Of a DNA stretch of 64,000 nucleotides, positions 1-64,000 are shown piece after piece. Made by a program: the position numbers and the translations under genes. The DNA lies in assembly GCA_025359565.1 (NCBI GenBank), contig JANYFY010000025.1:124001-188000 (forward strand), in the 5' to 3' direction. Numbering within the stretch: the stretch's first letter is position 1; every line of letters starts with the position of its first letter. The notes beneath the pieces are model-generated. The model did no database searches. It was not told the DNA's origin and worked only from the letters and a program-made list of their open reading frames with translations. Origin of the DNA: Gammaproteobacteria bacterium (GTDB lineage: Bacteria > Pseudomonadota > Gammaproteobacteria > Steroidobacterales > Steroidobacteraceae).

Positions 1-1345
1 CATGACCGTGCGGTCCTCTCTCGCGCATGCGCAGCAGCACGGTTAAGGCAACACCGGCTAATCCTAGGCCCGAAAAAATCAACAGACCTAGTCGGTAACC
101 TTGCAAATTGCCGAGTCCGGCGTGCTGATGATCGTTGGCGCTGCCGATCGCTAAGTTGAGCACAAAAAACCCCACTTGCTCGACCAAGGTCATCAGCGCG
201 TAGGCGGTACCAAGCCGAGATTGGTCAACGAGATACGCGACGCAGGGCCACATGACCGCCGGAATGACGGAAAACGCGAGCCCCATCATGCACAAGGGTA
301 TGTACAGCGTGATATTCGTGTAGCCCATCAGCACATACGCCGGCATCAGAATCAGCGCAGCGGTCATCATCAAGGTCGCGCGCTGGCCGATTCGGTCCGA
401 CAATAGTCCGAGCAGCGGGGTTGCGATCATGGCGGAGAGCGGTAAAAGACTCGCGAACCCACCCGCCTGCTGGTGCGCGAGCATGCGCATGGCTTCAGTA
501 GCGCCAAGCCCGCCGTGATCCTCGAGAATACGGTTGGTGAAAAAATCGATTGCGAATGTGCGAAAAGGGAAGATCGCCGAATAAAATGTCAGGCAAATGC
601 CGACGACATACCAATACGAGGGGTTAAATTTGAGCGACTGACGAAGGTTGATGTTGCGTTTTGCACTAGAGGCGATCGGCAATGCGCGACTCGCGCCTGC
701 AGCGTGTCTCTCGAGTGCCCAATAGACTCCTGAGCACAAAATCGCAATGGTGCCGGCGCCTACCGCCAACAATAGCGGGCCTTGCCAACTGGGCTCGGTG
801 CTCAGCCCATGAGGATAGAACACTTTGTTTGCCCATCCCGGGGAATTATCGGCGGCTACCGACGCCAGTCGCGCGATCGTAATCTTGATACCAAAGGCAA
901 AAGCGAGCTCCTTGCCTTTGAACCATTTCGCAATTACCGTGGTGGCGGCGACTACCAGCGACTCCCCGCCCAACCCAAGCAAAGCTCGGCCTGCAATCAT
1001 CGTGTTCGGATGTCCGCTAGCCGCGGTGAGTGCCGCTCCTAAGCAACAGATCACCGCAAACAACGGAATCGCTCGCTGCGTACCGATTCGGTCGATGACC
1101 ATACCGCCGAGCAGCAGCGTGAGAATCGCGCTCGCGGCGTAGGCGGAATTCAACCAACCGAATGTGGTCGCAGAAAAACCTAACTCCTGGATGAAAATGC
1201 GTTCGAGCGGATTGATGCTGTCGTAAATATAGTAAGTGCCACAACCCATCGTGAGGCTGACGAACAGGAGCACGGTCCATCGATACAGAACGGAGGGTTG
1301 TCCTGGCAATTCGGCGACGGCGTTGACGCTGGGGGTGATGCTCAA
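1..1345 (-). CDS. MFS transporter, 3' end outside window
   Basis: Inner-membrane major facilitator superfamily permease, about 448 residues visible. It reads as alternating hydrophobic segments with the short basic loop typical of MFS between TM2 and TM3 (GGMVIDRIGTQR) and a second copy of that pattern later (LLSDRIGQR). The reading frame is still open at base 1, but the last residues (LLRMRERGPHGH) are polar and look close to the C-terminus. The start is a TTG at 1345-1343 that overlaps the TGA of agaS (TTGA), which implies translational coupling. An ATG-only search would miss it. Coupling to agaS suggests uptake of the amino sugar or sugar acid handled by this locus. Substrate cannot be read from sequence. 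Confidence 0.85.
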   Translation of the reverse strand, partial: MSITPSVNAVAELPGQPSVLYRWTVLLFVSLTMGCGTYYIYDSINPLERIFIQELGFSATTFGWLNSAYAASAILTLLLGGMVIDRIGTQRAIPLFAVICCLGAALTAASGHPNTMIAGRALLGLGGESLVVAATTVIAKWFKGKELAFAFGIKITIARLASVAADNSPGWANKVFYPHGLSTEPSWQGPLLLAVGAGTIAILCSGVYWALERHAAGASRALPIASSAKRNINLRQSLKFNPSYWYVVGICLTFYSAIFPFRTFAIDFFTNRILEDHGGLGATEAMRMLAHQQAGGFASLLPLSAMIATPLLGLLSDRIGQRATLMMTAALILMPAYVLMGYTNITLYIPLCMMGLAFSVIPAVMWPCVAYLVDQSRLGTAYALMTLVEQVGFFVLNLAIGSANDHQHAGLGNLQGYRLGLLIFSGLGLAGVALTVLLRMRERGPHGH

Positions 1346-2496
1346 GGCTGCTTACCCCAGGGATATACCGAGACGCCCTGCACTACGCGGTTGACGACGC
1401 CGCTGGCATTAGGCGCGTCGGGCCGCAATCCAAGTGCCAGCGACTGCCGCAAAGCCAAGCTCTGCGCGAACACTGCGTAAGGGAAGCACAGATCGATGTC
1501 CGCGGCCTCCGCCGCACCCGCTATGCAAATCTCGTCCAATGACGCGACGGCCAACGGCTCAGCGGTCAGTGCTAGCACGCGCGCCGCAATCCCGTCGTCG
1601 CGAAGCTCACGGAGCAAGTCGATCTCATAGGCGCGCGTGTAAGTATTATTGCTGAGGAACATGACCACCAATGTTTTGGCGTTAAGAAATGTCTTCGGGC
1701 CATGCCGAAATCCTAAGGCGGTGTCGCAGGTGGCGACCACCATGCCATCCGTGAGCTCCAGCATTTTCAGAGCCGCTTCGCGCGCCAGCCCCTTGAGCTC
1801 GCTGTTACCGAGATACACGATCCGTTCGAATTTTAAGGCTTCGAGACGGGAGAAGACCAAAGAATCGGCGAGTATCTGATTTGTCCATCGGCCGAGTGTT
1901 GCCGCCGCCTGTGGAGCCAGCGACTCGAAAGCAATCGCACCGCTCAGCAACATACTGGAAAAGCTCGACGTCATGGCAAAGCCACGATCGTTGGTTTCCT
2001 CAGGCAGTAGCACCACGTGCGCGTTGCCCATCTCCAGGCCGCGACGATAAAGTTCGCCGTCACGATTGCAGGTGATGATCAGGTGGTGGCAGTCGGGCGT
2101 AATCTGCTCGGCGACGTTAAGCGCGGCCACGCTTTCGGGACTGTTGCCAGAGCGAGCGAATGAGACCAGCAGCAACGGCGATGAAGAGCCAAGCCAACTA
2201 TCGGGTGCGGCGACCAAGTCCGTGGTGGAGATGGCATGAACGGGCAGATCGAATCGACGTGTTAGCGCCGGAGCCAGACATTCGCCAATGCACGCTGACG
2301 TACCCGCACCGGTCAGCACGATTTGCAGCCCTTTGCGACTGCACAAGGGTTCTAGGAACGTTCGCATCGCGCTTGCATCGCGCGCCATCATTTTTTCAGT
2401 CTTCAGCCATGTGTCGGGCTGCTGCGCGATTTCGTGCATCGTCCATTCTGCGCCGGACTCGTCGATCTTGGCCGCAGGCAATCCGAGAAGACTCAT
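1342..2496 (-). CDS. agaS: AgaS-type SIS-domain sugar-phosphate isomerase/deaminase
   Basis: Two SIS domains of the AgaS family, which in E. coli deaminates/isomerises galactosamine 6-phosphate in the N-acetylgalactosamine pathway. Strong family signatures are ILTGAGTSA-like (VLTGAGTSACIG), SFARSGNSPESVAA, ETNDRGFAMTSS, TALGFRHGPK and the C-terminal SGVVNRVVQG. The frame stays open upstream to about 2655, but homology begins at MSLLGLPAA. I therefore take the ATG at 2496, giving 384 aa, the usual family length. The gene faces away from the agaR-like repressor across a 234-bp AT-rich region that contains two TTCATAT motifs, and it is coupled to the downstream MFS gene. Cytoplasmic. Confidence 0.9.
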   Translation of the reverse strand: MSLLGLPAAKIDESGAEWTMHEIAQQPDTWLKTEKMMARDASAMRTFLEPLCSRKGLQIVLTGAGTSACIGECLAPALTRRFDLPVHAISTTDLVAAPDSWLGSSSPLLLVSFARSGNSPESVAALNVAEQITPDCHHLIITCNRDGELYRRGLEMGNAHVVLLPEETNDRGFAMTSSFSSMLLSGAIAFESLAPQAAATLGRWTNQILADSLVFSRLEALKFERIVYLGNSELKGLAREAALKMLELTDGMVVATCDTALGFRHGPKTFLNAKTLVVMFLSNNTYTRAYEIDLLRELRDDGIAARVLALTAEPLAVASLDEICIAGAAEAADIDLCFPYAVFAQSLALRQSLALGLRPDAPNASGVVNRVVQGVSVYPWGKQP

Positions 2497-2541
2497 GCTA
2501 AACGCAACAACGGCTTCATTGGGTTTTGGACAACGTGTCGC

Positions 2542-2548
2542 TTCATAT
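2542..2548 (+). promoter_or_regulatory. TTCATAT motif copy 1 (candidate AgaR-type operator)
   Basis: TTCATAT followed by TT, just upstream of the agaS start in the divergent agaS/agaR region. It is one of four copies that flank the repressor gene. DeoR-family repressors of the AgaR type are known to bind T-rich TTTC-containing elements; the assignment here is inference. Confidence 0.35.
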
Positions 2549-2639
2549 TTACAATCTAACCTTGCGCTTTGAACGGCCTGTATTTCAATGTAAAGATACC
2601 CAAATAATACATAAACGAAAGCAATATGTAATAAAAAGG

Positions 2640-2651
2640 TTTCATATACTC
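2640..2651 (+). promoter_or_regulatory. TTTCATATACTC motif copy 2 (candidate AgaR-type operator)
   Basis: This 12-mer TTTCATATACTC recurs exactly, in inverted orientation, at 3639-3650 ahead of the GH4 gene. An exact 12-bp match on both sides of the repressor gene is hard to explain by chance and suggests that one regulator controls both transcription units. Confidence 0.45.
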
Positions 2652-2718
2652 GCATTTGCTTTTAAGATTTACAAGTATCAGCATGAATGGCTTTGCGCCT
2701 GCCCCGCTGTTCTAAGGA

Positions 2719-2732
2719 ATTAGATATCTAAT
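2719..2732. promoter_or_regulatory. Perfect 14-bp palindrome over the agaR start
   Basis: ATTAGATATCTAAT is a perfect palindrome lying between the AAGGA Shine-Dalgarno-like sequence (2714-2718) and the ATG at 2731, and it includes the first two bases of that ATG. It could be an autoregulatory operator or an mRNA hairpin controlling repressor translation. The SD-to-ATG distance is otherwise long, about 12 nt. Confidence 0.45.
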
Positions 2733-3564
2733 GAATGTCACAAAACAGAGCGTTGCGCGCCGCGCGATGGACACGGCGGGCGGCGGCGAAAGCACCGGAT
2801 TGCTGGTCGGTGAACGCCGCCATCGTATTTTGGACCTTCTCACTAAGAACGGGCGGGTCACTGTCGACGAACTGGCCAGTAACTTCGCCATCTCAACGGC
2901 TACTATTCGCCACGATCTCGCGGCTCTGGCAGCTACGGGCGCCCTGGAGCGGACCCACGGTGGTGCTCTCCTTAGCCGCGACGGCCAAGATTATCCGATT
3001 GCCCTGAAACGCACGCTGCATCACGCCGAGAAGGTGCGCATTGCCAGGGAGGCGGTCGGTCTCATCCGCGACGGCGAGACCATCCTTTTGGATTCCGGCA
3101 CCACCACGTCTGAGATTGCGAAGCAGCTACGCCAAATGGAATTTCGGTCGCTAAACGTTATTACCATCGGACTGAACATTGCCGTAATACTCGCCGATGC
3201 GCCCTGGGTACGACTTATTATGCCGGGCGGTGTTATGCGTCCCGAATCGAATGCTTTTTCCGGATGTATGGCCGAAGCTGCGATTGTGGGATTGCAAGCG
3301 GACCGTTTATTCCTCGGCGCCGATGGGTTGGATCCGGACTGTGGCGTCATGACTCCGCACCTCTTGGAAGCCCAGCTCAACGCCAAAATGATCGCAATTT
3401 CCCGGCAGGTGGTAGCTGTTGCCGATTCGTCCAAGCTCCTGCGCAGAAATGTGTCGCTGATCGCACGTGTGGAACAATTGCACATGTTGATCACCGACCG
3501 CTCGGCCGAGCCTGCCGTTGTGGCAGAGCTGCGCAGCCGCGGAGTTGAAGTTCGCTTGGCATGA
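2731..3564 (+). CDS. agaR: DeoR-family transcriptional repressor (AgaR-like)
   Basis: 277-aa cytoplasmic regulator. An unusual polar N-terminal tail of about 27 residues precedes the DeoR helix-turn-helix (RRHRILDLLTKNGRVTVDELA, then TIRHDLAALAATGALERTHGGA, residues about 29-75). The C-terminal DeoRC sugar-phosphate sensing domain follows, with DSGTTTSEIA, TIGLNIA, PGGVMRPESNAFSG and FLGADGLDPDCGVMTP. The last of these is the conserved F-G-A-D-G-x-D signature. It lies between agaS-MFS and the GH4 operon, so it probably responds to a sugar phosphate and represses both. The gene symbol rests on similarity plus the agaS neighbour. A start at the ATG at 2767 is also possible. Confidence 0.85.
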   Translation: MNVTKQSVARRAMDTAGGGESTGLLVGERRHRILDLLTKNGRVTVDELASNFAISTATIRHDLAALAATGALERTHGGALLSRDGQDYPIALKRTLHHAEKVRIAREAVGLIRDGETILLDSGTTTSEIAKQLRQMEFRSLNVITIGLNIAVILADAPWVRLIMPGGVMRPESNAFSGCMAEAAIVGLQADRLFLGADGLDPDCGVMTPHLLEAQLNAKMIAISRQVVAVADSSKLLRRNVSLIARVEQLHMLITDRSAEPAVVAELRSRGVEVRLA

Positions 3565-3638
3565 TCGGCAAGGACCGCCCCCCGCGAAGGTCGCCCTTAC
3601 TTCTTGACTTTGCCGAATCCGGGATTAAACTGAAGTGA

Positions 3639-3650
3639 GAGTATATGAAA
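3639..3650 (-). promoter_or_regulatory. TTTCATATACTC motif copy 3 (candidate AgaR-type operator)
   Basis: On the plus strand it reads GAGTATATGAAA, the exact inverse of the 12-mer at 2640-2651. It lies 140 bp upstream of the GH4 start, where an operator for the catabolic operon would be expected. Confidence 0.45.
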
Positions 3651-3679
3651 GCTTATGTACCAGTTTTATTTTTGATTAG

Positions 3680-3691
3680 TTTCATATTTTC
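3680..3691 (+). promoter_or_regulatory. TTTCATATTTTC motif copy 4 (candidate AgaR-type operator)
   Basis: Shares TTTCATAT and the terminal TC with copies 2 and 3. It lies 30 bp from copy 3 on the opposite strand, about three helical turns, a spacing compatible with cooperative binding. Confidence 0.4.
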
Positions 3692-3790
3692 TGTAAAAGT
3701 CGTATAAATCAAAAATTCGGGCACTGAAAGGCTGAAGCAGGGTGACAGACGTGACAATTGGGAGATTAAAGTTGACCAAAAGAGCCGGTC

Positions 3791-5164
3791 GTGGCTGATC
3801 GATTGAAACTTGTGCTCATCGGTGCGGGTAGCACCGTGTTCACGCAACGATTGGTTGCCGATCTTATTCTCAGTGGTCAGTCGGACAGATGGGAATTGGC
3901 GCTGGTCGATATTGATCCCGTCACGCTAACGGCAGTGGACGCATTAGTGCGTAAAATGCTGTTATTTAAGCATGTCGATTTTCCAGTCACTTCTACCACC
4001 GATCGCCGCAAAGTGTTGCCCGGTGCTGACTTCGTCGTAACCACGATCGCGGTTGGTGGCCGCCGCGGTTGGGAGCTCGACATTCAGGTACCCCGCAAGC
4101 ATGGCATTTATCAGCCGGTGGGTGATTCGGTGATGCCGGGCGGAATCTCGCGGGCCATGCGGATGATTCCCCAGATGGTAGCGATTGCTGAAGATATCGG
4201 CCGCCTTTGCCCTTCAGCCTATTTTTTCAACTATTCGAACCCCATGACGGCCATTTGCCGGGCCATCCGCCTGAAGACCGGCGTGCCGGTGATTGGACTG
4301 TGTCATGGCGTTCATCACGTCGAGAACGTTTTAGCGCAATTTCTGGGTCGCGAAGCAGGCAGTATCTCAAGCTTCGGTGTGGGGTTAAATCATTTGACCT
4401 TTCTCACCGACATCCGCTGCAACGGCGAGGATGCCAAACCTTTGCTGCAGGCAAAGCTTAACGAGCAGCGGCCTTTATTGCAGCAAGAAATTCGCGACAA
4501 GAAGAGCTGGCCTAATGGCGTGACGGGTCGCGCGCCGCGCTATTCCGATGACCCGCTGTCATGGTCTATATTCGAGCGTTACGGCGTCTTTCCAGTGGCC
4601 ATGGACCGCCACGTAGCCGAATTTTATCCTGAACGCTTTCCGCAGGGGCGCTATTACGGGCATACCCTTGGTGTTGATGCCTTCTCTATCGATGGCCGCA
4701 TTTCGCTCGGCGATACCTGGTTCGATGAGATGCTGGCGGTTGCTAGGTCCACCGATCCGTTGCCGGCCTCCTACTTCGACAATGTGCCAGGCGAATCAGA
4801 GCAATTGGTGGATATTATTCATTCGTTGCTTCAAGACCGGCGCGAAGTATTCTCAACTAACATGCCGAACGGCGGTGCCGTGCCCGGGCTGCCGTCGGAT
4901 GCGGTACTGGAACTGCCGGCGTCGGCTACAGGATCAGGATTCTCGCCGCTGCAGTCTTCGGCATTACCGCCGGCCCTGGTTGCCAAGCTATGCTCGAAGA
5001 TCGCTGCGGTCGAAGTGACCGTACAAGCAGCCTTGCAAGGGAGCCTCGATTTGTTCGTCGAGGCGCTGCTTGCCGATGGTGCGGTGAGCGACCCGGATGC
5101 GGCCGTTGCGCTGGCGCGTGACTTGGTCGAAACCCACAAAGTGCACCTTCCACAGTTCGCGTGA
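3791..5164 (+). CDS. Glycoside hydrolase family 4 protein, probable alpha-glucuronidase type
   Basis: 457-aa NAD- and metal-dependent GH4 glycosidase, cytoplasmic. GH4 enzymes cleave by transient oxidation at C3. Visible landmarks are the Rossmann GAGS at 11-14, an NAD-binding LVDID near 38-42, FNYSNPM at about 146-152, the motif CHGV at 171-174 (metal-ligand Cys171), and GLNH with His201 as the second metal ligand. In this family the tetrapeptide after the Cys tracks substrate: CHGI/CHGx has been linked to alpha-glucuronidase, CHEV to alpha-glucosidase, CHSV to alpha-galactosidase, and CDMP/CNVP to phospho-glycosides. CHGV therefore favours a uronoside; this is inference. The start is GTG at 3791 with a weak SD. 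First gene of the catabolic operon. Confidence 0.9.
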   Translation: MADRLKLVLIGAGSTVFTQRLVADLILSGQSDRWELALVDIDPVTLTAVDALVRKMLLFKHVDFPVTSTTDRRKVLPGADFVVTTIAVGGRRGWELDIQVPRKHGIYQPVGDSVMPGGISRAMRMIPQMVAIAEDIGRLCPSAYFFNYSNPMTAICRAIRLKTGVPVIGLCHGVHHVENVLAQFLGREAGSISSFGVGLNHLTFLTDIRCNGEDAKPLLQAKLNEQRPLLQQEIRDKKSWPNGVTGRAPRYSDDPLSWSIFERYGVFPVAMDRHVAEFYPERFPQGRYYGHTLGVDAFSIDGRISLGDTWFDEMLAVARSTDPLPASYFDNVPGESEQLVDIIHSLLQDRREVFSTNMPNGGAVPGLPSDAVLELPASATGSGFSPLQSSALPPALVAKLCSKIAAVEVTVQAALQGSLDLFVEALLADGAVSDPDAAVALARDLVETHKVHLPQFA

Positions 5165-5170
5165 GCGCAC

Positions 5171-5899
5171 ATGAGTGTGCTCAAAGCCGATCATGATCGA
5201 GCTGTAGAACTTGCCGGGGCGGGTATGGTGCCGCGCCCCGTCGATATCGATCAAACGCAAACCGGCTTTAAGACGCTGCGCACCTTAAGAATCTATCGCT
5301 TCAGTCCGCCTCAAGTAATTGACGGGCATGCCGAAGAGGATGAAGTCTACATTGTGGTGCTGAGCGGATCGGTAAAACTCGTCGTGCGCAGTAAATTATG
5401 GGACACCAATACCACTTCATTCGCATTAACTGCGGCGAGCGATCACCGTCCTGCGACCTGCGCGGCCTATCTGCCCCCGCATGCCGAGTACGTGCTCACG
5501 CCCATGGCCGCCTCGGATATCGCCTACGCTCGCGCGAGACCGTCGACTAGCCGCCGGCCCGCTGTTTTAACCTCGACGCCCCAACTGGAGGAGAGTGGTG
5601 TGTGGGTCTTATTGGACGACTCGCAGCATGCGGAGCGACTGCGCATCCGGATGCTGCATGTTAGCGCCGGATCGCGGGCGGCAGTATTGACGCCGATACG
5701 TGAGGCCGACCCCACGGGCGAGGCGTTGATACACCTGCGATGCACTCCGGTGCGCGGCGCGGCCGAGCTTGAAACACCCGGCGCATCCGCAGAAATGCTT
5801 GAGTCATGGGACACGATCGCCGTTGCTCCGGGGGAACGCCCGACCTTACGCATCGCCGCCGAGGCATCAGCCACGGGCTTTGTCGTGGCGGCGCTATGA
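5171..5899 (+). CDS. KduI/IolB-like cupin (putative uronate/deoxyglucuronate isomerase)
   Basis: 242-aa protein with a cupin-like stretch at about 52-75 (VIDGHAEEDEVYIVVLSGSV), resembling the N-terminal half of the IolB/KduI isomerases that act on 5-deoxyglucuronate or 5-keto-4-deoxyuronate. The C-terminal half is weakly conserved. I do not see the HxH...E...H metal site clearly, and the protein is slightly shorter than IolB (about 270 aa). It starts 6 nt after the GH4 stop and overlaps the next gene by ATGA. Context (uronoside hydrolase upstream, sugar-acid enzymes downstream) fits an aldose-ketose isomerase of uronates. The family call is tentative; a non-enzymatic cupin is an alternative. 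Confidence 0.5.
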   Translation: MSVLKADHDRAVELAGAGMVPRPVDIDQTQTGFKTLRTLRIYRFSPPQVIDGHAEEDEVYIVVLSGSVKLVVRSKLWDTNTTSFALTAASDHRPATCAAYLPPHAEYVLTPMAASDIAYARARPSTSRRPAVLTSTPQLEESGVWVLLDDSQHAERLRIRMLHVSAGSRAAVLTPIREADPTGEALIHLRCTPVRGAAELETPGASAEMLESWDTIAVAPGERPTLRIAAEASATGFVVAAL

Positions 5900-6918
5900 G
5901 CGATCAAACCGCGATGGCTCCGATCCAGCCCTGCCGGATTGTTGTGATCTCGGATAGCTTTCAGACCTTGCCTGAGGCAGTCACAGTTCTTGATGAGTCG
6001 GGCCACCTCGTGACGTATGTTCCGTCCCTCACGGCTTGGGCCGACCTCGAGCCAGCCGATCGGCGTGTCCTTGCGGAGGCGCGCGCGGTCGTCATGGGTC
6101 GCGTACTGGGTATCGATGCCAGCGCATTGGCGATCGCACCGCGGCTGTGCGTCGTCGCGCTACACACTTCAGGCAGCGACAACGTGGACATTGAAGCGGC
6201 CACCCGAAAAGGCGTGCTGGTCACCAACGTCAAGGGGGTCAACGCCGAGCAATGTGCCGAGTTTGCAATGGGTTTGATGCTTTGCGTGGTGCGCAAGATT
6301 TTAATGGGTGATCACGCGATCCGCTTAGGTAAATGGGCCACTCGCACGCAATCGAGCATGGATCTGTTTGGCGCGACTATGGGCGTCATCGGCTTGGGGC
6401 AGATCGCGAAGGCGTTCATTCTGCGTGCGCACGCCTTCGGCATGCGAATTGTAGTTCACACTCGCACGCCCGATCATAAGTTCGCCAGCCAGTACAAAAT
6501 AGAATACGTAACGCTCGATGCGCTACTCGCGCGAGCTGACGTCGTGGGGGTTTTCGCTTCGCTTGATAAAGAGAGTCGGCGCATGATCGGCGCTCGCGAG
6601 TTCAGTCTGATGAAACGCTCCGCGTATTTTATTAATATCGCGCGCGGCGAACTGGTCGACCAGGCCGCGTTGGTTGATACGCTGCGCGCACGTCGCATCG
6701 CTGGCGCGGGCCTCGATGTGTTCGAAGACGAACCTCTGCTGCAAAGCGAGTTGTTCGAACTTGACAACGTCGTCCTAACGCCGCACCAGGCGGGCCTCAC
6801 ACAAGGCGGGAAAACCGGCGCGGCGGTGCGTGCGGCACGTAACGCGTTGCAGGCTGTGCACGGCACTGTGCCGCGCGATGCCGTCAATCCCACTGCTTGG
6901 GATACACGGCCGAGCTGA
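5896..6918 (+). CDS. D-isomer-specific 2-hydroxyacid dehydrogenase
   Basis: 340-aa NAD(P)-dependent oxidoreductase of the SerA/GhrB superfamily. The catalytic-domain start is divergent. The Rossmann motif GVIGLGQIAK sits near residue 157-166. The catalytic triad is visible as Arg in NIARGELVD, Glu in FEDEPL and His in LTPHQAG. It interconverts a 2-keto acid and a D-2-hydroxy acid; which one cannot be read. The ATG at 5896 overlaps the upstream TGA (ATGA); an upstream in-frame GTG exists but lies inside the previous gene. Its place between a uronate-type isomerase and a sugar-acid dehydratase suggests oxidation or reduction of a sugar-acid intermediate. Confidence 0.88.
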   Translation: MSDQTAMAPIQPCRIVVISDSFQTLPEAVTVLDESGHLVTYVPSLTAWADLEPADRRVLAEARAVVMGRVLGIDASALAIAPRLCVVALHTSGSDNVDIEAATRKGVLVTNVKGVNAEQCAEFAMGLMLCVVRKILMGDHAIRLGKWATRTQSSMDLFGATMGVIGLGQIAKAFILRAHAFGMRIVVHTRTPDHKFASQYKIEYVTLDALLARADVVGVFASLDKESRRMIGAREFSLMKRSAYFINIARGELVDQAALVDTLRARRIAGAGLDVFEDEPLLQSELFELDNVVLTPHQAGLTQGGKTGAAVRAARNALQAVHGTVPRDAVNPTAWDTRPS

Positions 6919-6974
6919 GTACCGCGACCGGCCTTAGGAACAACTACACCACGCAACGCATTAAAAGGGGTTTC

Positions 6975-7031
6975 ATGATGTCAATTGTCTTAGTTTTTCT
7001 TCGAAAATTCGCACTGCGAGAATTCTTGTGA
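6975..7031 (+). CDS. Possible 18-aa leader/coupling peptide
   Basis: Small frame MMSIVLVFLRKFALREFL preceded by a good AAAAGGGG ribosome site 4-7 nt from two adjacent ATGs. Its TGA (7029-7031) overlaps the GTG start (7028) of the FAH-family gene as GTGA. The downstream GTG has no SD of its own, so ribosomes finishing this frame could re-initiate there. No homologue recognised; it may be only a translation-coupling device. Confidence 0.35.
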   Translation: MMSIVLVFLRKFALREFL

Positions 7032-7879
7032 AGCTAGTGCGTTACGGCGATGTTGGGCGCGAACGACCCGGCCTGCTCGATGCAAATGGGCAGATCCGGG
7101 ATTTGTCCGGCCACGTTGCCGATCTACGCGGCGACGCTTTGCTACCCTCAGCGATCGAGCGCATTCGTGCTTTGAACCCATCAACTCTGCCGCTGGTGGC
7201 AGGCACATCGAGGTTGGGGCCGTGCGTGTCGGGAAGTGGCAAATTCGTATGCATTGGTCTAAATTACAGCGATCACGCCCTCGAGGCGAACATGAAAATT
7301 CCGCCCGAGCCGATTATATTCATGAAAGCCACTTCTGCCATCAATGGTCCGAATGATGATCTCGAAATTCCTCGCGGTGGCGAAAAGCTAGATTGGGAGG
7401 CGGAACTTGCGATTGTCATCGGCACGCCCGCAAAATATGTTAGCGAGGACCGAGCGCTCGATCACGTAGTCGGTTACTGCATCGTGAATGATGTGTCGGA
7501 GCGCGCTTTTCAGCTAGAGCATCAGGGTCAATGGACTAAAGGCAAGTCGCACGATACCTTCGGCCCGCTGGGGCCTTGGTTGGTTACGGCGGATGAGGTT
7601 CCGGATCCACAGCGACTGGCGATATGGCTCGACGTAAACGGTCGCCGGTTTCAACAGGGCTCGACCGCTACTATGGTGTACACGGTCCGATACATTGTGG
7701 CCTATTTGTCGCGATTCATGACCCTTCATTGTGGCGACATCATTGCTACGGGCACGCCGGCCGGTGTGGGCATGGGTCAAAAACCTCCTAGATATTTGCG
7801 GGCCGGTGATCGGGTTTCGCTGGGCATCGAGGGATTGGGTACCCAGCACCAAACGGTGATTGCCGAGCGGGTGGAATGA
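7028..7879 (+). CDS. Fumarylacetoacetate hydrolase family protein
   Basis: 283-aa cytoplasmic hydrolase of the FAH fold, which acts on 2,4-diketo or 2-oxo-enoic sugar-acid intermediates (for example L-2,4-diketo-3-deoxyfuconate or ureidoglycolate-type enzymes). A YkgB/FAH-like N-terminal domain leads to CIGLNYSDHALE (about 75-86), metal ligands in the WEAELAIVIG segment (about 120-129), GYCIVNDVSER, KGKSHDTFGPLGPW and the terminal GDIIATGTPAGVGMG and GDRVSLGIEGLG. Usual length for the family. GTG start at 7028, possibly coupled to the small upstream frame. Next to an IlvD/Edd dehydratase it most likely performs the last C-C cleavage of a non-phosphorylated deoxy-sugar acid pathway. Confidence 0.88.
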   Translation: MKLVRYGDVGRERPGLLDANGQIRDLSGHVADLRGDALLPSAIERIRALNPSTLPLVAGTSRLGPCVSGSGKFVCIGLNYSDHALEANMKIPPEPIIFMKATSAINGPNDDLEIPRGGEKLDWEAELAIVIGTPAKYVSEDRALDHVVGYCIVNDVSERAFQLEHQGQWTKGKSHDTFGPLGPWLVTADEVPDPQRLAIWLDVNGRRFQQGSTATMVYTVRYIVAYLSRFMTLHCGDIIATGTPAGVGMGQKPPRYLRAGDRVSLGIEGLGTQHQTVIAERVE

Positions 7880-9603
7880 GCGCCGCGAAAGAGCTGCGTA
7901 GTCGTTCTTGGTTTGCGCGCCAGGATAAGAATGGTTTTTACTATCGCTCTTGGCTCAAGAACCGTGGACTTCCGCAAGACCAGTTCGACGGCCGACCGGT
8001 GATCGGCATCTGCAATACTTGGTCCGAGCTCACGCCTTGCAACACGCATTTTAAGACGATTGCCGACCACGTGCGCTGGGGCGTGTTGGAGGCTGGCGGT
8101 TTTCCTCTAGAATTCCCTGTGATGTCGTTGGGCGAAACGATGTTGCGTCCCACGGCGATGCTGTACCGCAATCTAGTCTCGATGGAGGTCGAGGAATCGA
8201 TTCGCGCCAATCCGCTTGACGGCGTTGTCTTGTTGATGGGCTGTGACAAGACCACTCCCGCGTTGTTGATGGGCGCTGCGAGCGTCGACGTACCCGCAAT
8301 TGGTATTTCGGCGGGGCCCATGCTGCGCGGCTTGTACCAGGGAAAGTATATCGGCTCGGGTACCAACACTATTTCCATGAGCGAACAACTGCGCTCCGGC
8401 GCGATCACGCTGACGCAATACCACGATGCCGAAGCGGGCATGCACCGCTCGCACGGCACGTGTATGACCATGGGCACCGCATCGACTATGGCCTGTTTGG
8501 TCGAAGCGCTCGGTATGTCGCTACCGGGGAATGCGGCGATTCCGGCGGTCGACGCGCGCAGGAATTTGTTGGCGCGCGAATCTGGTCGTCGTATCGTCGA
8601 TTTAGTGAAGCAGGATGTCGTTATGTCGCAAATCGTGACCCGACTGTCGTTGGAAAACGCAGTGAGGGTCAATGCTGGTATCGGCGGATCGACGAACGCC
8701 GTTATTCATCTAATCGCTCTTGCCCGACGATTAGGGCTGTCATTGAGTTTGGAAGATTGGGATAGCCTGGGGCAGACGGTTCCGTGCTTGCTCAACATCA
8801 TGCCGTCTGGTCAGTACTTGATGGAGGATTTTTTCGAGGCCGGCGGCCTGCCCGCCGTCGTTCGAGAACTCGGCGACAACAATCTATTGCACAAGCATGC
8901 AATGACGGTCAACGGCCAATCAATTTGGGAAAACAACCGCGAGGCGCCCTGCTGGAACCGCGATGTCATCCACTCTTTCGCAGCACCTTTCAAGCGCGAT
9001 GGCGGTATCGTTGTGCTGAAAGGCAACCTAGCGCCAGACGGCGCAGTGCTTAAGCCCTCGGCGGCATCACCGGCTCTAATGCAACATACCGGGCGTGCGG
9101 TGGTGTTCGAGACGATCGAAGACCTGCGTGCGCGGATCAACGACGACGCCCTGGACATCGACGAGACGTGCATAATGGTGCTGAAGAATTGCGGACCGAA
9201 GGGATATCCCGGAATGGCTGAAGTGGGAAATCTGCCACTGCCGCCCAAACTGTTGAAGCGCGGAATCACCGATATGGTTCGTATTTCTGATGCCCGCATG
9301 AGTGGTACGGCCTACGGTACGGTGGTTTTGCATTGCGCGCCTGAAGCGGCGGTGGGTGGCCCGCTGGCATTTGTTCAAAACGGGGATCTGATCACGCTTG
9401 ATGTGCAGCAACGGAAACTCTCGCTTCTCGTGAGCTCAGCTGAACTCGAACGTCGTCGAGCCGCGTTCCTGCCTTGCGCCCCGGCCGCGACCCGTGGCTA
9501 TGTGAAACTCTACGTCGATCATGTGCTGCAGGCAAATGAGGGCGCCGATCTGGACTTTCTGGCCGGTGGCAGCGGATCAAGCGTGCCGCGTGACAATTTT
9601 TAG
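7876..9603 (+). CDS. IlvD/Edd-family sugar-acid dehydratase (arabinonate/xylonate type)
   Basis: 575-aa Fe-S dehydratase. It resembles the L-arabinonate/D-xylonate dehydratase branch more than IlvD of valine synthesis: it begins LRSRSWF and carries NTWSELTPCN. The three cluster cysteines are visible as Cys55 (PCN), Cys123 (GCDKT, with Lys125) and Cys197 (HGTCMTMGT); their spacing matches the sugar-acid dehydratases. The C-terminal domain holds KNCGPKGYPGMAEVGN and the substrate-binding SDARMSGTAYG. Product would be a 2-keto-3-deoxy sugar acid. ATGA overlap with the FAH gene upstream supports consecutive steps. Substrate unknown; uronate-derived aldonate or aldarate is inferred from context. 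Confidence 0.9.
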   Translation: MSAAKELRSRSWFARQDKNGFYYRSWLKNRGLPQDQFDGRPVIGICNTWSELTPCNTHFKTIADHVRWGVLEAGGFPLEFPVMSLGETMLRPTAMLYRNLVSMEVEESIRANPLDGVVLLMGCDKTTPALLMGAASVDVPAIGISAGPMLRGLYQGKYIGSGTNTISMSEQLRSGAITLTQYHDAEAGMHRSHGTCMTMGTASTMACLVEALGMSLPGNAAIPAVDARRNLLARESGRRIVDLVKQDVVMSQIVTRLSLENAVRVNAGIGGSTNAVIHLIALARRLGLSLSLEDWDSLGQTVPCLLNIMPSGQYLMEDFFEAGGLPAVVRELGDNNLLHKHAMTVNGQSIWENNREAPCWNRDVIHSFAAPFKRDGGIVVLKGNLAPDGAVLKPSAASPALMQHTGRAVVFETIEDLRARINDDALDIDETCIMVLKNCGPKGYPGMAEVGNLPLPPKLLKRGITDMVRISDARMSGTAYGTVVLHCAPEAAVGGPLAFVQNGDLITLDVQQRKLSLLVSSAELERRRAAFLPCAPAATRGYVKLYVDHVLQANEGADLDFLAGGSGSSVPRDNF

Positions 9604-9628
9604 CAATACCCGATGAGGAATTAAGCAA

Positions 9629-10033
9629 GTGAAAAAGCGACCTCTGATGATAAATCGCCGTAAGACCCTTCTCGCGATGATCGGAGCCTGGGGCGCAGGA
9701 CTTCTGAGCCCCGCTTTGGCAAGACTCCCCGACACGCCTGCCGATACTGTGGAGAAAGCGCTGCGTGAGGATTTGACCCGTCTTGGGGAGCGTGCTTATT
9801 CCGAAGAAGGCATCCCTGTTTTCTTGGCATGCGTGGATTTGGTTGCACCAAAGAATGGTCGCGCCATAGTGCCGACCTCGGCCCTGAGTCGAACCGTTGC
9901 CTCGGACCTGCGCAAGAACGGTGAGGCGTGGCTGCGCATTTACCCTAAGGCCTCCGATGGCGACGTGTCGAAATTAATTGAGTTGCTGGCGGAACGCGAC
10001 TTTGGCCGCAGTAGGACAGGAGATAAGTCGTGA
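9629..10033 (+). CDS. Small exported protein, possible Tat substrate, unknown function
   Basis: 134 aa. The N-terminus contains NRRKTLLA followed by a hydrophobic run and a PALA cleavage-like site, similar to a twin-arginine signal although the motif lacks the usual Phe. The mature part of about 100 residues is charged and has no domain I recognise. GTG at 9629 has GAGG about 13 nt upstream; an ATG at 9647 gives a shorter signal peptide. It lies 25 bp after the dehydratase and overlaps the following NodB-fold gene (GTGA), so the two proteins may be partners. Small Tat-exported proteins of this kind occur beside secreted dehydrogenases or hydrolases, but no such role can be shown here. Confidence 0.65.
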   Translation: MKKRPLMINRRKTLLAMIGAWGAGLLSPALARLPDTPADTVEKALREDLTRLGERAYSEEGIPVFLACVDLVAPKNGRAIVPTSALSRTVASDLRKNGEAWLRIYPKASDGDVSKLIELLAERDFGRSRTGDKS

Positions 10034-10797
10034 ATCGACCTAGCACTTTCGGCGAACGAGTGATAGAACTCTCAGAATCCTTTGCGACTCATCCGCTTAT
10101 CCGCGCTGTCAATTTTCACAGCACCTCGCGAGCCCAGGTAGAGCGCTATGACCGCCAGCTTGAGCATTACAGCCGTTCATTTTCCGCAGTCAACGAGGAT
10201 GAGTTGCAGGAGTATCTGGTTACCGGGAATTGGCGCAAAAGTAAACCCGGACTGATTGTGTCGGTGTTCGAGGGGTATCGCAACAGTTATGAAGTGCTGA
10301 CTCCCTTGATCGAAAAACACGGCTTCGTTGGTTGGTACTGGGTCATCACGGGATTTATCAATACCCCAATTCCCGATCAGCTGACGTACGCCGAACATCA
10401 CGATATCGATATGTTGACTCACGATTATCCCGATGGCCGCTACGCGCTCACATGGGATGAGCTGCGCCAGCTGGGCAAGAAGCATGTGATCGCTTGCCAC
10501 ACACGCTCGCACACCCTGCTGTCGGGATTAGATGTCGCGACTCGACGCGAAGAGGTAATCGGATCGCAAGAGGAATTTAAAAAGCATCTCGGCCATCCGG
10601 CGCGCTCTTTTGTTTCCCTGACGGGGCCCGCTTACGGCGAAGATGCCAACACCGACGATTTAATCCATGCGGCCGGATTTGAGTTCGTTTTTTCAAATTT
10701 TCGCATTCAAAAAATCGCGAGTCCCCCAAAAGCTGCGGTGTCTCAAACCGCAAGTATCACGTCCGCACTAACATCTAACGGAGACCCACTAAGATGA
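10030..10797 (+). CDS. NodB-fold polysaccharide deacetylase-like protein with altered catalytic site
   Basis: 255 aa, similar to the cytoplasmic PuuE/allantoinase-like branch of carbohydrate esterase family 4. Motif 2 is intact as HTRSH at 157-161, and FVSLTGPAYGED resembles motif 3. Motif 1 should read T-F-D-D-G-Y, with a catalytic Asp and a metal Asp, but here it reads S-V-F-E-G-Y at 78-83: catalytic Asp to Phe80, metal Asp to Glu81. No signal peptide. GTG start overlaps the previous stop, and the ATG of the amidase gene overlaps its own stop. The C-terminal 25 residues are low-complexity Ser/Thr/Ala and do not look like the family, possibly a truncation or frameshift end. It may be a non-hydrolytic homologue. 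Confidence 0.78.
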   Translation: MNRPSTFGERVIELSESFATHPLIRAVNFHSTSRAQVERYDRQLEHYSRSFSAVNEDELQEYLVTGNWRKSKPGLIVSVFEGYRNSYEVLTPLIEKHGFVGWYWVITGFINTPIPDQLTYAEHHDIDMLTHDYPDGRYALTWDELRQLGKKHVIACHTRSHTLLSGLDVATRREEVIGSQEEFKKHLGHPARSFVSLTGPAYGEDANTDDLIHAAGFEFVFSNFRIQKIASPPKAAVSQTASITSALTSNGDPLR

Positions 10798-11414
10798 TCG
10801 CAAAATTCGATGCTACGACCGCTTTGCTGCTTATCGACGTGCAAAAGGGTGTCGACGTACTTGAACACTGGGGCGGTCGAAACGGACGACGCAATAATCC
10901 AGAAGCGGAAACCAATCTGCGCTCACTGCTAGATGGATGGCGAGGTGCAAAGTTGCCGATTCTGTATACCCTGCATAATTCGCGCGAAGAACGTTCGCCT
11001 TTGAAGCTCACGCTTCCCACTGGAAAAATCAAAGAAGGATTGGAACCGCGCAGCGGCGAAACCGTCATCACTAAAGACGTAAACAGCGCATTCGTCGGCA
11101 CCAATCTCGAATTGATACTTCGGCGACAACGAATCGGTCGATTGGTGGTGGCCGGGTTCTTCACCAATATGTGCGTAGAAACGACGGTTCGAATGTCGGG
11201 GAATATGGGATTCGATACCTACCTCGCGGCTGATGCTTGCGCGACCAGCAATCGAGTAGGTTGGGACGGAGTCGATCGCGACCCGGAGCTGGTGCATGCC
11301 ATGTCGGTGGCCAACATGGATGGTGAGTATTGCACAGCAATCACCACCCAAACCGCTCTTAAGCTGTTATCAGCTAACGATGAGTCTCTAAATCGGCGCC
11401 AGGGGAACGAATGA
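10794..11414 (+). CDS. Isochorismatase-family cysteine hydrolase
   Basis: 206-aa amidase/nicotinamidase-like enzyme. The catalytic triad is complete: Asp15 (LLIDVQKG), Lys94 (VITKDVNSAF) and Cys127 (FFTNMCVETT), followed by the conserved Arg and the loop TYLAADAC. Such enzymes hydrolyse C-N bonds of ureido, carbamoyl or nicotinamide-type substrates. The ATGA overlap with the NodB-fold gene suggests an amide is processed in this pathway, but substrate cannot be read. Cytoplasmic; no signal. Confidence 0.88.
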   Translation: MIAKFDATTALLLIDVQKGVDVLEHWGGRNGRRNNPEAETNLRSLLDGWRGAKLPILYTLHNSREERSPLKLTLPTGKIKEGLEPRSGETVITKDVNSAFVGTNLELILRRQRIGRLVVAGFFTNMCVETTVRMSGNMGFDTYLAADACATSNRVGWDGVDRDPELVHAMSVANMDGEYCTAITTQTALKLLSANDESLNRRQGNE

Positions 11415-11430
11415 TGCAAATCCTTCGCGA

Positions 11431-12123
11431 TTGCGGCTGAAGCAATTGCCCCGAATACGCAGAACGAGATCGATACTAAGTCTTATCCTGTTGCTTACAG
11501 CGACTGAAATTGCCTACGGTGAGCCGATCCAACACATAGGTGGGCCGATCGAACCCATTGCCCTGGCGAAAGCGATGGAGCAGGTGGCCGGTGTGACGAG
11601 TTATCTTGAGACCGCCGTTTCTCCCGATGCTCAGTGGGTTGCGTGGTCGCAATCAACTTTGCCTGCGAATCAAGGCTACTACGTTTTCTTGCCCAATCCT
11701 CGAGGTAGCGCTGGGTTCGGTGAAAAATTTAAGAGAGCCAATGTCAAGGACATGGGCGGGGCAGGCTGTGCCGATCTATTATCGTATTATGGGGAGAACG
11801 GTATCGATGAATGGTTAATCCCGTACTTTGGCGCATCCGTCTACGATGATCCGGCCGTTTACGCGAAGAGTTCGCCCATTACTTTTATCAAACACGTGCA
11901 TACCCCGACCTTACTGATCGTGGGCGACAGCGATGTAGAAAGTCCACCGCCGCAATCGTACGAATATTGGCACGCTTTAAGGACGCTGGGCGTGAAGACC
12001 GAATTGGTTATTTATCCGCACGAAGGACATGAGTTCTCCGATCCTGCACATGTGCTCGATAGATCGCAACGCATCGTTAATGGGTTCGATGAAAATATGC
12101 CGCCGTCACCGAAATCACAATGA
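11431..12123 (+). CDS. Internally deleted S9-family prolyl-oligopeptidase-like protein, no catalytic Ser
   Basis: 230 aa with a signal peptide (cleavage near AYG at 28-30). Residues 31-75 resemble the start of an S9 dipeptidyl/acylaminoacyl peptidase (SPDAQWVAW). The chain then jumps at about 75-77 to the alpha/beta-hydrolase domain (GYYVFLPNPRGSAGFG). It jumps again at about 110 from VKDMGG to LLSYYGENGIDEW, skipping the segment that normally carries GWSYGG with the nucleophile Ser. Asp168 (GDSDVE) and His200 (HEGHEF) of the triad remain. A full S9 enzyme is about 650-700 aa. Both deletions keep frame, so this is either a decaying pseudogene or a non-enzymatic remnant. Start TTG at 11431 (or 11446); the stop overlaps the symporter ATG. 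Confidence 0.65.
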   Translation: MRLKQLPRIRRTRSILSLILLLTATEIAYGEPIQHIGGPIEPIALAKAMEQVAGVTSYLETAVSPDAQWVAWSQSTLPANQGYYVFLPNPRGSAGFGEKFKRANVKDMGGAGCADLLSYYGENGIDEWLIPYFGASVYDDPAVYAKSSPITFIKHVHTPTLLIVGDSDVESPPPQSYEYWHALRTLGVKTELVIYPHEGHEFSDPAHVLDRSQRIVNGFDENMPPSPKSQ

Positions 12124-13526
12124 CGACTGTCCGGCGCGGCCCAGCGGGTTTAACAACGAATCAGAGGTCTAGTTGGTCATCCCAGCTCGCAATCTACTTA
12201 GGCACCATCGGTGCGGCCGTGGGCCTTGGTAGTATTTGGCGCTTTCCGTACTTAGCGGGCACCTTAGGCGGCGGGAGTTTCATTGGCGTCTTCGTGCTCG
12301 CGTGCTTGATCATCGCCACGCCACTTCTCGTCGCGGAGTACTTGATCGGTCGCTACTCGGGTCTCGCCCCCATTGATGCCGCGGGCGACATGGCGATTAG
12401 CATCGGTAGCTCTCGGCGTTGGAATATCATCGGCCAGTTGGCGACTGTGGCGGCTTTCTTGATTAGCTCTTATTACACGATCGTGGCGGGCTGGGTGGTT
12501 GCTTACGCATGGAAATGCGGTACGGGCGCGATTGCAGGTTTGTCGCGACCGGAATTGCAGGGCGAATGGCGTCACTTCTTGGCAAACCCCTGGCAACTCA
12601 TGGGTTGGCAGGTGGGATTTATTTGCGCGGTAACCTTAATCTCGGCCAGAGGGCTTGGTCCTGGAATCGAACTCGCGAGTCGGATTCGAGCGCCAGTGCT
12701 GCTGGTGCTGTTACTCTTTTTGGATGCCTATTCGTTGTCAACCGGCGACGTGGCGCAGACCCTTCGCTTCGTCTTTGCACCCCACTGGCACAGCCTGTCC
12801 GCCGCAGTCGTCCTCGCAGCGATTGGGCAAGCCTTTTATGCAACAGGGGTCGGCATGGGAATGATGCTCGCGTATGGATCTTACATGCCACGCCACGCAC
12901 CCCTCGTGCGTCCGGCGCTGCTGGTCAGCGGGTCGATTTTGCTGGTCTCACTCCTGGCCACGATACTCGTGTTTCCGCTCGTGTTCCGCTTTCATATGGA
13001 TCCGGCGGGTGGACCGGCGTTAGTGTTCGATGTATTACCGACAGCCTTTGCGCTCATGCCGGGCGGTCGCTATATCGGCACCATTTTTTTTGTGTTGCTG
13101 ATTTTTGCCGCGCTCACCCCGTCACTCGCAGGATTAGAACCCGTGACCGCATGGCTGCAAGCCCGCGGGTTTCAGCGCTGGACAGCGGCGGTGGCGAGCG
13201 GATTTGCGATCTGGGTTGCCGGCATTGGATCGGTCCTATCATTTAACTGGATTGCGGGTTGGCACCCCCTTGAAGTTGTTCCGATCTTGGCAGGTAAGTC
13301 CCTCTTCGAAGTAGTTGACTTCGTTGCTGGCAATCTGCTTTTACCGGTGGGCGCGCTGATGACCTGCCTTTTCGTCGGCTGGCGCCTAGACCGTGCGACA
13401 TTCGCCATTGAACTTAGCGGAAGCCCCGCACTCGTAGTGGAGTTCTGCCGCATCCTGCTGCGCTATGTCTGTCCTGTTGCTATTGCAGCGGTCTTGTTGG
13501 CGGCGCTCGTGCAAGGCCATGGTTGA
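12120..13526 (+). CDS. Sodium:neurotransmitter symporter (NSS/SNF) family transporter
   Basis: 468-aa inner-membrane protein with about 12 hydrophobic segments. Family hallmark in TM1 is AAVGLGSIWRFPYLAG followed by GGGSF. LeuT-type members have Asn in GLGN, a Na1 ligand; here the position is Ser. TM3 carries ISSYYTIVAGW, including the substrate-gate Tyr, and TM6 carries AAIGQAFYATGVGMG. NSS proteins import amino acids or other amines with Na+. Last gene of the operon, ATGA-coupled to the S9-like gene, and followed by a hairpin at 13535. Together with the MFS gene it gives the locus two transporters. Confidence 0.9.
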   Translation: MTTVRRGPAGLTTNQRSSWSSQLAIYLGTIGAAVGLGSIWRFPYLAGTLGGGSFIGVFVLACLIIATPLLVAEYLIGRYSGLAPIDAAGDMAISIGSSRRWNIIGQLATVAAFLISSYYTIVAGWVVAYAWKCGTGAIAGLSRPELQGEWRHFLANPWQLMGWQVGFICAVTLISARGLGPGIELASRIRAPVLLVLLLFLDAYSLSTGDVAQTLRFVFAPHWHSLSAAVVLAAIGQAFYATGVGMGMMLAYGSYMPRHAPLVRPALLVSGSILLVSLLATILVFPLVFRFHMDPAGGPALVFDVLPTAFALMPGGRYIGTIFFVLLIFAALTPSLAGLEPVTAWLQARGFQRWTAAVASGFAIWVAGIGSVLSFNWIAGWHPLEVVPILAGKSLFEVVDFVAGNLLLPVGALMTCLFVGWRLDRATFAIELSGSPALVVEFCRILLRYVCPVAIAAVLLAALVQGHG

Positions 13527-13534
13527 TAAGATCG

Positions 13535-13563
13535 GTGTCTTGTGTGCGCGACCGCACAGACAC
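13535..13563 (+). terminator. Terminator-like hairpin after the NSS gene
   Basis: Arms GTGTCT-(TGT)-GTGCG and CGCACAGACAC with loop CGAC give an 11-bp stem with a 3-nt bulge, 9 nt past the stop codon. There is no U-tract. A second small palindrome AGACACGGGTGTCT (13558-13571) shares its 5' half. Could end the catabolic operon. Confidence 0.4.
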
Positions 13564-13587
13564 GGGTGTCTCACGACAATATAGCCA

Positions 13588-13749
13588 GTGCGACGATACG
13601 ATTTGCCGGCATGGTGGCGAACTGTAAGTATTGGGATCGCCGTCGCTGCAAAAAATGGCGCTAGTGCCGAAGGCCTGGTCAGTAGTGGCGATGTCGCCAT
13701 GTATGAGGCGAAACGCAGCGGATCTGGATATTCACTTGCTGCCGCTTAG
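13588..13749 (+). pseudogene. Remnant of a GGDEF (diguanylate cyclase) C-terminus
   Basis: The frame from the GTG at 13588 to TAG at 13747 encodes about 53 residues including TVSIGIAVA, SAEGLVSSGDVAMYEAKRSG and YSLA. These are the hallmark last two elements of a GGDEF domain (vTvSiGiA ... AD.AMY.AK..G). The GG(D/E)EF active loop and everything upstream are missing; a stop lies just before, at 13582. It sits beside cupredoxin, haemoglobin and DUF3034 genes, which from memory are often neighbours of diguanylate cyclase genes, so an ancestral signalling gene may have been lost here. Confidence 0.7.
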
Positions 13750-13776
13750 GTGTGGGTGTCGTAAGTAGCGATCTTT

Positions 13777-14418
13777 TTATTCTGGAAATTCTACGACTGT
13801 TTCTGGGGCAGACAGCAAATCAAGCTTAAGTGAAATTTCCTTATTGCTGCTGGTGTCGACCACGATTTCCGTGGGCGGTACGCTTGTTTTAAGATCCGGA
13901 TGCCAGACGCGCATGCGATATCGTCCGGCAGGCAAGTCCAAACTGGTAGATTCGGATGCAGAAATCTTGGCGAAATAAGGCGAGTCAACCACTACCAGAT
14001 AGGCCACCATGGAGTCGTGGATATTGCAGCCGAGCACAACTAGGCCCGGTTTGTCGAATACGATCCCCGTTTGAGTTGAGCCTGCATACAATTTGAGTGT
14101 GAAAATCTTGGCTGGCGAAAACGAATATACCTGGTGGCGGATTTGATCGCTGTTGGGGAAATTAATCGTAGTGCCGGCGCGCACCACACTCACCTTTGGC
14201 ACGAAGCGCTTGTGGATCTGGTCGACTATCGCGCTCGCACTCGCGCGCTGTGATGGGTACGAAGTGCCGATTGGATTAAACACCACCACCGCATCTTCAC
14301 CTACTTTGCCATCGCTGGTTTTGACATTAAGCGTCACCCGACTCGCGAGCGCTACATCAACCAACTGCACGCCCAGTAGAATTAGAGTCGCGCATAGTTG
14401 CTCGCGTCGATATTTCAT
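13777..14418 (-). CDS. Periplasmic cupredoxin-like (methylamine-utilisation-type) protein
   Basis: 213 aa with a signal peptide (cleaved near ALA 23-25). Residues 60-150 form a blue-copper domain: FPNSDQIRHQVYSFSP supplies His95, and LGCNIHDSM supplies Cys131, His134 and Met137, a complete type-1 copper ligand set. The C-terminal 60 residues (LPAGRYRMRVWHPDLK) resemble a carboxypeptidase-regulatory/Ig-like module. Databases often label relatives methylamine utilization protein, but no other methylamine gene is here. The ATG overlaps the stop of the truncated haemoglobin gene (ATGA), so the two are co-translated. Likely periplasmic electron transfer or a copper/NO-related role. Confidence 0.82.
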   Translation of the reverse strand: MKYRREQLCATLILLGVQLVDVALASRVTLNVKTSDGKVGEDAVVVFNPIGTSYPSQRASASAIVDQIHKRFVPKVSVVRAGTTINFPNSDQIRHQVYSFSPAKIFTLKLYAGSTQTGIVFDKPGLVVLGCNIHDSMVAYLVVVDSPYFAKISASESTSLDLPAGRYRMRVWHPDLKTSVPPTEIVVDTSSNKEISLKLDLLSAPETVVEFPE

Positions 14419-14861
14419 TTCACTACTCTTGTTCGATGCTCCACAATATCGCGTTTCATGGGTGCTAGTAGTTTTAATAGCTGGTTAATTGTTCCTAAAT
14501 CGGTGTGATATTCTTTGAGCACCTGACGCAGCATGTCTACCATCTGGAAGAATTCCGCTTCCGAAATTTGATGTCCGGCATGGACTTCTTTCATGGAATC
14601 GCCGCTGTAACGACACGGGCCGCCACTAAGCTCGCAGATTTGCTCTGCAAGCAGATGCTTTATTCGACTAAGTTTTGAGTCCTTAAAACTACGTCCTAGG
14701 ATTGGGTCGGTTGCCACACGATCAATGAGGGTATTGCAAATGCTGGCAACGCCGGCATTGCCGCCCAGGCGAGCGTACAGCGTTGCCCCTGCGCAGGCGT
14801 ACAGGGAATTGCTGCACCAGAGTACAAATACGGCAAAAAACTGGAGTGAGATCTTAGTCAT
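14415..14861 (-). CDS. Exported group-1 truncated haemoglobin
   Basis: 148 aa. A hydrophobic leader (residues 1-26, LFF-like core ending near YACAGA; Cys23 could be a lipidation site) precedes a TrHb1-type globin: LYARLGG, CNTLIDRVATDP, FKDSK, then GGPCRYSGDSMKEVHAGHQISEAEF with the proximal haem ligand at His94. Most truncated haemoglobins are cytoplasmic, so the signal peptide suggests periplasmic O2 or NO chemistry, coupled through the overlapping downstream cupredoxin gene. Divergent from the DUF3034 gene across 146 bp. Confidence 0.85.
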   Translation of the reverse strand: MTKISLQFFAVFVLWCSNSLYACAGATLYARLGGNAGVASICNTLIDRVATDPILGRSFKDSKLSRIKHLLAEQICELSGGPCRYSGDSMKEVHAGHQISEAEFFQMVDMLRQVLKEYHTDLGTINQLLKLLAPMKRDIVEHRTRVVK

Positions 14862-15007
14862 AAAAAATCTGGTTCGGGATGAGACTAAACGGACTTTGGA
14901 TGGCGCGCTGTGAGTTGGGACACAATTTCTGATCCGTCAGTGTACTAACCTTGCCGGCGCGTGATTGATATGACAACAGTACGAAATGGGTCGATAGGTT
15001 TTTGACT

Positions 15008-15871
15008 ATGAGGAAATCGAAGTATTGTCTGTGGCTTCTAATACTGTTTTGCGATGTAGGGACAGTGCCGTCTGCCGGCGCTGGGAATCGACTCCAGTGG
15101 ACCGGTGCCGTTACACAGTTGGAGGGAAGTTCCGGCGGGGGTATGGTGCCCTGGGCTCTCATAGGGGGTCTTGGAACCGAAGATGAGATCGGTGCAACTG
15201 GCTTCTTTACTCAGGTTTCACTGCGAGATTTCTCGCTTCAAACCGGCGGCGTGAGCGTTGGCATAAATAATCGGTTTGAATTGTCGTGGGCCCGACAACG
15301 TTTCAATGCCAATTCCGTTATTCCGGATTTGACCTTGGGTCAGGATATTCTAGGGCTAAAAATTCGGTTAATGGGCGATGCGGTGTTCGAGTCGGATTCA
15401 ATCCTGCCGCAAATCGCCGTCGGCGCTCAGTGGAAACGTACACTGGATTTTGATCAAATCCCGCGTGCTGTGGGAGCTTCCCGCGGCCAGGATGTCGATC
15501 TGTATTTGGCGGCGACCAAGCTGTATTTTGGGGCAATTGCGGGTCATAACATAATCCTTGATGGGACTCTAAGGCGTACACGTGCAAATCAATTGGGGCT
15601 GCTGGGTTTCGGTGGCAATCAAGCGGGATTTAGTTGGGTTCCAGAAATGTCGGCTGCCGTGTGGCTGACCGACTCGCTGCTACTTGGCGTGGAGTTTCGC
15701 GACAAAATAAGCCATTTGGCTGTATTTAGCGAAGCTAGCGCTAAGGATCTATTTTTAGCGTGGGGACCGGAAAAAAATATGACAATAACTCTCGCTTGGG
15801 CTGATCTCGGTCCTATCGCGGGAAAGACCGCACAGCATGGCGCCTACTTATCGTTATGGGCCGGTTTTTAA
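15008..15871 (+). CDS. DUF3034 family protein, probable outer-membrane/envelope
   Basis: 287 aa with an N-terminal signal (SAGAG cleavage region). Homology to DUF3034 is clear: RLQWTGAVTQLEGSSGGGMVPWALIGG, EIGATGFFTQV, SVGINNRFELSWARQRF and the terminal GAYLSLWAGF, a C-terminal aromatic typical of outer-membrane barrels. Alternating short hydrophobic strands fit a small beta-barrel. A TTG two codons upstream is possible; I prefer the ATG at 15008, which has AGG about 10 nt before it. It is divergent from the haemoglobin-cupredoxin pair. Function unknown. Confidence 0.82.
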   Translation: MRKSKYCLWLLILFCDVGTVPSAGAGNRLQWTGAVTQLEGSSGGGMVPWALIGGLGTEDEIGATGFFTQVSLRDFSLQTGGVSVGINNRFELSWARQRFNANSVIPDLTLGQDILGLKIRLMGDAVFESDSILPQIAVGAQWKRTLDFDQIPRAVGASRGQDVDLYLAATKLYFGAIAGHNIILDGTLRRTRANQLGLLGFGGNQAGFSWVPEMSAAVWLTDSLLLGVEFRDKISHLAVFSEASAKDLFLAWGPEKNMTITLAWADLGPIAGKTAQHGAYLSLWAGF

Positions 15872-15989
15872 AAGGTGTACCTAATTGCGTCTATTGTCGC
15901 TTGGCTGGCCTCAGACCTTTCGGCTTTTTGCCACTGGAGCGGATTTTTCAGTCAACGGTGGCTTACACATGGGCTAAGCGCAAGTGGTG

Positions 15990-16997
15990 TTATTGGTCGC
16001 TGGTATGTGCGGCAAGAAAGTGCAGGTGTTGCATGCGTTCATCGGTCGAGGGATGGCTAGATAAGTAGCCGCCTTTTGAAGCTGAGGGATGCAGTTCTGT
16101 CAATTTCTTGAGGACATCCGCTAATAGCTGCGGTGACATCCCGTTTCCTCGCAGTAATCCTGCGCCATAATCATCCGCCTGTCGTTCCAGCTCTTGAGAG
16201 TACTTAGCCTGTGCCAATGCGACCGGCGCCGCAGCCAACAGTTGGCTAATGTCGCCTATGTAGAATGTCCAAAAGGTACCTATTAGGGAGCTTTGCAAAA
16301 GCAGTTGCAGTCCGTGGTGTCCGTGGGCATGGCCTAACTCGTGCGAGAGCACGGCTATTATTTGCTGGCTGTTATTAATGGTCGTAATGAGGTCGTCCAA
16401 AACAACAATCGTACCGTCAGGCAGGGTAAACGCATTCGCACCTAATGATGAAGCGCGAAACAATAGATTGGAATTCGGAACTCCACCTTCGGGCAAAATG
16501 AGTGACATAAATTGCTTTCTTAGCGCTTTTTGGCGTTCCAAGCTGATTTTGCTAGGTAATAGAATTCTGCCATCTAATATTTTTAGCTCTTGCGTTGTAA
16601 TGGTCTTACCGACGCTCGCGGGTAGGCGGCGTGCACCTAGGGCTGCCGCCCATGGAACACCCCATCGATACGCTGCAATCGCCAGTGCCATAAAGGCGAG
16701 GCATGAAACCAACACCGTGGGCAGCCGCCTTTGCATTCGATCGATTCGACCCTCTTGATGGGGCGTCATTGCTAAAAGCCCATCAAGCCCGACAAGATCA
16801 CTGACTTCGCAGAATGCGCCACCATTAAAGCGTAGACGACGTGCCGCTCTTCCCAAACGCTCGTCTACTTGTACTTGGCTAAAGGGAAATTTAAAGTCAA
16901 AATTTTCTCCGCGTACGACGAGATCATCGCTGACCATCGATAGTTCGACTGCATAAATGCGCGTCGAGCGTCCATCAAAATAGTTTGCGCGGAGCAT
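15990..16997 (-). CDS. M48-family zinc metallopeptidase, membrane-anchored
   Basis: 335 aa. A cytoplasmic N-terminal part (1-90) is followed by one membrane segment at about 93-110 and the M48 catalytic domain. Zinc site: HELGH at 219-223, with the third ligand Glu271 in SQELERQAD, and the conserved SSHPSTDERMQHL near the C-terminus. Homologues are Oma1/YcaL/LoiP-like envelope quality-control proteases. It starts 19 bp after the DUF898 gene on the same strand; this DUF898-M48 pairing recurs in proteobacteria and suggests a functional unit. Confidence 0.88.
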   Translation of the reverse strand: MLRANYFDGRSTRIYAVELSMVSDDLVVRGENFDFKFPFSQVQVDERLGRAARRLRFNGGAFCEVSDLVGLDGLLAMTPHQEGRIDRMQRRLPTVLVSCLAFMALAIAAYRWGVPWAAALGARRLPASVGKTITTQELKILDGRILLPSKISLERQKALRKQFMSLILPEGGVPNSNLLFRASSLGANAFTLPDGTIVVLDDLITTINNSQQIIAVLSHELGHAHGHHGLQLLLQSSLIGTFWTFYIGDISQLLAAAPVALAQAKYSQELERQADDYGAGLLRGNGMSPQLLADVLKKLTELHPSASKGGYLSSHPSTDERMQHLHFLAAHTSDQ

Positions 16998-17016
16998 GTG
17001 TAGGGTGGCGCAGAAC

Positions 17017-18066
17017 CTACAGCGCTATATCGAAATCAAATGCTGTTGCCGCCTCCTCACCGACGGTACCTACAACTTCTGGGTCTGCGGCCGCGAATTC
17101 CTGTAAGTCACTAGCGGGCAATACGCGCATACACTCCATTTGGTATTTAGTAGCACGAACTACTGCAAACGGAATGAAAAGCCCCAGTGTCACTACCACC
17201 AAAACAAAGTTGCTTGCACTAATCCACATCAGGGGCAACGGCGACATTTTGCACTCAATACGATGTTCGCCTAGACGAGTGTTGTTCCAGATTAGGTTGG
17301 TTATAAGCGCATGAAAAGTAGGTCCAATCAAGATACCCGCGAGTATTAACGCACCATAAAGAATGACAAGTGTGGTTATGATAGTGCGGGGATCCACAGG
17401 ATGGCCTCCACTTTTCATTTGAGTTATCGCTATAAATGTGCCCCCTATTCCCGCCAACCCAACTACCAGGGCGAAGACCAGTATCGCGGCGAGTAACATT
17501 AGGTAGAGGAGATAAAACTGGCCGGCTCGGGCATTAAAAGTAAATGGCGTTCGTCCAAACCAACTATTATTGTGTTGGTAAGCTTTCATGCGTTGGTGCA
17601 TGTAAGGCGCCATTATATAGACTGTGATTAAGGCGAGAAATCCATTCAGTAAGAAGACGCGGTAAGCGCCGCTCAGGCTACCGCGAAAATGGAAGCGCGT
17701 GCCACGCCAGCTTGAATTATAGAGTCGAAACCGTAGTGAATTGCGTAACAACCAAGGCATGGCAATCGCTAGCGCGATTAAAATAACGATAACGAGTGGT
17801 GATTGCAGACGTATCGTGAGGTTGTAAGCGATTAACATGCTAAGCGCGATCAGGCGCCCGATAAAAATCTTAACGGCGTTGCCATGAAAATCGAAGCTTG
17901 AGCCAGCCAATTCGGTATGACGATAGAAATATTGGAGCCGGCGCACTTTAGCCCACGACGAATAGATTCCCAGCGTCACTATCGTCAACAGTAAATTGAC
18001 GATCCATATTCCAAAATACTCGGAACCGGTACCGGTGAAACGCAGTTGTTCCGGCGTATTGTCCAT
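17017..18066 (-). CDS. DUF898 (YjgN-like) polytopic membrane protein
   Basis: 349 aa. The frame is open upstream to 18144, but the ATG at 18066 has a GGGAG ribosome site 8 nt before it and begins MDNTPEQLRFTGTGSEYFG, where family homology starts. About six to eight membrane segments are separated by the characteristic repeated loop with aromatic-basic signature (YSSWAKVRRLQYFYRHTELAGSSF-like at about 55-75 and a second copy around WFGRTPFTFNARAGQFY). Function unknown; operonic with the M48 peptidase downstream. Confidence 0.85.
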   Translation of the reverse strand: MDNTPEQLRFTGTGSEYFGIWIVNLLLTIVTLGIYSSWAKVRRLQYFYRHTELAGSSFDFHGNAVKIFIGRLIALSMLIAYNLTIRLQSPLVIVILIALAIAMPWLLRNSLRFRLYNSSWRGTRFHFRGSLSGAYRVFLLNGFLALITVYIMAPYMHQRMKAYQHNNSWFGRTPFTFNARAGQFYLLYLMLLAAILVFALVVGLAGIGGTFIAITQMKSGGHPVDPRTIITTLVILYGALILAGILIGPTFHALITNLIWNNTRLGEHRIECKMSPLPLMWISASNFVLVVVTLGLFIPFAVVRATKYQMECMRVLPASDLQEFAAADPEVVGTVGEEAATAFDFDIAL

Positions 18067-18499
18067 GAAGGCACTCCCAGTTATTTTATACAGGTCAAAT
18101 TTTTTATAATCTTTTCGGCATCCTACCATGCAGATTTGCAGCAACCCTCCCTTGTATTATAGTTAATATCTATCAAACCTAAAGAAACAATCGATTTTTT
18201 TCTATTAATGCGGATCGGTAATGATGCACGCCGTCGCGGCGGAGCGTATTGCCCTCATTGCGATGGGCCTTTGTTCAAAGGTAAGTCGGTCGCAGTGGGG
18301 GTTGTTAAACTATCGCCGTCGGCGAGGGAGCAAAAGCGTCATTAAGTGCATTCGATCATTTAATCCGCTCGCCGCTTTCGGTAGCGGCTTAACCGGGGCG
18401 GCTTAACCGTAGCGGCCCAACCTAGACACCGCTATAGCTTCACGGCCAAAGTATTAGCCTTTATAATACGCGCCGATTAGGGAGAATTAACTACTGCCC
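18067..18499. other. Gene-poor interval with AhpF relic and short GC repeats
   Basis: 433 bp between the DUF898 start and the next gene. It contains the AhpF-like relic (18208-18345) and, at about 18378-18421, three imperfect tandem copies of a GCGGCTTAACC-like unit of roughly 15 bp. I find no other coding signal. Confidence 0.5.
18208..18345 (+). pseudogene. Short relic of an AhpF/thioredoxin-reductase-type flavoprotein
   Basis: A 45-codon frame from ATG 18208 to TAA 18343 encodes [20 protein letters not shown] followed by SVAV. This is the redox-active CPHC and adjoining NAD-domain start of alkyl hydroperoxide reductase subunit F (canonical [17 protein letters not shown] then IGGGNSG). After VAV the sequence diverges to unrelated residues and a stop. 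Only about 25 residues are recognisable, so this is a pseudogene fragment or a very small CxxC protein, not an enzyme. Confidence 0.6.
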
Positions 18500-18799
18500 A
18501 TGAAGTCTGTAATAACGCGTAAAAACCCATGGCATGCCATTGCCGTGGTGACGAAAACCAAGGGTTGTCAGGCTGTGCAGGCATTAAACGGGCGTCGGTT
18601 TCTTTCGGGCGAGGCCCCGGCGCTGCCATTACCAAACTGCACATTGGTAAACGATTGCCAGTGTCGCTATCAAAAATATGATGACAGGCGAGCAGGATTG
18701 CGACGCGACGCCGACGAACCTAGCCTAGTTCGCACCGCAACCTCGGTGGCCACCAATAAACGTTTAGGTCGTGGTCGGCGCGCCTCTGACTTAGAATGA
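18500..18799 (+). CDS. Small conserved Cys/Arg-rich protein, unknown function
   Basis: 99 aa. The pattern W-A-I-A-V-V, KGCQAV, L-x-G-RRFLSGEAPALPLPNC, then CQCRY-x-K-x-DDRRAGLRRD resembles a family of short hypothetical proteins I recall from gammaproteobacteria that share a CxCxY...DRR...RR core. The cysteines (KGC, PNC, DCQC) could bind metal. ATG at 18500, with AGGGAGA about 14 nt upstream. It lies 34 bp before the sulfurtransferase gene on the same strand, so it may be co-transcribed. The last 25 residues are basic and poorly conserved. Confidence 0.6.
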   Translation: MKSVITRKNPWHAIAVVTKTKGCQAVQALNGRRFLSGEAPALPLPNCTLVNDCQCRYQKYDDRRAGLRRDADEPSLVRTATSVATNKRLGRGRRASDLE

Positions 18800-18833
18800 G
18801 CGTGATTGTGGTCAACGTTGGTGTAGCGTTTGC

Positions 18834-19670
18834 ATGGAAAACCTTGTAGCAACGGACTGGCTTGCGGCAGAATTGGGCGCAGCGGATTTGATTTTGTTTG
18901 ATGCCAGCTATTATTTACCCACTGAAAATGTTGATGCGCGAGCGCGCTATACAGAAGCGCATATTTCCGGCGCACGTTTTTTTGATATTGATCAAATCGC
19001 TGATCCGTTGACTACTCTGCCGCATATGGTGCCGAGCGCCGCTCGTTTTGGACATTTGCTGGGTGCCATGGGCGTCTCAAATAGTATGCGTATCGTCTTT
19101 TACGACCAGCGGGGACTTTTTTCCGCGGCACGGGGTTGGTGGCTTATGCGTCTTTTTGGCCATGTGTCGGTCGCAGTATTAGATGGTGGACTGCCCAAAT
19201 GGTTATGCGAACGGCGATCGCTGACAAGCGAAGTTCCATCCGCCGTTGTTCCTCAACGCTTTGTTGCGCGCATCCAAACGGGGTTGTTACGCGTGATGGG
19301 GGATATGGTGGCGAATCTTGCCACCCATCGTGAGCTAGTGATAGATGCGCGCTCGCGCCCCCGTTTCGAGGGAACAGTAGCGGAACCTCGCGTGGGTGTA
19401 GCAAGTGGCCATATTCCGGGCAGCCTAAGCCTACCGTTTGGTGAGTTGCTGAACGCCGATGGCACGATGCGTAGTCCTGATCGGCTGCGTGCCCTGTTCA
19501 CGGCGCTAGGAGTGGAGAATGATACTCAGGTGATCGCGAGCTGTGGTTCTGGCGTCACGGCACCGCTGATTAGTTTGGGTCTTGCTGTTGCAGGATACTT
19601 GCCGGGAGCGGTCTATGATGGCTCGTGGACAGAATGGGGTGGAACTAATGCGCCCATTGAGACGGGATAG
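18834..19670 (+). CDS. sseA: 3-mercaptopyruvate/thiosulfate sulfurtransferase
   Basis: 278 aa, two rhodanese domains. The N-terminal inactive domain has FDASYYLPT, AHISGARFFDID and FYDQRGLFSAARGWW. The C-terminal domain carries the catalytic Cys237 in CGSGVTA, the loop typical of mercaptopyruvate sulfurtransferases, plus VIDARSRPRFEG and SGHIPGSLSLPF. It transfers sulfur to cyanide or thiols; cytoplasmic. ATG at 18834. Convergent with the FAD oxidoreductase gene. Confidence 0.92.
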   Translation: MENLVATDWLAAELGAADLILFDASYYLPTENVDARARYTEAHISGARFFDIDQIADPLTTLPHMVPSAARFGHLLGAMGVSNSMRIVFYDQRGLFSAARGWWLMRLFGHVSVAVLDGGLPKWLCERRSLTSEVPSAVVPQRFVARIQTGLLRVMGDMVANLATHRELVIDARSRPRFEGTVAEPRVGVASGHIPGSLSLPFGELLNADGTMRSPDRLRALFTALGVENDTQVIASCGSGVTAPLISLGLAVAGYLPGAVYDGSWTEWGGTNAPIETG

Positions 19671-19697
19671 ATTTCGGTCCTTGGATAGGATTGCCGC

Positions 19698-19729
19698 ATT
19701 CGCCAAGCGCTTGATTCGCCAAGCGCTTG
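19698..19729. repeat. Two tandem copies of a 16-bp repeat
   Basis: ATTCGCCAAGCGCTTG occurs twice head to tail between the convergent sulfurtransferase and FAD oxidoreductase genes. Each unit contains the self-complementary AAGCGCTT, so the array can fold into small hairpins and may act as a shared 3' end. Confidence 0.6.
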
Positions 19730-19735
19730 ATCCGC

Positions 19736-21358
19736 TCAGCGTCCAACTCGCCGGCGCTTAAAATCACTGATAATTTCACGCGCAGCGTTGTGACCAGGCG
19801 CGCCGGTAACACCGCCGCCGGGGTGGGTGCCGGAGCCGCACATGTAGAGGCCCTTCAAGGGGCCGCGATAGTCGCCATGTCCGAGCATGGGGCGTGCGGA
19901 GAATAATTGATCGAGACTCAACGAGCCGTGGAAAATATCGCCACCGATCAGGCCGAAGGTTCGCTCGAGATCTAGCGGACTCATAATTTGCCGGCCGATT
20001 ACTGACGCTTTGAAATTAGGTGCGTGGCTATTCACCAAATCAATCATGACGTCGGCGACCTGTTCGCGGTGGTCGTCCCATGAAGCGCCGTTCGGCAGCA
20101 CGGGTGCGACATGCTGACAAAATAAACTGGCCACATGTTGTCCAGAGGGCGCAAGGCTATCATCCAAAGTGGAAGGGATTAACATTTCCACAATCGGCTT
20201 TTGCGACCATCCGCCGGCCTTCGCGTCTAGGTACGCAGTTTCCATGTACGCAAGACTGGGTGCCATAATAATACCGGAGGTGTGATGCTCGGCAAGCGCA
20301 CGGCCGGCAAGGACGCTGAAGTCAGGCAGCTCGGACAAAGCTACGTTCATACGAAAGGTGCCAGAGCCACAGCGCCAATGATTTATTCGCTCACGAAAGT
20401 TGGGTTCAAGCACCGCAGGGTCAATCATTGATCCGTATAAAAGCTTGGGATTTAAATTAGAGATCACCGCGCGAGCACGAATTGCCGCACCGCTACTCGT
20501 CACCACGCCAACCGCGCGACCATGCTCTACTAATACCTCGCGTACCCCGCAGTTCACGCGGATGTCGACGCCGCGTTCTGCGGCTGCTTTGGCCATGGCT
20601 TGGGTAATGGCACCCATACCTCCGATGGCGTGACCCCATGCACCTTTTTTGCCGTTCACTTCGCCAAATACATGATGCAGGAGCACGTAGCCCGAACCGG
20701 CAGCGTAGGGGCTTGCGTAGTTCCCCACGATGCCATCGAACCCGTAGGCGGCTTTAATCGGCGCGCTCTCAAACCATGTATCGAGATAATCACCAGCTGA
20801 TTTTACGAATAAATCCAACAGCTCACGCCTTAATGGCATATCGAGCTTAGCTAAGCGTTTGCCTAAGCGTGCGCCGCGCAGCAGCTCCGGCATCGCGGCC
20901 CACCAACTGCCGGCAGTCACATTGGGCGGAGTTTCGAGCACCAAATCGCGCAGTACGTCCGCAATCGCATCGAGTCGCTCCGCGTAGGCATCTAGGCGAG
21001 CGGCATCGCGAGTCGAGAATTTAGCAACCTCTTGTGCGGTCTTTCCTGCACCGATTTTCAAATACTGCGATTCGTTCAGAGGCAGAAAATTGGCAAGCTT
21101 ACGTTCGACGATCCGTAAACCATGCCGGGTTAAATCGAGATCGCGAATCACTTTAGGGTTTAAGAGAGACACCGTGTAGGCAGCAACCGAATTGCGAAAC
21201 CCAGGGTGGAATTCTTCGGTAACCGCCGCGCCGCCTACCACACCACGCCGTTCCAGAACCGTTATTTTCAAACCGGCGGCTTGGAGGTAGGCCGCACAGA
21301 CGAGGCCGTTGTGACCGCCGCCAATGATTACGGCATCGTAAGATGCAGAGCTGGTCAT
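19736..21358 (-). CDS. Phytoene-dehydrogenase-like FAD oxidoreductase (PYROXD2-type)
   Basis: 540 aa. An N-terminal dinucleotide-binding motif IIGGGHNGLVCAAYL (about 11-25) and VLERRGVVGGAAVTEE place it with carotene desaturase/isomerase-like flavoproteins. The C-terminal FAD motif is MCGSGTHPGGGVTGAPGHNAA. There are no carotenoid genes nearby, and this branch (PYROXD2-like) is widespread in non-pigmented bacteria with unknown substrate. It lies 18 bp downstream of ald on the same strand, so the two may form one transcript. Confidence 0.88.
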   Translation of the reverse strand: MTSSASYDAVIIGGGHNGLVCAAYLQAAGLKITVLERRGVVGGAAVTEEFHPGFRNSVAAYTVSLLNPKVIRDLDLTRHGLRIVERKLANFLPLNESQYLKIGAGKTAQEVAKFSTRDAARLDAYAERLDAIADVLRDLVLETPPNVTAGSWWAAMPELLRGARLGKRLAKLDMPLRRELLDLFVKSAGDYLDTWFESAPIKAAYGFDGIVGNYASPYAAGSGYVLLHHVFGEVNGKKGAWGHAIGGMGAITQAMAKAAAERGVDIRVNCGVREVLVEHGRAVGVVTSSGAAIRARAVISNLNPKLLYGSMIDPAVLEPNFRERINHWRCGSGTFRMNVALSELPDFSVLAGRALAEHHTSGIIMAPSLAYMETAYLDAKAGGWSQKPIVEMLIPSTLDDSLAPSGQHVASLFCQHVAPVLPNGASWDDHREQVADVMIDLVNSHAPNFKASVIGRQIMSPLDLERTFGLIGGDIFHGSLSLDQLFSARPMLGHGDYRGPLKGLYMCGSGTHPGGGVTGAPGHNAAREIISDFKRRRVGR

Positions 21359-21376
21359 TTGTATACCGTTTAAAAA

Positions 21377-22486
21377 TTAAGCGCTTTTATAAGCTTTATA
21401 TTCTAGTCCTAACGCGCGCGCGACCGCCTCGTGAGTGATGGCACCGGCGTGAATATTAAGACCCATTCTAAGACCCGAGTCATGTTCAATCGCCTTTTGC
21501 CAGCCATGGGCAGCTAGTGCTTTCACATAGGGCAATGTTGCGTTAGTGAGCGCAAAGGTGGAGGTACGTGGCACAGCGCCAGGCATATTAGTGACACAAT
21601 AATGAATAATACCGTCAAGTATAAAAGTGGGCTCAGCGTGAGTGGTGGGACGGCTTGTTTCGAAACAACCGCCCTGATCGATCGCAATATCGACTAATAC
21701 TGCGCCCGCTTTCATAGTCTTGATCATGGCACGAGTCACCAATTTTGGCGCAGCGGCACCTGCTATTAATACTGCGCCTACTACCAGGTCGGCGTCGCGC
21801 ACTAATTCCTCAATCGCGTGTGCGGTCGAGTACACGGTTTTCAGTTGGCTAGCAAAAATGGCTGATAGCTCGCGCAGCCGTTTCGCAGAGCGTTCGACCA
21901 CCGTCACATCGGCGCGCAAACCCACAGCCATTTCGGCCGCATGCGTACCAGAGACTCCACCGCCCAGAATCACGACCTTCGCGGGCGCTACGCCGGGGAC
22001 GCCGCCTAATAAAACACCGAACCCACCATTCGCTTTTTGTAGGCAGTTGGCGCCAACTTGGATGGACATGCGTCCAGCAACTTCGCTCATAGGCGTCAGC
22101 AAAGGCAATGAGCCGTCGGAGGCGGTGACGGTTTCGTAGGCGATGGCTGTGGCGCCTGAGGCTAAGAGACCCTTGGTCTGCTGGAGATCGGCAGCGAGGT
22201 GTAGATAAGTAAATAGCGTTTGGTTGGGGCGCAGTAATTTGCATTCGGAAATTTGTGGCTCCTTAACCTTAACTACCAGTTCAGCGTTTAAGAACACTGT
22301 CTCTGCGTCAATGGCGATGCTAGCGCCGGCTGCTTTATAGTCGTTATCACCGAATCCGATGCCGTTACCTGCACCACTTTGTACTTGAACTTCGTGTCCG
22401 GCGTCGACGAGTTCGCGCACGCCTGCAGGAATAAGGCCGACACGGTATTCATGAACCTTGATCTCTTTGGGCACGCCGATTTTCAT
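21377..22486 (-). CDS. ald: Alanine dehydrogenase
   Basis: 369 aa, the standard length. NAD-dependent interconversion of L-alanine with pyruvate and ammonia. Visible features are MKIGVPKEIKVHEYRVG with the substrate-binding Arg15, the Lys in VKVKEP, His95-region TYLHLAADL, Rossmann GGGVSGTHAAEMA, and the C-terminal signature VDIAIDQGGCFETSRPTTH. Divergent from an Lrp/AsnC regulator across 162 bp, the usual arrangement for alanine-responsive control. Confidence 0.95.
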   Translation of the reverse strand: MKIGVPKEIKVHEYRVGLIPAGVRELVDAGHEVQVQSGAGNGIGFGDNDYKAAGASIAIDAETVFLNAELVVKVKEPQISECKLLRPNQTLFTYLHLAADLQQTKGLLASGATAIAYETVTASDGSLPLLTPMSEVAGRMSIQVGANCLQKANGGFGVLLGGVPGVAPAKVVILGGGVSGTHAAEMAVGLRADVTVVERSAKRLRELSAIFASQLKTVYSTAHAIEELVRDADLVVGAVLIAGAAAPKLVTRAMIKTMKAGAVLVDIAIDQGGCFETSRPTTHAEPTFILDGIIHYCVTNMPGAVPRTSTFALTNATLPYVKALAAHGWQKAIEHDSGLRMGLNIHAGAITHEAVARALGLEYKAYKSA

Positions 22487-22581
22487 GGAGACTCCACGTT
22501 AAGATATAGCGAGTGACAATTCATAGCGTACTTAAGTGTGTCGCTGGAATATTGCAAAATATGATAGTAAATTAACCTAAA

Positions 22582-22595
22582 GTGGTAGATTCCAC
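22582..22595. promoter_or_regulatory. Inverted repeat in the ald/lrp divergent region
   Basis: GTGG-TAGATT-CCAC lies midway between the divergent starts, in AT-rich DNA with GCAATATT-like repeats nearby. A plausible binding element for the adjacent Lrp/AsnC protein; not proven. Confidence 0.3.
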
Positions 22596-22648
22596 CTATA
22601 ATTGATATTTCCACGCAATATTTTGTCATTTAGACGGTTGAGGTGCGT

Positions 22649-23113
22649 ATGCAGCTGGATCGCTATGATCGCGCCATTGTGCGCGCGCTACAACAAAATG
22701 GTCGCATCACCAACGCGCAACTCGCCGAGGACGTGAATTTATCCGAGTCAGCGTGTTTGAGGCGCATGCGGGCTTTGGAGGAGGCGGGATTCATTGAGGG
22801 GTATACCGCATTAATCAATCAACAAAAAGCGGGCTGCCCAGTGAATGTGTTTGTGAATATTACGCTTGAGCGCCAGGAGCAAGCGCACTTGCACGCGTTC
22901 GAAGAGGCGGCGCGCAAAGTCCCCGAAGTAATGGAGTGCTATTTGATGTCGGGTGAGTACGACTATTTGCTACGGGTAGTGCTTGCGGATACCGCAGATT
23001 TTGAAAGGCTGCATAGCCAGCATCTGACTCGTTTGCCGAATGTGGCGCGAGTGCAATCAAGTTTCGCGCTGCGGACGGTACAAAAATCGCGCGAATTGCC
23101 CGTACGCGCTTAA
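22649..23113 (+). CDS. Lrp/AsnC-family transcriptional regulator
   Basis: 154 aa. The N-terminal winged HTH (LDRYDRAIVRALQQNGRITNAQLAEDV, then NLSESACLRRMRALEEAG) is followed by a RAM effector domain with VFVNITLE, VMECYLMSGEYDYLLRVV and the typical closing R-V-Q-S-S-F-ALRTV. The ATG at 22649 has AGG five nt upstream and is preferred over a GTG two codons earlier. Divergent from ald, so a local activator responding to alanine or another amino acid is likely (BkdR/AldR-like). Confidence 0.9.
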   Translation: MQLDRYDRAIVRALQQNGRITNAQLAEDVNLSESACLRRMRALEEAGFIEGYTALINQQKAGCPVNVFVNITLERQEQAHLHAFEEAARKVPEVMECYLMSGEYDYLLRVVLADTADFERLHSQHLTRLPNVARVQSSFALRTVQKSRELPVRA

Positions 23114-23163
23114 ATTGCAACGCTTGGCCCGGGGTTCGGGGGCCGGACCCTGGGGTTTGGTGT

Positions 23164-23796
23164 TTATGGCTTAAGCCGTAAGGCGAGCCCGAAGTGTATT
23201 TTTACCGCGTCATCGACCCATTCGGTAGTTTTCCAGTCGCCCTGGCCAACACCGAAATCTAGGCGCTTAAGTTGAGCGGTGCCTTCAAGCTTGGCGTCTG
23301 CCGCGCTGCCGGTGGCGTGGGCAGGGCCGGGTGTAAAACGAAATTCAATGGCTACTTCTTTGGTAATACCGCGCAAGCTTAGGCTGCCTTGTGCCGTGTA
23401 ACCGGTCGCTGTTTTGGTGAAACTACGCGTCACATAGTGAGCGCTAGGGGTATGCGCGATGTCGAAAATGTCGGGGCTGCGCATAGTTTTATCGCGATCT
23501 TTATCCTGGGTATCGAGCGAATTGAGATCGATTTGGACATCAATGTGATTACTTGCGGGTGCCTCGGGCGCGAAACTGACGACTACGGCGAATTTATGAA
23601 ATTCACCTTTAAATTCTGCTCCCGCTTGGACGCCGGTAAATTCTAGGTGACTTCGCGCGGCATCAGCAGTGTAGTTAATAACGCCCGCGGTAGTCGCGAC
23701 AGTCGCGGCACTTGCAGGCGGCGTAATCGGAGTGGCCAGCAAAGCCGAGATCAGCAAACCTAAAAAAAGCTTCGTGTGGCAGGCGGTTGTATGCAT
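23164..23796 (-). CDS. YceI-family periplasmic lipocalin-like protein
   Basis: 210 aa with a signal peptide (cleavage after SAA, about residue 31). The YceI beta-barrel that binds isoprenoid chains follows: YTADAARSHLEFTGVQAGAEFKG-type opening, IDVQIDLNSLDTQDKDRDKTMRSPDIFD and GSLSLRGITKEVAI. It is downstream of and nearly overlapping cytochrome b561 (a TTG two codons earlier overlaps its TGA), the usual cytochrome b561-YceI partnership. Confidence 0.9.
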   Translation of the reverse strand: MHTTACHTKLFLGLLISALLATPITPPASAATVATTAGVINYTADAARSHLEFTGVQAGAEFKGEFHKFAVVVSFAPEAPASNHIDVQIDLNSLDTQDKDRDKTMRSPDIFDIAHTPSAHYVTRSFTKTATGYTAQGSLSLRGITKEVAIEFRFTPGPAHATGSAADAKLEGTAQLKRLDFGVGQGDWKTTEWVDDAVKIHFGLALRLKP

Positions 23797-23798
23797 GA

Positions 23799-24356
23799 TC
23801 AAGGCTTCTTATTCTTAGTAAAGGGGAGCATGCGCCGCAGTACGTCATCCTTGGTCCAAAAATGATGTTTGAGCGCCGCGGCAATGTGTAGTGCGGCGGT
23901 GGTGAACAGAGCAATCGCCAATATTTTATGAGTGTTATCCAATAAGTGAAAAGCGTTTTCACTTTTGCTGATTAGATTAGGCCACGTGAATAAGCCGAAC
24001 CAACTGACCGAATAATTTTTGGCCGACGACATGAGCCATCCCGATAACGGCATGGCGAATAGAAACCCGTACATAGCAATATGGGTAAAACGCGCGAGGA
24101 ATTCTTCAATAGCCGGCATGCCGCTGGGCAATTCGGGCGGTGGGTTTTTAAGTCGCCATAATAATCGTAGGACCGCTAACATCAGAATTGTCATGCCGAA
24201 ACTCTTGTGTCGTGCCAGTAACCCGAGCTTATGCATGCCTACGGGTAGGTCATCGGCCATAATAGCGAGCACAAACTGAACCACGATTAGTGCAGCGATG
24301 ACCCAATGAAATGTCTGGGCTATCGCGTCATACCGCGTAGACTTTGAAGTTGGCAT
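23799..24356 (-). CDS. Cytochrome b561 family protein
   Basis: 185 aa, four transmembrane segments with haem-ligand histidines in TFHWVIAALI, GLLARHKSFGM, FTHIAMYG and ALHIAAALKHHF. It transfers electrons in the inner membrane, probably to the ubiquinone pool and its YceI partner. Start: GGAG lies 7 nt before the ATG at 24356; an ATG two codons earlier is too close to it. A longer reading frame to 24452 has no family homology and would overlap the divergent gene. Confidence 0.9.
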   Translation of the reverse strand: MPTSKSTRYDAIAQTFHWVIAALIVVQFVLAIMADDLPVGMHKLGLLARHKSFGMTILMLAVLRLLWRLKNPPPELPSGMPAIEEFLARFTHIAMYGFLFAMPLSGWLMSSAKNYSVSWFGLFTWPNLISKSENAFHLLDNTHKILAIALFTTAALHIAAALKHHFWTKDDVLRRMLPFTKNKKP

Positions 24357-24387
24357 CGACATTCTCCAGGGGCACAATTGAGGATCG

Positions 24388-25167
24388 ATGAATAGTCTAG
24401 CAAGACAGACAGGTATTCCGTGGCGAATTTGCAACGGCCGATGTGGCTGCATTGGAATGTTGGGTATTTTGGCTTTGCTATCGTTGATCTCGTGTTCTCG
24501 ATTGAGTTCAAGACCCCCTTCGGCACACGCACCCTTTCAAATCACTGGCCTGCTATTGCCGCCGCTACATTTGAACGGTCATCTGTCCTATCAAATTGAT
24601 TCGAAACAGTCGGATTTGCGTATATTAGTGTACCGCGCGGGTGCGATGGCGCGCGTGGGTCACAATCACGTCATCGTCAATCGACTGCTGGGAGGTTGGG
24701 TGGACCTTGCAGCAAAAATAGCCGATTCGTCTTTCGCGTTGCAGCTGCCCGTTGCAGCCTTTGAGGTAGACAATGCCGCGTTGAGAGTCGAAGAAGGAGC
24801 CGATTTTCCGGGCGAAATTGATACTGGATCTATCGATGGGACTTTGCGCAATATGCAGGGCGCTGCTTTGCTGAATGCGGCGAATTATTCCGTAATTCTT
24901 ATTAAGAGCGTAGCCGTCTCAGGTGTGGAGCCCACTCTGGCAGCGACTGTGGCGATTAGCGTGGCGGGACATGAGTCTAGGATCGTCGTGCCGTTTAACC
25001 TAGTGCGTTTGCGGGACGGGCGGGGAATTTACGCGAGCGGGAATTTTGTTTTGCGTCAGTCGGATTTGGGGTTAACGCCGTTCAGTGTTCTGATGGGCGC
25101 GCTCCAAGTTCAGGATGAGATGCGCTTGAAATTTAAAATAACAGCGTTGGCGCTCGTATCGCGCTAG
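24388..25167 (+). CDS. YceI-like lipoprotein
   Basis: 259 aa. Lipoprotein signal with lipobox LISC (Cys about 36). The mature part resembles a YceI domain: YQIDSKQSDLRILVYRAGAMARVGHNHVI, FALQLPVAAFEVD and the closing GALQVQDEMRLKFKI. The sequence RVGHNHVI is typical of a YceI branch. GAGG five nt before the ATG at 24388. Divergent from the cytochrome b561-yceI pair, so the locus carries two YceI proteins, one soluble and one lipid-anchored. Confidence 0.82.
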   Translation: MNSLARQTGIPWRICNGRCGCIGMLGILALLSLISCSRLSSRPPSAHAPFQITGLLLPPLHLNGHLSYQIDSKQSDLRILVYRAGAMARVGHNHVIVNRLLGGWVDLAAKIADSSFALQLPVAAFEVDNAALRVEEGADFPGEIDTGSIDGTLRNMQGAALLNAANYSVILIKSVAVSGVEPTLAATVAISVAGHESRIVVPFNLVRLRDGRGIYASGNFVLRQSDLGLTPFSVLMGALQVQDEMRLKFKITALALVSR

Positions 25168-25181
25168 GTGGTCGAGATGAG

Positions 25182-25901
25182 CTAATCCATAGCGGCGGTG
25201 ATCAAAATAGGCGTGCCTTCCGGTGCAGTCAGCACAGTCGCGTGCATGGCACCTGATCTTGAAGGTATTGTATGCGAGGGCTCGATGCCTTTTTCTGCCA
25301 ATCGCGCTAGCCGGATCTCGAGATTTTCAGTCTCGAATAATAACGAGGGTTGGCGAATGTAGGCTGGATCGTAGAGTCCTAAATCAATGGTGTCACTGGT
25401 GCAGGAAACATGTGCTAACCATGCTTCGGGTTCATCCATGCCGACGAAACCGAATTGTTCCCAATAATTTTTTGCCGTCTCGTTGTTGTTCGCGGGTAAG
25501 GCGATTTCTTGAAAGTAACCGCAACCTGAAGTATTCGTACTCGGACGTTTGCTGGGTGAAAATGTACGAGCTTCGACCAAGTGAATCAGATGATCTGATG
25601 GATCGCGCCAGCTTAATTCGTTAAAGACATCGTTACCGAGTCGGCGGGACTCGAATTCAATGTCTAATCTTTCGAGTTCCGTCAAATAAGTCAATAAATC
25701 TGGTTTGACGAAGGTTAGCCGCGGCGTGGTTAGGATTTCTTGATGCAGGCCGATCGAAATTCTACCGTCCGTGACTACCGCATAGGGATGGCTGACGGCT
25801 TCGCCTACTTGCACCTCGCTGAATCCTAGTCGTAAGTAGAAATCTAGCGATAATTGAATGTCAGACGTGGCGACGGAGAATTCTAGGAATCGACCGATCA
25901 C
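25182..25901 (-). CDS. VOC/glyoxalase-superfamily protein
   Basis: 239 aa, two tandem vicinal-oxygen-chelate modules: residues 1-115, starting IGRFLEFSVATSDIQLSLDFYLRLGF, and 125-239, starting FQEIALPANNNETAKNYWEQFGFVG. Metal ligands are only partly evident (HLVEA Glu). It could be a dioxygenase-like or resistance-type protein; no substrate can be assigned. It starts 10 bp after the gabD stop on the same strand, so probably co-transcribed with it. Confidence 0.75.
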   Translation of the reverse strand: MIGRFLEFSVATSDIQLSLDFYLRLGFSEVQVGEAVSHPYAVVTDGRISIGLHQEILTTPRLTFVKPDLLTYLTELERLDIEFESRRLGNDVFNELSWRDPSDHLIHLVEARTFSPSKRPSTNTSGCGYFQEIALPANNNETAKNYWEQFGFVGMDEPEAWLAHVSCTSDTIDLGLYDPAYIRQPSLLFETENLEIRLARLAEKGIEPSHTIPSRSGAMHATVLTAPEGTPILITAAMD

Positions 25902-25911
25902 GGTGAATTGC

Positions 25912-27366
25912 TCACACGCCGCCGATACAAATATATTTCATCTCAGTGTAATCCAAGATTCCGTATTTTGAGCCTTCGCGACCCGTGCCCGATTCCTTAA
26001 CGCCACCAAAAGGAGCTACTTCGGTGGAAATAAGGCCTGTATTTAGTCCGACGATACCGTATTCAATGGCTTCTGACACACGCCAGCTACGAGCAAGATC
26101 GCGGGTATAAAGATAGGCGGCCAAACCAAATTCAGTATCGTTCGCCATAGCGATGGCTTGGGCTTCGGTTTGAAATTTAAACAAGGGCGCTACTGGTCCA
26201 AAGGTCTCTTCGCGGGCTACCAACATTTTCGGTGTGACCTGGGTAAGTATGGTCGGTTCAAAAAACGTACCCCCTAAAACATGTTTTTTTCCGCCTAAGG
26301 CGAGGGTTGCGCCTTTTGCGAGTGCATCTGCAATATGCTCTTCGATTTTCGCGACTGCCTTCGCATCAATCAAAGGGCCTTGATCGGTGACTCCCGCGAG
26401 TCCGTCACCCACCCGCAATTTGCCCACGGCCTCGGTCAGCTTGCGGGTAAATTCATCGTAGACTCCCGCCTGGACCAAGAGTCGATTGGCGCAAACGCAC
26501 GTTTGCCCCGTATTTCTAAACTTACTGGCGATGGCACCTTGTACGGCGGCGTCTAAATCGGCATCGTCAAATACTATAAAAGGTGCATTCCCGCCCAGTT
26601 CTAACGATAATTTTTTGACGGTGTTGGCGCACTGGACCATCAGTTTTTTGCCGATTTCGGTCGATCCGGTGAATGTTAGCTTGCGAACCAGTGGATTGCT
26701 GGTCATCTCGCCGCCGATGGCGGTAGCCGAACCGGTAACCACGTTGAATACCCCGCGAGGGATGCCCGCTCGGTGGCTCAATTCCGCCAGAGCTAGCGCT
26801 GAATAGGGAGTTTGCGTCGCGGGTTTGCAGACCATAGTGCAGCCGGCCGCTAATGCAGGTCCGGCTTTACGGGTAATCATCGCTGACGGGAAATTCCAGG
26901 GGGTGATGGCCGCTACCACGCCAACCGGTTGGCGCAATACCATGATGCGCTTGTCAGCCTGATGACCGGGGATGATGTCGCCGTACACGCGTTTACCTTC
27001 CTCGGCAAACCATTCAATAAATGCGGCTGCATAGCTAATTTCAGCTTTTGATTCCGCGAGAGGTTTTCCTTGCTCGGCAGTCATGAGTACGGCGAGGTCT
27101 TCTTGATTGGCCAGCATGAGATCAAACCACCGCCTTAATACCCCTGAACGATCTTTGGCGGTACGTGCCGCCCAGGAGGGTAGGGCGGCGGATGCTGCTG
27201 CGATGGCGCGGCGGGTTTCGGCCGTTCCCATATCGGGAATGGTGCCGAGCTTGGCAGTCGTCGCCGGATTGTGCACGGGTAATGTGCCGCCCGCGTCTGC
27301 CGCTAGCCAGGTGCCATCAATAAAGCAAAGTTCGCGTAACAATGTCGGATCTTGTAGTTTCATCAT
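25912..27366 (-). CDS. gabD: NAD(P)-dependent succinate-semialdehyde dehydrogenase
   Basis: 484 aa aldehyde dehydrogenase closely matching GabD: CFIDGTWL, TPWNFPSAMITRKAGPALAAGCT, the oxyanion Asn in WNFP, LELGGNAPFIVFDDADLD (general base Glu), FRNTGQTCVCANR (nucleophile Cys) and EVAPFGGVKESGTGREGSKYGI. Converts succinate semialdehyde to succinate. The hpa operon at 49632-55852 yields succinate semialdehyde as end product, so this unlinked gene could complete homoprotocatechuate catabolism as well as GABA breakdown. Confidence 0.92.
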   Translation of the reverse strand: MMKLQDPTLLRELCFIDGTWLAADAGGTLPVHNPATTAKLGTIPDMGTAETRRAIAAASAALPSWAARTAKDRSGVLRRWFDLMLANQEDLAVLMTAEQGKPLAESKAEISYAAAFIEWFAEEGKRVYGDIIPGHQADKRIMVLRQPVGVVAAITPWNFPSAMITRKAGPALAAGCTMVCKPATQTPYSALALAELSHRAGIPRGVFNVVTGSATAIGGEMTSNPLVRKLTFTGSTEIGKKLMVQCANTVKKLSLELGGNAPFIVFDDADLDAAVQGAIASKFRNTGQTCVCANRLLVQAGVYDEFTRKLTEAVGKLRVGDGLAGVTDQGPLIDAKAVAKIEEHIADALAKGATLALGGKKHVLGGTFFEPTILTQVTPKMLVAREETFGPVAPLFKFQTEAQAIAMANDTEFGLAAYLYTRDLARSWRVSEAIEYGIVGLNTGLISTEVAPFGGVKESGTGREGSKYGILDYTEMKYICIGGV

Positions 27367-27503
27367 CAGCCTATTTGTGCCCTTAAAAGCGAGGGTTTAC
27401 TGCAGTTGAGGCGAGCAGGATAGCGCGTTCATTCACTCTCGCTCAACTTAAAGCGAGATCAGTGGATATAATCGCTCCGATGACAGGCCATAAGCAGTTT
27501 TTA

Positions 27504-29099
27504 ATGGCATCCCCTGTGCAGCGAATAGCGCGGAGCTTTACAGCGCTCTTGGGTCTCGCAACTCTGTTTGCTCTAGGTGCTTGTGGTGGCCCTGCTGCGC
27601 GTCCACCGCTGGCGGCACCTTTGGTGGCCCCGGAACAATTGAATCGGTTGATGCTTAGGTATGAGGAGGAATATTCGCGCTTGAATACGCAATCCCCCGC
27701 ACTCAATGATCTAGCGCCACAATATTTAGCGGATTCGCTGGATCTTGAGCGGCGCTATTTAAACGCTGTCAACGGGTTGACTCGCACGGGGTTAGACCCC
27801 CATTCACGCTTGCGCTTGGATATCTTCAAAAGACAGCGGGAACTTCGTGTCGAGGGTTATACCTATCCTGCGGAATTAATGCCTCTGAATCCGTTCGAGG
27901 CGCTTATGCCGGCAACTTCAGCGCGTATAAGTCAAAACCTTATTAACCTGCGCGAAGGGTTGCGCCGCGGGTATACCTTACCGCAGGTGGTGGTCGCTAG
28001 ATCCCTCGTGCAGCTCGCGAAGGTGGTGGATGAGGCGCCCGCCTATGGCTTATTGAGGGATTTCCTGCAGACTGAGTATCTGCCGCACGCGAGGACTACG
28101 GTGGGGTTGCAGGCATTGCCGCTGGGCGAGGCTTGGTATGATTATCGAGTACGAAGCGTGACCGGCATGCCCCTGACTCCCGCAGTTGTTCATAAGCTCG
28201 GTCTGGTAGAGGTAGGCCGCCTTAAACCGCGATTGCTGGCGAGTTTAGCGGCAAGCGCGGCCCTGCATCAGCCTATGCGCTTGTATACGACTCCGCTGGA
28301 GTTGGTGGATTCTTACAAGGAGTTAAAGACCAAGGTACTGACGCTAATGCCCAAGCTGTTTGCGCAAGTTCCTGCTGATTTTGATATTCGTGCGATGGAC
28401 ACTGACGCGGCAGCTCACTCGCTATCCCCTGTACCAAGGCTTTTCTATCAATCCAACGCGCCTGGTTCTGCCACGGGGTCAGCGCTGTTAATGGTTAATG
28501 CCGCCGATTTAGCCAATTATCCAGGGTTTTCGATGGAGGCGCTGTTTTTGCGTGAAGCTGTGCCGGGAAATTACTGGCAAATGACGCCGTCCCGAGCAAT
28601 GCCGGGTACAGCGTCGTTACGCTCGGATCACTATCCCGCCTTCGAGCAAGGATGGGCACTGTATGCCCAGTCTTTAGGCGATGAGTTGGGGTTGTACCGT
28701 GACCCGGATGCACAACTTGCGGCTTTATCAGCTAATTTTATTTGTGCATTGAATCTTGTGATCGATACGGGATTACACGCCAAAAGTTGGACGCGGCGAC
28801 AAGCACTTGAGTACCTAGGGGCCCAAATGCCACCTGGGCTGCGTGGCGGATCTGATGCAGACTTAATGGTCGACCGGTCGATCGCGGTTCCGGCCGAAGC
28901 GCTGGCTTGTAAAATCGGCGAGATGAAAATTCGCGCCCTCCGTGATCGGGCCGAGAAGATTTGGGGTACGGACTTTGATATTCGGGATTTTCATACCCAA
29001 ATACTCCAGGATGGGGCCATGCCATTGGATATTTTGGGATTGCAGGTCGAGGCATGGATCAAATCTCCTCACAACAAACTTCAATCGCCGTCACACTAG
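27504..29099 (+). CDS. DUF885-family lipoprotein lacking the metal-binding motif
   Basis: About 531 aa with a lipoprotein signal (LGAC near residue 26 of this start). The protein follows DUF885 throughout. DUF885 proteins are predicted metallopeptidases with HExxPGH and EGWALYxE motifs. Here the first reads R-E-A-V-P-G-N (28551-28571: both His replaced by Arg and Asn), and the second reads E-Q-G-W-A-L-Y-A-Q. The fold is therefore probably kept while zinc binding is lost. Start is uncertain: ATG 27504 gives a compact signal peptide; ATG 27480 or GTG 27462 are possible. Divergent from gabD. Confidence 0.78.
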   Translation: MASPVQRIARSFTALLGLATLFALGACGGPAARPPLAAPLVAPEQLNRLMLRYEEEYSRLNTQSPALNDLAPQYLADSLDLERRYLNAVNGLTRTGLDPHSRLRLDIFKRQRELRVEGYTYPAELMPLNPFEALMPATSARISQNLINLREGLRRGYTLPQVVVARSLVQLAKVVDEAPAYGLLRDFLQTEYLPHARTTVGLQALPLGEAWYDYRVRSVTGMPLTPAVVHKLGLVEVGRLKPRLLASLAASAALHQPMRLYTTPLELVDSYKELKTKVLTLMPKLFAQVPADFDIRAMDTDAAAHSLSPVPRLFYQSNAPGSATGSALLMVNAADLANYPGFSMEALFLREAVPGNYWQMTPSRAMPGTASLRSDHYPAFEQGWALYAQSLGDELGLYRDPDAQLAALSANFICALNLVIDTGLHAKSWTRRQALEYLGAQMPPGLRGGSDADLMVDRSIAVPAEALACKIGEMKIRALRDRAEKIWGTDFDIRDFHTQILQDGAMPLDILGLQVEAWIKSPHNKLQSPSH

Positions 29100-29102
29100 C
29101 TT

Positions 29103-29705
29103 GTGCGCTCAATTATTTGGGTTTTACTGCTGACGCTATTCCATGCAACTACCGTACTGGGCGTAAGTGCGGTGGTGGACAGCGCGCTGGTAAAGGGTGT
29201 GGGAAGCGCCGACCTACCGGTCAAGGTCGCGCTTGATGCAGGCGAACAAAGTGGCCGAGCCAGCGCTACGATTAGAATTCATGCCGGGCGCGAGATTATT
29301 TGGGGTCTCATTACTCAATGCTCTGAAGCGTTGCGGCTGGTGCCGGGGCTGGTTGGATGCATTGTGTTGGAAACGGCCGCGGATCATTCTTGGCAGCGGA
29401 TTCGTCACGTACTGGACTATTCCTGGTACGTGCCCAGACTGACCTATGAAATTCGCGCGACTTATGCTGAGCCTGAGCGAGTGGATGTTGAGCGAGTGGC
29501 GGGTGATTTGACGCGTATGCAGGGATCTTGGATTTTGAAAGGTGAGGGGCAGTACACGATCGCTCAGTATCGGATGGAGCTGGTTCCGGGGTTTTGGGTG
29601 CCAGACTGGATTGTGCGGGCCGCGCTGAAGCGCGATTTGCCAAAGATGTTGCGTGCATTACAGGCACGGGCAGAACTCTTGCAAAATGAATTAATCGGAA
29701 AGTAG
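29103..29705 (+). CDS. Exported SRPBCC/START-like protein
   Basis: 200 aa with an N-terminal signal (VLLLTLFHATTVLG). The mature region reads as a polyketide-cyclase/START-like ligand-binding fold (AGREIIWGLITQCSEALRLVP, then HVLDYSWYVPRLTYEIRATY, and a C-terminal long helix). GTG start at 29103, immediately after the DUF885 stop, and 6 bp before gshA, so the three are likely one transcript. Ligand unknown; related exported SRPBCC proteins are often annotated only by fold. Confidence 0.68.
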   Translation: MRSIIWVLLLTLFHATTVLGVSAVVDSALVKGVGSADLPVKVALDAGEQSGRASATIRIHAGREIIWGLITQCSEALRLVPGLVGCIVLETAADHSWQRIRHVLDYSWYVPRLTYEIRATYAEPERVDVERVAGDLTRMQGSWILKGEGQYTIAQYRMELVPGFWVPDWIVRAALKRDLPKMLRALQARAELLQNELIGK

Positions 29706-29711
29706 GGCGCG

Positions 29712-31292
29712 ATGCGAAATGTGATCGATCGGAAATTTGAGCGACGCTTGGCTGGATTGATAAATTCCCGCGAGCGGGGAGTTTTGCGTGGTGGCCGCAA
29801 AGGAGTCGAGAAAGAATCTTTGCGCGTAACGCCGGACGGAACAATAGTGCAGTCGCGTCACCCACCCGCTCTGGGCTCGCCGTTGACTAACGAGCACATT
29901 ACGACAGATTTTTCTGAGTCCCTGATTGAACTGGTGACACCCCCTTTTCAGGAGAGTTGGGAATTATTGCAATATTTGTGCGATCTGCACCAATTTGTTT
30001 ATCGGCATTTGGACGAAGAGTTAATGTGGTCGACGAGTATGCCTTGTGCCATCGATGGCGACGCGAGCATACCGCTGGCGCAATTTGGTAACTCGAATGT
30101 CGGGCGAATGAAAACCATTTATCGTCATGGTTTGGGACTGCGCTATGGTCGCATTATGCAAGCCATCTCTGGCGTGCATTTTAATTATTCGTTCGCACCT
30201 GCCCTATGGGAAGTGCTAAAAGACGTCAACGAGTCTAAACAGGAAAATCAGGACTTCATTTCAGAGCAATACTTTAGTGTGCTCAGAAATTATCGCCGCT
30301 TCGGCTGGTTGATATTATATTTATTTGGCACTTCACCAGCGGTTTCTAAGAGTTTTTTTGCGACGCGTGAAACAACTTTGCCAGCGCTCGACGCGGACAC
30401 TTATTACGAGCCCTTCGGCACCTCCCTGCGTATGAGCGATATAGGTTATCGCAATAAAAACCAATCGACAGTCAGCGTGTCGGTTAACGGCCTAGACGAG
30501 TACGTGCGCGACCTGTCGAATGCAACTAGTACCCCCTTCCCTGATTATCAAGCTTTAGGTGTCCAGGTCAATGGCGAATATCGCCAGTTGAATTCTAATA
30601 TTTTACAAATAGAGAATGAATATTATAGCTATATAAGGCCTAAGCGAGTCGCGCGTTCAGGCGAACGCCCGGGTCATGCGCTACGTCGCGCGGGGGTTGA
30701 ATATGTCGAAGTTCGAGCGCTTGACGTCAGTGCGTTTGATCCTGTCGGCGTCAACCAAAATAAACTACGCTTTCTGGAAGCGTTTTTAGCTTTGTGCGTA
30801 TTACGCGAAAGCGACCCTATCAGTCGAAACGAGCAAGAATCGTTGGATGCTAATCACTTAAAAGTGGCGCGACGCGGACGCGAGCCTGGGTTGCTTTTGG
30901 ATCGGCAGGGCCGCTCGTATTCCATGATGACTTGGGCTAAAGAGCTGCTCGACTCGATGCAGGGCATTTGTGAGATGTTGGATAACGGTGAACCGGCACG
31001 ACCGTATATGGCGGCGCTTGAACAACAGCGCGTCAAGATCGATGATGTGGACCGTACGCCATCGGCAAGATTGCTGGCTGAGATGCGCCAAAGTGGTGAG
31101 TCGTTCGCGCAGCTCACACTACGCATGTCTCAATTGCATAAGGACTATTTTTTGGGACTGTATCCGCCCAACGAAAGGCGATTGGCCGAGTTTGCCGCTG
31201 AATCTGCAGAATCACATGCTGAGCAACAACATATTGAGGCCAACGACACTTTAAGTTTTGACGCCTATTTGGCGCAGTACTTGAAAGACTAG
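29712..31292 (+). CDS. gshA: Glutamate-cysteine ligase
   Basis: 526 aa, E. coli-type GshA, the first enzyme of glutathione synthesis (ATP + Glu + Cys). Landmarks are GRKGVEKESLRV near residue 29-40 (ATP/Mg Glu), TTDFSESLIELVTP, ISGVHFNYS, GTSLRMSDIGYRNK, QLNSNILQIENEYYS, RPKR and VEVRALDVSAFDPVG. All are conserved. The ATG at 29712 follows the SRPBCC gene by 6 bp. Glutathione made here also serves the glyoxalase at 41161. Confidence 0.95.
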   Translation: MRNVIDRKFERRLAGLINSRERGVLRGGRKGVEKESLRVTPDGTIVQSRHPPALGSPLTNEHITTDFSESLIELVTPPFQESWELLQYLCDLHQFVYRHLDEELMWSTSMPCAIDGDASIPLAQFGNSNVGRMKTIYRHGLGLRYGRIMQAISGVHFNYSFAPALWEVLKDVNESKQENQDFISEQYFSVLRNYRRFGWLILYLFGTSPAVSKSFFATRETTLPALDADTYYEPFGTSLRMSDIGYRNKNQSTVSVSVNGLDEYVRDLSNATSTPFPDYQALGVQVNGEYRQLNSNILQIENEYYSYIRPKRVARSGERPGHALRRAGVEYVEVRALDVSAFDPVGVNQNKLRFLEAFLALCVLRESDPISRNEQESLDANHLKVARRGREPGLLLDRQGRSYSMMTWAKELLDSMQGICEMLDNGEPARPYMAALEQQRVKIDDVDRTPSARLLAEMRQSGESFAQLTLRMSQLHKDYFLGLYPPNERRLAEFAAESAESHAEQQHIEANDTLSFDAYLAQYLKD

Positions 31293-31313
31293 CAACGGAT
31301 TATTAAAAATAAC

Positions 31314-32225
31314 TCAGTAAATAGCTATTTCGATGGGACTATGGGCCGTCTGGCTGGCGCGAAACATTCCTTCGGAATTAAATTGCATGCTGATTTCGCC
31401 GCGGCAATTGATGGCGATGACTCCGCCTTCGCCGTGCAAATTAATAAGCTCGCCGTGTACTACCTCGCGCACCGCTTGTTGCAAAGAAAGCTGAGCAAAT
31501 CGAACGCGGGCGCAAATATCGTGAGCCACTGCTGCGCGAATAAAAACTTCCCCATGACCCGTCGCCGACACGGCAGCGGCACGGTCATCTGCGTAGGTTC
31601 CCGCACCGATGATGGGTGTGTCGCCTATACGCCCAAAGCGCTTGCCGGTCATGCCGCCGGTGGAGGTGCCGGCCGCCAGGTGACCTTGTTGGTCCAACGC
31701 GACCGCGCCGACCGTACCCACGTGAGAGATCGTAAGACCTGACAGAGCGGTATCGCCGCCGCGAATGCGTTCAAGTTGGCGCCAACGAGCTTCAGTATAA
31801 AAATAGCTTGTGGGTACCAGGGTAGCGCCTTGCTGAACCGCGAATTCCTCGGCACCTGCACCGCTGAGCATGACATAGGGCGAGCGCTCCATAATAGTGC
31901 GTGCCAATTCAATGGGATTTTTAATGTGAGTCAGACCGCAGGCGGCGCCCGCTTGTAATGTACCGCCGTCCATAATTGAGGCGTCCAATTCGTTGTGACC
32001 CTCGTGGGTGAACACGGCACCTCGACCGGCATTAAATAGCGGGTTATCTTCGAGCACGACGACCGATTGCACCACCGCATCTAGACTGGCGCCGCCTTTT
32101 CTCAAAATGGCGTAGCCCGCCTCTAAGGCTTCGGCAAGACCGTCGCGAAATTGACGTTCTTTAGCCGCGTCTAGTTCTGCGCGTGGAAGCGTGCCTGCGC
32201 CGCCATGAATTGCTAGTCCGTACAT
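31314..32225 (-). CDS. iaaA: Isoaspartyl peptidase/L-asparaginase (type 2, Ntn hydrolase)
   Basis: 303 aa. Self-cleaving plant-type asparaginase: IHGGAGTLP near the start, the NAGRGAVFTHEG substrate loop, DASIMDG, and the autocatalytic site HVGTVGAVALD in which the Thr of GT becomes the N-terminal nucleophile of the beta subunit. GTSTGGMTGKRFGRIGDTPIIGAGTYA completes the pocket. Hydrolyses isoaspartyl dipeptides and asparagine in the cytoplasm. Divergent from pyc by 26 bp. Confidence 0.92.
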   Translation of the reverse strand: MYGLAIHGGAGTLPRAELDAAKERQFRDGLAEALEAGYAILRKGGASLDAVVQSVVVLEDNPLFNAGRGAVFTHEGHNELDASIMDGGTLQAGAACGLTHIKNPIELARTIMERSPYVMLSGAGAEEFAVQQGATLVPTSYFYTEARWRQLERIRGGDTALSGLTISHVGTVGAVALDQQGHLAAGTSTGGMTGKRFGRIGDTPIIGAGTYADDRAAAVSATGHGEVFIRAAVAHDICARVRFAQLSLQQAVREVVHGELINLHGEGGVIAINCRGEISMQFNSEGMFRASQTAHSPIEIAIY

Positions 32226-32251
32226 AGTTTCAAGGCTATCATCTTTCGCCT

Positions 32252-35200
32252 ATGAATCCATTCTTAAAAACCGGTGCCATTAAAACTCTGCTGATCGCCA
32301 ATCGCGGCGAAATTGCTATTCGCGTTATGCGCGCGGCGGCTGAGTTAGGGATTCGTACCATCGCGATCCATTCACGCGAAGACCGGTTTTCTCTGCATCG
32401 TACTAAGGCGGATGAGAGCTATTTGGTAGGCGATGGCAAGGGTCCCATTGAAGCGTATTTAGATATCGCTGATATTATGCGGGTGGCCGTCGAGGCAGGC
32501 GCTGACGCTATTCATCCGGGCTACGGTTTTTTATCGGAAAGTCCCGAATTTGCTGAAGCGTGCGGAGCTGCCGGCATCGTATTTGTGGGTCCGCGGCCCG
32601 ACACTATGCGTCGCTTGGGTAATAAGGTTGTAGCACGTAATTTAGCCGTTAGCGCCGGTGTGCCCGTGATGCCGGCAACCCCACCGTTACCGACGGATGA
32701 CGCGCAAGTGCTGAGCATGGCTCATGCCGTAGGATTTCCACTAATGCTCAAGGCAAGCTGGGGTGGCGGCGGCCGTGGTATGCGAATTGTCGAAGACGAT
32801 ACAGTGTTACTTGAGACCGTCGCTGCCGCGCGGCGCGAAGCCCGGGCGGCTTTCGGCAAAGATGAGGTATATCTTGAGAAACTGGTGCGGCGTGCTAAGC
32901 ATGTCGAAGTGCAAATATTGGGCGATTCGCATGGCAACCTGGTGCATCTATACGAACGCGATTGCACAGTGCAGCGGCGCAACCAAAAAGTGGTGGAGCG
33001 CGCACCCGCGACGTTTTTGACTGATCAGCAGCGAACGGATTTATGTGAAGCTGCCTTAAAAATTGGTCGCGCCGTTAATTATCTCGCAGCGGGTACCGTA
33101 GAATTTCTACAGGACGCCGACAGTGGTCAGTTTTATTTCATAGAGGTCAATCCGCGTATCCAAGTGGAACACACGGTCACAGAATGTGTCACCGGCGTGG
33201 ACTTAGTTAAAGCCCAGATTCGCATCTGTGCCGGCGCGCGCATTGGCACTTTGGAAAGTGGTGTGCCGGTGCAGGAAAATATTAAAATCAACGCCTATGC
33301 GTTGCAATGCCGAGTGACCACGGAAGATCCTGAAAATAATTTTGTCCCGGACTATGGGCGCATCACTGCCTATCGTAGTCCGGCGGGCTTCGGAATTCGT
33401 TTAGATGCGGGAACGGCCTATGCGGGGGCCATTATTACGCGGTTCTATGATTCGCTATTGGTTAAGGTGACTGCTTGGTCACCCACGCCGGAAGAGACCA
33501 TCGCACGCATGCACCGGGCGCTTTGGGAGTTTCGAATTCGAGGTGTGGTCACCAATTTACGTTTTCTCGACCAACTCATTACTCACCCGAGTTTCGTTAC
33601 GGCAGATTACACCACTCAATTTATTGACCAAACACCAGAGTTAATGCGTGCGGTGCGTAAACGGGATCGCGCAACGCGTTTGTTGAGTTTTCTGGGTGAA
33701 GTAATTGTTAATGGCAATCCTGAGGTTAAAGGCAGGGTACAGCCAAAACAAGCGGTGTTCCCGCGTTTGCCGCGGGTGGCTCTGTCGCCTCCACAACCGG
33801 GAAGCAAACAAAAATTTGATGAATTGGGGCCACAGAGATTTTCACAGTGGATGCTGGCGGAAAAGAGAGTATTTCTCACGGATACTTGTATGCGTGATGC
33901 ACACCAGTCCTTACTGGCGACACGTATTCGCACGCGGGATATGAGTTTAATCGCGCCGTTTTACGCGAGCTTATTGCCCGAGCTGTTTTCGGTGGAGTGT
34001 TGGGGGGGTGCGACATTTGATGTCGCGATGCGCTTTTTAAAAGAAGATCCTTGGGAGCGCTTGGCAGAATTACGCGCTCGAATTCCCAATCTGTTGTTGC
34101 AAATGTTATTGCGCTCGGCGAATGCGGTGGGTTACACCAATTACCCTGACAATGTAGTGCAATATTTTGTGGCTCAGGCCGCCAATGCCGGAATCGATGT
34201 GTTTCGGGTGTTCGATTGCCTAAATTGGACCGCGAATATGCGAGTGGCTATGGAAGCGGTCGGAAAGAGCGGCCGATTGTGCGAGGCCGCGATCTGTTAT
34301 ACGGGCAATTTATCTAATCCTCACGAAGTTAAATACGACTTAGGCTACTACCTTAAAATCGCCAAAGAATTGAAGGCGATGGGCGCGCATGTCCTGGCGA
34401 TAAAGGATATGGCGGGATTGTGTCAACCGCGCGCGGCCAGTGTATTGGTACGAGCGCTCAAAGAAGAAATAGGATTGCCGATTCATTTTCATACGCACGA
34501 TACCAGCGGGATTGCTGCAGCCAGTGTGCTGGCCGCAATTGAAGCAGGTGCAGACGCGGTAGACGGTGCTATTGATGCACTGTCAGGTCTTACATCCCAG
34601 CCCAATTTGGGCTCGATTGTCGAAGCGTTGCGTTACAGTCCTCGTGATTCACGAGTAAACCCGGACAATTTGCGGTTAATTTCAACCTATTGGGAGCAGG
34701 TTCGCCACGGTTATGTGTCGTTTGAAAGCGAGATTCGCGCCGGAGCGTCGGAGGTGTATGTGCACGGGATGCCGGGAGGGCAATACACGAATTTACGCGA
34801 GCAAGCGCGTGCGCTGGGTATCGACGAGTATCGCTGGCCGGAGGTCGCTACGGCTTACGCGGCGGTAAATCAAATGTTCGGCGATATCGTTAAAGTGACC
34901 CCTACTTCCAAGGTGGTCGGTGATATGGCCCTACTCATGGTGACCAGTGGACTAAAGCCTGAGTCGGTGTTGGATCCGGCGGTGGAAATAGCGTTTCCGG
35001 AATCGGTGATACAACTGTTTCGGGGCGATCTAGGTTTCCCTATCGGGGGTTTTCCACCCGCTTTGCAAAAAAAGATATTGGCTGGGCAGTCGCCGCTAGC
35101 CGTGCGGCCGGGGGAATCCTTGCCCGCCGCGGATCTAGAGAGCTTGCGCCACACAGCAGAGCTCGCCGCAGGTCGAGTATTAATCGATTTTGAATTCGCG

Positions 35201-35713
35201 TCCTACTTGATGTATCCAAAAGTGTTTATCGACTATGCGGCTGATCGAGCCGCTTACGGTGATGTGAGTTCTTTACCGACATCGGTTTTTTTCTTTGGTT
35301 TGCAATCCGGCCAAGAAATAAATGTTGACCTGGAGCGAGGCAAGACGCTGATCGTGAAGTATGTAACGACCAGTGAGCCTCATGAAGACGGCACGCGTAC
35401 GGTGTTTTTTGAATTGAATGGCCAGCCGCGGCCTATTCGAGTTGCTGACCGGACGCAAGTCGCAAAAAAACCGCCACCGCGAAAAGCGGAAGGAGGTAAT
35501 GCCAGCCATGTAGGCGCTCCGATGCCGGGCACTGTAACCACAGTGCCGGTTCACGTGGGTCAAAAATTGGTGCGGGGCGAGGTGATGCTGACCCTTGAGG
35601 CCATGAAAATGGAAACGACGGTACGGGCGGAGCGTGATGGATCAGTCAAAGAGATATTGGTGAAGCCGGGGTTACTAGTGGATACCAAAGACTTGCTGAT
35701 CATTTTTGAATAA
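32252..35713 (+). CDS. pyc: Pyruvate carboxylase, single-chain
   Basis: 1153 aa. Order: biotin carboxylase (about 12-460; IANRGEIAIRVMRAA, HPGYGFLSE, GGGGRGMRIV, EVNPRIQVEHTVTE), carboxyltransferase (about 540-820; DTCMRDAHQSLLATRIRTRDM, ECWGGATFDVAMRFL, FHTHDTSG, with HVLAIKDMAGL holding the carbamylated-Lys region), the PC-specific allosteric/tetramer region, and the biotin carrier (EAMKME, biotinyl Lys1119). Makes oxaloacetate from pyruvate for anaplerosis. ATG at 32252. A weak hairpin (AGGCGT...ACGCCT, 35718-35739) follows. Confidence 0.96.
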   Translation: MNPFLKTGAIKTLLIANRGEIAIRVMRAAAELGIRTIAIHSREDRFSLHRTKADESYLVGDGKGPIEAYLDIADIMRVAVEAGADAIHPGYGFLSESPEFAEACGAAGIVFVGPRPDTMRRLGNKVVARNLAVSAGVPVMPATPPLPTDDAQVLSMAHAVGFPLMLKASWGGGGRGMRIVEDDTVLLETVAAARREARAAFGKDEVYLEKLVRRAKHVEVQILGDSHGNLVHLYERDCTVQRRNQKVVERAPATFLTDQQRTDLCEAALKIGRAVNYLAAGTVEFLQDADSGQFYFIEVNPRIQVEHTVTECVTGVDLVKAQIRICAGARIGTLESGVPVQENIKINAYALQCRVTTEDPENNFVPDYGRITAYRSPAGFGIRLDAGTAYAGAIITRFYDSLLVKVTAWSPTPEETIARMHRALWEFRIRGVVTNLRFLDQLITHPSFVTADYTTQFIDQTPELMRAVRKRDRATRLLSFLGEVIVNGNPEVKGRVQPKQAVFPRLPRVALSPPQPGSKQKFDELGPQRFSQWMLAEKRVFLTDTCMRDAHQSLLATRIRTRDMSLIAPFYASLLPELFSVECWGGATFDVAMRFLKEDPWERLAELRARIPNLLLQMLLRSANAVGYTNYPDNVVQYFVAQAANAGIDVFRVFDCLNWTANMRVAMEAVGKSGRLCEAAICYTGNLSNPHEVKYDLGYYLKIAKELKAMGAHVLAIKDMAGLCQPRAASVLVRALKEEIGLPIHFHTHDTSGIAAASVLAAIEAGADAVDGAIDALSGLTSQPNLGSIVEALRYSPRDSRVNPDNLRLISTYWEQVRHGYVSFESEIRAGASEVYVHGMPGGQYTNLREQARALGIDEYRWPEVATAYAAVNQMFGDIVKVTPTSKVVGDMALLMVTSGLKPESVLDPAVEIAFPESVIQLFRGDLGFPIGGFPPALQKKILAGQSPLAVRPGESLPAADLESLRHTAELAAGRVLIDFEFASYLMYPKVFIDYAADRAAYGDVSSLPTSVFFFGLQSGQEINVDLERGKTLIVKYVTTSEPHEDGTRTVFFELNGQPRPIRVADRTQVAKKPPPRKAEGGNASHVGAPMPGTVTTVPVHVGQKLVRGEVMLTLEAMKMETTVRAERDGSVKEILVKPGLLVDTKDLLIIFE

Positions 35714-35752
35714 CGCGAGGCGTTTAACAGACGACGCCTTAAATGACCCGCG

Positions 35753-36070
35753 CTATCCTTGGCGTTCTGGGATAGTGACTTCGAGGCCGTCTAGTGCTTC
35801 GCTCACCGTAATTTGACAGCTTAGGCGGCTATTATCTTTAGGTTCCCAGGCATTTTCCAGCATACCTTGTTCCATATCTTCTCGTGCCGGCAACTGATCC
35901 ATCCACTGGGGCGCTACATACACATGGCAAGTGGCACAGGCGCAGGCTCCACCGCATTGGGCTAATATGCCCTCGATTTGATTTTGGCGCGCCACTTCCA
36001 TAAGACTGATGCCGGAGGTTGCCAACACTTCACGACGCGAATTAGCATCGATAAATACGATACGGGGCAT
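35753..36070 (-). CDS. Adrenodoxin-type [2Fe-2S] ferredoxin
   Basis: 105 aa. Cluster ligands Cys39, Cys45, Cys48 and Cys85 follow the C-x5-C-x2-C...C spacing of vertebrate-type/Isc ferredoxins; Cys43 is an extra cysteine in CGGACACATC. The closing region RLSCQITV is typical. The ATG shares one base with the stop of the FAD reductase gene (TAATG), so the two form a reductase-ferredoxin pair, normally serving a cytochrome P450 or ring hydroxylase. No P450 is in the window. Confidence 0.9.
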   Translation of the reverse strand: MPRIVFIDANSRREVLATSGISLMEVARQNQIEGILAQCGGACACATCHVYVAPQWMDQLPAREDMEQGMLENAWEPKDNSRLSCQITVSEALDGLEVTIPERQG

Positions 36071-37281
36071 TAAACGGCTTCTTTCAACAATGTGTCGATA
36101 CGCGGGATTTTGCCAGCATCAAGCGGTGTTCGGTCGGCAATCAGCTTGCGTGCGGCCATATAATCTTTCGGTTGATTGACAGCTTCAATTGCTATCAAGG
36201 CATGCTCCTTGAGGTAACAAACGCTAAAAACACGCTGCGTGGGATCGCCGCGCACAATGAGCTCATCGTGACCATCCGATAATCCTGCAATCAGTAATTT
36301 ATTATCGAATTGATCGGACCAAAACCAGGGCACCCGGTCATGTTTGACCTCGCGACCCAGCATGTTAAGCGCGGCGGTCTTGGCCTGTTCAACCGCATTA
36401 TCGACTGATTCGAGACGAATGCGCCGACCGTAGTGAATAGAGGGATGGTTAGTGCAGTCGCCAGCGGCGTAGATGTGCGGGTCACTGGTGCGGCAGAATT
36501 CGTCGACAACAATCCCGTTGTCGCAGTTCAACCCGGCTGCGCTCGCGAGCGAGCTAGCGGCCATCGCACCGATACCGACAATGACAAAATCTGCGTCGTA
36601 CTGACTGCCGTCCGCGCATACGACGCGCTCGACCTGGTTTAGGCCTTCGATTTGCACGACACGGCTATTACAGACTATGTTGACGCCGTGGGCGGAGTGA
36701 CGATCAGAAAAATACTGTGAGACACAGGGTGAAGCAACGCGGTTCATGACCCTATCAGCCATTTCCAGCACAGTGACTTCGCAGCCCATTGTGCGACAAG
36801 TTGCCGCCGTCTCAAGACCGATATAGCCGCCTCCAATAATAACCGCACGAGCCGCGGGTTTTATATGGCTGCGGATTTGTATCGCGTCTGCCAAGCATCG
36901 TAGGTAGTGAATGCCCGCAAGCTGGGCGCCTGGGCAGGTCAGTAGTCGTGAGGTGGTACCCAGACAGAGGAGTAGGCGGTCGTATTGCAAAGATTCGCTT
37001 GTACAGGTAATGCTTCTAGTCGCCGGGTCTATTCGAGTGACCCCCGTTGCGAGATGCAACTCAATCTGGTGCTCGTCATAAAACGGTTGATGCCTAAACA
37101 TTAGCCGATCTTCAGTCATTTCACCGGCAAGAAATTTTTTAGATAAAGGCGGGCGCTGATAGGGGAGCTGGGCTTCATCCCCCACCAGGATTAAGCGACC
37201 CGCAAATCCTTCCCGTCTGAGCGTGTCAACGGCTTGAGCACCCGCTTGGCCTGCGCCGACAACGATAATGTTTGCGATCAT
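36070..37281 (-). CDS. FAD-dependent ferredoxin reductase (rhodocoxin/putidaredoxin-reductase type)
   Basis: 403 aa. FAD-binding VVGAGQAGAQAVDTLRREGF at the N-terminus, an NADH-binding GGGYIGLETAATCRTMGCEVTVLE near residue 150, the FAD-closing YAAGDCTNHP, and a C-terminal reductase dimerisation region (WFWSDQFDNKLLIAGL). It transfers electrons from NADH to the overlapping ferredoxin. Divergent from glnB by 73 bp. Confidence 0.92.
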   Translation of the reverse strand: MIANIIVVGAGQAGAQAVDTLRREGFAGRLILVGDEAQLPYQRPPLSKKFLAGEMTEDRLMFRHQPFYDEHQIELHLATGVTRIDPATRSITCTSESLQYDRLLLCLGTTSRLLTCPGAQLAGIHYLRCLADAIQIRSHIKPAARAVIIGGGYIGLETAATCRTMGCEVTVLEMADRVMNRVASPCVSQYFSDRHSAHGVNIVCNSRVVQIEGLNQVERVVCADGSQYDADFVIVGIGAMAASSLASAAGLNCDNGIVVDEFCRTSDPHIYAAGDCTNHPSIHYGRRIRLESVDNAVEQAKTAALNMLGREVKHDRVPWFWSDQFDNKLLIAGLSDGHDELIVRGDPTQRVFSVCYLKEHALIAIEAVNQPKDYMAARKLIADRTPLDAGKIPRIDTLLKEAV

Positions 37282-37336
37282 GGGAATCCTTAGATAACTA
37301 GCACCATTCTGTATAGTATGACCGGGTCAGCCTTAA

Positions 37337-38159
<823 letters not shown>

Positions 38160-38178
<19 letters not shown>

Positions 38179-38681
38179 AGTCCCATAAGGGTGCCCGCAA
38201 CTCCCGATATGAGACCAAATATTGGAAAAAAGCTTTTGCGTGCTAAGAAATAAAGAGAGCAGAGTACGAGACCTAGTTCCAGCAATCCTTCGCCAATGTC
38301 AAAACGCAGCGCCTGTTCTTCGGTATGTTCTGTTTCACGTACTTTCCCTTCGGCCTCTTCTTTAATCTTTTTAGCTTCGCTGGCATAGCGGATTCGCGAC
38401 GATTCTAATTCATCGACTACGCCTTTGCTTTTCTCAAGGTCAGGTGCTAACGCTTGTAAAACCTTGAGACCCACCTCGGTAGAATTTCCGCGAATTATCT
38501 TGGCCTGGTAGTGAGACCATTGATCATTGGCTTCAGTACGATGGATAACCGCTGCGGTGTGGGCTCGATGCGAGGCAATTGTGACCACTGACAATAAGAT
38601 ACCGACGGCGCCGACGAGGACTCCGACCCGACGGGTGTACGGATCCGCGCCATGTTCCGCTGTTATTTCGAGTTCAGTCAT
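38160..38681 (-). CDS. DUF4337-family membrane protein
   Basis: 173 aa. One membrane segment near 20-36, a charged central helix likely to be a coiled coil (about 75-125, EAKKIKEEAEGKVRETEHTEE), and two more C-terminal segments. The arrangement matches DUF4337; the opening TRRVGVLVGAVGILLSVVTI and QWSHYQAKIIR are recognisable. Function unknown. Its ATG overlaps the ilvH stop (ATGA), so it is co-translated with the acetolactate synthase small subunit. Confidence 0.72.
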
Positions 38682-39166
38682 TTTTTGGGTTCTCCACGTG
38701 AAATTCCAAGTACGCCGCTACGAACAACTTCGATGATTTCGCCGAAGGTTGCTACCTCTTTAAGAAATTCGCTAATTTGGGCTTCTGTGCTGGTCAGCTC
38801 CACGATGTAGCTTGAGGGGTTTAATGATAATATTTTGCCGTCGACTCGACCTGAAAGGGTTTTGACCGCATCTATTTGCGTCGTGGCGATGCGTAGTTTC
38901 ACCAGTAATAACTCGCGAGCAAGCGTGTCGCCGCTGGTCATATCCTCGACTGCAACCACGTCGACCAGTTTGAGAAGCTGAGCATTGATCTGAGCCATAA
39001 CGGCATCGGAGCCTATGGTGACCAAGGTTATACGGGAGACCGTGGGGTCGTCGGTGGGAGCAACTGACAAGGACTCAATGTTGTAGCCACGACTAGAGAT
39101 CAATCCAGTAACGCGCGTAAGTGCTCCAGCTTCATTTTGTAACAGAATGGCGATGAGATGACGCAT
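38678..39166 (-). CDS. ilvH: Acetolactate synthase regulatory (small) subunit
   Basis: 162 aa. N-terminal ACT domain MRHLIAILLQNEAGALTRVTGLISSRGYNIESLSVAPT binding valine, and a C-terminal ALS_ss region (REL-LVKL, VELTSTEAQISEFLKEVATFGEIIEVVRSGVLGISRG). The ATG at 39166 is where homology starts; an upstream extension to 39268 is unsupported. The gene points away from the large subunit gene, whereas ilvI and ilvH normally form one operon in that order. Confidence 0.93.
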   Translation of the reverse strand: MRHLIAILLQNEAGALTRVTGLISSRGYNIESLSVAPTDDPTVSRITLVTIGSDAVMAQINAQLLKLVDVVAVEDMTSGDTLARELLLVKLRIATTQIDAVKTLSGRVDGKILSLNPSSYIVELTSTEAQISEFLKEVATFGEIIEVVRSGVLGISRGEPKK

Positions 39167-39247
39167 AGGCGGTAAGGATACGGGAGTGAGGGTCTTTAGC
39201 GCCAGAGCGATTACTGCTAGTCTTTGTGGGTGAAAGATAGACACGAA

Positions 39248-41065
39248 ATGGTAAATCAGGCGGTCCACCCTTTAGCGGGCAGCACGATGACGGGTGCGGA
39301 AATGGTGGTCCAAGTATTGGCTGACGAACGCGTCGATACTATTTTCGGCTACAGCGGCGGCGCAATACTGCCAATTTATGATGCCGTATTTCGCTATAAC
39401 CTCGATCATAAAGGCACGATGCGGTTGATTGTCCCTGCTAACGAACAGGGCGCGGGTTTTATGGCGGCCGGCTTCGCGCGAGCCAGCGGCCGAGTGGGCG
39501 TGGCCTTAGTCACATCGGGTCCGGGAGCTACCAACACGGTGACGCCGGTGCGCGATAGCATGGCCGATTCGGTGCCCATCGTGGTGATTTGCGGTCAAGT
39601 AGCGAGCACCTCTATTGGGACCGATGCTTTTCAAGAGGCTCCAGTCCCCAGCATCATGGGTGCGGTGGCTAAGCATGTATTTTTGATCACTGATCCTGCC
39701 AAGCTTGAGGCCACGGTGCGTACGGCATTTGAAATTGCCCGTACGGGTAGGCCTGGTCCGGTAGTGCTCGATATTCCAAAAGACATCCAAAACTGGAAAG
39801 GCGTGTTTCAGGGTTTTGGACGGCTAAGCATCCCGGGGTACCGCCAGCGGATGAATCGTTTAGAGGCCAATAAATTACCGGAAAGTGCTGCAGCGGCGCT
39901 GTTTGCAGCCCTGTCGGTTGCCGAGCGACCCATGATTTACGCCGGTGGCGGTGTGATTAATGGGGAAGCTGCTGCAAGTTTGCGCCAGTTTTCGTCAGAG
40001 TTTCATATTCCAGTCGTCACCACACTGATGGGAATCGGCGCGATCAACACCACTGATCCGTTGTCGATGCGTATGTTAGGAATGCACGGCGCCGCGTTTG
40101 CTAATTACGCGGTAGATGATTGCGATTGTTTGCTTAACATCGGCGCCCGCTTCGATGATCGGGTGGCGGGAAATCCCGGTAAATTTGCCGCTAAAGCGAA
40201 ATTTATTGCGCATTTTGACATTGATGCCTCGGAGATCAATAAAGTTAAGCGAGTCGATTGGAGCCATGTAGGGTTGCTAGCGGATGCGCTCAAGAGCTTG
40301 TTGACGTTCGGCCGACAGCATAACTTTAAGCGCGATTGGTCAAGATGGCTTCAGCATTGTCAGGATCTACGCACGACTTATGCGATGAATTACCCGCGCG
40401 ATAGCACCCTGATTCAACCCTACTATGTGATCGAGGAAATAAATCGGCTTACCAAGGGCGAAGCCATTATTTCAACCGGCGTGGGTCAGCACCAGATGTG
40501 GGCGGCACAGTATTTCGATTTTAGCGGTCCGCGTCTTTGGTTGACCTCCGGCAGCATGGGCACCATGGGCTTTGGTTTGCCTGCAGCGGTGGGCGCACAA
40601 TTTGCAAATCGCGATCGGTTAGTGATTGATATTGACGGCGATGCCAGTATTCGGATGAATCTCGGTGAATTAGAAACCGTCACAACCTATGATCTACCCG
40701 TCAAAGTGGTGGTGCTTAATAATTGTGGTGACGGTATGGTAAAACAGTGGCAGAAGCTGTTTTATAAGGGTCGTCTGAGTGCCAGCGATAAGAGTTTACA
40801 TAAGAAGGACTTTGTGAAGGCGGCGTTGGCTGACGGGTTTCCCTATGCGCAGCGCTTAGAGGTCAATGCCGATGTGCCGCGGGTGATAAAGGAGTTCATT
40901 GGCTTTACGGGGCCGGCGTTTCTAGAGGTGATGATTGATCCGGACGCGGGAGTGTATCCAATGGTGGGACCCGGCCAAGGTTATGATGAGATGATCACCG
41001 GTGAGCATATCCCCTCGCGCACACTCGTAAAAATTACTACGCCGGATGCGTCGGAGATGTTCTAG
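39248..41065 (+). CDS. ilvI: Acetolactate synthase large (catalytic) subunit
   Basis: 605 aa ThDP-dependent enzyme of branched-chain amino-acid synthesis. Catalytic Glu in VPANEQGAGFMAAGFARASG, FAD-region LLNIGARFDDRVAGNPGKFA, and ThDP/Mg motif GDASIRMNLGELETVTTYDLPVKVVVLNNCGDGMVKQWQ. Start options are ATG 39248 (MVNQAVHP) or ATG 39287 (MTGAEM, closest to family start); I choose 39248. Divergent from ilvH with about 80 bp between. Confidence 0.94.
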   Translation: MVNQAVHPLAGSTMTGAEMVVQVLADERVDTIFGYSGGAILPIYDAVFRYNLDHKGTMRLIVPANEQGAGFMAAGFARASGRVGVALVTSGPGATNTVTPVRDSMADSVPIVVICGQVASTSIGTDAFQEAPVPSIMGAVAKHVFLITDPAKLEATVRTAFEIARTGRPGPVVLDIPKDIQNWKGVFQGFGRLSIPGYRQRMNRLEANKLPESAAAALFAALSVAERPMIYAGGGVINGEAAASLRQFSSEFHIPVVTTLMGIGAINTTDPLSMRMLGMHGAAFANYAVDDCDCLLNIGARFDDRVAGNPGKFAAKAKFIAHFDIDASEINKVKRVDWSHVGLLADALKSLLTFGRQHNFKRDWSRWLQHCQDLRTTYAMNYPRDSTLIQPYYVIEEINRLTKGEAIISTGVGQHQMWAAQYFDFSGPRLWLTSGSMGTMGFGLPAAVGAQFANRDRLVIDIDGDASIRMNLGELETVTTYDLPVKVVVLNNCGDGMVKQWQKLFYKGRLSASDKSLHKKDFVKAALADGFPYAQRLEVNADVPRVIKEFIGFTGPAFLEVMIDPDAGVYPMVGPGQGYDEMITGEHIPSRTLVKITTPDASEMF

Positions 41066-41084
41066 TGGCTGAGACTGGCGGACA

Positions 41085-41163
41085 GCCGCTACCCGGGGCC
41101 TGCAGCTACCATAGACCTGCCGCTATCATAGACTTGCCGCCACCTACCCGTGGCCTGTAGCTA
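41085..41163. repeat. Imperfect short repeats between ilvI and gloA
   Basis: Two interleaved pairs: CTACCCGGGGCCTGCAGCTACCA (41090 region) matches CTACCCGTGGCCTGTAGCTACCA (41141-41163) with two mismatches. CTACCATAGACCTGCCG and CTATCATAGACTTGCCG lie in between. The array ends on the 3' codons of gloA, which encode its last residues. Convergent genes; possibly a shared 3' structure or degenerate repeat expansion. Confidence 0.5.
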
Positions 41164-41577
41164 CCAGACACCGGTATTAGCCATGTCTATCCAGGGTTTT
41201 GCGGGTGGGAGTGCGGGGCCTGCTTGTAGAAGTTCTATCGAAATATTATCGGGAGAGCGCACAAAGGCCATGCGCCCATCGCGCGGAGGGCGATTGATGA
41301 TGACGCCTTGATCCAGCAAGTGCTGACAGGTGGCATAAATATTGTTGACGGCGTAGGCCAGATGTCCGAAATTGCGGCCACCGGAATAAATTTCAGTGTC
41401 CCAATTATGGGTGAGTTCTACTTGCGCGCTTTCGTCGCCGTCGGCGGCCAAAAACACCAGCGTGTAACGACCTTGGCTGTAGTCTTTGCGGGATAGTTCT
41501 TTAAGCCCGAGCGCACGGTAGAATTTCAGCGACGCTTCAATATCGGTGACGCGAACCATGGTGTGTAGATATTTCAT
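41161..41577 (-). CDS. gloA: Lactoylglutathione lyase (glyoxalase I)
   Basis: 138 aa. MKYLHTMVRVTDIEASLKFYRALGL opening with metal ligand His5; Glu in QVELTHNWD; His in GRNFGHLAYAV; Glu in ISIELLQ. These four ligands form the Ni/Zn site of GlxI. Detoxifies methylglyoxal with glutathione made by GshA (29712). ATG 41577 has AAGGAT 7 nt upstream, preferred over the longer frame to 41604. The last residues (PWIDMANTGVW) overlap the short repeat array. Confidence 0.93.
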   Translation of the reverse strand: MKYLHTMVRVTDIEASLKFYRALGLKELSRKDYSQGRYTLVFLAADGDESAQVELTHNWDTEIYSGGRNFGHLAYAVNNIYATCQHLLDQGVIINRPPRDGRMAFVRSPDNISIELLQAGPALPPAKPWIDMANTGVW

Positions 41578-41888
41578 GTCGGATCCTTGAGGCTTTTGTG
41601 TCACAAATTGGCGACAGATTTAACATTATATCGGCGTCTTCGATTAAAGTCGCTTAACTAGTGGATTTTTATATTGTAAATGCGAACTCTTAAGGCGAAT
41701 ATGCAATCACGATTTCCCTCCAGGCGTCACTTAATTGCAACACTTGGTTGTGACCTAATAAGATCGAGCGTGATGGCGACGGCCTTTATGCAACGATCAA
41801 AATTGGACGTGTTGGACTTCAGTCCTGACACCTGTTCCCCTCAAATTCCCCGCATTATGCGGGGATTTTTTCACCTAGTGCGCACCAC
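41578..41888. other. Intergenic region ending in an intrinsic terminator; small-RNA candidate
   Basis: 311 bp without a convincing gene. The only plus-strand frame (41680-41892, 70 codons) has no ribosome site and spans the terminator, so I do not accept it. An intrinsic terminator at 41848-41871 with nothing obvious upstream implies that a transcript starts within about 41600-41830, such as a small RNA, or a 5' leader controlled by attenuation for the flavoprotein gene that begins 17 nt after it. Confidence 0.35.
41848..41871 (+). terminator. Rho-independent terminator
   Basis: CCCCGCA-TTA-TGCGGGG stem-loop followed by ATTTTTT. It ends 17 nt before the flavoprotein start codon. A textbook intrinsic terminator on the plus strand. 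Confidence 0.85.
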
Positions 41889-44369
41889 TTGAAACGCCAC
41901 TATCGAGTCGTAGTCATTGGCGGCGGCATCGTAGGCACAAGCGTGCTCTATCATTTAGCGCGACGCGGATGGTCGGACATTGCGCTCATTGAGCGCGCAG
42001 AACTCACCGCCGGATCTACTTGGCACGCCGCTGCCGGCTTTCATGCGCTTAACGATGATCCGAATATAGCGGCTCTACAGTCGTATACCATCAAGCTCTA
42101 TCAGGAAATTGAAAAAGAGAGTGGGCAGAATGTTGGGTTGCATATGCCGGGGGGCTACAGCCTCGCCACCACGCCGGCGCGCTGGGAGTGGCTACAGGCT
42201 GAGGCGGCTATTTATGAAACGTTGGGCATTGGCGCGCGCCTAGCAACCCCTGAGGAAATAGTGGCTGATTGTCCAATTGTGGAACCATTAGGGTTGCTCG
42301 GTGGACTCTTTGACCCGCATGAGGGTGCAGTGGATCCGCATGGCGCAACGCATGCATTTGCGATTGCGGCGAAAAAGCGCGGGGCGGAGGTGATTTTGCG
42401 TAACCGCGTGGTGGCAATTAAATCGCTGCCTAACGGCCACTGGCAGCTCGACACTGAGCACGGTCGGGTGACCACCGAACATGTCGTGAACGCCGCGGGT
42501 CTATGGGCCCGCCGCGTCGGGCATATGGTCGGGATTAATTTGCCGCTCACGCCGATGCAGCATCACTATCTGATTACGGAGGACCTTCCGGTTCTCGTCG
42601 CGCGCAAAGATGAAATGCCCTGCGTGACCGATCTGGAAGGGTTCACGTATCTGCAGCAGGAGCGCAAGGGCGTGCTGTTAGGGGTATATGAGCGCAAGCC
42701 CAAACATTGGAAAACAGAAGGTGCTGATTGGGACTACGGGATGGATTTGATTCCCGAAGAGATTGATCGCATTAGCGATGAACTCAATATTGGGTTTGCG
42801 CGTTTCCCGGCGTTACAAGAAGTGGGTATTCGCCGTTGGGTGAATGGCGCTTTTACTTTTACGCCCGACGGCAATCCCTTAGTGGGACCTGTGCCGGGCT
42901 TGCGTAATTATTGGACTGCCTGTGGTTGTATGTCTGGCTTTTCGCAGGGCGGTGCGATTGGGCAGGTCTTGAGCAATTGGATTATTGATGGTGATCCCGG
43001 GTCTGATGTGTTCGGAATGGATGTCGCGCGCTATGGGGCATTCGCGAGTAATGATCAATATTTACGCGACACCACCGCACAGTTTTACGCACGACGTTTT
43101 GTGATTGCGTATCCTAATGAGGAACTGCCTGCAGGTCGGCCTTTCAAGATGACACCCAGCTATGACGCGCAAAAAACAGCGGGGGCGCATTTCGGGGTGG
43201 TGTGGGGCATGGAAACCCCACAATTTTTTGCGGCGGGTCAACCGGATTTTGTTGAAACCCCGTCACTCCGTCGATCGAACGCGCACGGCTTGGTTGCGGC
43301 GGAAGTCGATGCGACTCGTCACGCTGCAGGATTGTTAGATACGGGTGTGTATGCGCGTTACGAGGTATCGGGCACGCGCGCGGCGGCGTGGCTGGATTAC
43401 TTGCTTGCCAACACACTCCCCGTCGAAGGTCGTATGCGGCTGGCCCCCTTGTTAGCACCCACGGGAAAGTTGATGGGTGACCTTACGGTTGCGTGCATTG
43501 CTCCCGGGCGCTACTGGCTCGTGGGATCCTATTATCTACAGCAATGGCATCAACGCTGGTTTGCTGAGCACTTACCAAAGTCTGGCGTCATCATTGAAAA
43601 TTTATCCGAGACGTGGCTCGGGTTCTCGCTCTCGGGTCCGCGTGCGCGTGATATTCTGGCGCTGCTGACGCGCGAGGATGTGAGTCATTCGGCGTTGCCG
43701 TTTTTAAGCTGTCGGCATTTGAATATCGGCTTTACTCAAGCGCTGGTCGCGCGCGTATCGCTGACCGGTGAATTGGGCTATGAAATCAATGTCCCGGTAG
43801 CGCAGCAGCGCGCTTTGTGGGGGGCGTTGATGGAGCGGGGTATACCCTTAGGGATGAAACCTATCGGGATGCGGGCTCAGGACAGCTTGCGTTTAGAAAA
43901 AGGCTATGGGGTGTGGTCGCTGGAGTTTACGCAAGGGTACACGCCGGCGATGACGGGGCTGGATCGTTTTATCGCTTACGATAAAGGTAATTTTATTGGA
44001 CGCGAGGCTGCGCAGCACGATCGCGACGCGCATCGTGCGGCCAGTGGGTCTGGCCAGCGTTTGGTGTTGCTGTCTATTGACGCTGCGGATGCGGAGGTTA
44101 CGGGCATGGAACCCATTTGGAGCGGCACTAGGCAAATAGGGTTTATCACCTCGGGTGCGTATGGGCATCACGTTAAAAAGAGCCTGGCATTGGGCTATGT
44201 TGACCAAGAATTTGCGCCGCGCTATGGGGTACGTGAAGGGGCGGTTGAACCGTCGCTTGAGGTGCCGCTCGAAGTGCCGCTCGAAGTGCCAGTTGTGGGT
44301 GAACGTCGAACGGCGATAATTTTGGCGGAGCCGCCCTACGATCCGCGAGGCATTAAATTACGAGGATAG
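41889..44369 (+). CDS. Dimethylglycine-dehydrogenase-like FAD/folate protein
   Basis: 826 aa. N-terminal DAO-type FAD domain (VVIGGGIVGTSVLYHLARRGW; GSTWHAAAGFHALNDD, where GST-W-HAAG is the covalent-FAD His region of DMGDH/sarcosine dehydrogenases), a FAO_M linker, and a C-terminal GcvT-type tetrahydrofolate domain (LSLTGELGYEINVP-like at about 640, GMRAQDSLRLEKGYGVW, YDKGNFIGREA). Oxidatively demethylates N-methyl amines or related compounds. Start TTG at 41889, no clear SD, just after a terminator. Near the C-terminus the tetrapeptide LEVP is repeated three times (44256-44291). Substrate not determinable. Confidence 0.9.
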   Translation: MKRHYRVVVIGGGIVGTSVLYHLARRGWSDIALIERAELTAGSTWHAAAGFHALNDDPNIAALQSYTIKLYQEIEKESGQNVGLHMPGGYSLATTPARWEWLQAEAAIYETLGIGARLATPEEIVADCPIVEPLGLLGGLFDPHEGAVDPHGATHAFAIAAKKRGAEVILRNRVVAIKSLPNGHWQLDTEHGRVTTEHVVNAAGLWARRVGHMVGINLPLTPMQHHYLITEDLPVLVARKDEMPCVTDLEGFTYLQQERKGVLLGVYERKPKHWKTEGADWDYGMDLIPEEIDRISDELNIGFARFPALQEVGIRRWVNGAFTFTPDGNPLVGPVPGLRNYWTACGCMSGFSQGGAIGQVLSNWIIDGDPGSDVFGMDVARYGAFASNDQYLRDTTAQFYARRFVIAYPNEELPAGRPFKMTPSYDAQKTAGAHFGVVWGMETPQFFAAGQPDFVETPSLRRSNAHGLVAAEVDATRHAAGLLDTGVYARYEVSGTRAAAWLDYLLANTLPVEGRMRLAPLLAPTGKLMGDLTVACIAPGRYWLVGSYYLQQWHQRWFAEHLPKSGVIIENLSETWLGFSLSGPRARDILALLTREDVSHSALPFLSCRHLNIGFTQALVARVSLTGELGYEINVPVAQQRALWGALMERGIPLGMKPIGMRAQDSLRLEKGYGVWSLEFTQGYTPAMTGLDRFIAYDKGNFIGREAAQHDRDAHRAASGSGQRLVLLSIDAADAEVTGMEPIWSGTRQIGFITSGAYGHHVKKSLALGYVDQEFAPRYGVREGAVEPSLEVPLEVPLEVPVVGERRTAIILAEPPYDPRGIKLRG
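44256..44291 (+). repeat. Three tandem 12-bp units coding for LEVP
   Basis: CTTGAGGTGCCG, CTCGAAGTGCCG and CTCGAAGTGCCA encode Leu-Glu-Val-Pro three times in the flavoprotein just before VVGERRTA. Homologues, from memory, have one unit here, so it looks like a recent in-frame expansion. Confidence 0.75.
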
Positions 44370-44414
44370 TATTAGGTTGCGAGGAAAGTAATAGGTTGCG
44401 AGGATAGTAATAGG
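44358..44414 (+). repeat. Three tandem 19-bp repeats spanning stop codon and next RBS
   Basis: Units TTACGAGGATAGTATTAGG, TTGCGAGGAAAGTAATAGG and TTGCGAGGATAGTAATAGG run head to tail from the last codons and TAG of the flavoprotein gene to 2 nt before the GTG of the antiporter. Each unit carries GAGG and TAGG (SD-like), so copy number sets the intercistronic distance and the number of ribosome sites. Confidence 0.85.
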
Positions 44415-44416
44415 TA

Positions 44417-45616
44417 GTGAGCACGAGCGAAATATTTTTAATCGCCATGGCGATTATATTTGTGGTTCCCTATCTCATATGGAGAGTAGGGAAGACTGAC
44501 TATTACGCGCCTCTGGTAGTGGTCCAGATTATTACGGGTATCCTACTTGGCCCCGGCATATTGGGTGCGTTGTATCCGCACTACTATGGATTTGTGTTTA
44601 ATACGGCGGTGGTTCAGGCGCTGAACGGTGTGGCTTGGTGGGCCGTCATGGTTTTTGTTTGGATTGCTGGCATTGAACTGGATTTACAGGGAGTCTGGGC
44701 GCATCGGCGTGAGAGTGGTATCACCGCAGGTCTCGCGTTGGGTACTCCTTTGTGGTTAGGCTGCATGGTGGCTCTGGGTCTTTTACGGTTCGGTGGATGG
44801 GTGGGTGCAAGCGCAGCACCCTGGCAATTTGTTCTTGGTATCGGGATGGCCTGTGCGGTGACGGCTTTACCCATACTAATTTTGTTAATGGAAAAATTGG
44901 AAATTCTCCGTCAACCGATTGGGCAGCGGATTTTGCGTTATGCCAGCATGGACGATATTGCCATCTGGGGAGTGCTCGCGTTAATCCTGATGGACTGGCA
45001 AAGAATCGGCAAACAATTTTTTTTCCTCTTGAGTTTCGCGGTAGCCAGTTGGTTACTCCGTCGTTTGATGCTGTGGTTGCAGGAACGTGATCGCTGGTAT
45101 GTGGGTCTCATGTGGCTTCTAGTATGTGGCTTAGGTGCCGACTGGTCTGGTCTGCATTTTATGGTGGGAGCCTTCTTAGCGGGTGCTGTTATGGACCGTC
45201 ATTGGTTCGATCAGAGCCGAATGGATATGCTGCGGCATAATGTGCTGCTTGTCATGATGCCAGTATTTTTCCTAAGTACGGGTTTGCGAACCAATTGGAC
45301 TATGGGAGGGTCCGCAGTGTTTTTAGTTGCAGGAGTGTTATTAATTGCCTCGGTAAGCGGCAAACTGTTGGGCATGCGGGTGGCGGGACGCATCCTTAAA
45401 TGGCAACCGGGCGAAAGTTCTTTGATAGGGTGGCTGTTGCAGACCAAAGCGCTCATCATGATTATCTTTGTGAACGTACTACTCGATAAGAAAATCATCA
45501 CCAATGCTACGTTTACAGCGTTGTTGTTAATGGCGGTCGGTAGCACTATGCTGACGATACCTATCGCAAACCCTAAACTAATACGGCTACGCGCACTGAT
45601 TTCTAAAGCGGCTTGA
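44417..45616 (+). CDS. CPA2-family cation:proton antiporter (Kef-like)
   Basis: 399 aa, about 12 membrane segments: IITGILLGPGILGALYP (conserved glycine-proline motif), VFVWIAGIELDLQGVW (the GIELD signature of Kef/NhaP-type antiporters), SMDDIAIWGVLALIL with the transport Asp pair, and QTKALIMIIFVNVLLD. No C-terminal RCK/TrkA domain, so shorter than KefB/C. GTG start at 44417. It follows the DMGDH-like gene through the repeat array and may exchange Na+/K+ for H+ during amine catabolism. Confidence 0.88.
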   Translation: MSTSEIFLIAMAIIFVVPYLIWRVGKTDYYAPLVVVQIITGILLGPGILGALYPHYYGFVFNTAVVQALNGVAWWAVMVFVWIAGIELDLQGVWAHRRESGITAGLALGTPLWLGCMVALGLLRFGGWVGASAAPWQFVLGIGMACAVTALPILILLMEKLEILRQPIGQRILRYASMDDIAIWGVLALILMDWQRIGKQFFFLLSFAVASWLLRRLMLWLQERDRWYVGLMWLLVCGLGADWSGLHFMVGAFLAGAVMDRHWFDQSRMDMLRHNVLLVMMPVFFLSTGLRTNWTMGGSAVFLVAGVLLIASVSGKLLGMRVAGRILKWQPGESSLIGWLLQTKALIMIIFVNVLLDKKIITNATFTALLLMAVGSTMLTIPIANPKLIRLRALISKAA

Positions 45617-45624
45617 TTTCGACA

Positions 45625-45651
45625 CTGTGCGCCGGAGTGACCAGCGCACAG
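45625..45651. terminator. Hairpin between convergent genes
   Basis: CTGTGCGC and GCGCACAG form perfect 8-bp arms around an 11-nt loop, 9 nt after the antiporter stop. No strong U-run, but the position between convergent genes fits a bidirectional 3' end. Confidence 0.5.
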
Positions 45652-45682
45652 ACTCTCTAAATTAATGTCTTAATTTACTAGG

Positions 45683-46024
45683 CTACTTCGGCGGAATTCT
45701 CTTACTCAGAGCATTTTCCTGCTGATTTAATGTCTTCTGTTCCGATTGGGTGATGTGGCCGCCATTTTGACTGGCCATGTCTCGTTCCTCCTGCCGAATT
45801 TGACGATCGTGCTTATGTAACGAAGCGGCTTGCCTTTTGGTGAGGGTTCCATTCTTTACATCCTGATGAATGCGCTTGCTCTGATTGGAAAGCCGCGTAT
45901 TCACTTCCTCACGTCGGGGATGATTCTTCTGAAAGGTTGTGTCGGCCGATGATATGCCCACTAAACCGACCAGCGACCCGGTAAGAGCGGCGACCGTGAT
46001 GAACTTGCGTACTGAAATCAACAT
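45683..46024 (-). CDS. Small exported hydrophilic protein, unknown function
   Basis: 113 aa: signal peptide (VGLVGISSADT cleavage near residue 28), then a highly charged helical protein. The pattern HPRREEVNTRLSNQSKRIHQ, LTKRQAASLHKHDRQIRQEERDMA and NGGHITQSEQKTLNQQENALSKRI belongs to a hypothetical family seen in many proteobacteria (conserved NQxxRI, QExxM, NGGHIT, LNQQEN). Periplasmic; function unknown. Faces the MscS gene divergently. Confidence 0.8.
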   Translation of the reverse strand: MLISVRKFITVAALTGSLVGLVGISSADTTFQKNHPRREEVNTRLSNQSKRIHQDVKNGTLTKRQAASLHKHDRQIRQEERDMASQNGGHITQSEQKTLNQQENALSKRIPPK

Positions 46025-46190
46025 ATTAGATACCTCTTAAATGATAGCGATGTCACCCGAAGAACAACGCCCAACCAGCCCTTGGGCCTACACGTATTAA
46101 GCGACGTTAATTTAATGCCCATGAGCGCCCCCGGTTCGCTCGGCCAATCGCCTACAGGCTGCGGGTGGCAAATTGTTGTAGGATCACTTT

Positions 46191-48080
46191 ATGCAACCAA
46201 AACATCCCATCCGTTCTACCACGATTTTCGTGACTGCGGTATTCGCTTTATTAAGTGGCGCGCATAACGCTTGCGGACAAGAACCTCACCGTACCGTGTT
46301 GGCCGCTGAGCAAGTGGTGCAAATACTGGACGAGACAGTGGATTGGTACCGAACTTTGGGAACCCAGCAACAGGCCGCTGATCAACCGAGCGACTTATTA
46401 ATTTTGTATGCCAATCGTCAAACCGGTGACAAAGTGATGACTTTGGCGTTTGAAATCGCTCGAGCCAACGCTGAACTTCTAAGTAGTGAAGAAGATTCCG
46501 GTAAGAGTGATACCGAGGCTGCATCTTCGACCCAAACCATGAGTCAGGCGCAGAGTAAAGTGGATTTGCAAGTTAAGGATATTCAAACCGAAATGGACAG
46601 CGACCGTCGTTCATTAGCAACGGCGGCGGCAAGCGATAGGCCAGCACTTCAAGGAAAAATTGCCGAACTACAGGGCGAACTCGACCTTGCAAATGCACGT
46701 CACAATTTGCTCGACACGATTTCAGAATTTACTAATGGTGATAGTGCTCATAGTGCCCGGGCAAGCGCGTTGAAACTACAAATTGACGCCATTGCTGGAT
46801 CTATTCCCTCGTTGAATACAGCCACTGCAGCCGCGACCAGTAGTGTTGTCTCTATACCTACTCTCAATACCGCCCCCTCGGCTAGCAGTACCCTAGGACG
46901 CTTCGGTATCTGGGATTTAGCTTCGAATGTGATTAGGCTCTCACAGAAAATTGCGGCAATTGACGCCATTGATCAGCGCACGCTTAAGTTACAAGCTACT
47001 TTCACTACTATGCGCAATCCACCGTTAGCACAGTTAAAAATATTGTCTACGCGCGGTGATGCGTTAGCGGCGAAGGCGGATACGGTTGCTGGACCCGCCT
47101 TAAAAGCGGTACGTGATCAATTTGATACATTGGCTTGGTTGTTTAAACAGACCTCCGCCATGATCGTTCCCTTGAGTAAGGAAGGAATATTGCTGTCGCA
47201 GTACCGACATAACTTAGCCAACTGGCGCACCGCGCTCAACGCCCAATATCGTCAGGCTTGGAAAGCACTCGCGAGCCGCATAGGAATTTTCGCGGCGCTG
47301 TTGGCCCTGGTATTTGTGATGGCTGAACTCTGGCGACGCGCCGTATTCCGCTATGTGCATGACTCTCGGCGCCGCTTTCAATTGTTATTGGTGCGCAAGA
47401 TAGCGCTGTGGGCTTTGGTGATCGCGATAGCCGCCTCGGCTTTCGCGAGTGAACTAGGATCCTTAGTGACCTTCGCAGGACTCATTACTGCAGGTCTCGC
47501 GGTAGCAATGCAAAGTATTTTGGTCTCAGTAGTCGGCTATTTTTTCTTAATTGGTAAATATGGGATTCGGGTCGGCGATCGAGTTCAAATTGGAACTGTG
47601 TCTGGAGAGGTCATCGAGTTGGGTCTAGTGCGTTTACACTTGATGGAACTAGACGACCGTGGTTCCCTAGGGCCGACCGGTCGAGTGGTCGCATTCGCTA
47701 ATTCAATAGTCTTTCAATCCTCGGGCGGACTATTCAAACAGATTCCAGGTGTAGATATCGCCTGGCATGACGCCACACTGAAGCTACCGCAGGGGTGTGA
47801 TACTGCAGTGGTTAAAGACCAGTTGCTCGCCGCAGTCACCGGTGTGGTCCAAGAGTACCGTGTTGAGATAGAACGCCAAAGCAAGGAAATTCAAAAGAAT
47901 TCCGCTTCAAAGGCGGGCACCGAGGTCACACCGCAAGTACAGTTGCGTTTTTCTAATGATGGAGTGGAAGCACTAGTGCGCTATCCCGTCAATTTAAAAC
48001 ATTCAGCAGAGATCGATGAGCGGGTGTCCAGAGAGTTATCGGGGGTAATTTCAAATACGCTCAAGACACCCACGCACTAA
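46191..48080 (+). CDS. MscS-family mechanosensitive channel with periplasmic coiled-coil domain
   Basis: 629 aa. A signal peptide (to about residue 29, HNACGQ) is followed by a long periplasmic region (30-365) rich in Ala/Gln/Asp with coiled-coil segments (about 115-185). Then come membrane segments at about 366-388, 405-425 and 432-455 and the MscS beta domain (GYFFLIGKYGIRVGDRVQIGTVSGEVIELGLVRLHL; VAFANSIVFQSSG). TM3 pore helix is GLITAGLAVAMQSILVSVVG. It relieves hypo-osmotic shock. ATG at 46191. Convergent with the TIGR03118 gene. Confidence 0.88.
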   Translation: MQPKHPIRSTTIFVTAVFALLSGAHNACGQEPHRTVLAAEQVVQILDETVDWYRTLGTQQQAADQPSDLLILYANRQTGDKVMTLAFEIARANAELLSSEEDSGKSDTEAASSTQTMSQAQSKVDLQVKDIQTEMDSDRRSLATAAASDRPALQGKIAELQGELDLANARHNLLDTISEFTNGDSAHSARASALKLQIDAIAGSIPSLNTATAAATSSVVSIPTLNTAPSASSTLGRFGIWDLASNVIRLSQKIAAIDAIDQRTLKLQATFTTMRNPPLAQLKILSTRGDALAAKADTVAGPALKAVRDQFDTLAWLFKQTSAMIVPLSKEGILLSQYRHNLANWRTALNAQYRQAWKALASRIGIFAALLALVFVMAELWRRAVFRYVHDSRRRFQLLLVRKIALWALVIAIAASAFASELGSLVTFAGLITAGLAVAMQSILVSVVGYFFLIGKYGIRVGDRVQIGTVSGEVIELGLVRLHLMELDDRGSLGPTGRVVAFANSIVFQSSGGLFKQIPGVDIAWHDATLKLPQGCDTAVVKDQLLAAVTGVVQEYRVEIERQSKEIQKNSASKAGTEVTPQVQLRFSNDGVEALVRYPVNLKHSAEIDERVSRELSGVISNTLKTPTH

Positions 48081-48106
48081 TAAGAGTTAAAAAGCTTTTC
48101 TTATTT
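48080..48106. terminator. AT-rich inverted repeat at convergent 3' ends
   Basis: AATAAG...AAAAGCTTTT...CTTATT around the ends of the MscS and TIGR03118 genes, only 20 bp apart. It could act as a weak bidirectional terminator. Confidence 0.3.
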
Positions 48107-49528
48107 AAGATCAAGCCGACCATAACTACCATTGGCCTCATTATTTGTACCTGCCGCAAAAAACAAGGTGTTGTGAGGCTGACTGTTAGCATCATTGCCA
48201 AAGGCAATTCCCCATAGTCCCGGTGTGGCGATGGCCGTCCCGCTGGCATTATTCACGCTACCGATGAAAATGCCGGTGGCTGAGTCATAACCATTGATCT
48301 TACCGTCACCAAAATTGCCGATCAGCAAGGCATTGCTGAGGCTACCAAAATCTGTCGGTGCCAAGGCAATACCCCAGGGAGCGTTAAGCGCGCCCCCCGC
48401 AATCAATTGTTTTATCAATTTTCCGTTGGTGTCATAGATATCCACATAACCCAAACCGGGACCGTTACTGTTATCGTGTTGGGCGGGCGCTATTTGTTGC
48501 GCGTAGCTTACGTAAATTTGCGTGGCACCCGATGCACCGTTGGCGATGGCTTGAATACCGAAGGGGGCATAGCCGGCCGGGATAGTGGTGTCAGTAAAGG
48601 TGAACGCCGTGGCGGAAGTCGCCTGTTTAGTGAAGTCGGCGGCAAATACGTCAATTTTGGTGTTGTGAAAATCGGCGGCATATAGAAAATAATTGGCACC
48701 ATTCTTAGCAATCGCTAAACCCTTGTAAACGGCACCACCGCTATCTGTATACATAGTTATCGCATGCGCGGGATCCACTGCCCCCGACCAGCCGGCAATC
48801 TGGCCGCCCTCGCCATCATATATAAAATTCGCCGCTCCCGACTTGCCACCGGCCGTCACCGTGAAATCCGTGCTGTTGGTGCTGGTATTAAACACAATGC
48901 CAGTAGGATCAAATGCCACCCCACCTCCGCTCGCCGCGAAGCTCACGACCAGCGGCGTGGGTGGTTGTTGCGGTATACCCGCACCGTCGTAAAGAGTCGA
49001 GGTTTCAGTATGATTATTGGCAACCCAAGCAAAGAATGGGCCAGCCGGTATGGCTATTCCCCAAGGATTGACCAAATTAACATCAATATGGGCTGGCGTA
49101 GCGGCCGTGGTATCGCCCACCAAATTCGTCAGCGTAAACGCGCTGGCCGGATTGACAGTCAACATAGCCGAAGCGGTGGTGCTGCCACCACCACCATACG
49201 CATTACCGGTCGTCGTGCAAGTCAGGGTATAAGTGGCGGCTCCGCTGGTCGCGGGAGTAACGCTACTCGATCCCGACACCGTCTGCGCGCCAGTCCATCC
49301 GCCACTGGCGGTGCAACTGCTGCCGGCGCTGGAACTCCAGGTAAGCTTGGCGCTCTGTCCGAGAGTAATTGCAGTCGGAGCTACCGTAAGGGTGATCATC
49401 GGTGCAGGCGTAGGAGTTCCTCCTCCGCCTCCGCCTCCGCCCCCATAGCCACCTCCACCGCAGCTCACCCCAAGAATGGCGCACAAGATACCGATCACGC
49501 CTTTCGCTGCGATAACAGGGCTACGCAT
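48101..49528 (-). CDS. TIGR03118-family lipoprotein
   Basis: 475 aa. Lipoprotein signal with Cys near residue 23 (LGVSCGGGG) and a Gly-rich linker of nine glycines. An Ig-like domain (about 43-125; ITLTVAPTAITLGQSAKLTWSS), then the TIGR03118 beta-propeller (about 135-475) with repeated VNPWGIAIPAGPFFAWVANN, GLAIAKNGANYFLYAADF, APWGIALAPTDF and TPGLWGIAFGND. Surface-exposed; function unknown. ATG 49528 has AGGAG 7 nt upstream, better than a GTG six codons earlier. It starts 103 bp beyond the hpaI stop on the same strand, so it could be read through from the hpa operon. Confidence 0.85.
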   Translation of the reverse strand: MRSPVIAAKGVIGILCAILGVSCGGGGYGGGGGGGGGTPTPAPMITLTVAPTAITLGQSAKLTWSSSAGSSCTASGGWTGAQTVSGSSSVTPATSGAATYTLTCTTTGNAYGGGGSTTASAMLTVNPASAFTLTNLVGDTTAATPAHIDVNLVNPWGIAIPAGPFFAWVANNHTETSTLYDGAGIPQQPPTPLVVSFAASGGGVAFDPTGIVFNTSTNSTDFTVTAGGKSGAANFIYDGEGGQIAGWSGAVDPAHAITMYTDSGGAVYKGLAIAKNGANYFLYAADFHNTKIDVFAADFTKQATSATAFTFTDTTIPAGYAPFGIQAIANGASGATQIYVSYAQQIAPAQHDNSNGPGLGYVDIYDTNGKLIKQLIAGGALNAPWGIALAPTDFGSLSNALLIGNFGDGKINGYDSATGIFIGSVNNASGTAIATPGLWGIAFGNDANSQPHNTLFFAAGTNNEANGSYGRLDLK

Positions 49529-49631
49529 GTTTACTCTCCTGGACACGGAAATCGTGTCTCAATAGGAGTAAGTGCCTATTCTTCGCAGAATGGTTTAATC
49601 CACTCTCACTGAGGTTAAATTCAACTGAGTT

Positions 49632-50450
49632 TTAATACGGCGAATCGCTGGGGGACTTTTGCACGCTATCAGGGGACTTTGTGAATTCTTTGAAAGCATC
49701 CACCAAGTCCCGCGCGGATTTAACCAGAAGTGTGGTGTCCACGCCTACTGCGACAAACAGCGCGCCTAATTTTAAATAGTGCGCTGCGGTCTTTCGATCA
49801 CTCGTGAGGGTGCCCGCCGCCTTGCCTAGCTTTCTGACGGTGGCGATGCCCCGTTCAATGGCCTCGGTGACTTTCGGATCGGATGGTTTTCCTAATAAAC
49901 CCATGGTGGCCGATAAATCAGCGGGTCCGAAGAACACGCCGTCGATTCCCTCCACTTGGGTAATGTCAGCAAGATTTCCCATCGCAGTTACAGACTCGAC
50001 TTGCGCAATTACGCACATTTGCTCATCGGCCTTAACGAGGTAGTCATCGATCTGATTCCAACGTGAGGCGCGTGCAAGAGCGCTTCCTACACCGCGTATG
50101 CCGCGAGTCGGATAGCGCGTTGCCGCTACTACATGCACCGCCTGTTCAGCCGTCTCCACCATTGGAACTAGCAAGGTTTGTACTCCACCATCCAAATACT
50201 GCTTTATAAGTTCCGCATCACCAGACACGGGTCGCACTACAGCCTGTGTGCTGTAAGGTGCCATCGCTTGTAGTTGAGGCAATACGCTGCGCGGATCGTT
50301 CGGTGCATGCTCAGCGTCTATACATAGCCAGTCGAAACCAGTGCTTGCCAGTAGCTCTGTTACGTAAGCATTCGATAACCCCGCCCAAAGGCCGATTTGA
50401 GGTCGACCCGTTAAGAGGGCCTGCTTGAAAGTATTGGTGGGGATTTTCAT
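49632..50450 (-). CDS. hpaI: 4-hydroxy-2-oxoheptanedioate aldolase
   Basis: 272 aa class II HpcH/HpaI aldolase. Catalytic/metal residues in [15 protein letters not shown] (His-Glu region), [13 protein letters not shown] (metal Glu) and [19 protein letters not shown] (metal Asp). Final step: cleaves 4-hydroxy-2-oxoheptanedioate to pyruvate and succinate semialdehyde. Last gene of the hpa operon, 27 bp after hpaH. The C-terminal 15 residues are Ser/Pro-rich. Confidence 0.93.
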
Positions 50451-50477
50451 AGGTTCCTCCGATCAGACCAAAGTAAA

Positions 50478-51281
50478 CTAGATAAACCGTAACGAGATAT
50501 TCCCAAGCGGACCGTAGTCGGCATGCAAAACATCTCCTCGTACCGCAGGTGTGGGCCGTGTGAACGAACCGCTGAGGACAATATCGCCTGCATTAAGTTC
50601 TTCGCCATGCGATGCAATTTTATTGGCCAGCCATGCGACACCCGCAGCCGGGTGATTGAGCACCGCGGCGGCAAGTCCGGTCTCTTCAATCACACTATTC
50701 TTATAAAGCATCGCACCCACCCAGCGTGGATCAATGGAATCTGGCCTGACCGGGCGGCCACCCAGCACTACGCCTGCGTTGGCCGCAAAATCAGCGATTG
50801 TGTCAAATACTTTACGCATCGCCTTGGTATCTCGGTCGAATTGCTCAATTCGAGCGTCAATTATTTCTAAAGCAGGTGTGATGTACTCGGTAGCCTTCAA
50901 CACGTCAAAAAGCGTTACGCCGGGACCTTTTAGCGGTGCGCGCAATACAAACGCCAGCTCGACTTCAACCCGCGGTGCGATAAATTGCTCGATTGAAATA
51001 TCGCTACCTGTTTCAAAGAACATATCATCCATTAAAGGCGCATAGTCAGGCTCGGTGATTTGGGACGCCATTTGCATGGCACGCGAAGTAAGACCAATTT
51101 TCCGTCCTCGGATTTGTCGCCCGTCTGCGATCTCAAATTTAACCCATTCGATTTGAATGGCATATCCATCCTCAATGGTCATATGAGGATATTCGCTGGA
51201 AAAATGTCTGAGTGGAGTTCGACTCTTGCGGGCATCGTAGAGTCGCTTTGCCAAGGAGCGGGTGATTTCTGGGGATAGCAT
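50478..51281 (-). CDS. hpaH: 2-oxo-hept-4-ene-1,7-dioate hydratase
   Basis: 267 aa, hydratase/decarboxylase of the FAH-related MhpD/HpaH fold. It has [37 protein letters not shown] (metal Glu pair), [11 protein letters not shown] and the terminal [19 protein letters not shown]. Adds water to 2-oxohept-4-ene-1,7-dioate, giving the HpaI substrate. Spaced 23 bp from hpaF and 27 bp from hpaI. Confidence 0.93.
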
Positions 51282-51304
51282 GAAAATCTCTTGTTACGCG
51301 ATAC

Positions 51305-51709
51305 TTAAGGCTTCTTGAAACGGGTGTGCAAATTATTGTGTTTCCAAGTGCCAACCTCGCTGAATTCGTTGAGTTCCAGGGAGAGGGCCAATCCCTGGAC
51401 GGCGTAGCTTTCCGCAAAATGGGCTTTCATGAGCTCGAATAGGCCGTTAGCAGTAGCGTCTTTTGCAATTTGGCTTCTTCCTGCGCCAATTTTTAAGTTT
51501 GCATGGACAAATCCGGCAGCTGCATCGCTCCCGTCCGCGATACAAAAATCCTCGCAGGGCAACGCACGTACTCGGATACCGCCAGGGGGAAATAGGGCTA
51601 TTCCTTCAACGCGTAAATTCATCATAAATTGGGCGAGCTTACGGCACAGCTCTGGGAAGCGCCCTAAATGACGTAAATTGCCGCTGTATTCCAACGTCAT
51701 ATGCGACAT
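51305..51709 (-). CDS. hpaF: 5-carboxymethyl-2-hydroxymuconate isomerase homologue without Pro1
   Basis: 134 aa, tautomerase-superfamily CHM isomerase: HMTLEYSGNL start, IRVRALPCEDFCIADG, FVHANLKIGAGRS, ELMKAHFAESY, EFSEVGTWKHNNLH. The family depends on an N-terminal proline (after Met removal) as acid-base catalyst, as in E. coli MPHF. Here the codons read ATG TCG CAT ATG ACG, so residue 1 of the mature protein is Ser. An in-frame TAG sits directly upstream, so no alternative start restores Pro. Slightly longer than E. coli HpaF (126). Position in the operon supports the CHMI role, but activity is doubtful. Confidence 0.88.
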   Translation of the reverse strand: MSHMTLEYSGNLRHLGRFPELCRKLAQFMMNLRVEGIALFPPGGIRVRALPCEDFCIADGSDAAAGFVHANLKIGAGRSQIAKDATANGLFELMKAHFAESYAVQGLALSLELNEFSEVGTWKHNNLHTRFKKP

Positions 51710-51723
51710 CTAAATTCCTCGAT

Positions 51724-52545
51724 TCACTCGGTAATGGTCATCGTGGCAATCGTACAGCCCACGGCAAATATCGGAATGGGCTGATAGAAATGGACAGACC
51801 CTAAGCCTTTGGCGGCGGCCGAAACGCTGATGAAGGTGCGGATCTCGAAACCACCCTGACCGGCCTCTCGATAGGTATCCGTATCGTTATAGGCTAGAAG
51901 AGCAGCCTTATTATTTGCAGACCAACTTCTTAAAAATTCGCGATCCCAAGTTTCATTAATCTTGCCTGAGTCGGGCGTGGCAGGCCAATGCGATATACCA
52001 CCGGTGCCTAGAATCGCTATCCGCTCGGAGCAGGTATCAGCTGCTCGCCGCAGAGCCTCGCCGAATGCCCAGGCGCGATGTAATGGCGTTAAAGGAGGTC
52101 CCTGGCAATTAATATTCATAGGGACTATCGTAAGATCATAGTCCGGGGTCAAAAAATGCAGTGGCACCATGATGCCATGATCGAATTTCCACTCCTCGGC
52201 GTACGCAATATCAACGCTTTGCATAATTTCTTGGATTAGGCGTCTAGAAAGGTCTGCATTGCCGGGAACGCTGGTGCGTGCAATCCCAAGCCACTGAGGA
52301 TCTTCGATAGGTCCCTCGTATCGATCGGCCATACCGATGGCGAAAGAGGGCATATTACTCATAAAGAAGTTAGCGAAGTGTTCTGCGGCTATGACGACGA
52401 GTGCATCCGGACGGCTAGCCTTGAGTTGCTCGGACATGCTACGGTAAGCTGCATGTAGGCTTTTTACGGCAGTGGGCTCTGCCATATGGGCTCGACCAGT
52501 AATACCGGGTGCATGGCTGCAAATGCCGGCAAAAACCAAGCTCAT
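51724..52545 (-). CDS. LigB-type class III extradiol dioxygenase, catalytic subunit (HpaD role)
   Basis: 273 aa. Fe(II) ligands His11 (CSHAP), His56 (AEHFANFF) and Glu234 (GGFEIRT), and catalytic base His186 (GTGGISH), are all present. Conserved FDHGIMVPLHFL and PMNINCQGPPLTPLHRAWAFGEAL resemble protocatechuate 4,5-dioxygenase LigB and gallate dioxygenases more than E. coli HpaD. In this operon the expected substrate is 3,4-dihydroxyphenylacetate with 2,3 cleavage. ATGA overlap with the LigA-type gene upstream shows a two-subunit enzyme. Confidence 0.9.
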   Translation of the reverse strand: MSLVFAGICSHAPGITGRAHMAEPTAVKSLHAAYRSMSEQLKASRPDALVVIAAEHFANFFMSNMPSFAIGMADRYEGPIEDPQWLGIARTSVPGNADLSRRLIQEIMQSVDIAYAEEWKFDHGIMVPLHFLTPDYDLTIVPMNINCQGPPLTPLHRAWAFGEALRRAADTCSERIAILGTGGISHWPATPDSGKINETWDREFLRSWSANNKAALLAYNDTDTYREAGQGGFEIRTFISVSAAAKGLGSVHFYQPIPIFAVGCTIATMTITE

Positions 52546-52868
52546 ATGTTAGCTACTTTTTCGTTCAAGTCAGTGGTCATGGCATAAATGCCAGCACGTA
52601 CCGCACCATGCTGAGTTACGCCATTACGCATGGCCGCAATGTATTCAGGCCACGGCATGCCAAGATAAGCGGCATAGTGCATGAGTAATTGTCCGTTAGC
52701 CCCTAGGACATAAATTAAACCAATATTGTGAGTCTCAATTGCGGCACGTTCCTCGCGCGTTAGATCGTATCGATCTAGAACATTGCCGGGTGCAGAGCGA
52801 AATAGCGCTTGTACGCCCGGATCACGGTTGAGGTCAAAGAGAAATTTCTGCATCGAGTACAGACTCAT
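52542..52868 (-). CDS. LigA-type small subunit of extradiol dioxygenase
   Basis: 108 aa helical protein of the LigA family: MQKFLFDLNRDPGVQALFRSAP, YDLTREERAAIETHNIGLIYVLGANGQLLMHYA. LigA caps the LigB active site in protocatechuate 4,5-dioxygenase. The frame is open upstream to 52949, but ATG 52868 overlaps the hpaE stop (ATGA) and is where homology begins. Classical HpaD proteins have no such partner, so this is a distinctive feature of the cluster. Confidence 0.9.
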   Translation of the reverse strand: MSLYSMQKFLFDLNRDPGVQALFRSAPGNVLDRYDLTREERAAIETHNIGLIYVLGANGQLLMHYAAYLGMPWPEYIAAMRNGVTQHGAVRAGIYAMTTDLNEKVANI

Positions 52869-54328
52869 AAAGTTCCCCAGCGTGGGATGTGATGCGAGCC
52901 CAAGCTTACGCAAATGTTTTTGGGCTCCAAAAATACTTCGTAACTCCAAGTGCCGCCTTCGCGACCCGTTCCTGATCCCTTAGTGCCACCGAACGGTTGA
53001 CGCAGGTCGCGCACGTTTTGGCTGTTGACGAAGCACATGCCGGCTTCGATGGCGGCTGCGACCCGATGGGCGCGACCGATGTTCTCGCTCCAAACATAAC
53101 TACTTAAGCCGTATTGAATATCATTGGCCTTAGCAATAGCGTCGGCTTCGTCTTTGAAGGAAATGAGGCAGGCTACAGGTCCAAAAATCTCCTCTTGTGC
53201 GATTCGCATGGAATTGTTCACGTCAGCAAAAACCGTGGGCGCGAGGAAATTCCCTGCCATAAATTTGCTGGGCAGCGTGGGGGTGCTCACTCCGCCGCAC
53301 AGTATCGTGGCACCTTCCTCAAGGCCTAAGTCAATATAGCTACGGACTTTGTCGAGATGAGCCTTGCTAATCATCGGGCCAATGATAGTTTTTTCATGCA
53401 GCGGATCGCCCACACTAATACGTTGCGCACGCTCAACAAATTGTTGTACGAAGTCTGTGTAAATTGATTGTTGGATTAGAATGCGTGAACCCGCTGTGCA
53501 GCGTTCGCCATTGTTAGAGAAGATCATGAAGAGGGCGGCATCAAGCGCGCGCGGCAAATCAGCGTCACCAAAAATTACGAACGGGCTCTTGCCACCGAGT
53601 TCCATTGAAAATTTCTTAAGGCCCGCCGTTTTAACGATACGATTGCCGGTGATCGTGGAGCCAGTAAAAGAGATGGCTCGTACGTCGGGGTGCGCGCACA
53701 AGGGTTCGCCGACTTCGGTGCCGAAACCGTGGACGATATTGAGCACACCCGGTGGAATTCCGGCTTCCATGGCGAGCTCACCCAAGCGAGAGGCGGTCAG
53801 CGGTGATAGTTCGCTCATTTTTAAGACTGCGGTATTACCGAAAGCAAGCGCGGGAGCCACTTTCCAGGTGGAAGTCATGAAGGGTACGTTCCAGGGCGAA
53901 ATGAGGGCGCAAACTCCTACCGGTTTAAATAGCGTGTAGTTTAGATGCGTAGGCGTGGGGTAGGTGTGCCCATCCACTCGGACGCACATTTCAGCGAAAT
54001 AGTGAAAATTATCGGCGGAGCGGGGGATTAATTGTTTACTAGTCTGAGAAATGACTTGGCCAGTATCCTCGGTTTCAGTTTTCGCGATTTCGGACACTTT
54101 GCTGGCAATGAGGTCACCCAATCTATGCAATAGTTTTGCGCGCTCAGTTGCGGGTGTTCCTGCCCATGCTGGGAAAGCGGCTTGGGCGGCGGCTACCGCG
54201 GCCACGACTTCGTGAGCACCGCCGCGTGCCACCTCGGCCAAGGTTGACTGCGTGGCAGGATTTATGGACTCGAAGTAGTCGCGACTTTTGACTTCCTTAC
54301 CGTTGATTAAATGCTGAATTTGCAACAT
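52865..54328 (-). CDS. hpaE: 5-carboxymethyl-2-hydroxymuconate semialdehyde dehydrogenase
   Basis: 487 aa NAD-dependent aldehyde dehydrogenase: HLINGKEV, SPWNVPFMTSTWKVAPALAFGNT, MELGGKSPFVIFGDADLPRALDAALFMIFSNNGERCTAGSR (general-base Glu and nucleophile Cys), and FGGTKGSGTGREGGTWSYEVFLEPKNICVSLG-type end. The NGERCTAGSR context and operon position identify HpaE. Oxidises the ring-cleavage semialdehyde. Confidence 0.94.
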   Translation of the reverse strand: MLQIQHLINGKEVKSRDYFESINPATQSTLAEVARGGAHEVVAAVAAAQAAFPAWAGTPATERAKLLHRLGDLIASKVSEIAKTETEDTGQVISQTSKQLIPRSADNFHYFAEMCVRVDGHTYPTPTHLNYTLFKPVGVCALISPWNVPFMTSTWKVAPALAFGNTAVLKMSELSPLTASRLGELAMEAGIPPGVLNIVHGFGTEVGEPLCAHPDVRAISFTGSTITGNRIVKTAGLKKFSMELGGKSPFVIFGDADLPRALDAALFMIFSNNGERCTAGSRILIQQSIYTDFVQQFVERAQRISVGDPLHEKTIIGPMISKAHLDKVRSYIDLGLEEGATILCGGVSTPTLPSKFMAGNFLAPTVFADVNNSMRIAQEEIFGPVACLISFKDEADAIAKANDIQYGLSSYVWSENIGRAHRVAAAIEAGMCFVNSQNVRDLRQPFGGTKGSGTGREGGTWSYEVFLEPKNICVSLGSHHIPRWGTL

Positions 54329-54350
54329 AGATGACCTTCAACCTCGGCGC

Positions 54351-55145
54351 TTAACGACCGTAGAGATTATCCGCCGAAATGGTATTCACGAGGCGGCCTA
54401 GCCCGTCGATTTCGCAGACGATTTCGTCGCCGGGCATTACATTAACTACGCCTTCGGGCGTTCCGGTCAGAATGACATCTCCAGTACTCAGTGTCATGAA
54501 TGAACTTAGATATTCGATCAGGTAGGCAATATCAAAAACTAAGTCACGGGTGTTGCCGTGTTGCGTACATTTGCCGTTTACAAAAGCCCTTAATTCCAAA
54601 TTGCCGGGATCAGGAATATCGGCGGCGTCTACAAACCAAGGTCCGAGCACTGTGCATCCATCGCGATTCTTCACTCGCAAATTAGGGCGATACCAATTCT
54701 CTAAGTAATCGCGAATGGCATAGTCGTTGGCGACGCAGTAGCCTGCAACGTGTTGCATTGCGAGTGCTCGCGGCACTCGATGGGCGGGCTGTCCGATGAT
54801 GACCGCTAACTCGCATTCATAGTGCATGAAATTGACATCGGTGGGTCTACGCGTTTGGCCACGATGACCGAGTAAGGTACCTGGGCCTTTTAGAAATACT
54901 AAAGGTTCGTCTTGAGTTTTTAGAGAAAGCTCTTTAGCGTGTTCAGCATAATTGAGACCCAGTGCCATGATGGTCCCTACTTCGAAGGGGGGGAGCCAGA
55001 CCACCTCATCCTCGGCAACCACGCGACCGTCGGCTAGTTGAATTGAAACCGCTCGCACACCATCACCGGGCGAATGCGCATCACCGGAGATAAGCGGATA
55101 TGCTTCATGTATCGCACCCGCGTAGGCAACTCGAGCACGCATCAT
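54351..55145 (-). CDS. hpaG2: HpaG C-terminal-type subunit (isomerase/decarboxylase)
   Basis: 264 aa FAH-fold protein equivalent to the C-terminal half of E. coli HpaG: ALGLNYAEHAKEL, EPLVFLKGPGTLLGHRG, FMHYECELAVIIG (metal ligands), GYCVANDYAIRDYLENWYRPNLRVKNRDG and SSFMTLSTGDVILTGTPEGV. Acts in decarboxylation/isomerisation of the oxo-triacid intermediate. The ATG overlaps the hpaG1 stop (ATGA). E. coli has one fused chain; here two genes. Confidence 0.92.
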   Translation of the reverse strand: MMRARVAYAGAIHEAYPLISGDAHSPGDGVRAVSIQLADGRVVAEDEVVWLPPFEVGTIMALGLNYAEHAKELSLKTQDEPLVFLKGPGTLLGHRGQTRRPTDVNFMHYECELAVIIGQPAHRVPRALAMQHVAGYCVANDYAIRDYLENWYRPNLRVKNRDGCTVLGPWFVDAADIPDPGNLELRAFVNGKCTQHGNTRDLVFDIAYLIEYLSSFMTLSTGDVILTGTPEGVVNVMPGDEIVCEIDGLGRLVNTISADNLYGR

Positions 55146-55852
55146 GAAAGATCGTTCACAAAATGATTGCTAAGCCGACCCAGTTCGTCGATATCGATAT
55201 CTACTCGCTGACCGCCGCGAACTCGCGGTGCAGCGGCCGCGACGCCCACGCCCAGCACATCGCCGGGTTGTAGAGTCATAAATTCAGTAACATCACGCAG
55301 TAATTGTCCCACCGGACGAACTAACTCAGCGGTGCTAGCAGTTTGCACAAGTACACCATCGATGTAGGTGCGCACGGTCAGCATATTGGGATTAATTGTC
55401 TTGAGATTAGTGCTGGCGCTGCGTGGCGTCACGCGCGGGCCCACGGGGCAAAACCCATCGCGCGCCTTGAACTTTATTGACGGCCGGTGAAAGCTTGAGT
55501 GCGGGACGCTAATGTCATTCATGATGAGGAAGCCTGCGACATAGTCCAAGGCTTGTATCTCAGAGACGCGGCAGGCGACACGACCAATGACTAACCCTAA
55601 GCAAGCGCCAACCTCCAGTTCTGGTGTATTCACTGGAATAAAAACAGTGTCTCCAGTCGATGCTAGCGTATTGCGCGGCTTTATATAGAGCACTGGCGCT
55701 TTGGGTGCTCCCTTATAAGGCGGCTGGTTGACGCTCTCGCCTAGGGCGGCGAGGGCCGATCGATGGTTAAGCAGGGTGCCATAAACCATTCCACTGAGAG
55801 AAAATGGCGCTACGTCAAATGCAATGCAGGGCCGCACAGTATTTACTAACAT
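55142..55852 (-). CDS. hpaG1: HpaG N-terminal-type subunit (isomerase/decarboxylase)
   Basis: About 236 aa. Matches the N-terminal half of HpaG: GTLLNHRSALAALG, PPYKGAPKAPVLYIKPRNTL, VGACLGLVIGRVA, GFLIMNDISVPHSSFHRPSIKFKARDGFCPVGP. First gene of the hpa operon. Start is ambiguous: the ATG at 55852 falls inside the TTACTAA/TTAGTAA operator; an earlier frame goes to 55888, and ATG 55789 (MVYGTLLNHR) lies downstream. If the promoter overlaps the operator, the last is the true start. Confidence 0.88.
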   Translation of the reverse strand: MLVNTVRPCIAFDVAPFSLSGMVYGTLLNHRSALAALGESVNQPPYKGAPKAPVLYIKPRNTLASTGDTVFIPVNTPELEVGACLGLVIGRVACRVSEIQALDYVAGFLIMNDISVPHSSFHRPSIKFKARDGFCPVGPRVTPRSASTNLKTINPNMLTVRTYIDGVLVQTASTAELVRPVGQLLRDVTEFMTLQPGDVLGVGVAAAAPRVRGGQRVDIDIDELGRLSNHFVNDLS

Positions 55853-55860
55853 ATTAGTAA
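55843..55860. promoter_or_regulatory. Perfect inverted repeat, probable HpaR operator
   Basis: TTACTAACATATTAGTAA: 7-bp perfect arms around CATA, located between hpaR (+) and hpaG1 (-), 22 bp before the hpaR ATG. Size and symmetry fit a MarR-family dimer site, so HpaR probably represses itself and the hpa operon here. Confidence 0.7.
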
Positions 55861-55881
55861 TATATTCGATATGATGGGTCA

Positions 55882-56310
55882 ATGTCAACGAAACCGGTGC
55901 ACCGCAACTTGCCTTTACTCTTGTTACAAGCGCGCGAACAGGTCATGGCGCGTTTCCGGCCACTCCTTAACGCAAGTGGGGTTACGGAGCAGCAATGGCG
56001 CATCGTGCGCGTGTTAATCGATCAAGGACCGTTAGAACCGCGCCAAATTGTTGAGCAATGTCGGATTTCGAGCCCTAGTCTCGCAGGGGTCCTTGCGCGG
56101 ATGGACGAACTTAACATGATAGAACGCGAACGATTCGACCATGATCAACGCAGAGTACTGGTTTCCCTCACGGCACGCAGTCGCGCTCTTGCAGCGCACT
56201 TAGCACCGCAAGTTGATGCGGCGTATGGAGAGATTGAAGCGAGAATTGGGTTACGAGTAAGTGCGCAGCTTTACGCGGCGTTGGATGAGTTGATCGGTGA
56301 GTTAGGTTAA
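55882..56310 (+). CDS. hpaR: MarR-family regulator of homoprotocatechuate degradation
   Basis: 142 aa. Winged HTH typical of MarR: LLNASGVTEQQWRIVRVLIDQGPLEPRQIVEQCRISSPSLAGVLARMDELNMIERERFDHDQRRVLVSLT. The opening RNLPLLLLQAREQVMARFRP and SGVTEQQWRIVRVL are HpaR-specific, as is the location divergent from hpaG1. It releases the operator when aromatic ligand is bound. ATG at 55882. Confidence 0.93.
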   Translation: MSTKPVHRNLPLLLLQAREQVMARFRPLLNASGVTEQQWRIVRVLIDQGPLEPRQIVEQCRISSPSLAGVLARMDELNMIERERFDHDQRRVLVSLTARSRALAAHLAPQVDAAYGEIEARIGLRVSAQLYAALDELIGELG

Positions 56311-56322
56311 GCTGAAGTGACT

Positions 56323-56595
56323 ATGGCAAAAAAACCTTCCACATCGATAGACGCTTTATATGGACTTGAGCCTGTCATTGACACAGAACGTAGTGCAGGA
56401 TGCGATGCGTTAGAGCGTTTTGTGCAGATAGCGTGTCCGTATTGTGGTGAATCGTATGGCGTATTAATAGATTTGTCGGCCGGTTCGCAAAGTTACGTAC
56501 AAGATTGTGAAGTTTGCTGTCAGCCGATAACTTTGAATCTATTAGTAGATCAGAATAACGAATTTGTGAGTCTTAAGACCGAGCGACTCGATTAG
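56323..56595 (+). CDS. CPxCG-motif small zinc-ribbon protein
   Basis: 90 aa. IACPYCGESYGVLIDLSAGSQSYVQDCEVCCQPI contains CPYC and CEVC pairs, giving a four-cysteine zinc ribbon, the core of the family annotated CPXCG motif-containing cysteine-rich protein. The N-terminal 35 residues are weakly conserved. ATG at 56323 is chosen over GTG 56317. It follows hpaR by 12 bp but is not part of the hpa pathway. Its stop overlaps the 3' end of the convergent EAL gene by 4 nt. Confidence 0.82.
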   Translation: MAKKPSTSIDALYGLEPVIDTERSAGCDALERFVQIACPYCGESYGVLIDLSAGSQSYVQDCEVCCQPITLNLLVDQNNEFVSLKTERLD

Positions 56596-57410
56596 CCGCC
56601 GGCTGCTCGTGAAAACGGCGGTGAGATGAGCGCGATTTCGTGAGTCTCGCGAACGCGTTTTGCAACGATATGCGATACAGACGGCAGTTGCTCAAGCATT
56701 GGTTTTGCAAAAAGATATCCTTGAAATAACCGTACGCCCATATCGCGTAGCGCCGCTGCTTCTTCAGCGCTTTCGATACCTTCGGCAATTACGGAAATAT
56801 TAAGTTCAGCGCATAGCAGTAAGACGGCCCGCACGATTGCGCGCCGCACTCGGTCTGCGTCGATATTGCGAGTCAAAGCCATGTCAATTTTTACGATATC
56901 GGGTTGAAATTCCGCGAGCATATTGAGTCCCGAGTGGCCAGCACCGAAGTCATCTATCGCAGTGAGCATGCCGTGACGTCTATATTCGGTAAAAATATTT
57001 CGTAAATGTCCAACATCGCGAGCGGGCTCGTTCTCTGTCACCTCAAATACTAAGTGGTGTAACGGAAAGCCAACCCGCTGGGCCGCGTCAAAGGTTTTTC
57101 TCAGGCATGCCGCTGGCTGATAGACCGCATTTGGTAGAAAATTAATACTCAGTAGGCTCTGCATGCGCAGTTTCGCAGCGAGTTCGATTGCTTTGACGCG
57201 ACATGCTTGATCGAATGCATATCTGTTTTCTTGGTTAATTTGATTGAGAATCTCTGCCGCGCCTCCCCCGCCTAGTGGTCGTACTAACGCTTCGTGGGCA
57301 TAGGTATGACCCGATTCGATATCAATAATGGGTTGGAATGCCATCGTAAATTCGGGCAGTAGCACTGGGGTCTGACAAGCTTTGCAGCCCGATTTTACGG
57401 TTTTATTCAT
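56592..57410 (-). CDS. EAL-domain protein (c-di-GMP phosphodiesterase) with N-terminal CxxC
   Basis: 272 aa. Single EAL domain: MAFQPIIDIESGHTYAHEALVRPLGG, SINFLPNAVY, FEVTENEP, AIDDFGAGHSGLNMLAEFQPDIVKIDMALTRNID, VIAEGIES and FQGYLFAKPM. The key metal Glu/Asp residues are present, so it is probably active. It has no membrane segment or PAS domain; a short N-terminal SGCKACQTP could bind a metal or act as a redox switch. ATG 57410 starts the domain; a longer frame to 57647 is not supported. Confidence 0.9.
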   Translation of the reverse strand: MNKTVKSGCKACQTPVLLPEFTMAFQPIIDIESGHTYAHEALVRPLGGGGAAEILNQINQENRYAFDQACRVKAIELAAKLRMQSLLSINFLPNAVYQPAACLRKTFDAAQRVGFPLHHLVFEVTENEPARDVGHLRNIFTEYRRHGMLTAIDDFGAGHSGLNMLAEFQPDIVKIDMALTRNIDADRVRRAIVRAVLLLCAELNISVIAEGIESAEEAAALRDMGVRLFQGYLFAKPMLEQLPSVSHIVAKRVRETHEIALISPPFSRAAGG

Positions 57411-57991
57411 GGGACTGGCGTTCCTAGTGCGCCGCCGCCGTTGTACTTGAGAAAAACTGTACCGATTCGCGCGCAAAAAAATGTGAATGTAGATCACTAA
57501 ATGACGGACATCGGGACGCCCAAATTTTACAGTTGGGTAGCAGTTCACATTCGGAATTAAAGCGTTCACTTCGAAGTGAAGTGAACGCTTTAGCTCTGTA
57601 ATCCCTATGCGTGGGCTACTCAAACCGAGAAGCCAGCGCATTGGCACGTCCCGATTTCAGCACAGTTCCGGCTTGGTCAAAGAATAGCGTGGCTGCCCTT
57701 AGGGATTGGCGGAATCGAGCCTCGTGCGTCAGAAACTCCATTTGGCAATCGAGGCACTCAGCGCGGCTGGGCACTTAGGTGCTAACAATAGTAAAGTGCT
57801 GGGACTTCGCGGCTATATTTTAGCCAAATCAGGGCGTCCAAAAGCTGCGTTGAGTGTCTTGGAAGCGATGCAAGGAATATCACGTGAAGGGTATTTTCCG
57901 GCCGGTGGATACAAAATGGGACACGTTTCGCGAGTTGCCGCGATTTCAAAATTTGTTCAAGCAATGTACGTTTTCCCAATGACTGTGGGCC
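57411..57991. other. Intergenic region with inverted repeat and TPR relic
   Basis: 581 bp between the EAL gene and the SDR gene. It contains the 35-bp inverted repeat at 57558-57592 and the TPR-like relic starting at 57706. No other coding signal is recognised. Confidence 0.5.
57558..57592. repeat. Perfect inverted repeat, 15-bp arms
   Basis: TAAAGCGTTCACTTC, 5-nt spacer, GAAGTGAACGCTTTA. Located upstream of the EAL gene, 148 bp from its start, with an extra TTCAC at 57543-57548. It has no U-tract on either strand, so it may be an operator for a dimeric regulator or an mRNA hairpin. Confidence 0.8.
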
Positions 57992-58056
57992 CTAAATGGC
58001 GCGCGCACTCGCTGGCGTGCGCGCGCCACCATCCGCCACTAACACGCTGCCCGTGA
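57706..58056 (+). pseudogene. Relic of a TPR-containing protein
   Basis: A TTG-initiated frame whose first 60-70 residues look like a tetratricopeptide helix pair (LHLAIEALSAAGHLG, then LRGYILAKSGRPKAALSVLEAMQGISREGYFPA), of the type seen in CadC-like winged-helix-TPR regulators. There is no start region, no partner repeats, and the last 40 residues lose the pattern where the frame overlaps the convergent SDR gene. Probably a degraded gene fragment. Confidence 0.45.
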
Positions 58057-58771
58057 CAAATGATGAGTCTGTGGAAGCGAGAAAGAGCGCACACCCCGCC
58101 ATCTCATCCGCCAGGCCCACGCGCCGTAGTGCGATGCGTAGCGCCAGGGCATCGAATGCCTGATTTATCGTAACGCCTTGCCTTTGTGCACCCACACGCA
58201 TCTCTTCTTCGCTCATGGGTGTGCGCACCCAGCCGGGACAAAGACAATTGGCGCGAATTGCATATTGGCCGTATTCATTCGCAAGCGTACGTGTGAAGGC
58301 AATGATGCCTGCCTTACTCGTCGCGTAGCTCGCCATGCCAGCCGATCCATTAAACGCGGCGACTGACGCTATGTTAACGATCGTGCCTCCGCCCGCTTGT
58401 CGCAAATAAGGGATAGCGGCGCGACAGACGCGCATAGTGCCCGTTAAATTAACATCTAAAGTGTGTTGCCAAACAGAGTCCTCAATGTCCGCGACATCAT
58501 CCTCGTGCGTGATGCCAGCCGCGTTCACAATAATGTTGAGCGTACCCAAGTTCGCTGCTAATTGAACGCTGGTGGTAACCGCGGCTTGATCGGTCACATC
58601 ACAAATATGGGTATGAGCGCCCGTTTCAGCCCCTAGTGATTTGAGTAAAGTAGCCTGCAAACCCACCGCGAGCACGGCCGCCCCTTCTGCGCGAAATCGT
58701 CGCACGATGGCAGCACCGATACCACTCTCAGCTCCGGTGACTAACGCCGTTTCACCTATCAGGCGCGTCAT
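57992..58771 (-). CDS. Short-chain dehydrogenase/reductase
   Basis: 259 aa classical SDR: TGAESGIGAAI cofactor loop, ICDVTDQAAV, NAAGI, NIASVAAFNG with catalytic Ser, SYATSKAG (Tyr-x3-Lys), CPGWVRTPM, and LVADGGART near the end. NAD is the likely cofactor. The ATG overlaps the DMGDH-like stop (ATGA). Second SDR of the operon; substrate probably a hydroxylated amine or carbon backbone of the same pathway. Confidence 0.9.
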   Translation of the reverse strand: MTRLIGETALVTGAESGIGAAIVRRFRAEGAAVLAVGLQATLLKSLGAETGAHTHICDVTDQAAVTTSVQLAANLGTLNIIVNAAGITHEDDVADIEDSVWQHTLDVNLTGTMRVCRAAIPYLRQAGGGTIVNIASVAAFNGSAGMASYATSKAGIIAFTRTLANEYGQYAIRANCLCPGWVRTPMSEEEMRVGAQRQGVTINQAFDALALRIALRRVGLADEMAGCALFLASTDSSFVTGSVLVADGGARTPASARAI

Positions 58772-61293
58772 GAGCGCAATCGCTCGCCAGTAGGGTCATA
58801 AAATCCGTTGAGCGTTAAATCCACCGCGTGTCTGACTCCCGCCACTTCAACTGCAAATTTTCCTGACCTCAAACTTTCGGCGCTAATGCCCGTGGCACAT
58901 TTTATAGAGGCCAGCGCGAGTGAAGAGCCTACCCGAAACCCCCAAGCTCCTGAGGTGACGTAACCGACTATTTCTTCACTCTGCCAAATAGGTTCGCCGT
59001 GATGCAGATAAGGGCCTAATGCCAGGGTCGCATCGCGGACCTTGAGGTTGACCAGACGATGGGTCAAAAGCGGTGTCTCGCGCAAACGCAGCAGCGCCGC
59101 ATGACCGATAAATCCGCCAGGCTTATCATACGCCACCGCAAACTTCAGTCCCGCCTCGATGGGCGTGTCGTCTTCAGTCAGATCAGCTCCATAGTGCACG
59201 AAACCTTTCTCCACGCGACAGTGATTCATCGCCAAAAAACCGCTGTGCTGCATCCCGTGTTCTGTACCTGCATTGACTAGTGATTCGTACACATGTCGTG
59301 CAAAATCGGTGCTCGGATAAATCTCGAATCCCAGCTCACCATAAAACGATCGTCGCAATATCCAGGCTCGAGCGAGTCCCAAATCGATCTCTCGCGCCAT
59401 GCCGAATGGCAGACTCTGCGTCGACAGGTCATCCCCGGTAAGCGAGCCAAGAATAGCTCTCGATTTAGGCCCGCTCAGTGCATACATTGCATACTGTGCG
59501 GTCACGTCATGGATTTCCACCTGCCACTGATCCTTAACCTGAGCGCGAAACCAGGCGCGATCCCGGATTTGCGAAGGATGTCCCGTTATCACCAAAAATT
59601 TTTTATCCTGCAACCGGGTCACGGTAAGATCCGCTTCCACGCCGCCCCGTGCATTCAACCAGTGCGTGTATACCGAGTGACCCACCGGAACATCGATGTC
59701 GTTCGCGGAAACCCAGTTCAGCGCGACTAACGCATCCTTGCCCGTCACGTGAAATTTACCGTAGCAGGACAGATCGGTCAGTACCGCGTTATCACGTGCC
59801 GCCAAACATTCGCGCTCCACCTCGCGGTACCAAGGCTGGTAGCCAAATCCCGGCACAGACGTGGGTATCGGTATTCCCTTGGGTCGTAGCGCTCTATTGA
59901 CTGTTGGCGGTGAACGGACGGGCGGCGTCGCATCCGGCCGCGTATAATAAAGCGGTATCTCCCAGCCACTGCGTTCGCCCATCACGGCACCGGCCGCGAT
60001 CAATCGATCATGTACAGGGAAATATCGTACACCGCGTGCCGTCTTCATCTGGTGTCCCGGCCAGTGCAGTGTCATGTGTAAGCCTACAGACTCTGTTACT
60101 CGTTCGCGTAGGTAACGGCGATTAGCCTGAAACGGCATTGCGCGTTGTGCATGCAGCGTGCCCATGCCGACCGGTGGCAACCCCGTGGTCGCCCATTCCG
60201 CTACGACTTTTCCAGCTCCGCCGGAGGCCAGGATGCCATTCGAATTAAATCCAGCGGCAATGAAGAGCCCCGCCAAATTGGGCGTGGGACCCAAGTACGC
60301 GCGTCCATCCGGCGTAAAACTTTCTGGCCCGCAGAAAAATAGTTGAATTTCAGTATTCGCTAGAATGGGAACCCGGGAATAGGCCTGCTCAAGGATTGGA
60401 GCCATATGCTCAAGATCAGGGGGTAGTTCGTCAAACGAAAAAGCCTCAGGGATTGCGCCCCGCGTAGGCCAGGCCTTGCCCACCGCCTCGAAACCGCCGA
60501 TCAACAACTTACCTGCGTCCTCTTTGAAATAGGTACGCTCGTCTGCCACGCTCAGAACCGGGGTTGCCTTATCAAGCCCTGGGATGACATCGGTCACCAC
60601 ATAAAAATGTTCGGCGGCCTGGAGCGGCACTGCGACCCCGAAGCGTTTCGCAAAATCATGGGTCCACATACCTGCAGCTAATACCACTCGATCACAGATG
60701 ATCTCACCGCGAATAGTTTTTACAGCGACAATTTTGTGATCGCGTATTGTAAGATCGATCACCGGTGTATGCTCAAAAACCTGCGCACCCCGCAGCTTTG
60801 CACCTTTAATCAATGCGTTGGTGACATCAAGCGGATTCACCTGGCCGTTCGATGGGACGAATAATCCGCCCAAAACATCATCCACCCGCAAGTGCGGCCA
60901 CGCCTTCGCAACCTCGGATGGCGACAGATAGTGGGTTGGCACTCCCAGTCGCCTTGCCGCTGAGTGCGAACGTTTGATTAACTCGTGGCGACCGGCCGAA
61001 AGCGCGATGCTGAGCGAGCCATTTTCTTTATACCCCGTAGCCTGTCCAGTCTCGTGCTCAAGACTCTTGAATAAACTCGTGGTGTATTGCGCCAGTTCGG
61101 TCTGTGCTTTGGAGTCACGCAACTGCCCCACGATGCCCGCCGCATGCCAGGTAGTCCCGCTCGCAATACGATCGCGTTCCAGCAGTACGGCATTGTCAAT
61201 CCCTAGATGCGCAAGATGGTAAAGCGTTGATGCGCCGATGATTCCGCCGCCGATGACGACTACGCGCGCGCGCGCGGGGAGCGCTGCAGTCAT
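58768..61293 (-). CDS. Dimethylglycine/sarcosine-dehydrogenase-like FAD/folate protein
   Basis: 841 aa. DAO FAD domain VVIGGGIIGASTLYHLAHLGI, SGTTWHAAGIVGQLRDSKAQ (His of the covalent flavin region), FCGPESFTPDGRAYLGPTPN, then a FAO_M linker and a GcvT-type folate domain (SCYGKFHVTGKDAL, YALSGPKSRAILGSLTGDD, GELGFEIYPSTDFARHVYE, HCRVEKGFVHYGADLTEDDTPIEAGL). Distinct from the homologue at 41889. It starts at ATG 61293, overlapping the Tm-1-like stop (ATGA). Likely demethylates a methylated amine or betaine derivative. Confidence 0.92.
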   Translation of the reverse strand: MTAALPARARVVVIGGGIIGASTLYHLAHLGIDNAVLLERDRIASGTTWHAAGIVGQLRDSKAQTELAQYTTSLFKSLEHETGQATGYKENGSLSIALSAGRHELIKRSHSAARRLGVPTHYLSPSEVAKAWPHLRVDDVLGGLFVPSNGQVNPLDVTNALIKGAKLRGAQVFEHTPVIDLTIRDHKIVAVKTIRGEIICDRVVLAAGMWTHDFAKRFGVAVPLQAAEHFYVVTDVIPGLDKATPVLSVADERTYFKEDAGKLLIGGFEAVGKAWPTRGAIPEAFSFDELPPDLEHMAPILEQAYSRVPILANTEIQLFFCGPESFTPDGRAYLGPTPNLAGLFIAAGFNSNGILASGGAGKVVAEWATTGLPPVGMGTLHAQRAMPFQANRRYLRERVTESVGLHMTLHWPGHQMKTARGVRYFPVHDRLIAAGAVMGERSGWEIPLYYTRPDATPPVRSPPTVNRALRPKGIPIPTSVPGFGYQPWYREVERECLAARDNAVLTDLSCYGKFHVTGKDALVALNWVSANDIDVPVGHSVYTHWLNARGGVEADLTVTRLQDKKFLVITGHPSQIRDRAWFRAQVKDQWQVEIHDVTAQYAMYALSGPKSRAILGSLTGDDLSTQSLPFGMAREIDLGLARAWILRRSFYGELGFEIYPSTDFARHVYESLVNAGTEHGMQHSGFLAMNHCRVEKGFVHYGADLTEDDTPIEAGLKFAVAYDKPGGFIGHAALLRLRETPLLTHRLVNLKVRDATLALGPYLHHGEPIWQSEEIVGYVTSGAWGFRVGSSLALASIKCATGISAESLRSGKFAVEVAGVRHAVDLTLNGFYDPTGERLRS

Positions 61294-62537
61294 GGACTTG
61301 CGCCGCGCGGTATCTTGTCGCTTGCTACCCAACGATCAAATACTTCAAGTGCTTTTTCGGAAAAAGCGGAATCGTTGATATGACTCGCAATCTCAATCAG
61401 CTCGACGGGTGCTTTTACAGAACGCCTAATTTCATCGCTAAAAGCTGCGAGGCCAGCGGGATCATGCAGACCCTGGCCATCGCGATCCCACTCCTCGATC
61501 CCGTGCAAGGGCATCAGAAATACGCAAGGTCCTTTGGCGAGTCGAAGTTTTTCAGCAATCGCAGTGGCGGTACGTCTACGTTCTGACACATTCATTTGCA
61601 CCGACGCAATTAAACGATTATGCGCGTGGTAACTACGTTCTCGATATTTAGCCGGAAGTTCACGCCAAGTTTGCACGTCGATCATATCGCAGCCACCCGG
61701 TGCGGTAATTTGTGGAATACCTAGGCGGCCTGCTGCTTCCAAACGCGTACGGCCCGCTGTGGTCGGTGCACTAAATATTTCGGCCGAGACTTCACACAAC
61801 GCCAAATCAAAGATGGCGACAAAAGTCCCCGCCTCAATCAGCGCCTCCATTGCGCGGCCGCCCATACCCATTGGATGAAAAACCACTGGTTCATAGCCCC
61901 GCGCTTCCAACGCTGGAACTAAAGTTACCATGTATTTCAAACAAGACTTACCCAGAGACGTGATGGCGACCATGGGCCTTCGCACCACAGGCTTAACGAC
62001 CGTTTCGCACGCACCCAACACGGCTCCCGCGGCCTGACTTAAAATGGATTTACAAATACTGTTCAATCCATACAGCCCACCGGCCCAGAGTATCATCATC
62101 AAATCCGGAGCCAGCCGATCTGCCGGAATCAGATGCGAATTGGCAATAGTCGAAACAATTAATTTAGGCATTCCTAAGGGAAGCGCGGCCGTAACATCGA
62201 GTGCCAGGTCAGTACCCATGGTGCCGCCGAGCGCCAGTAGGCCATCAACCTTACCCGCACGGTGCAATCGCAGTGTTAGGTTCACAGCCCCCAGCGCCAT
62301 CTTAGCCATGGCTAGATTTTCATCCCCGAGTGCCACGATGGCCTCAATACTTGAGTCAGCCGCGGCGGCAACAGCATGGTTCGAGAAATCAGGAGTAAAC
62401 GGCGGAGCGCCGAGTACACCCACGTCCATAATCAGCGCCGTCGCGCCGCGACGCTCCACGCATTGTTTAATAAACAATAGTTCGTCGGCTTTTGTGTCGG
62501 CTGTGCCTACAATCAGAATAGTGCGCGCCATGTTCAT
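61290..62537 (-). CDS. Tm-1-like (UPF0261) ATP-binding protein
   Basis: 415 aa: ILIVGTADTKADELLFIKQ start, ALGGTMGTDLALDVTAALPLGMPKLIVSTIA, NSHLIPADRLAPDLMMILWAGGLYGLN, GCDMIDVQTWRELPAKYRER and GPCVFLMPLHGIEEWDRDGQGLHD. Matches the N-terminal Tm-1 ATP-binding domain family; usually a TIM-barrel partner is adjacent, but none is here. Function in catabolic operons is unknown. Overlaps SDR and DMGDH-like genes by ATGA. Confidence 0.88.
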   Translation of the reverse strand: MNMARTILIVGTADTKADELLFIKQCVERRGATALIMDVGVLGAPPFTPDFSNHAVAAAADSSIEAIVALGDENLAMAKMALGAVNLTLRLHRAGKVDGLLALGGTMGTDLALDVTAALPLGMPKLIVSTIANSHLIPADRLAPDLMMILWAGGLYGLNSICKSILSQAAGAVLGACETVVKPVVRRPMVAITSLGKSCLKYMVTLVPALEARGYEPVVFHPMGMGGRAMEALIEAGTFVAIFDLALCEVSAEIFSAPTTAGRTRLEAAGRLGIPQITAPGGCDMIDVQTWRELPAKYRERSYHAHNRLIASVQMNVSERRRTATAIAEKLRLAKGPCVFLMPLHGIEEWDRDGQGLHDPAGLAAFSDEIRRSVKAPVELIEIASHINDSAFSEKALEVFDRWVASDKIPRGASP

Positions 62538-63346
62538 CCGTGCCGTTCCGAATATAATTTGTCCATTGCAAAGCCCGATTCCGGCAGGGTGACTCCGCCG
62601 TCGACTATAATAGTCTGGCCCGTAACATACGCTGCGGCAGGGCTCGCAAGATAGAGCATCGCATTTGCAATGTCATTCGCCTTGCCCATCGCACCGAGCG
62701 GAATATAGTGCTCGATGCGTGCACGCGTAGACGGTTCACTTAAAACCCCGCGACCTTTAGCAATGAAACCCGGTTCAACGCCATTCACGGTAATTTTATG
62801 AGGCGCAAGTTCAAGCGCTGCTGCACGGATGAAGCCATTCACACCGGCTTTCGCGGCCGCGTAGTGCGCGGCGTTCGCCATCGCCACGCGTGGCCCAGTC
62901 ACTGAGGAGGTGATAAGTATGCGGCCACCGCGCACTTTGAGAGTTGGAAGCGCTGCTTGGCACAACCAAAAACAGCATTTGAGATTCAGCGTGAGCGCGT
63001 CGTCGAGTATTTCAGAGGTCATTTCAGACAAAGATGTCCAACGGCAGCCCCCGGCGTTATGCACGATAATGTTGAGTCCACCGTACGCGTCCACTGTGTT
63101 CGCAACCGCGGCCCTGCATCCCGCTTCCGTTGCAATGAACGGAATTGCCTTAGCCTGTAAGACTTGTTGATTGAGCAAGGTAACGACATCTTGAGCCGGC
63201 TTAATCGATCTATTCGCGAGCATAACTTGCGCGCCCGCAGCTGCAAAAGCAGTCGCGATAGCAGCCCCAATTGCGCCGCCTGCACCGGTAATCAAGGCTA
63301 TTTTGCCGTCAAGACTAAATGGATTCATAGGCTGCGCTTTAGACAT
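62534..63346 (-). CDS. Short-chain dehydrogenase/reductase
   Basis: 270 aa classical SDR: ALITGAGGAIGAAIATAF, NAGGCRWTSLSEM, ILITSSVTGP with catalytic Ser, HYAAAKAGVNGF (Tyr-x3-Lys), GVEPGFIAKGRGVL, VTGQTIIVDGGVTLPESG. Downstream of the binding-protein gene by 11 bp and ATGA-overlapping the Tm-1-like gene, so one transcript. Substrate unknown. Confidence 0.9.
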   Translation of the reverse strand: MSKAQPMNPFSLDGKIALITGAGGAIGAAIATAFAAAGAQVMLANRSIKPAQDVVTLLNQQVLQAKAIPFIATEAGCRAAVANTVDAYGGLNIIVHNAGGCRWTSLSEMTSEILDDALTLNLKCCFWLCQAALPTLKVRGGRILITSSVTGPRVAMANAAHYAAAKAGVNGFIRAAALELAPHKITVNGVEPGFIAKGRGVLSEPSTRARIEHYIPLGAMGKANDIANAMLYLASPAAAYVTGQTIIVDGGVTLPESGFAMDKLYSERHG

Positions 63347-63357
63347 GTGCGTATTCG

Positions 63358-64000
63358 CTAATGCGTCGTACTTGATGTAAGCATATTTGCTTTAAATTGC
63401 TGCCAGATTCGCGAAAAAACTAAAATCTCTGCAGGAGTGTATTTTGGCTGAAGTGTCATGCGGTCCCGCACTGAAGCGGGTGGGTAGATTATTGGGTTGT
63501 CTCTTATAGCAGGTGCTAGAAGTTGCATGGCGGTAGCATTTCCAGTCGCAAAGCCAATGTATCGGGTCACTTCAGCGGATATTTCCGGCTGCATAACGAA
63601 ATTAATAAAGGCTTCTGCACCGCTTGAGTTTGGCGAGTCCGCGGGAATAACTAGGCTATCAATAAAAAACGGAACAGTTTCTTTAGCGTAGCTGTATTCG
63701 ATGTGTAGGTCAGTATGTCCTTCCGTAACCATACGCCGCGCTATGATGGCATCTCCGGAGTAACCAATGCTTAAGCATAATTCGCCATCGGCAAGCTGTT
63801 CGTAATACCCCGACGAGGCAATGCGGCGAATAAAAGGGCGAATTTCCTTCAACTTTTCGACAACAGCGGCTAGTGCGACGGGGTCAGTGGATAAGCGCGG
63901 TTGAGCTAAGTATCGCGACACCATGGGCATAAATTCTCCCCAGACATCGAGCAGGTTGACTCCGCACCCCGAGACCTTACTCAGCCATTCTTTTTTAAAG
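63358..64000 (-). CDS. PotF/PotD-like polyamine-type ABC substrate-binding protein, 5' end outside window
   Basis: The frame is open through base 64000. The visible 213 residues are the C-terminal part of a spermidine/putrescine-binding protein: KVSGCGVNLLDVWGE, YEQLADGELCLSIGYSGDAI, FIDSLVIPADSPNSSGAEAFINFVMQPEISAEVTRYIGFATGN and NPIIYPPASVRDRM. An internal ATG at 63930 is not the start. Periplasmic; delivers an amine to an ABC permease expected just beyond the right edge. It leads the catabolic operon SDR, Tm-1-like, DMGDH-like, SDR. Confidence 0.9.
   Translation of the reverse strand, partial: FKKEWLSKVSGCGVNLLDVWGEFMPMVSRYLAQPRLSTDPVALAAVVEKLKEIRPFIRRIASSGYYEQLADGELCLSIGYSGDAIIARRMVTEGHTDLHIEYSYAKETVPFFIDSLVIPADSPNSSGAEAFINFVMQPEISAEVTRYIGFATGNATAMQLLAPAIRDNPIIYPPASVRDRMTLQPKYTPAEILVFSRIWQQFKANMLTSSTTH

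What the first reader, a model, noticed from the sequence alone, without database searches (positions are those of the whole stretch)
3791..13526. Composite uronoside/sugar-acid operon, possible undescribed pathway
GH4 with CHGV motif, IolB-like cupin, hydroxyacid dehydrogenase, FAH hydrolase and an arabinonate-type IlvD/Edd dehydratase are joined by overlapping codons with C-N hydrolase-type genes and an NSS symporter, and face agaS. I know no characterised pathway with this set. It reads as hydrolysis of a uronoside, oxidation, dehydration and C-C cleavage without kinase or KDPG aldolase, possibly with an amide or amine substituent removed by the second half.
Basis: inference. Interest (0 to 1): 0.8.

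Follow-up and report, generated by a model that had tools for sequence, protein, structure and literature searches.

The report
Gene island for galactosamine-linked sugar acids
A sporadic set of genes, shared by unrelated bacteria and apparently switched together with galactosamine-use genes, probably lets them eat a sugar made of galactosamine joined to a sugar acid by a route that has not been worked out in the laboratory.

Summary
The genes are real and well placed, but the unit differs from the one proposed. Homologues in Acidobacteriota, Alphaproteobacteria (Devosia, Rhodobacterales, a sphingomonad) and an Arthrobacter plasmid keep a core: GH4, IolB-like cupin, NADP-type 2-hydroxyacid dehydrogenase, IlvD-type dehydratase, a small unknown protein, a deacetylase-fold protein, and AgaR/AgaS/GatZ galactosamine genes. 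GH4 and cupin occur in the same 3 of 394 genomes of the Aliiruegeria family; GH4 and the deacetylase-fold protein in the same 3 of 136 of the Devosia family (46, 82). One operator-like sequence lies before agaS and before GH4 and nowhere else in the genome. FAH in the window is replaced by 4-hydroxy-2-oxovalerate aldolase plus acylating aldehyde dehydrogenase in alphaproteobacteria, pointing to a 2-keto-3-deoxy acid intermediate. The isochorismatase, a deleted S9 peptidase remnant and the NSS symporter are local additions. Best reading: uptake and cleavage of a (N-acetyl)galactosamine-sugar-acid glycoside, hexosamine to tagatose phosphates, acid half dehydrated and split to pyruvate. Substrate, order of steps and the cupin's role are inferred. 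No characterised equivalent was found in the papers searched.

The parts
2..1345 (-). MFS transporter, running to the window edge; overlaps agaS by 4 bases; nearest solved structure MFSD1 (8r8q)
   Evidence: homologues beside FAH in L019 and beside S9 in L009 and L043
1342..2655 (-). agaS-like SIS-domain gene (galactosamine-6-phosphate deaminase/isomerase family)
   Evidence: TIGR02815 454.5 bits, cut-off 529.2
2640..2651 (-). operator-like site GAGTATATGAAA before agaS
2731..3564 (+). AgaR-like DeoR-family regulator
   Evidence: NF040755 230 bits, cut-off 260
3604..3631 (+). promoter-like TTGACT-16-TAAACT; similar sequence before GH4 and before a TonB receptor in L005
   Evidence: the scan alone is at chance level (8 found, 7.0 expected)
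3639..3650 (+). second copy of the operator-like site, before GH4
3791..5164 (+). GH4, NAD-dependent glycosidase family, CHGV and DRHVAEF motifs
5171..5899 (+). IolB-like bicupin without the metal-binding histidines
5896..6918 (+). D-2-hydroxyacid dehydrogenase, R/E/H triad intact, NADP-type HTRT motif
7028..7879 (+). FAH-family hydrolase, nearest solved L-2,4-diketo-3-deoxyrhamnonate hydrolase 8gsr
7876..9603 (+). IlvD/Edd-family aldonate-type dehydratase
9629..10033 (+). P6, small protein of unknown family with signal-like N terminus (by eye), coupled to the next gene
   Evidence: (no Pfam)
10030..10797 (+). polysaccharide-deacetylase-fold protein with altered catalytic motif 1
10794..11414 (+). 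isochorismatase-fold hydrolase, lineage-specific addition
   Evidence: 2 of 16 stretches
11431..12123 (+). S9 peptidase remnant, not part of the core
12120..13526 (+). NSS-family Na+ symporter, not part of the core

Best explanation
The core (agaS, agaR, GH4 through the deacetylase-fold gene) is a sporadic, probably laterally spread catabolic island for a glycoside that joins (N-acetyl)galactosamine to a sugar acid, most likely a uronic acid. The glycoside enters through a CUT1-type ABC transporter (alphaproteobacteria, one acidobacterium, Arthrobacter) or through TonB receptor plus MFS (this lineage). GH4 splits it by the NAD-dependent redox-elimination chemistry of its family. The hexosamine half is deacetylated if needed (the deacetylase-fold protein with P6 is the candidate, since no NagA was found in this lineage), phosphorylated, and turned by AgaS into tagatose-6-phosphate and by tagatose-bisphosphate aldolase (GatZ) into triose phosphates. 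The acid half is brought to a 2,3-dihydroxy acid (cupin and NADPH-type 2-hydroxyacid dehydrogenase), dehydrated by the IlvD-type enzyme to a 2-keto-3-deoxy acid, and split to pyruvate plus a short acid: here by FAH hydrolysis, in alphaproteobacteria by 4-hydroxy-2-oxo-acid aldolase (MhpE) with an acylating aldehyde dehydrogenase (MhpF). Shown: gene content, conservation, co-occurrence, shared operator-like sites. Inferred: substrate, order of steps, every catalytic role.
For: Conserved set: in 16 stretches (window and 15 others, some cut by contig ends) six-frame profile searches find GH4 16, cupin 15, deacetylase-fold 14, P6 13, 2-hydroxyacid dehydrogenase 12, AgaR 10, AgaS family 9, ABC binding protein 8, IlvD 8, GatZ 7, SDR 6, FAH 5, MhpE and MhpF 5 each; FAH with MhpE in 0 of 16, SDR in 4 of 5 MhpE stretches and 0 of 5 FAH stretches (profiles were built largely from these same members). 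Further large sets: Arthrobacter plasmid, L036 and L037. Co-occurrence: cupin family in exactly the GH4-bearing 3 of 394 genomes; deacetylase-fold family (best E below 1e-90) in exactly the GH4-bearing 3 of 136; its only match in 72,556 plasmid records is the same Arthrobacter island. Co-regulation: GAGTATATGAAANC twice in 3.14 Mb, before agaS and before GH4, 0 reversed-control hits; block shared with two L005 promoters. GH4 DRH motif: 16 of 16 close members aligned, also in LplD. MhpE and MhpF score 557 and 456 bits against curated cut-offs of 286 and 282. NagA: no match over cut-off in 3 of 3 gamma genomes, over cut-off in 9 of 13 in all. AgaS as GalN-6-P deaminase/isomerase: PMC3668189, abstract seen.
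Against: No enzyme was assayed and no substrate is known. IlvD is not locus-specific: the window copy scores higher with 8ej0 (921 bits) than with the alphaproteobacterial island copies (805 bits or less; different programs), L017 carries a divergent one, and it was not seen in 8 of 16 stretches, although 12 of 13 genomes hold some IlvD-family match. The cupin is absent from L020 and from the whole Arthrobacter stretch. No 4-dehydrogenase is seen in the FAH version, although the known FAH of this type takes a 2,4-diketo acid. MhpE/MhpF normally make acetyl-CoA or propionyl-CoA (recalled), which does not follow from a hexuronate. The deacetylase-fold protein has lost the usual catalytic and metal aspartates. 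G1016 has binding protein, permease, P6, deacetylase-fold and TonB genes without GH4 in the 33 kb read. GatZ is not in the window; it is elsewhere in the genome. L006 has no FAH between dehydrogenase and IlvD and no operator-like site. L020 has GH4 with none of the other families tested.
Confidence: 0.45

Rival explanations
1. The acid is the aglycone, not a uronic acid at the -1 site: GH4 acts as an NAD-dependent alpha-galactosaminidase on GalN(Ac)-aldonate or a similar conjugate, and the freed aldonate goes to IlvD and FAH.
For: IlvD subfamily members are aldonate dehydratases (PRK06131 912 bits against 539; 8ej0 and L-arabinonate dehydratase hits), and no uronate dehydrogenase or lactonase was seen among the operon's families. 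The hexosamine gene agaS shares the operator.
Against: The DRH motif is shared with the alpha-galacturonidase LplD, which suggests a carboxylate in the -1 site.
Confidence: 0.22
2. Unrelated neighbours: a galactosamine operon next to an independent sugar-acid operon, plus a peptide/amino-acid module, with no shared substrate.
For: IlvD and FAH are common families; GatZ is elsewhere in this genome; the isochorismatase is lineage-specific.
Against: Same set in three phyla with different gene orders, GH4 found with the cupin in 3 of 3 genomes and with the deacetylase-fold protein in 3 of 3 (45/124, 46/82), one operator-like site pair unique in the genome.
Confidence: 0.15
3. A deoxy-sugar route of the L-rhamnose/L-fucose type: the acid half is a 6-deoxyaldonate and FAH makes lactate plus pyruvate.
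For: Nearest solved FAH is L-2,4-diketo-3-deoxyrhamnonate hydrolase (318 bits); NF053535 412 bits.
Against: NF053535 cut-off of 500 not reached; no sugar 1-dehydrogenase or lactonase among the operon's families; no role for GH4 or AgaS.
Confidence: 0.08

Closest known systems
E. coli aga/gam (N-acetylgalactosamine/galactosamine) pathway
   Same: AgaR-like regulator, AgaS, GatZ/KbaZ family, PfkB or 1-PFK kinase in relatives
   Different: No PTS gene among the families assigned, NagA/AgaA not found in the three gamma genomes, joined to a glycosidase and a sugar-acid route
Non-phosphorylative L-rhamnose (LRA) type pathway with 2,4-diketo-3-deoxy acid hydrolase
   Same: FAH hydrolase of the LRA6 kind and a dehydratase making a 2-keto-3-deoxy acid
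   Different: No sugar dehydrogenase, lactonase or 4-dehydrogenase in the window operon; IlvD instead of an enolase-type dehydratase (the LRA enzyme set is recalled)
GH4 alpha-galacturonidase LplD (3fef) and alpha-glucuronidases
   Same: Family, NAD site, Cys/His metal site, DRH motif
   Different: 135.5 bits only; CHG instead of CHE at the Cys motif; a separate clade of about 48-89% identity to the window protein
IolB (5-deoxyglucuronate isomerase)
   Same: Bicupin fold, Foldseek top hit 2qjv, TMq 0.74
   Different: 16% identity, metal-binding histidines not conserved
MhpE/MhpF (DmpG/DmpF) aldolase-dehydrogenase pair
   Same: Alphaproteobacterial versions carry members above the curated cut-offs in place of FAH
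   Different: Normally in aromatic and steroid meta-cleavage pathways (recalled)

Membership tests
GH4 glycosidase | Both GH4 Pfam domains above cut-off; N-terminal NAD motif; Cys and His metal ligands | tested here: met
   (G11, G13, S14, C171, H201 invariant in 20 rows)
GH4 uronidase (LplD type) | Activity on a uronoside; motif shared with LplD | tested here: inconclusive
   DRH shared; activity not testable; that CHG marks glucuronidases is recalled
aga galactosamine pathway | AgaS and AgaR families | tested here: inconclusive
   454.5 of 529.2 and 230 of 260 bits: clear relatives below the curated cut-offs
aga galactosamine pathway | NagA/AgaA deacetylase | tested here: not met
   none over cut-off in G000, G021, G030
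aga galactosamine pathway | Tagatose-bisphosphate aldolase GatZ/KbaZ | tested here: met
   elsewhere in own genome, C30:77597-78850, 617 bits; adjacent in L005
L-2,4-diketo-3-deoxyrhamnonate hydrolase (NF053535) | Score over curated cut-off of 500 | tested here: not met
   411.9 bits
L-arabinonate dehydratase (NF009559) | Score over curated cut-off of 882 | tested here: not met
   850.6 bits; PRK06131 subfamily is met, 912 of 539
IolB/KduI isomerase | Bicupin fold | tested here: met
IolB/KduI isomerase | HxH...E...H metal site (recalled) | tested here: not met
   no His among the invariant columns; E184 is
CE4 polysaccharide deacetylase | Fold family and paired His motif | tested here: met
   Pfam 31.9 of 23.1 bits, H157/H161 invariant, nearest solved PgaB/IcaB-type
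CE4 polysaccharide deacetylase | TFDDG motif with catalytic and metal Asp (roles recalled) | tested here: not met
   VFEGY, FYNGY, LFEGF and the like instead
C-N hydrolase (nitrilase) family | CN_hydrolase domain | tested here: not met
   no such hit for any of the ten proteins
D-2-hydroxyacid dehydrogenase | R, E, H catalytic residues | tested here: met
   15 of 15 aligned sequences

The most novel reading that the evidence does not exclude
GH4 here does not close its redox cycle but releases a 3-keto-uronate (NAD+ used as a substrate). Counted from the acid end this is a 4-keto acid, so IlvD dehydration gives a 2,4-diketo-3-deoxy acid with no further dehydrogenase. FAH then yields pyruvate and tartronate semialdehyde, the metal-free cupin turns that into hydroxypyruvate, and the NADPH-type 2-hydroxyacid dehydrogenase makes D-glycerate. 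This gives every acid-half gene of the FAH version a job and explains why that version shows no 4-dehydrogenase, while MhpE/MhpF stand beside an extra SDR in 4 of 5 stretches. It fits the MhpF product badly.
Probability: 0.13. Interest if true: 0.8.

Novelty: new variant of a known kind. Interest (0 to 1): 0.56.

Why it matters
It would add a galactosamine-uronide (or galactosamine-aldonate) route to known amino-sugar catabolism, give a function to locus-linked protein families (a metal-free IolB-like cupin, a deacetylase-fold family with a rebuilt active site, and P6), and offer a clean case where one intermediate is split either by an FAH hydrolase or by an MhpE/MhpF pair. Named strains appear among the record titles (Maritimibacter fusiformis, Aliiruegeria haliotis, Devosia algicola, Arthrobacter sp. 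ERGS1:01), so it is directly testable.

Tried and rejected
C-N hydrolase annotation: rejected. KduI-type metal isomerase for the cupin: rejected on missing ligands, fold kept. Anionic-substrate MFS: the D-galactonate-transporter hint (72 of 395 bits) was dropped after the nearest solved relative proved to be MFSD1. First gene-content counts used a home-made gene caller that missed genes (for example a cupin in L017 and P6 in L013, L018, L019, L021); they were replaced by six-frame profile counts. Cupin in the Arthrobacter island: not found. The first P6 profile test there was circular because that row was in the profile (also in 132); with the row held out it is weak (E 2.4e-4 at Z=1000). P6 fold: model too poor to search (mean pLDDT 64). 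P6 profile against solved structures: nothing credible. Plasmid searches with the cupin, the dehydrogenase (at 1e-60) and an alphaproteobacterial P6 gave no match. A first operator pattern, typed with an error of register, gave no hit; the shared 12-mer was read from the sequence, so the operator was found by inspection and its uniqueness tested afterwards. Papers: searches returned none; some returned papers of which I saw the listing and start of abstract only, and none described the set as far as those show; the library holds open-licence papers only. One paper, PMC3668189, was opened (outline and abstract).
Full report
Observation. The window lies at 124001-188000 of contig C8 in a 3.14-Mb genome of 98% completeness; two relatives found by GH4 carry the title Gammaproteobacteria bacterium. 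Corrections are given in the observation check: no C-N hydrolase, an intervening agaR, a later start for the dehydrogenase, and a remnant S9 peptidase in which residues 147-557 and 592-643 of the intact L005 homologue are missing, with its GWSYGG motif.

Conservation. GH4 was sought in public genomes: 18 loci, 15 at 51-89% identity and 3 at 26-28%. It is in 3 of 98 host relatives, the own genome included, 3 of 394 genomes of the family of the Aliiruegeria genome, 3 of 136 of the Devosia genome's family and 4 of 300 of an acidobacterial family. It is thus sporadic, which with 64-89% identity across two phyla suggests lateral transfer (inference; no tree was built). Gene content was counted in 16 stretches (window and 15 others, several cut by contig ends) by six-frame profile searches: GH4 16, cupin 15, deacetylase-fold 14 (two copies or more pieces in 8, all alphaproteobacterial), P6 13, 2-hydroxyacid dehydrogenase 12, AgaR 10, AgaS family 9, ABC binding protein 8, IlvD 8, GatZ 7, SDR 6, FAH 5, MhpE 5, MhpF 5, PfkB 3, MFS 3, isochorismatase 2. 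The profiles contain most of these members, so the counts describe the set and are not an independent test. Misses include real absences and cut contigs; the L012 dehydrogenase and AgaS lie just outside the first stretch (L038). L020 has GH4 only. L036, L037 and the Arthrobacter plasmid island (L035) were added later. In L037, an acidobacterial genome, IlvD, FAH, two deacetylase-fold genes, P6, ABC permeases and binding protein, the dehydrogenase, ABC ATPase, cupin, GH4 and AgaS form one run. The Arthrobacter island holds a class II aldolase, two PfkB-type kinases, a SIS protein, ABC genes, the dehydrogenase, a DeoR regulator, a P6 candidate, the deacetylase-fold protein, FAH, GH4 and IlvD, and no cupin; with its rows held out the profiles still find deacetylase-fold (E 1e-62), FAH (3e-75), GH4 (2e-162), IlvD (1e-260) and dehydrogenase (4e-34), while P6 is weak (2e-4).

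Co-occurrence. The cupin profile finds exactly G101, G102 and G203 among 394 genomes, the same three that hold GH4 (the second search scored at most 7 candidates per genome). The deacetylase-fold profile finds G100, G104 and G110 at best E below 1e-90 among 136 genomes, the same three that hold GH4; four further genomes match only at 1e-11 to 1e-17. Among 397 genomes of a sphingomonad family it finds, at that strength, G106, which has GH4 (L017), and G1016, which in the 33 kb read has binding protein, permease, P6, deacetylase-fold and TonB genes but no GH4; four others match at 1e-12 to 1e-17. In 72,556 plasmid records its single match is the Arthrobacter island.

Regulation. GAGTATATGAAA occurs before agaS and before GH4 (0 of 100 shuffles reach two matches with one mismatch allowed). 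GAGTATATGAAANC has two hits in the whole genome, these two, and none for the reversed control. The block around ATATGAAAnCTT is shared by these two promoters and by those of a TonB receptor and GH4 in L005, a genome of another genus of the same family. L006 lacks it, and I saw none by eye in the alphaproteobacterial intergenic regions. That AgaR binds it is inference.

Biochemistry. GH4: Cys171, His201 and NAD-site glycines are invariant in 20 rows; DRH-x2-EF is present in 16 of 16 close members aligned and in LplD. Dehydrogenase: catalytic Arg, Glu, His in 15 of 15; TRT, TRS or SRT after the second strand in 15 of 15, read as NADP-type by analogy; nearest solved relatives are glyoxylate reductases. 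FAH: 318 bits to L-2,4-diketo-3-deoxyrhamnonate hydrolase 8gsr; the L019 and L035 copies deviate at several conserved motifs. IlvD: 921 bits to 8ej0, 788 to an L-arabinonate dehydratase entry. Cupin: model with mean pLDDT 94.6, top Foldseek hit the IolB-like 2qjv, TMq 0.74, without conserved metal histidines. Deacetylase-fold: nearest solved relatives poly-N-acetylglucosamine N-deacetylases (E 3e-6), with the catalytic and metal aspartates replaced. In alphaproteobacteria the place of FAH is taken by MhpE and MhpF (557 and 456 bits against cut-offs 286 and 282 in L014), with an SDR in 4 of 5 stretches. NagA is not found over its cut-off in the three gamma genomes nor, narrowly, in G107. GatZ is elsewhere in the host genome, beside a SIS gene that looks AgaS-like and a BadF-type kinase.

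Reading. Because GH4 and cupin are tied to AgaR/AgaS in gene order and, in this lineage, by the shared operator, the substrate should contain galactosamine; because IlvD and FAH or MhpE/MhpF follow, it should also contain a sugar acid. The simplest molecule is a disaccharide acid. Whether the acid is a uronic acid on the non-reducing side or the aglycone is open; the LplD-like motif favours the former. The role of the cupin and the dehydrogenase before or after C-C cleavage is open, and the MhpF product is the weakest point of any uronate scheme. The novel case, a 3-keto-uronate route, is the one scheme I found that uses every acid-half gene of the FAH version without adding an enzyme; it is not excluded and not shown.

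Known or new. The paper searches (listings and abstract starts only) gave no description of this set; subscription papers are mostly not held. All enzyme families except P6 are known, so I rate it a new variant of a known kind (amino-sugar plus sugar-acid catabolism), not categorically new.

Noticed in passing
window 11431-12123: S9 peptidase remnant: two in-frame internal deletions against the intact L005 homologue, remainder highly alike; decay or an assembly collapse.
   Followed up: partly
L072 9585-13049 (G000 C30): Second hexosamine cluster in the own genome: GatZ, an AgaS-like SIS gene and a BadF-type kinase, near a TonB receptor, an EamA transporter and a melibiase-domain protein; no NagA over cut-off in the genome.
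   Followed up: partly
L021 6676-13313: In Devosia algicola GH4, MhpE, MhpF, SDR, AgaR and one deacetylase-fold gene each appear in two or three reading-frame pieces: decay of the island or a poor assembly.
   Followed up: no
L005 11704-13431: The IlvD copy has Gly where most others have Cys in the SHGTCMTMG motif.
   Followed up: no
L006 7305-11816: Between the island and an NSS gene lies what reads like a sarcosine-oxidase operon (from the translations only).
   Followed up: no
window 41889-44369 and 58768-61332: Two DAO plus glycine-cleavage-T proteins (dimethylglycine/sarcosine dehydrogenase type), which may explain the nearby amino-acid symporter.
   Followed up: no
L042 3895-12435: In Devosia algicola a distant GH4 (24%) lies near another IlvD gene with an SDR and what look like ABC transporter genes: possibly a second GH4-IlvD pairing.
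   Followed up: no
L035 5430-5744: Arthrobacter island encodes a 104-residue protein starting Met-Pro, tautomerase-like to the eye, no Pfam hit; could stand in for the missing cupin.
   Followed up: no
L067 11128-15224 (G1016): A sphingomonad genome keeps binding protein, permease, P6 and deacetylase-fold genes beside a TonB receptor without GH4 in 33 kb: transport and deacetylase-fold part can occur alone.
   Followed up: partly
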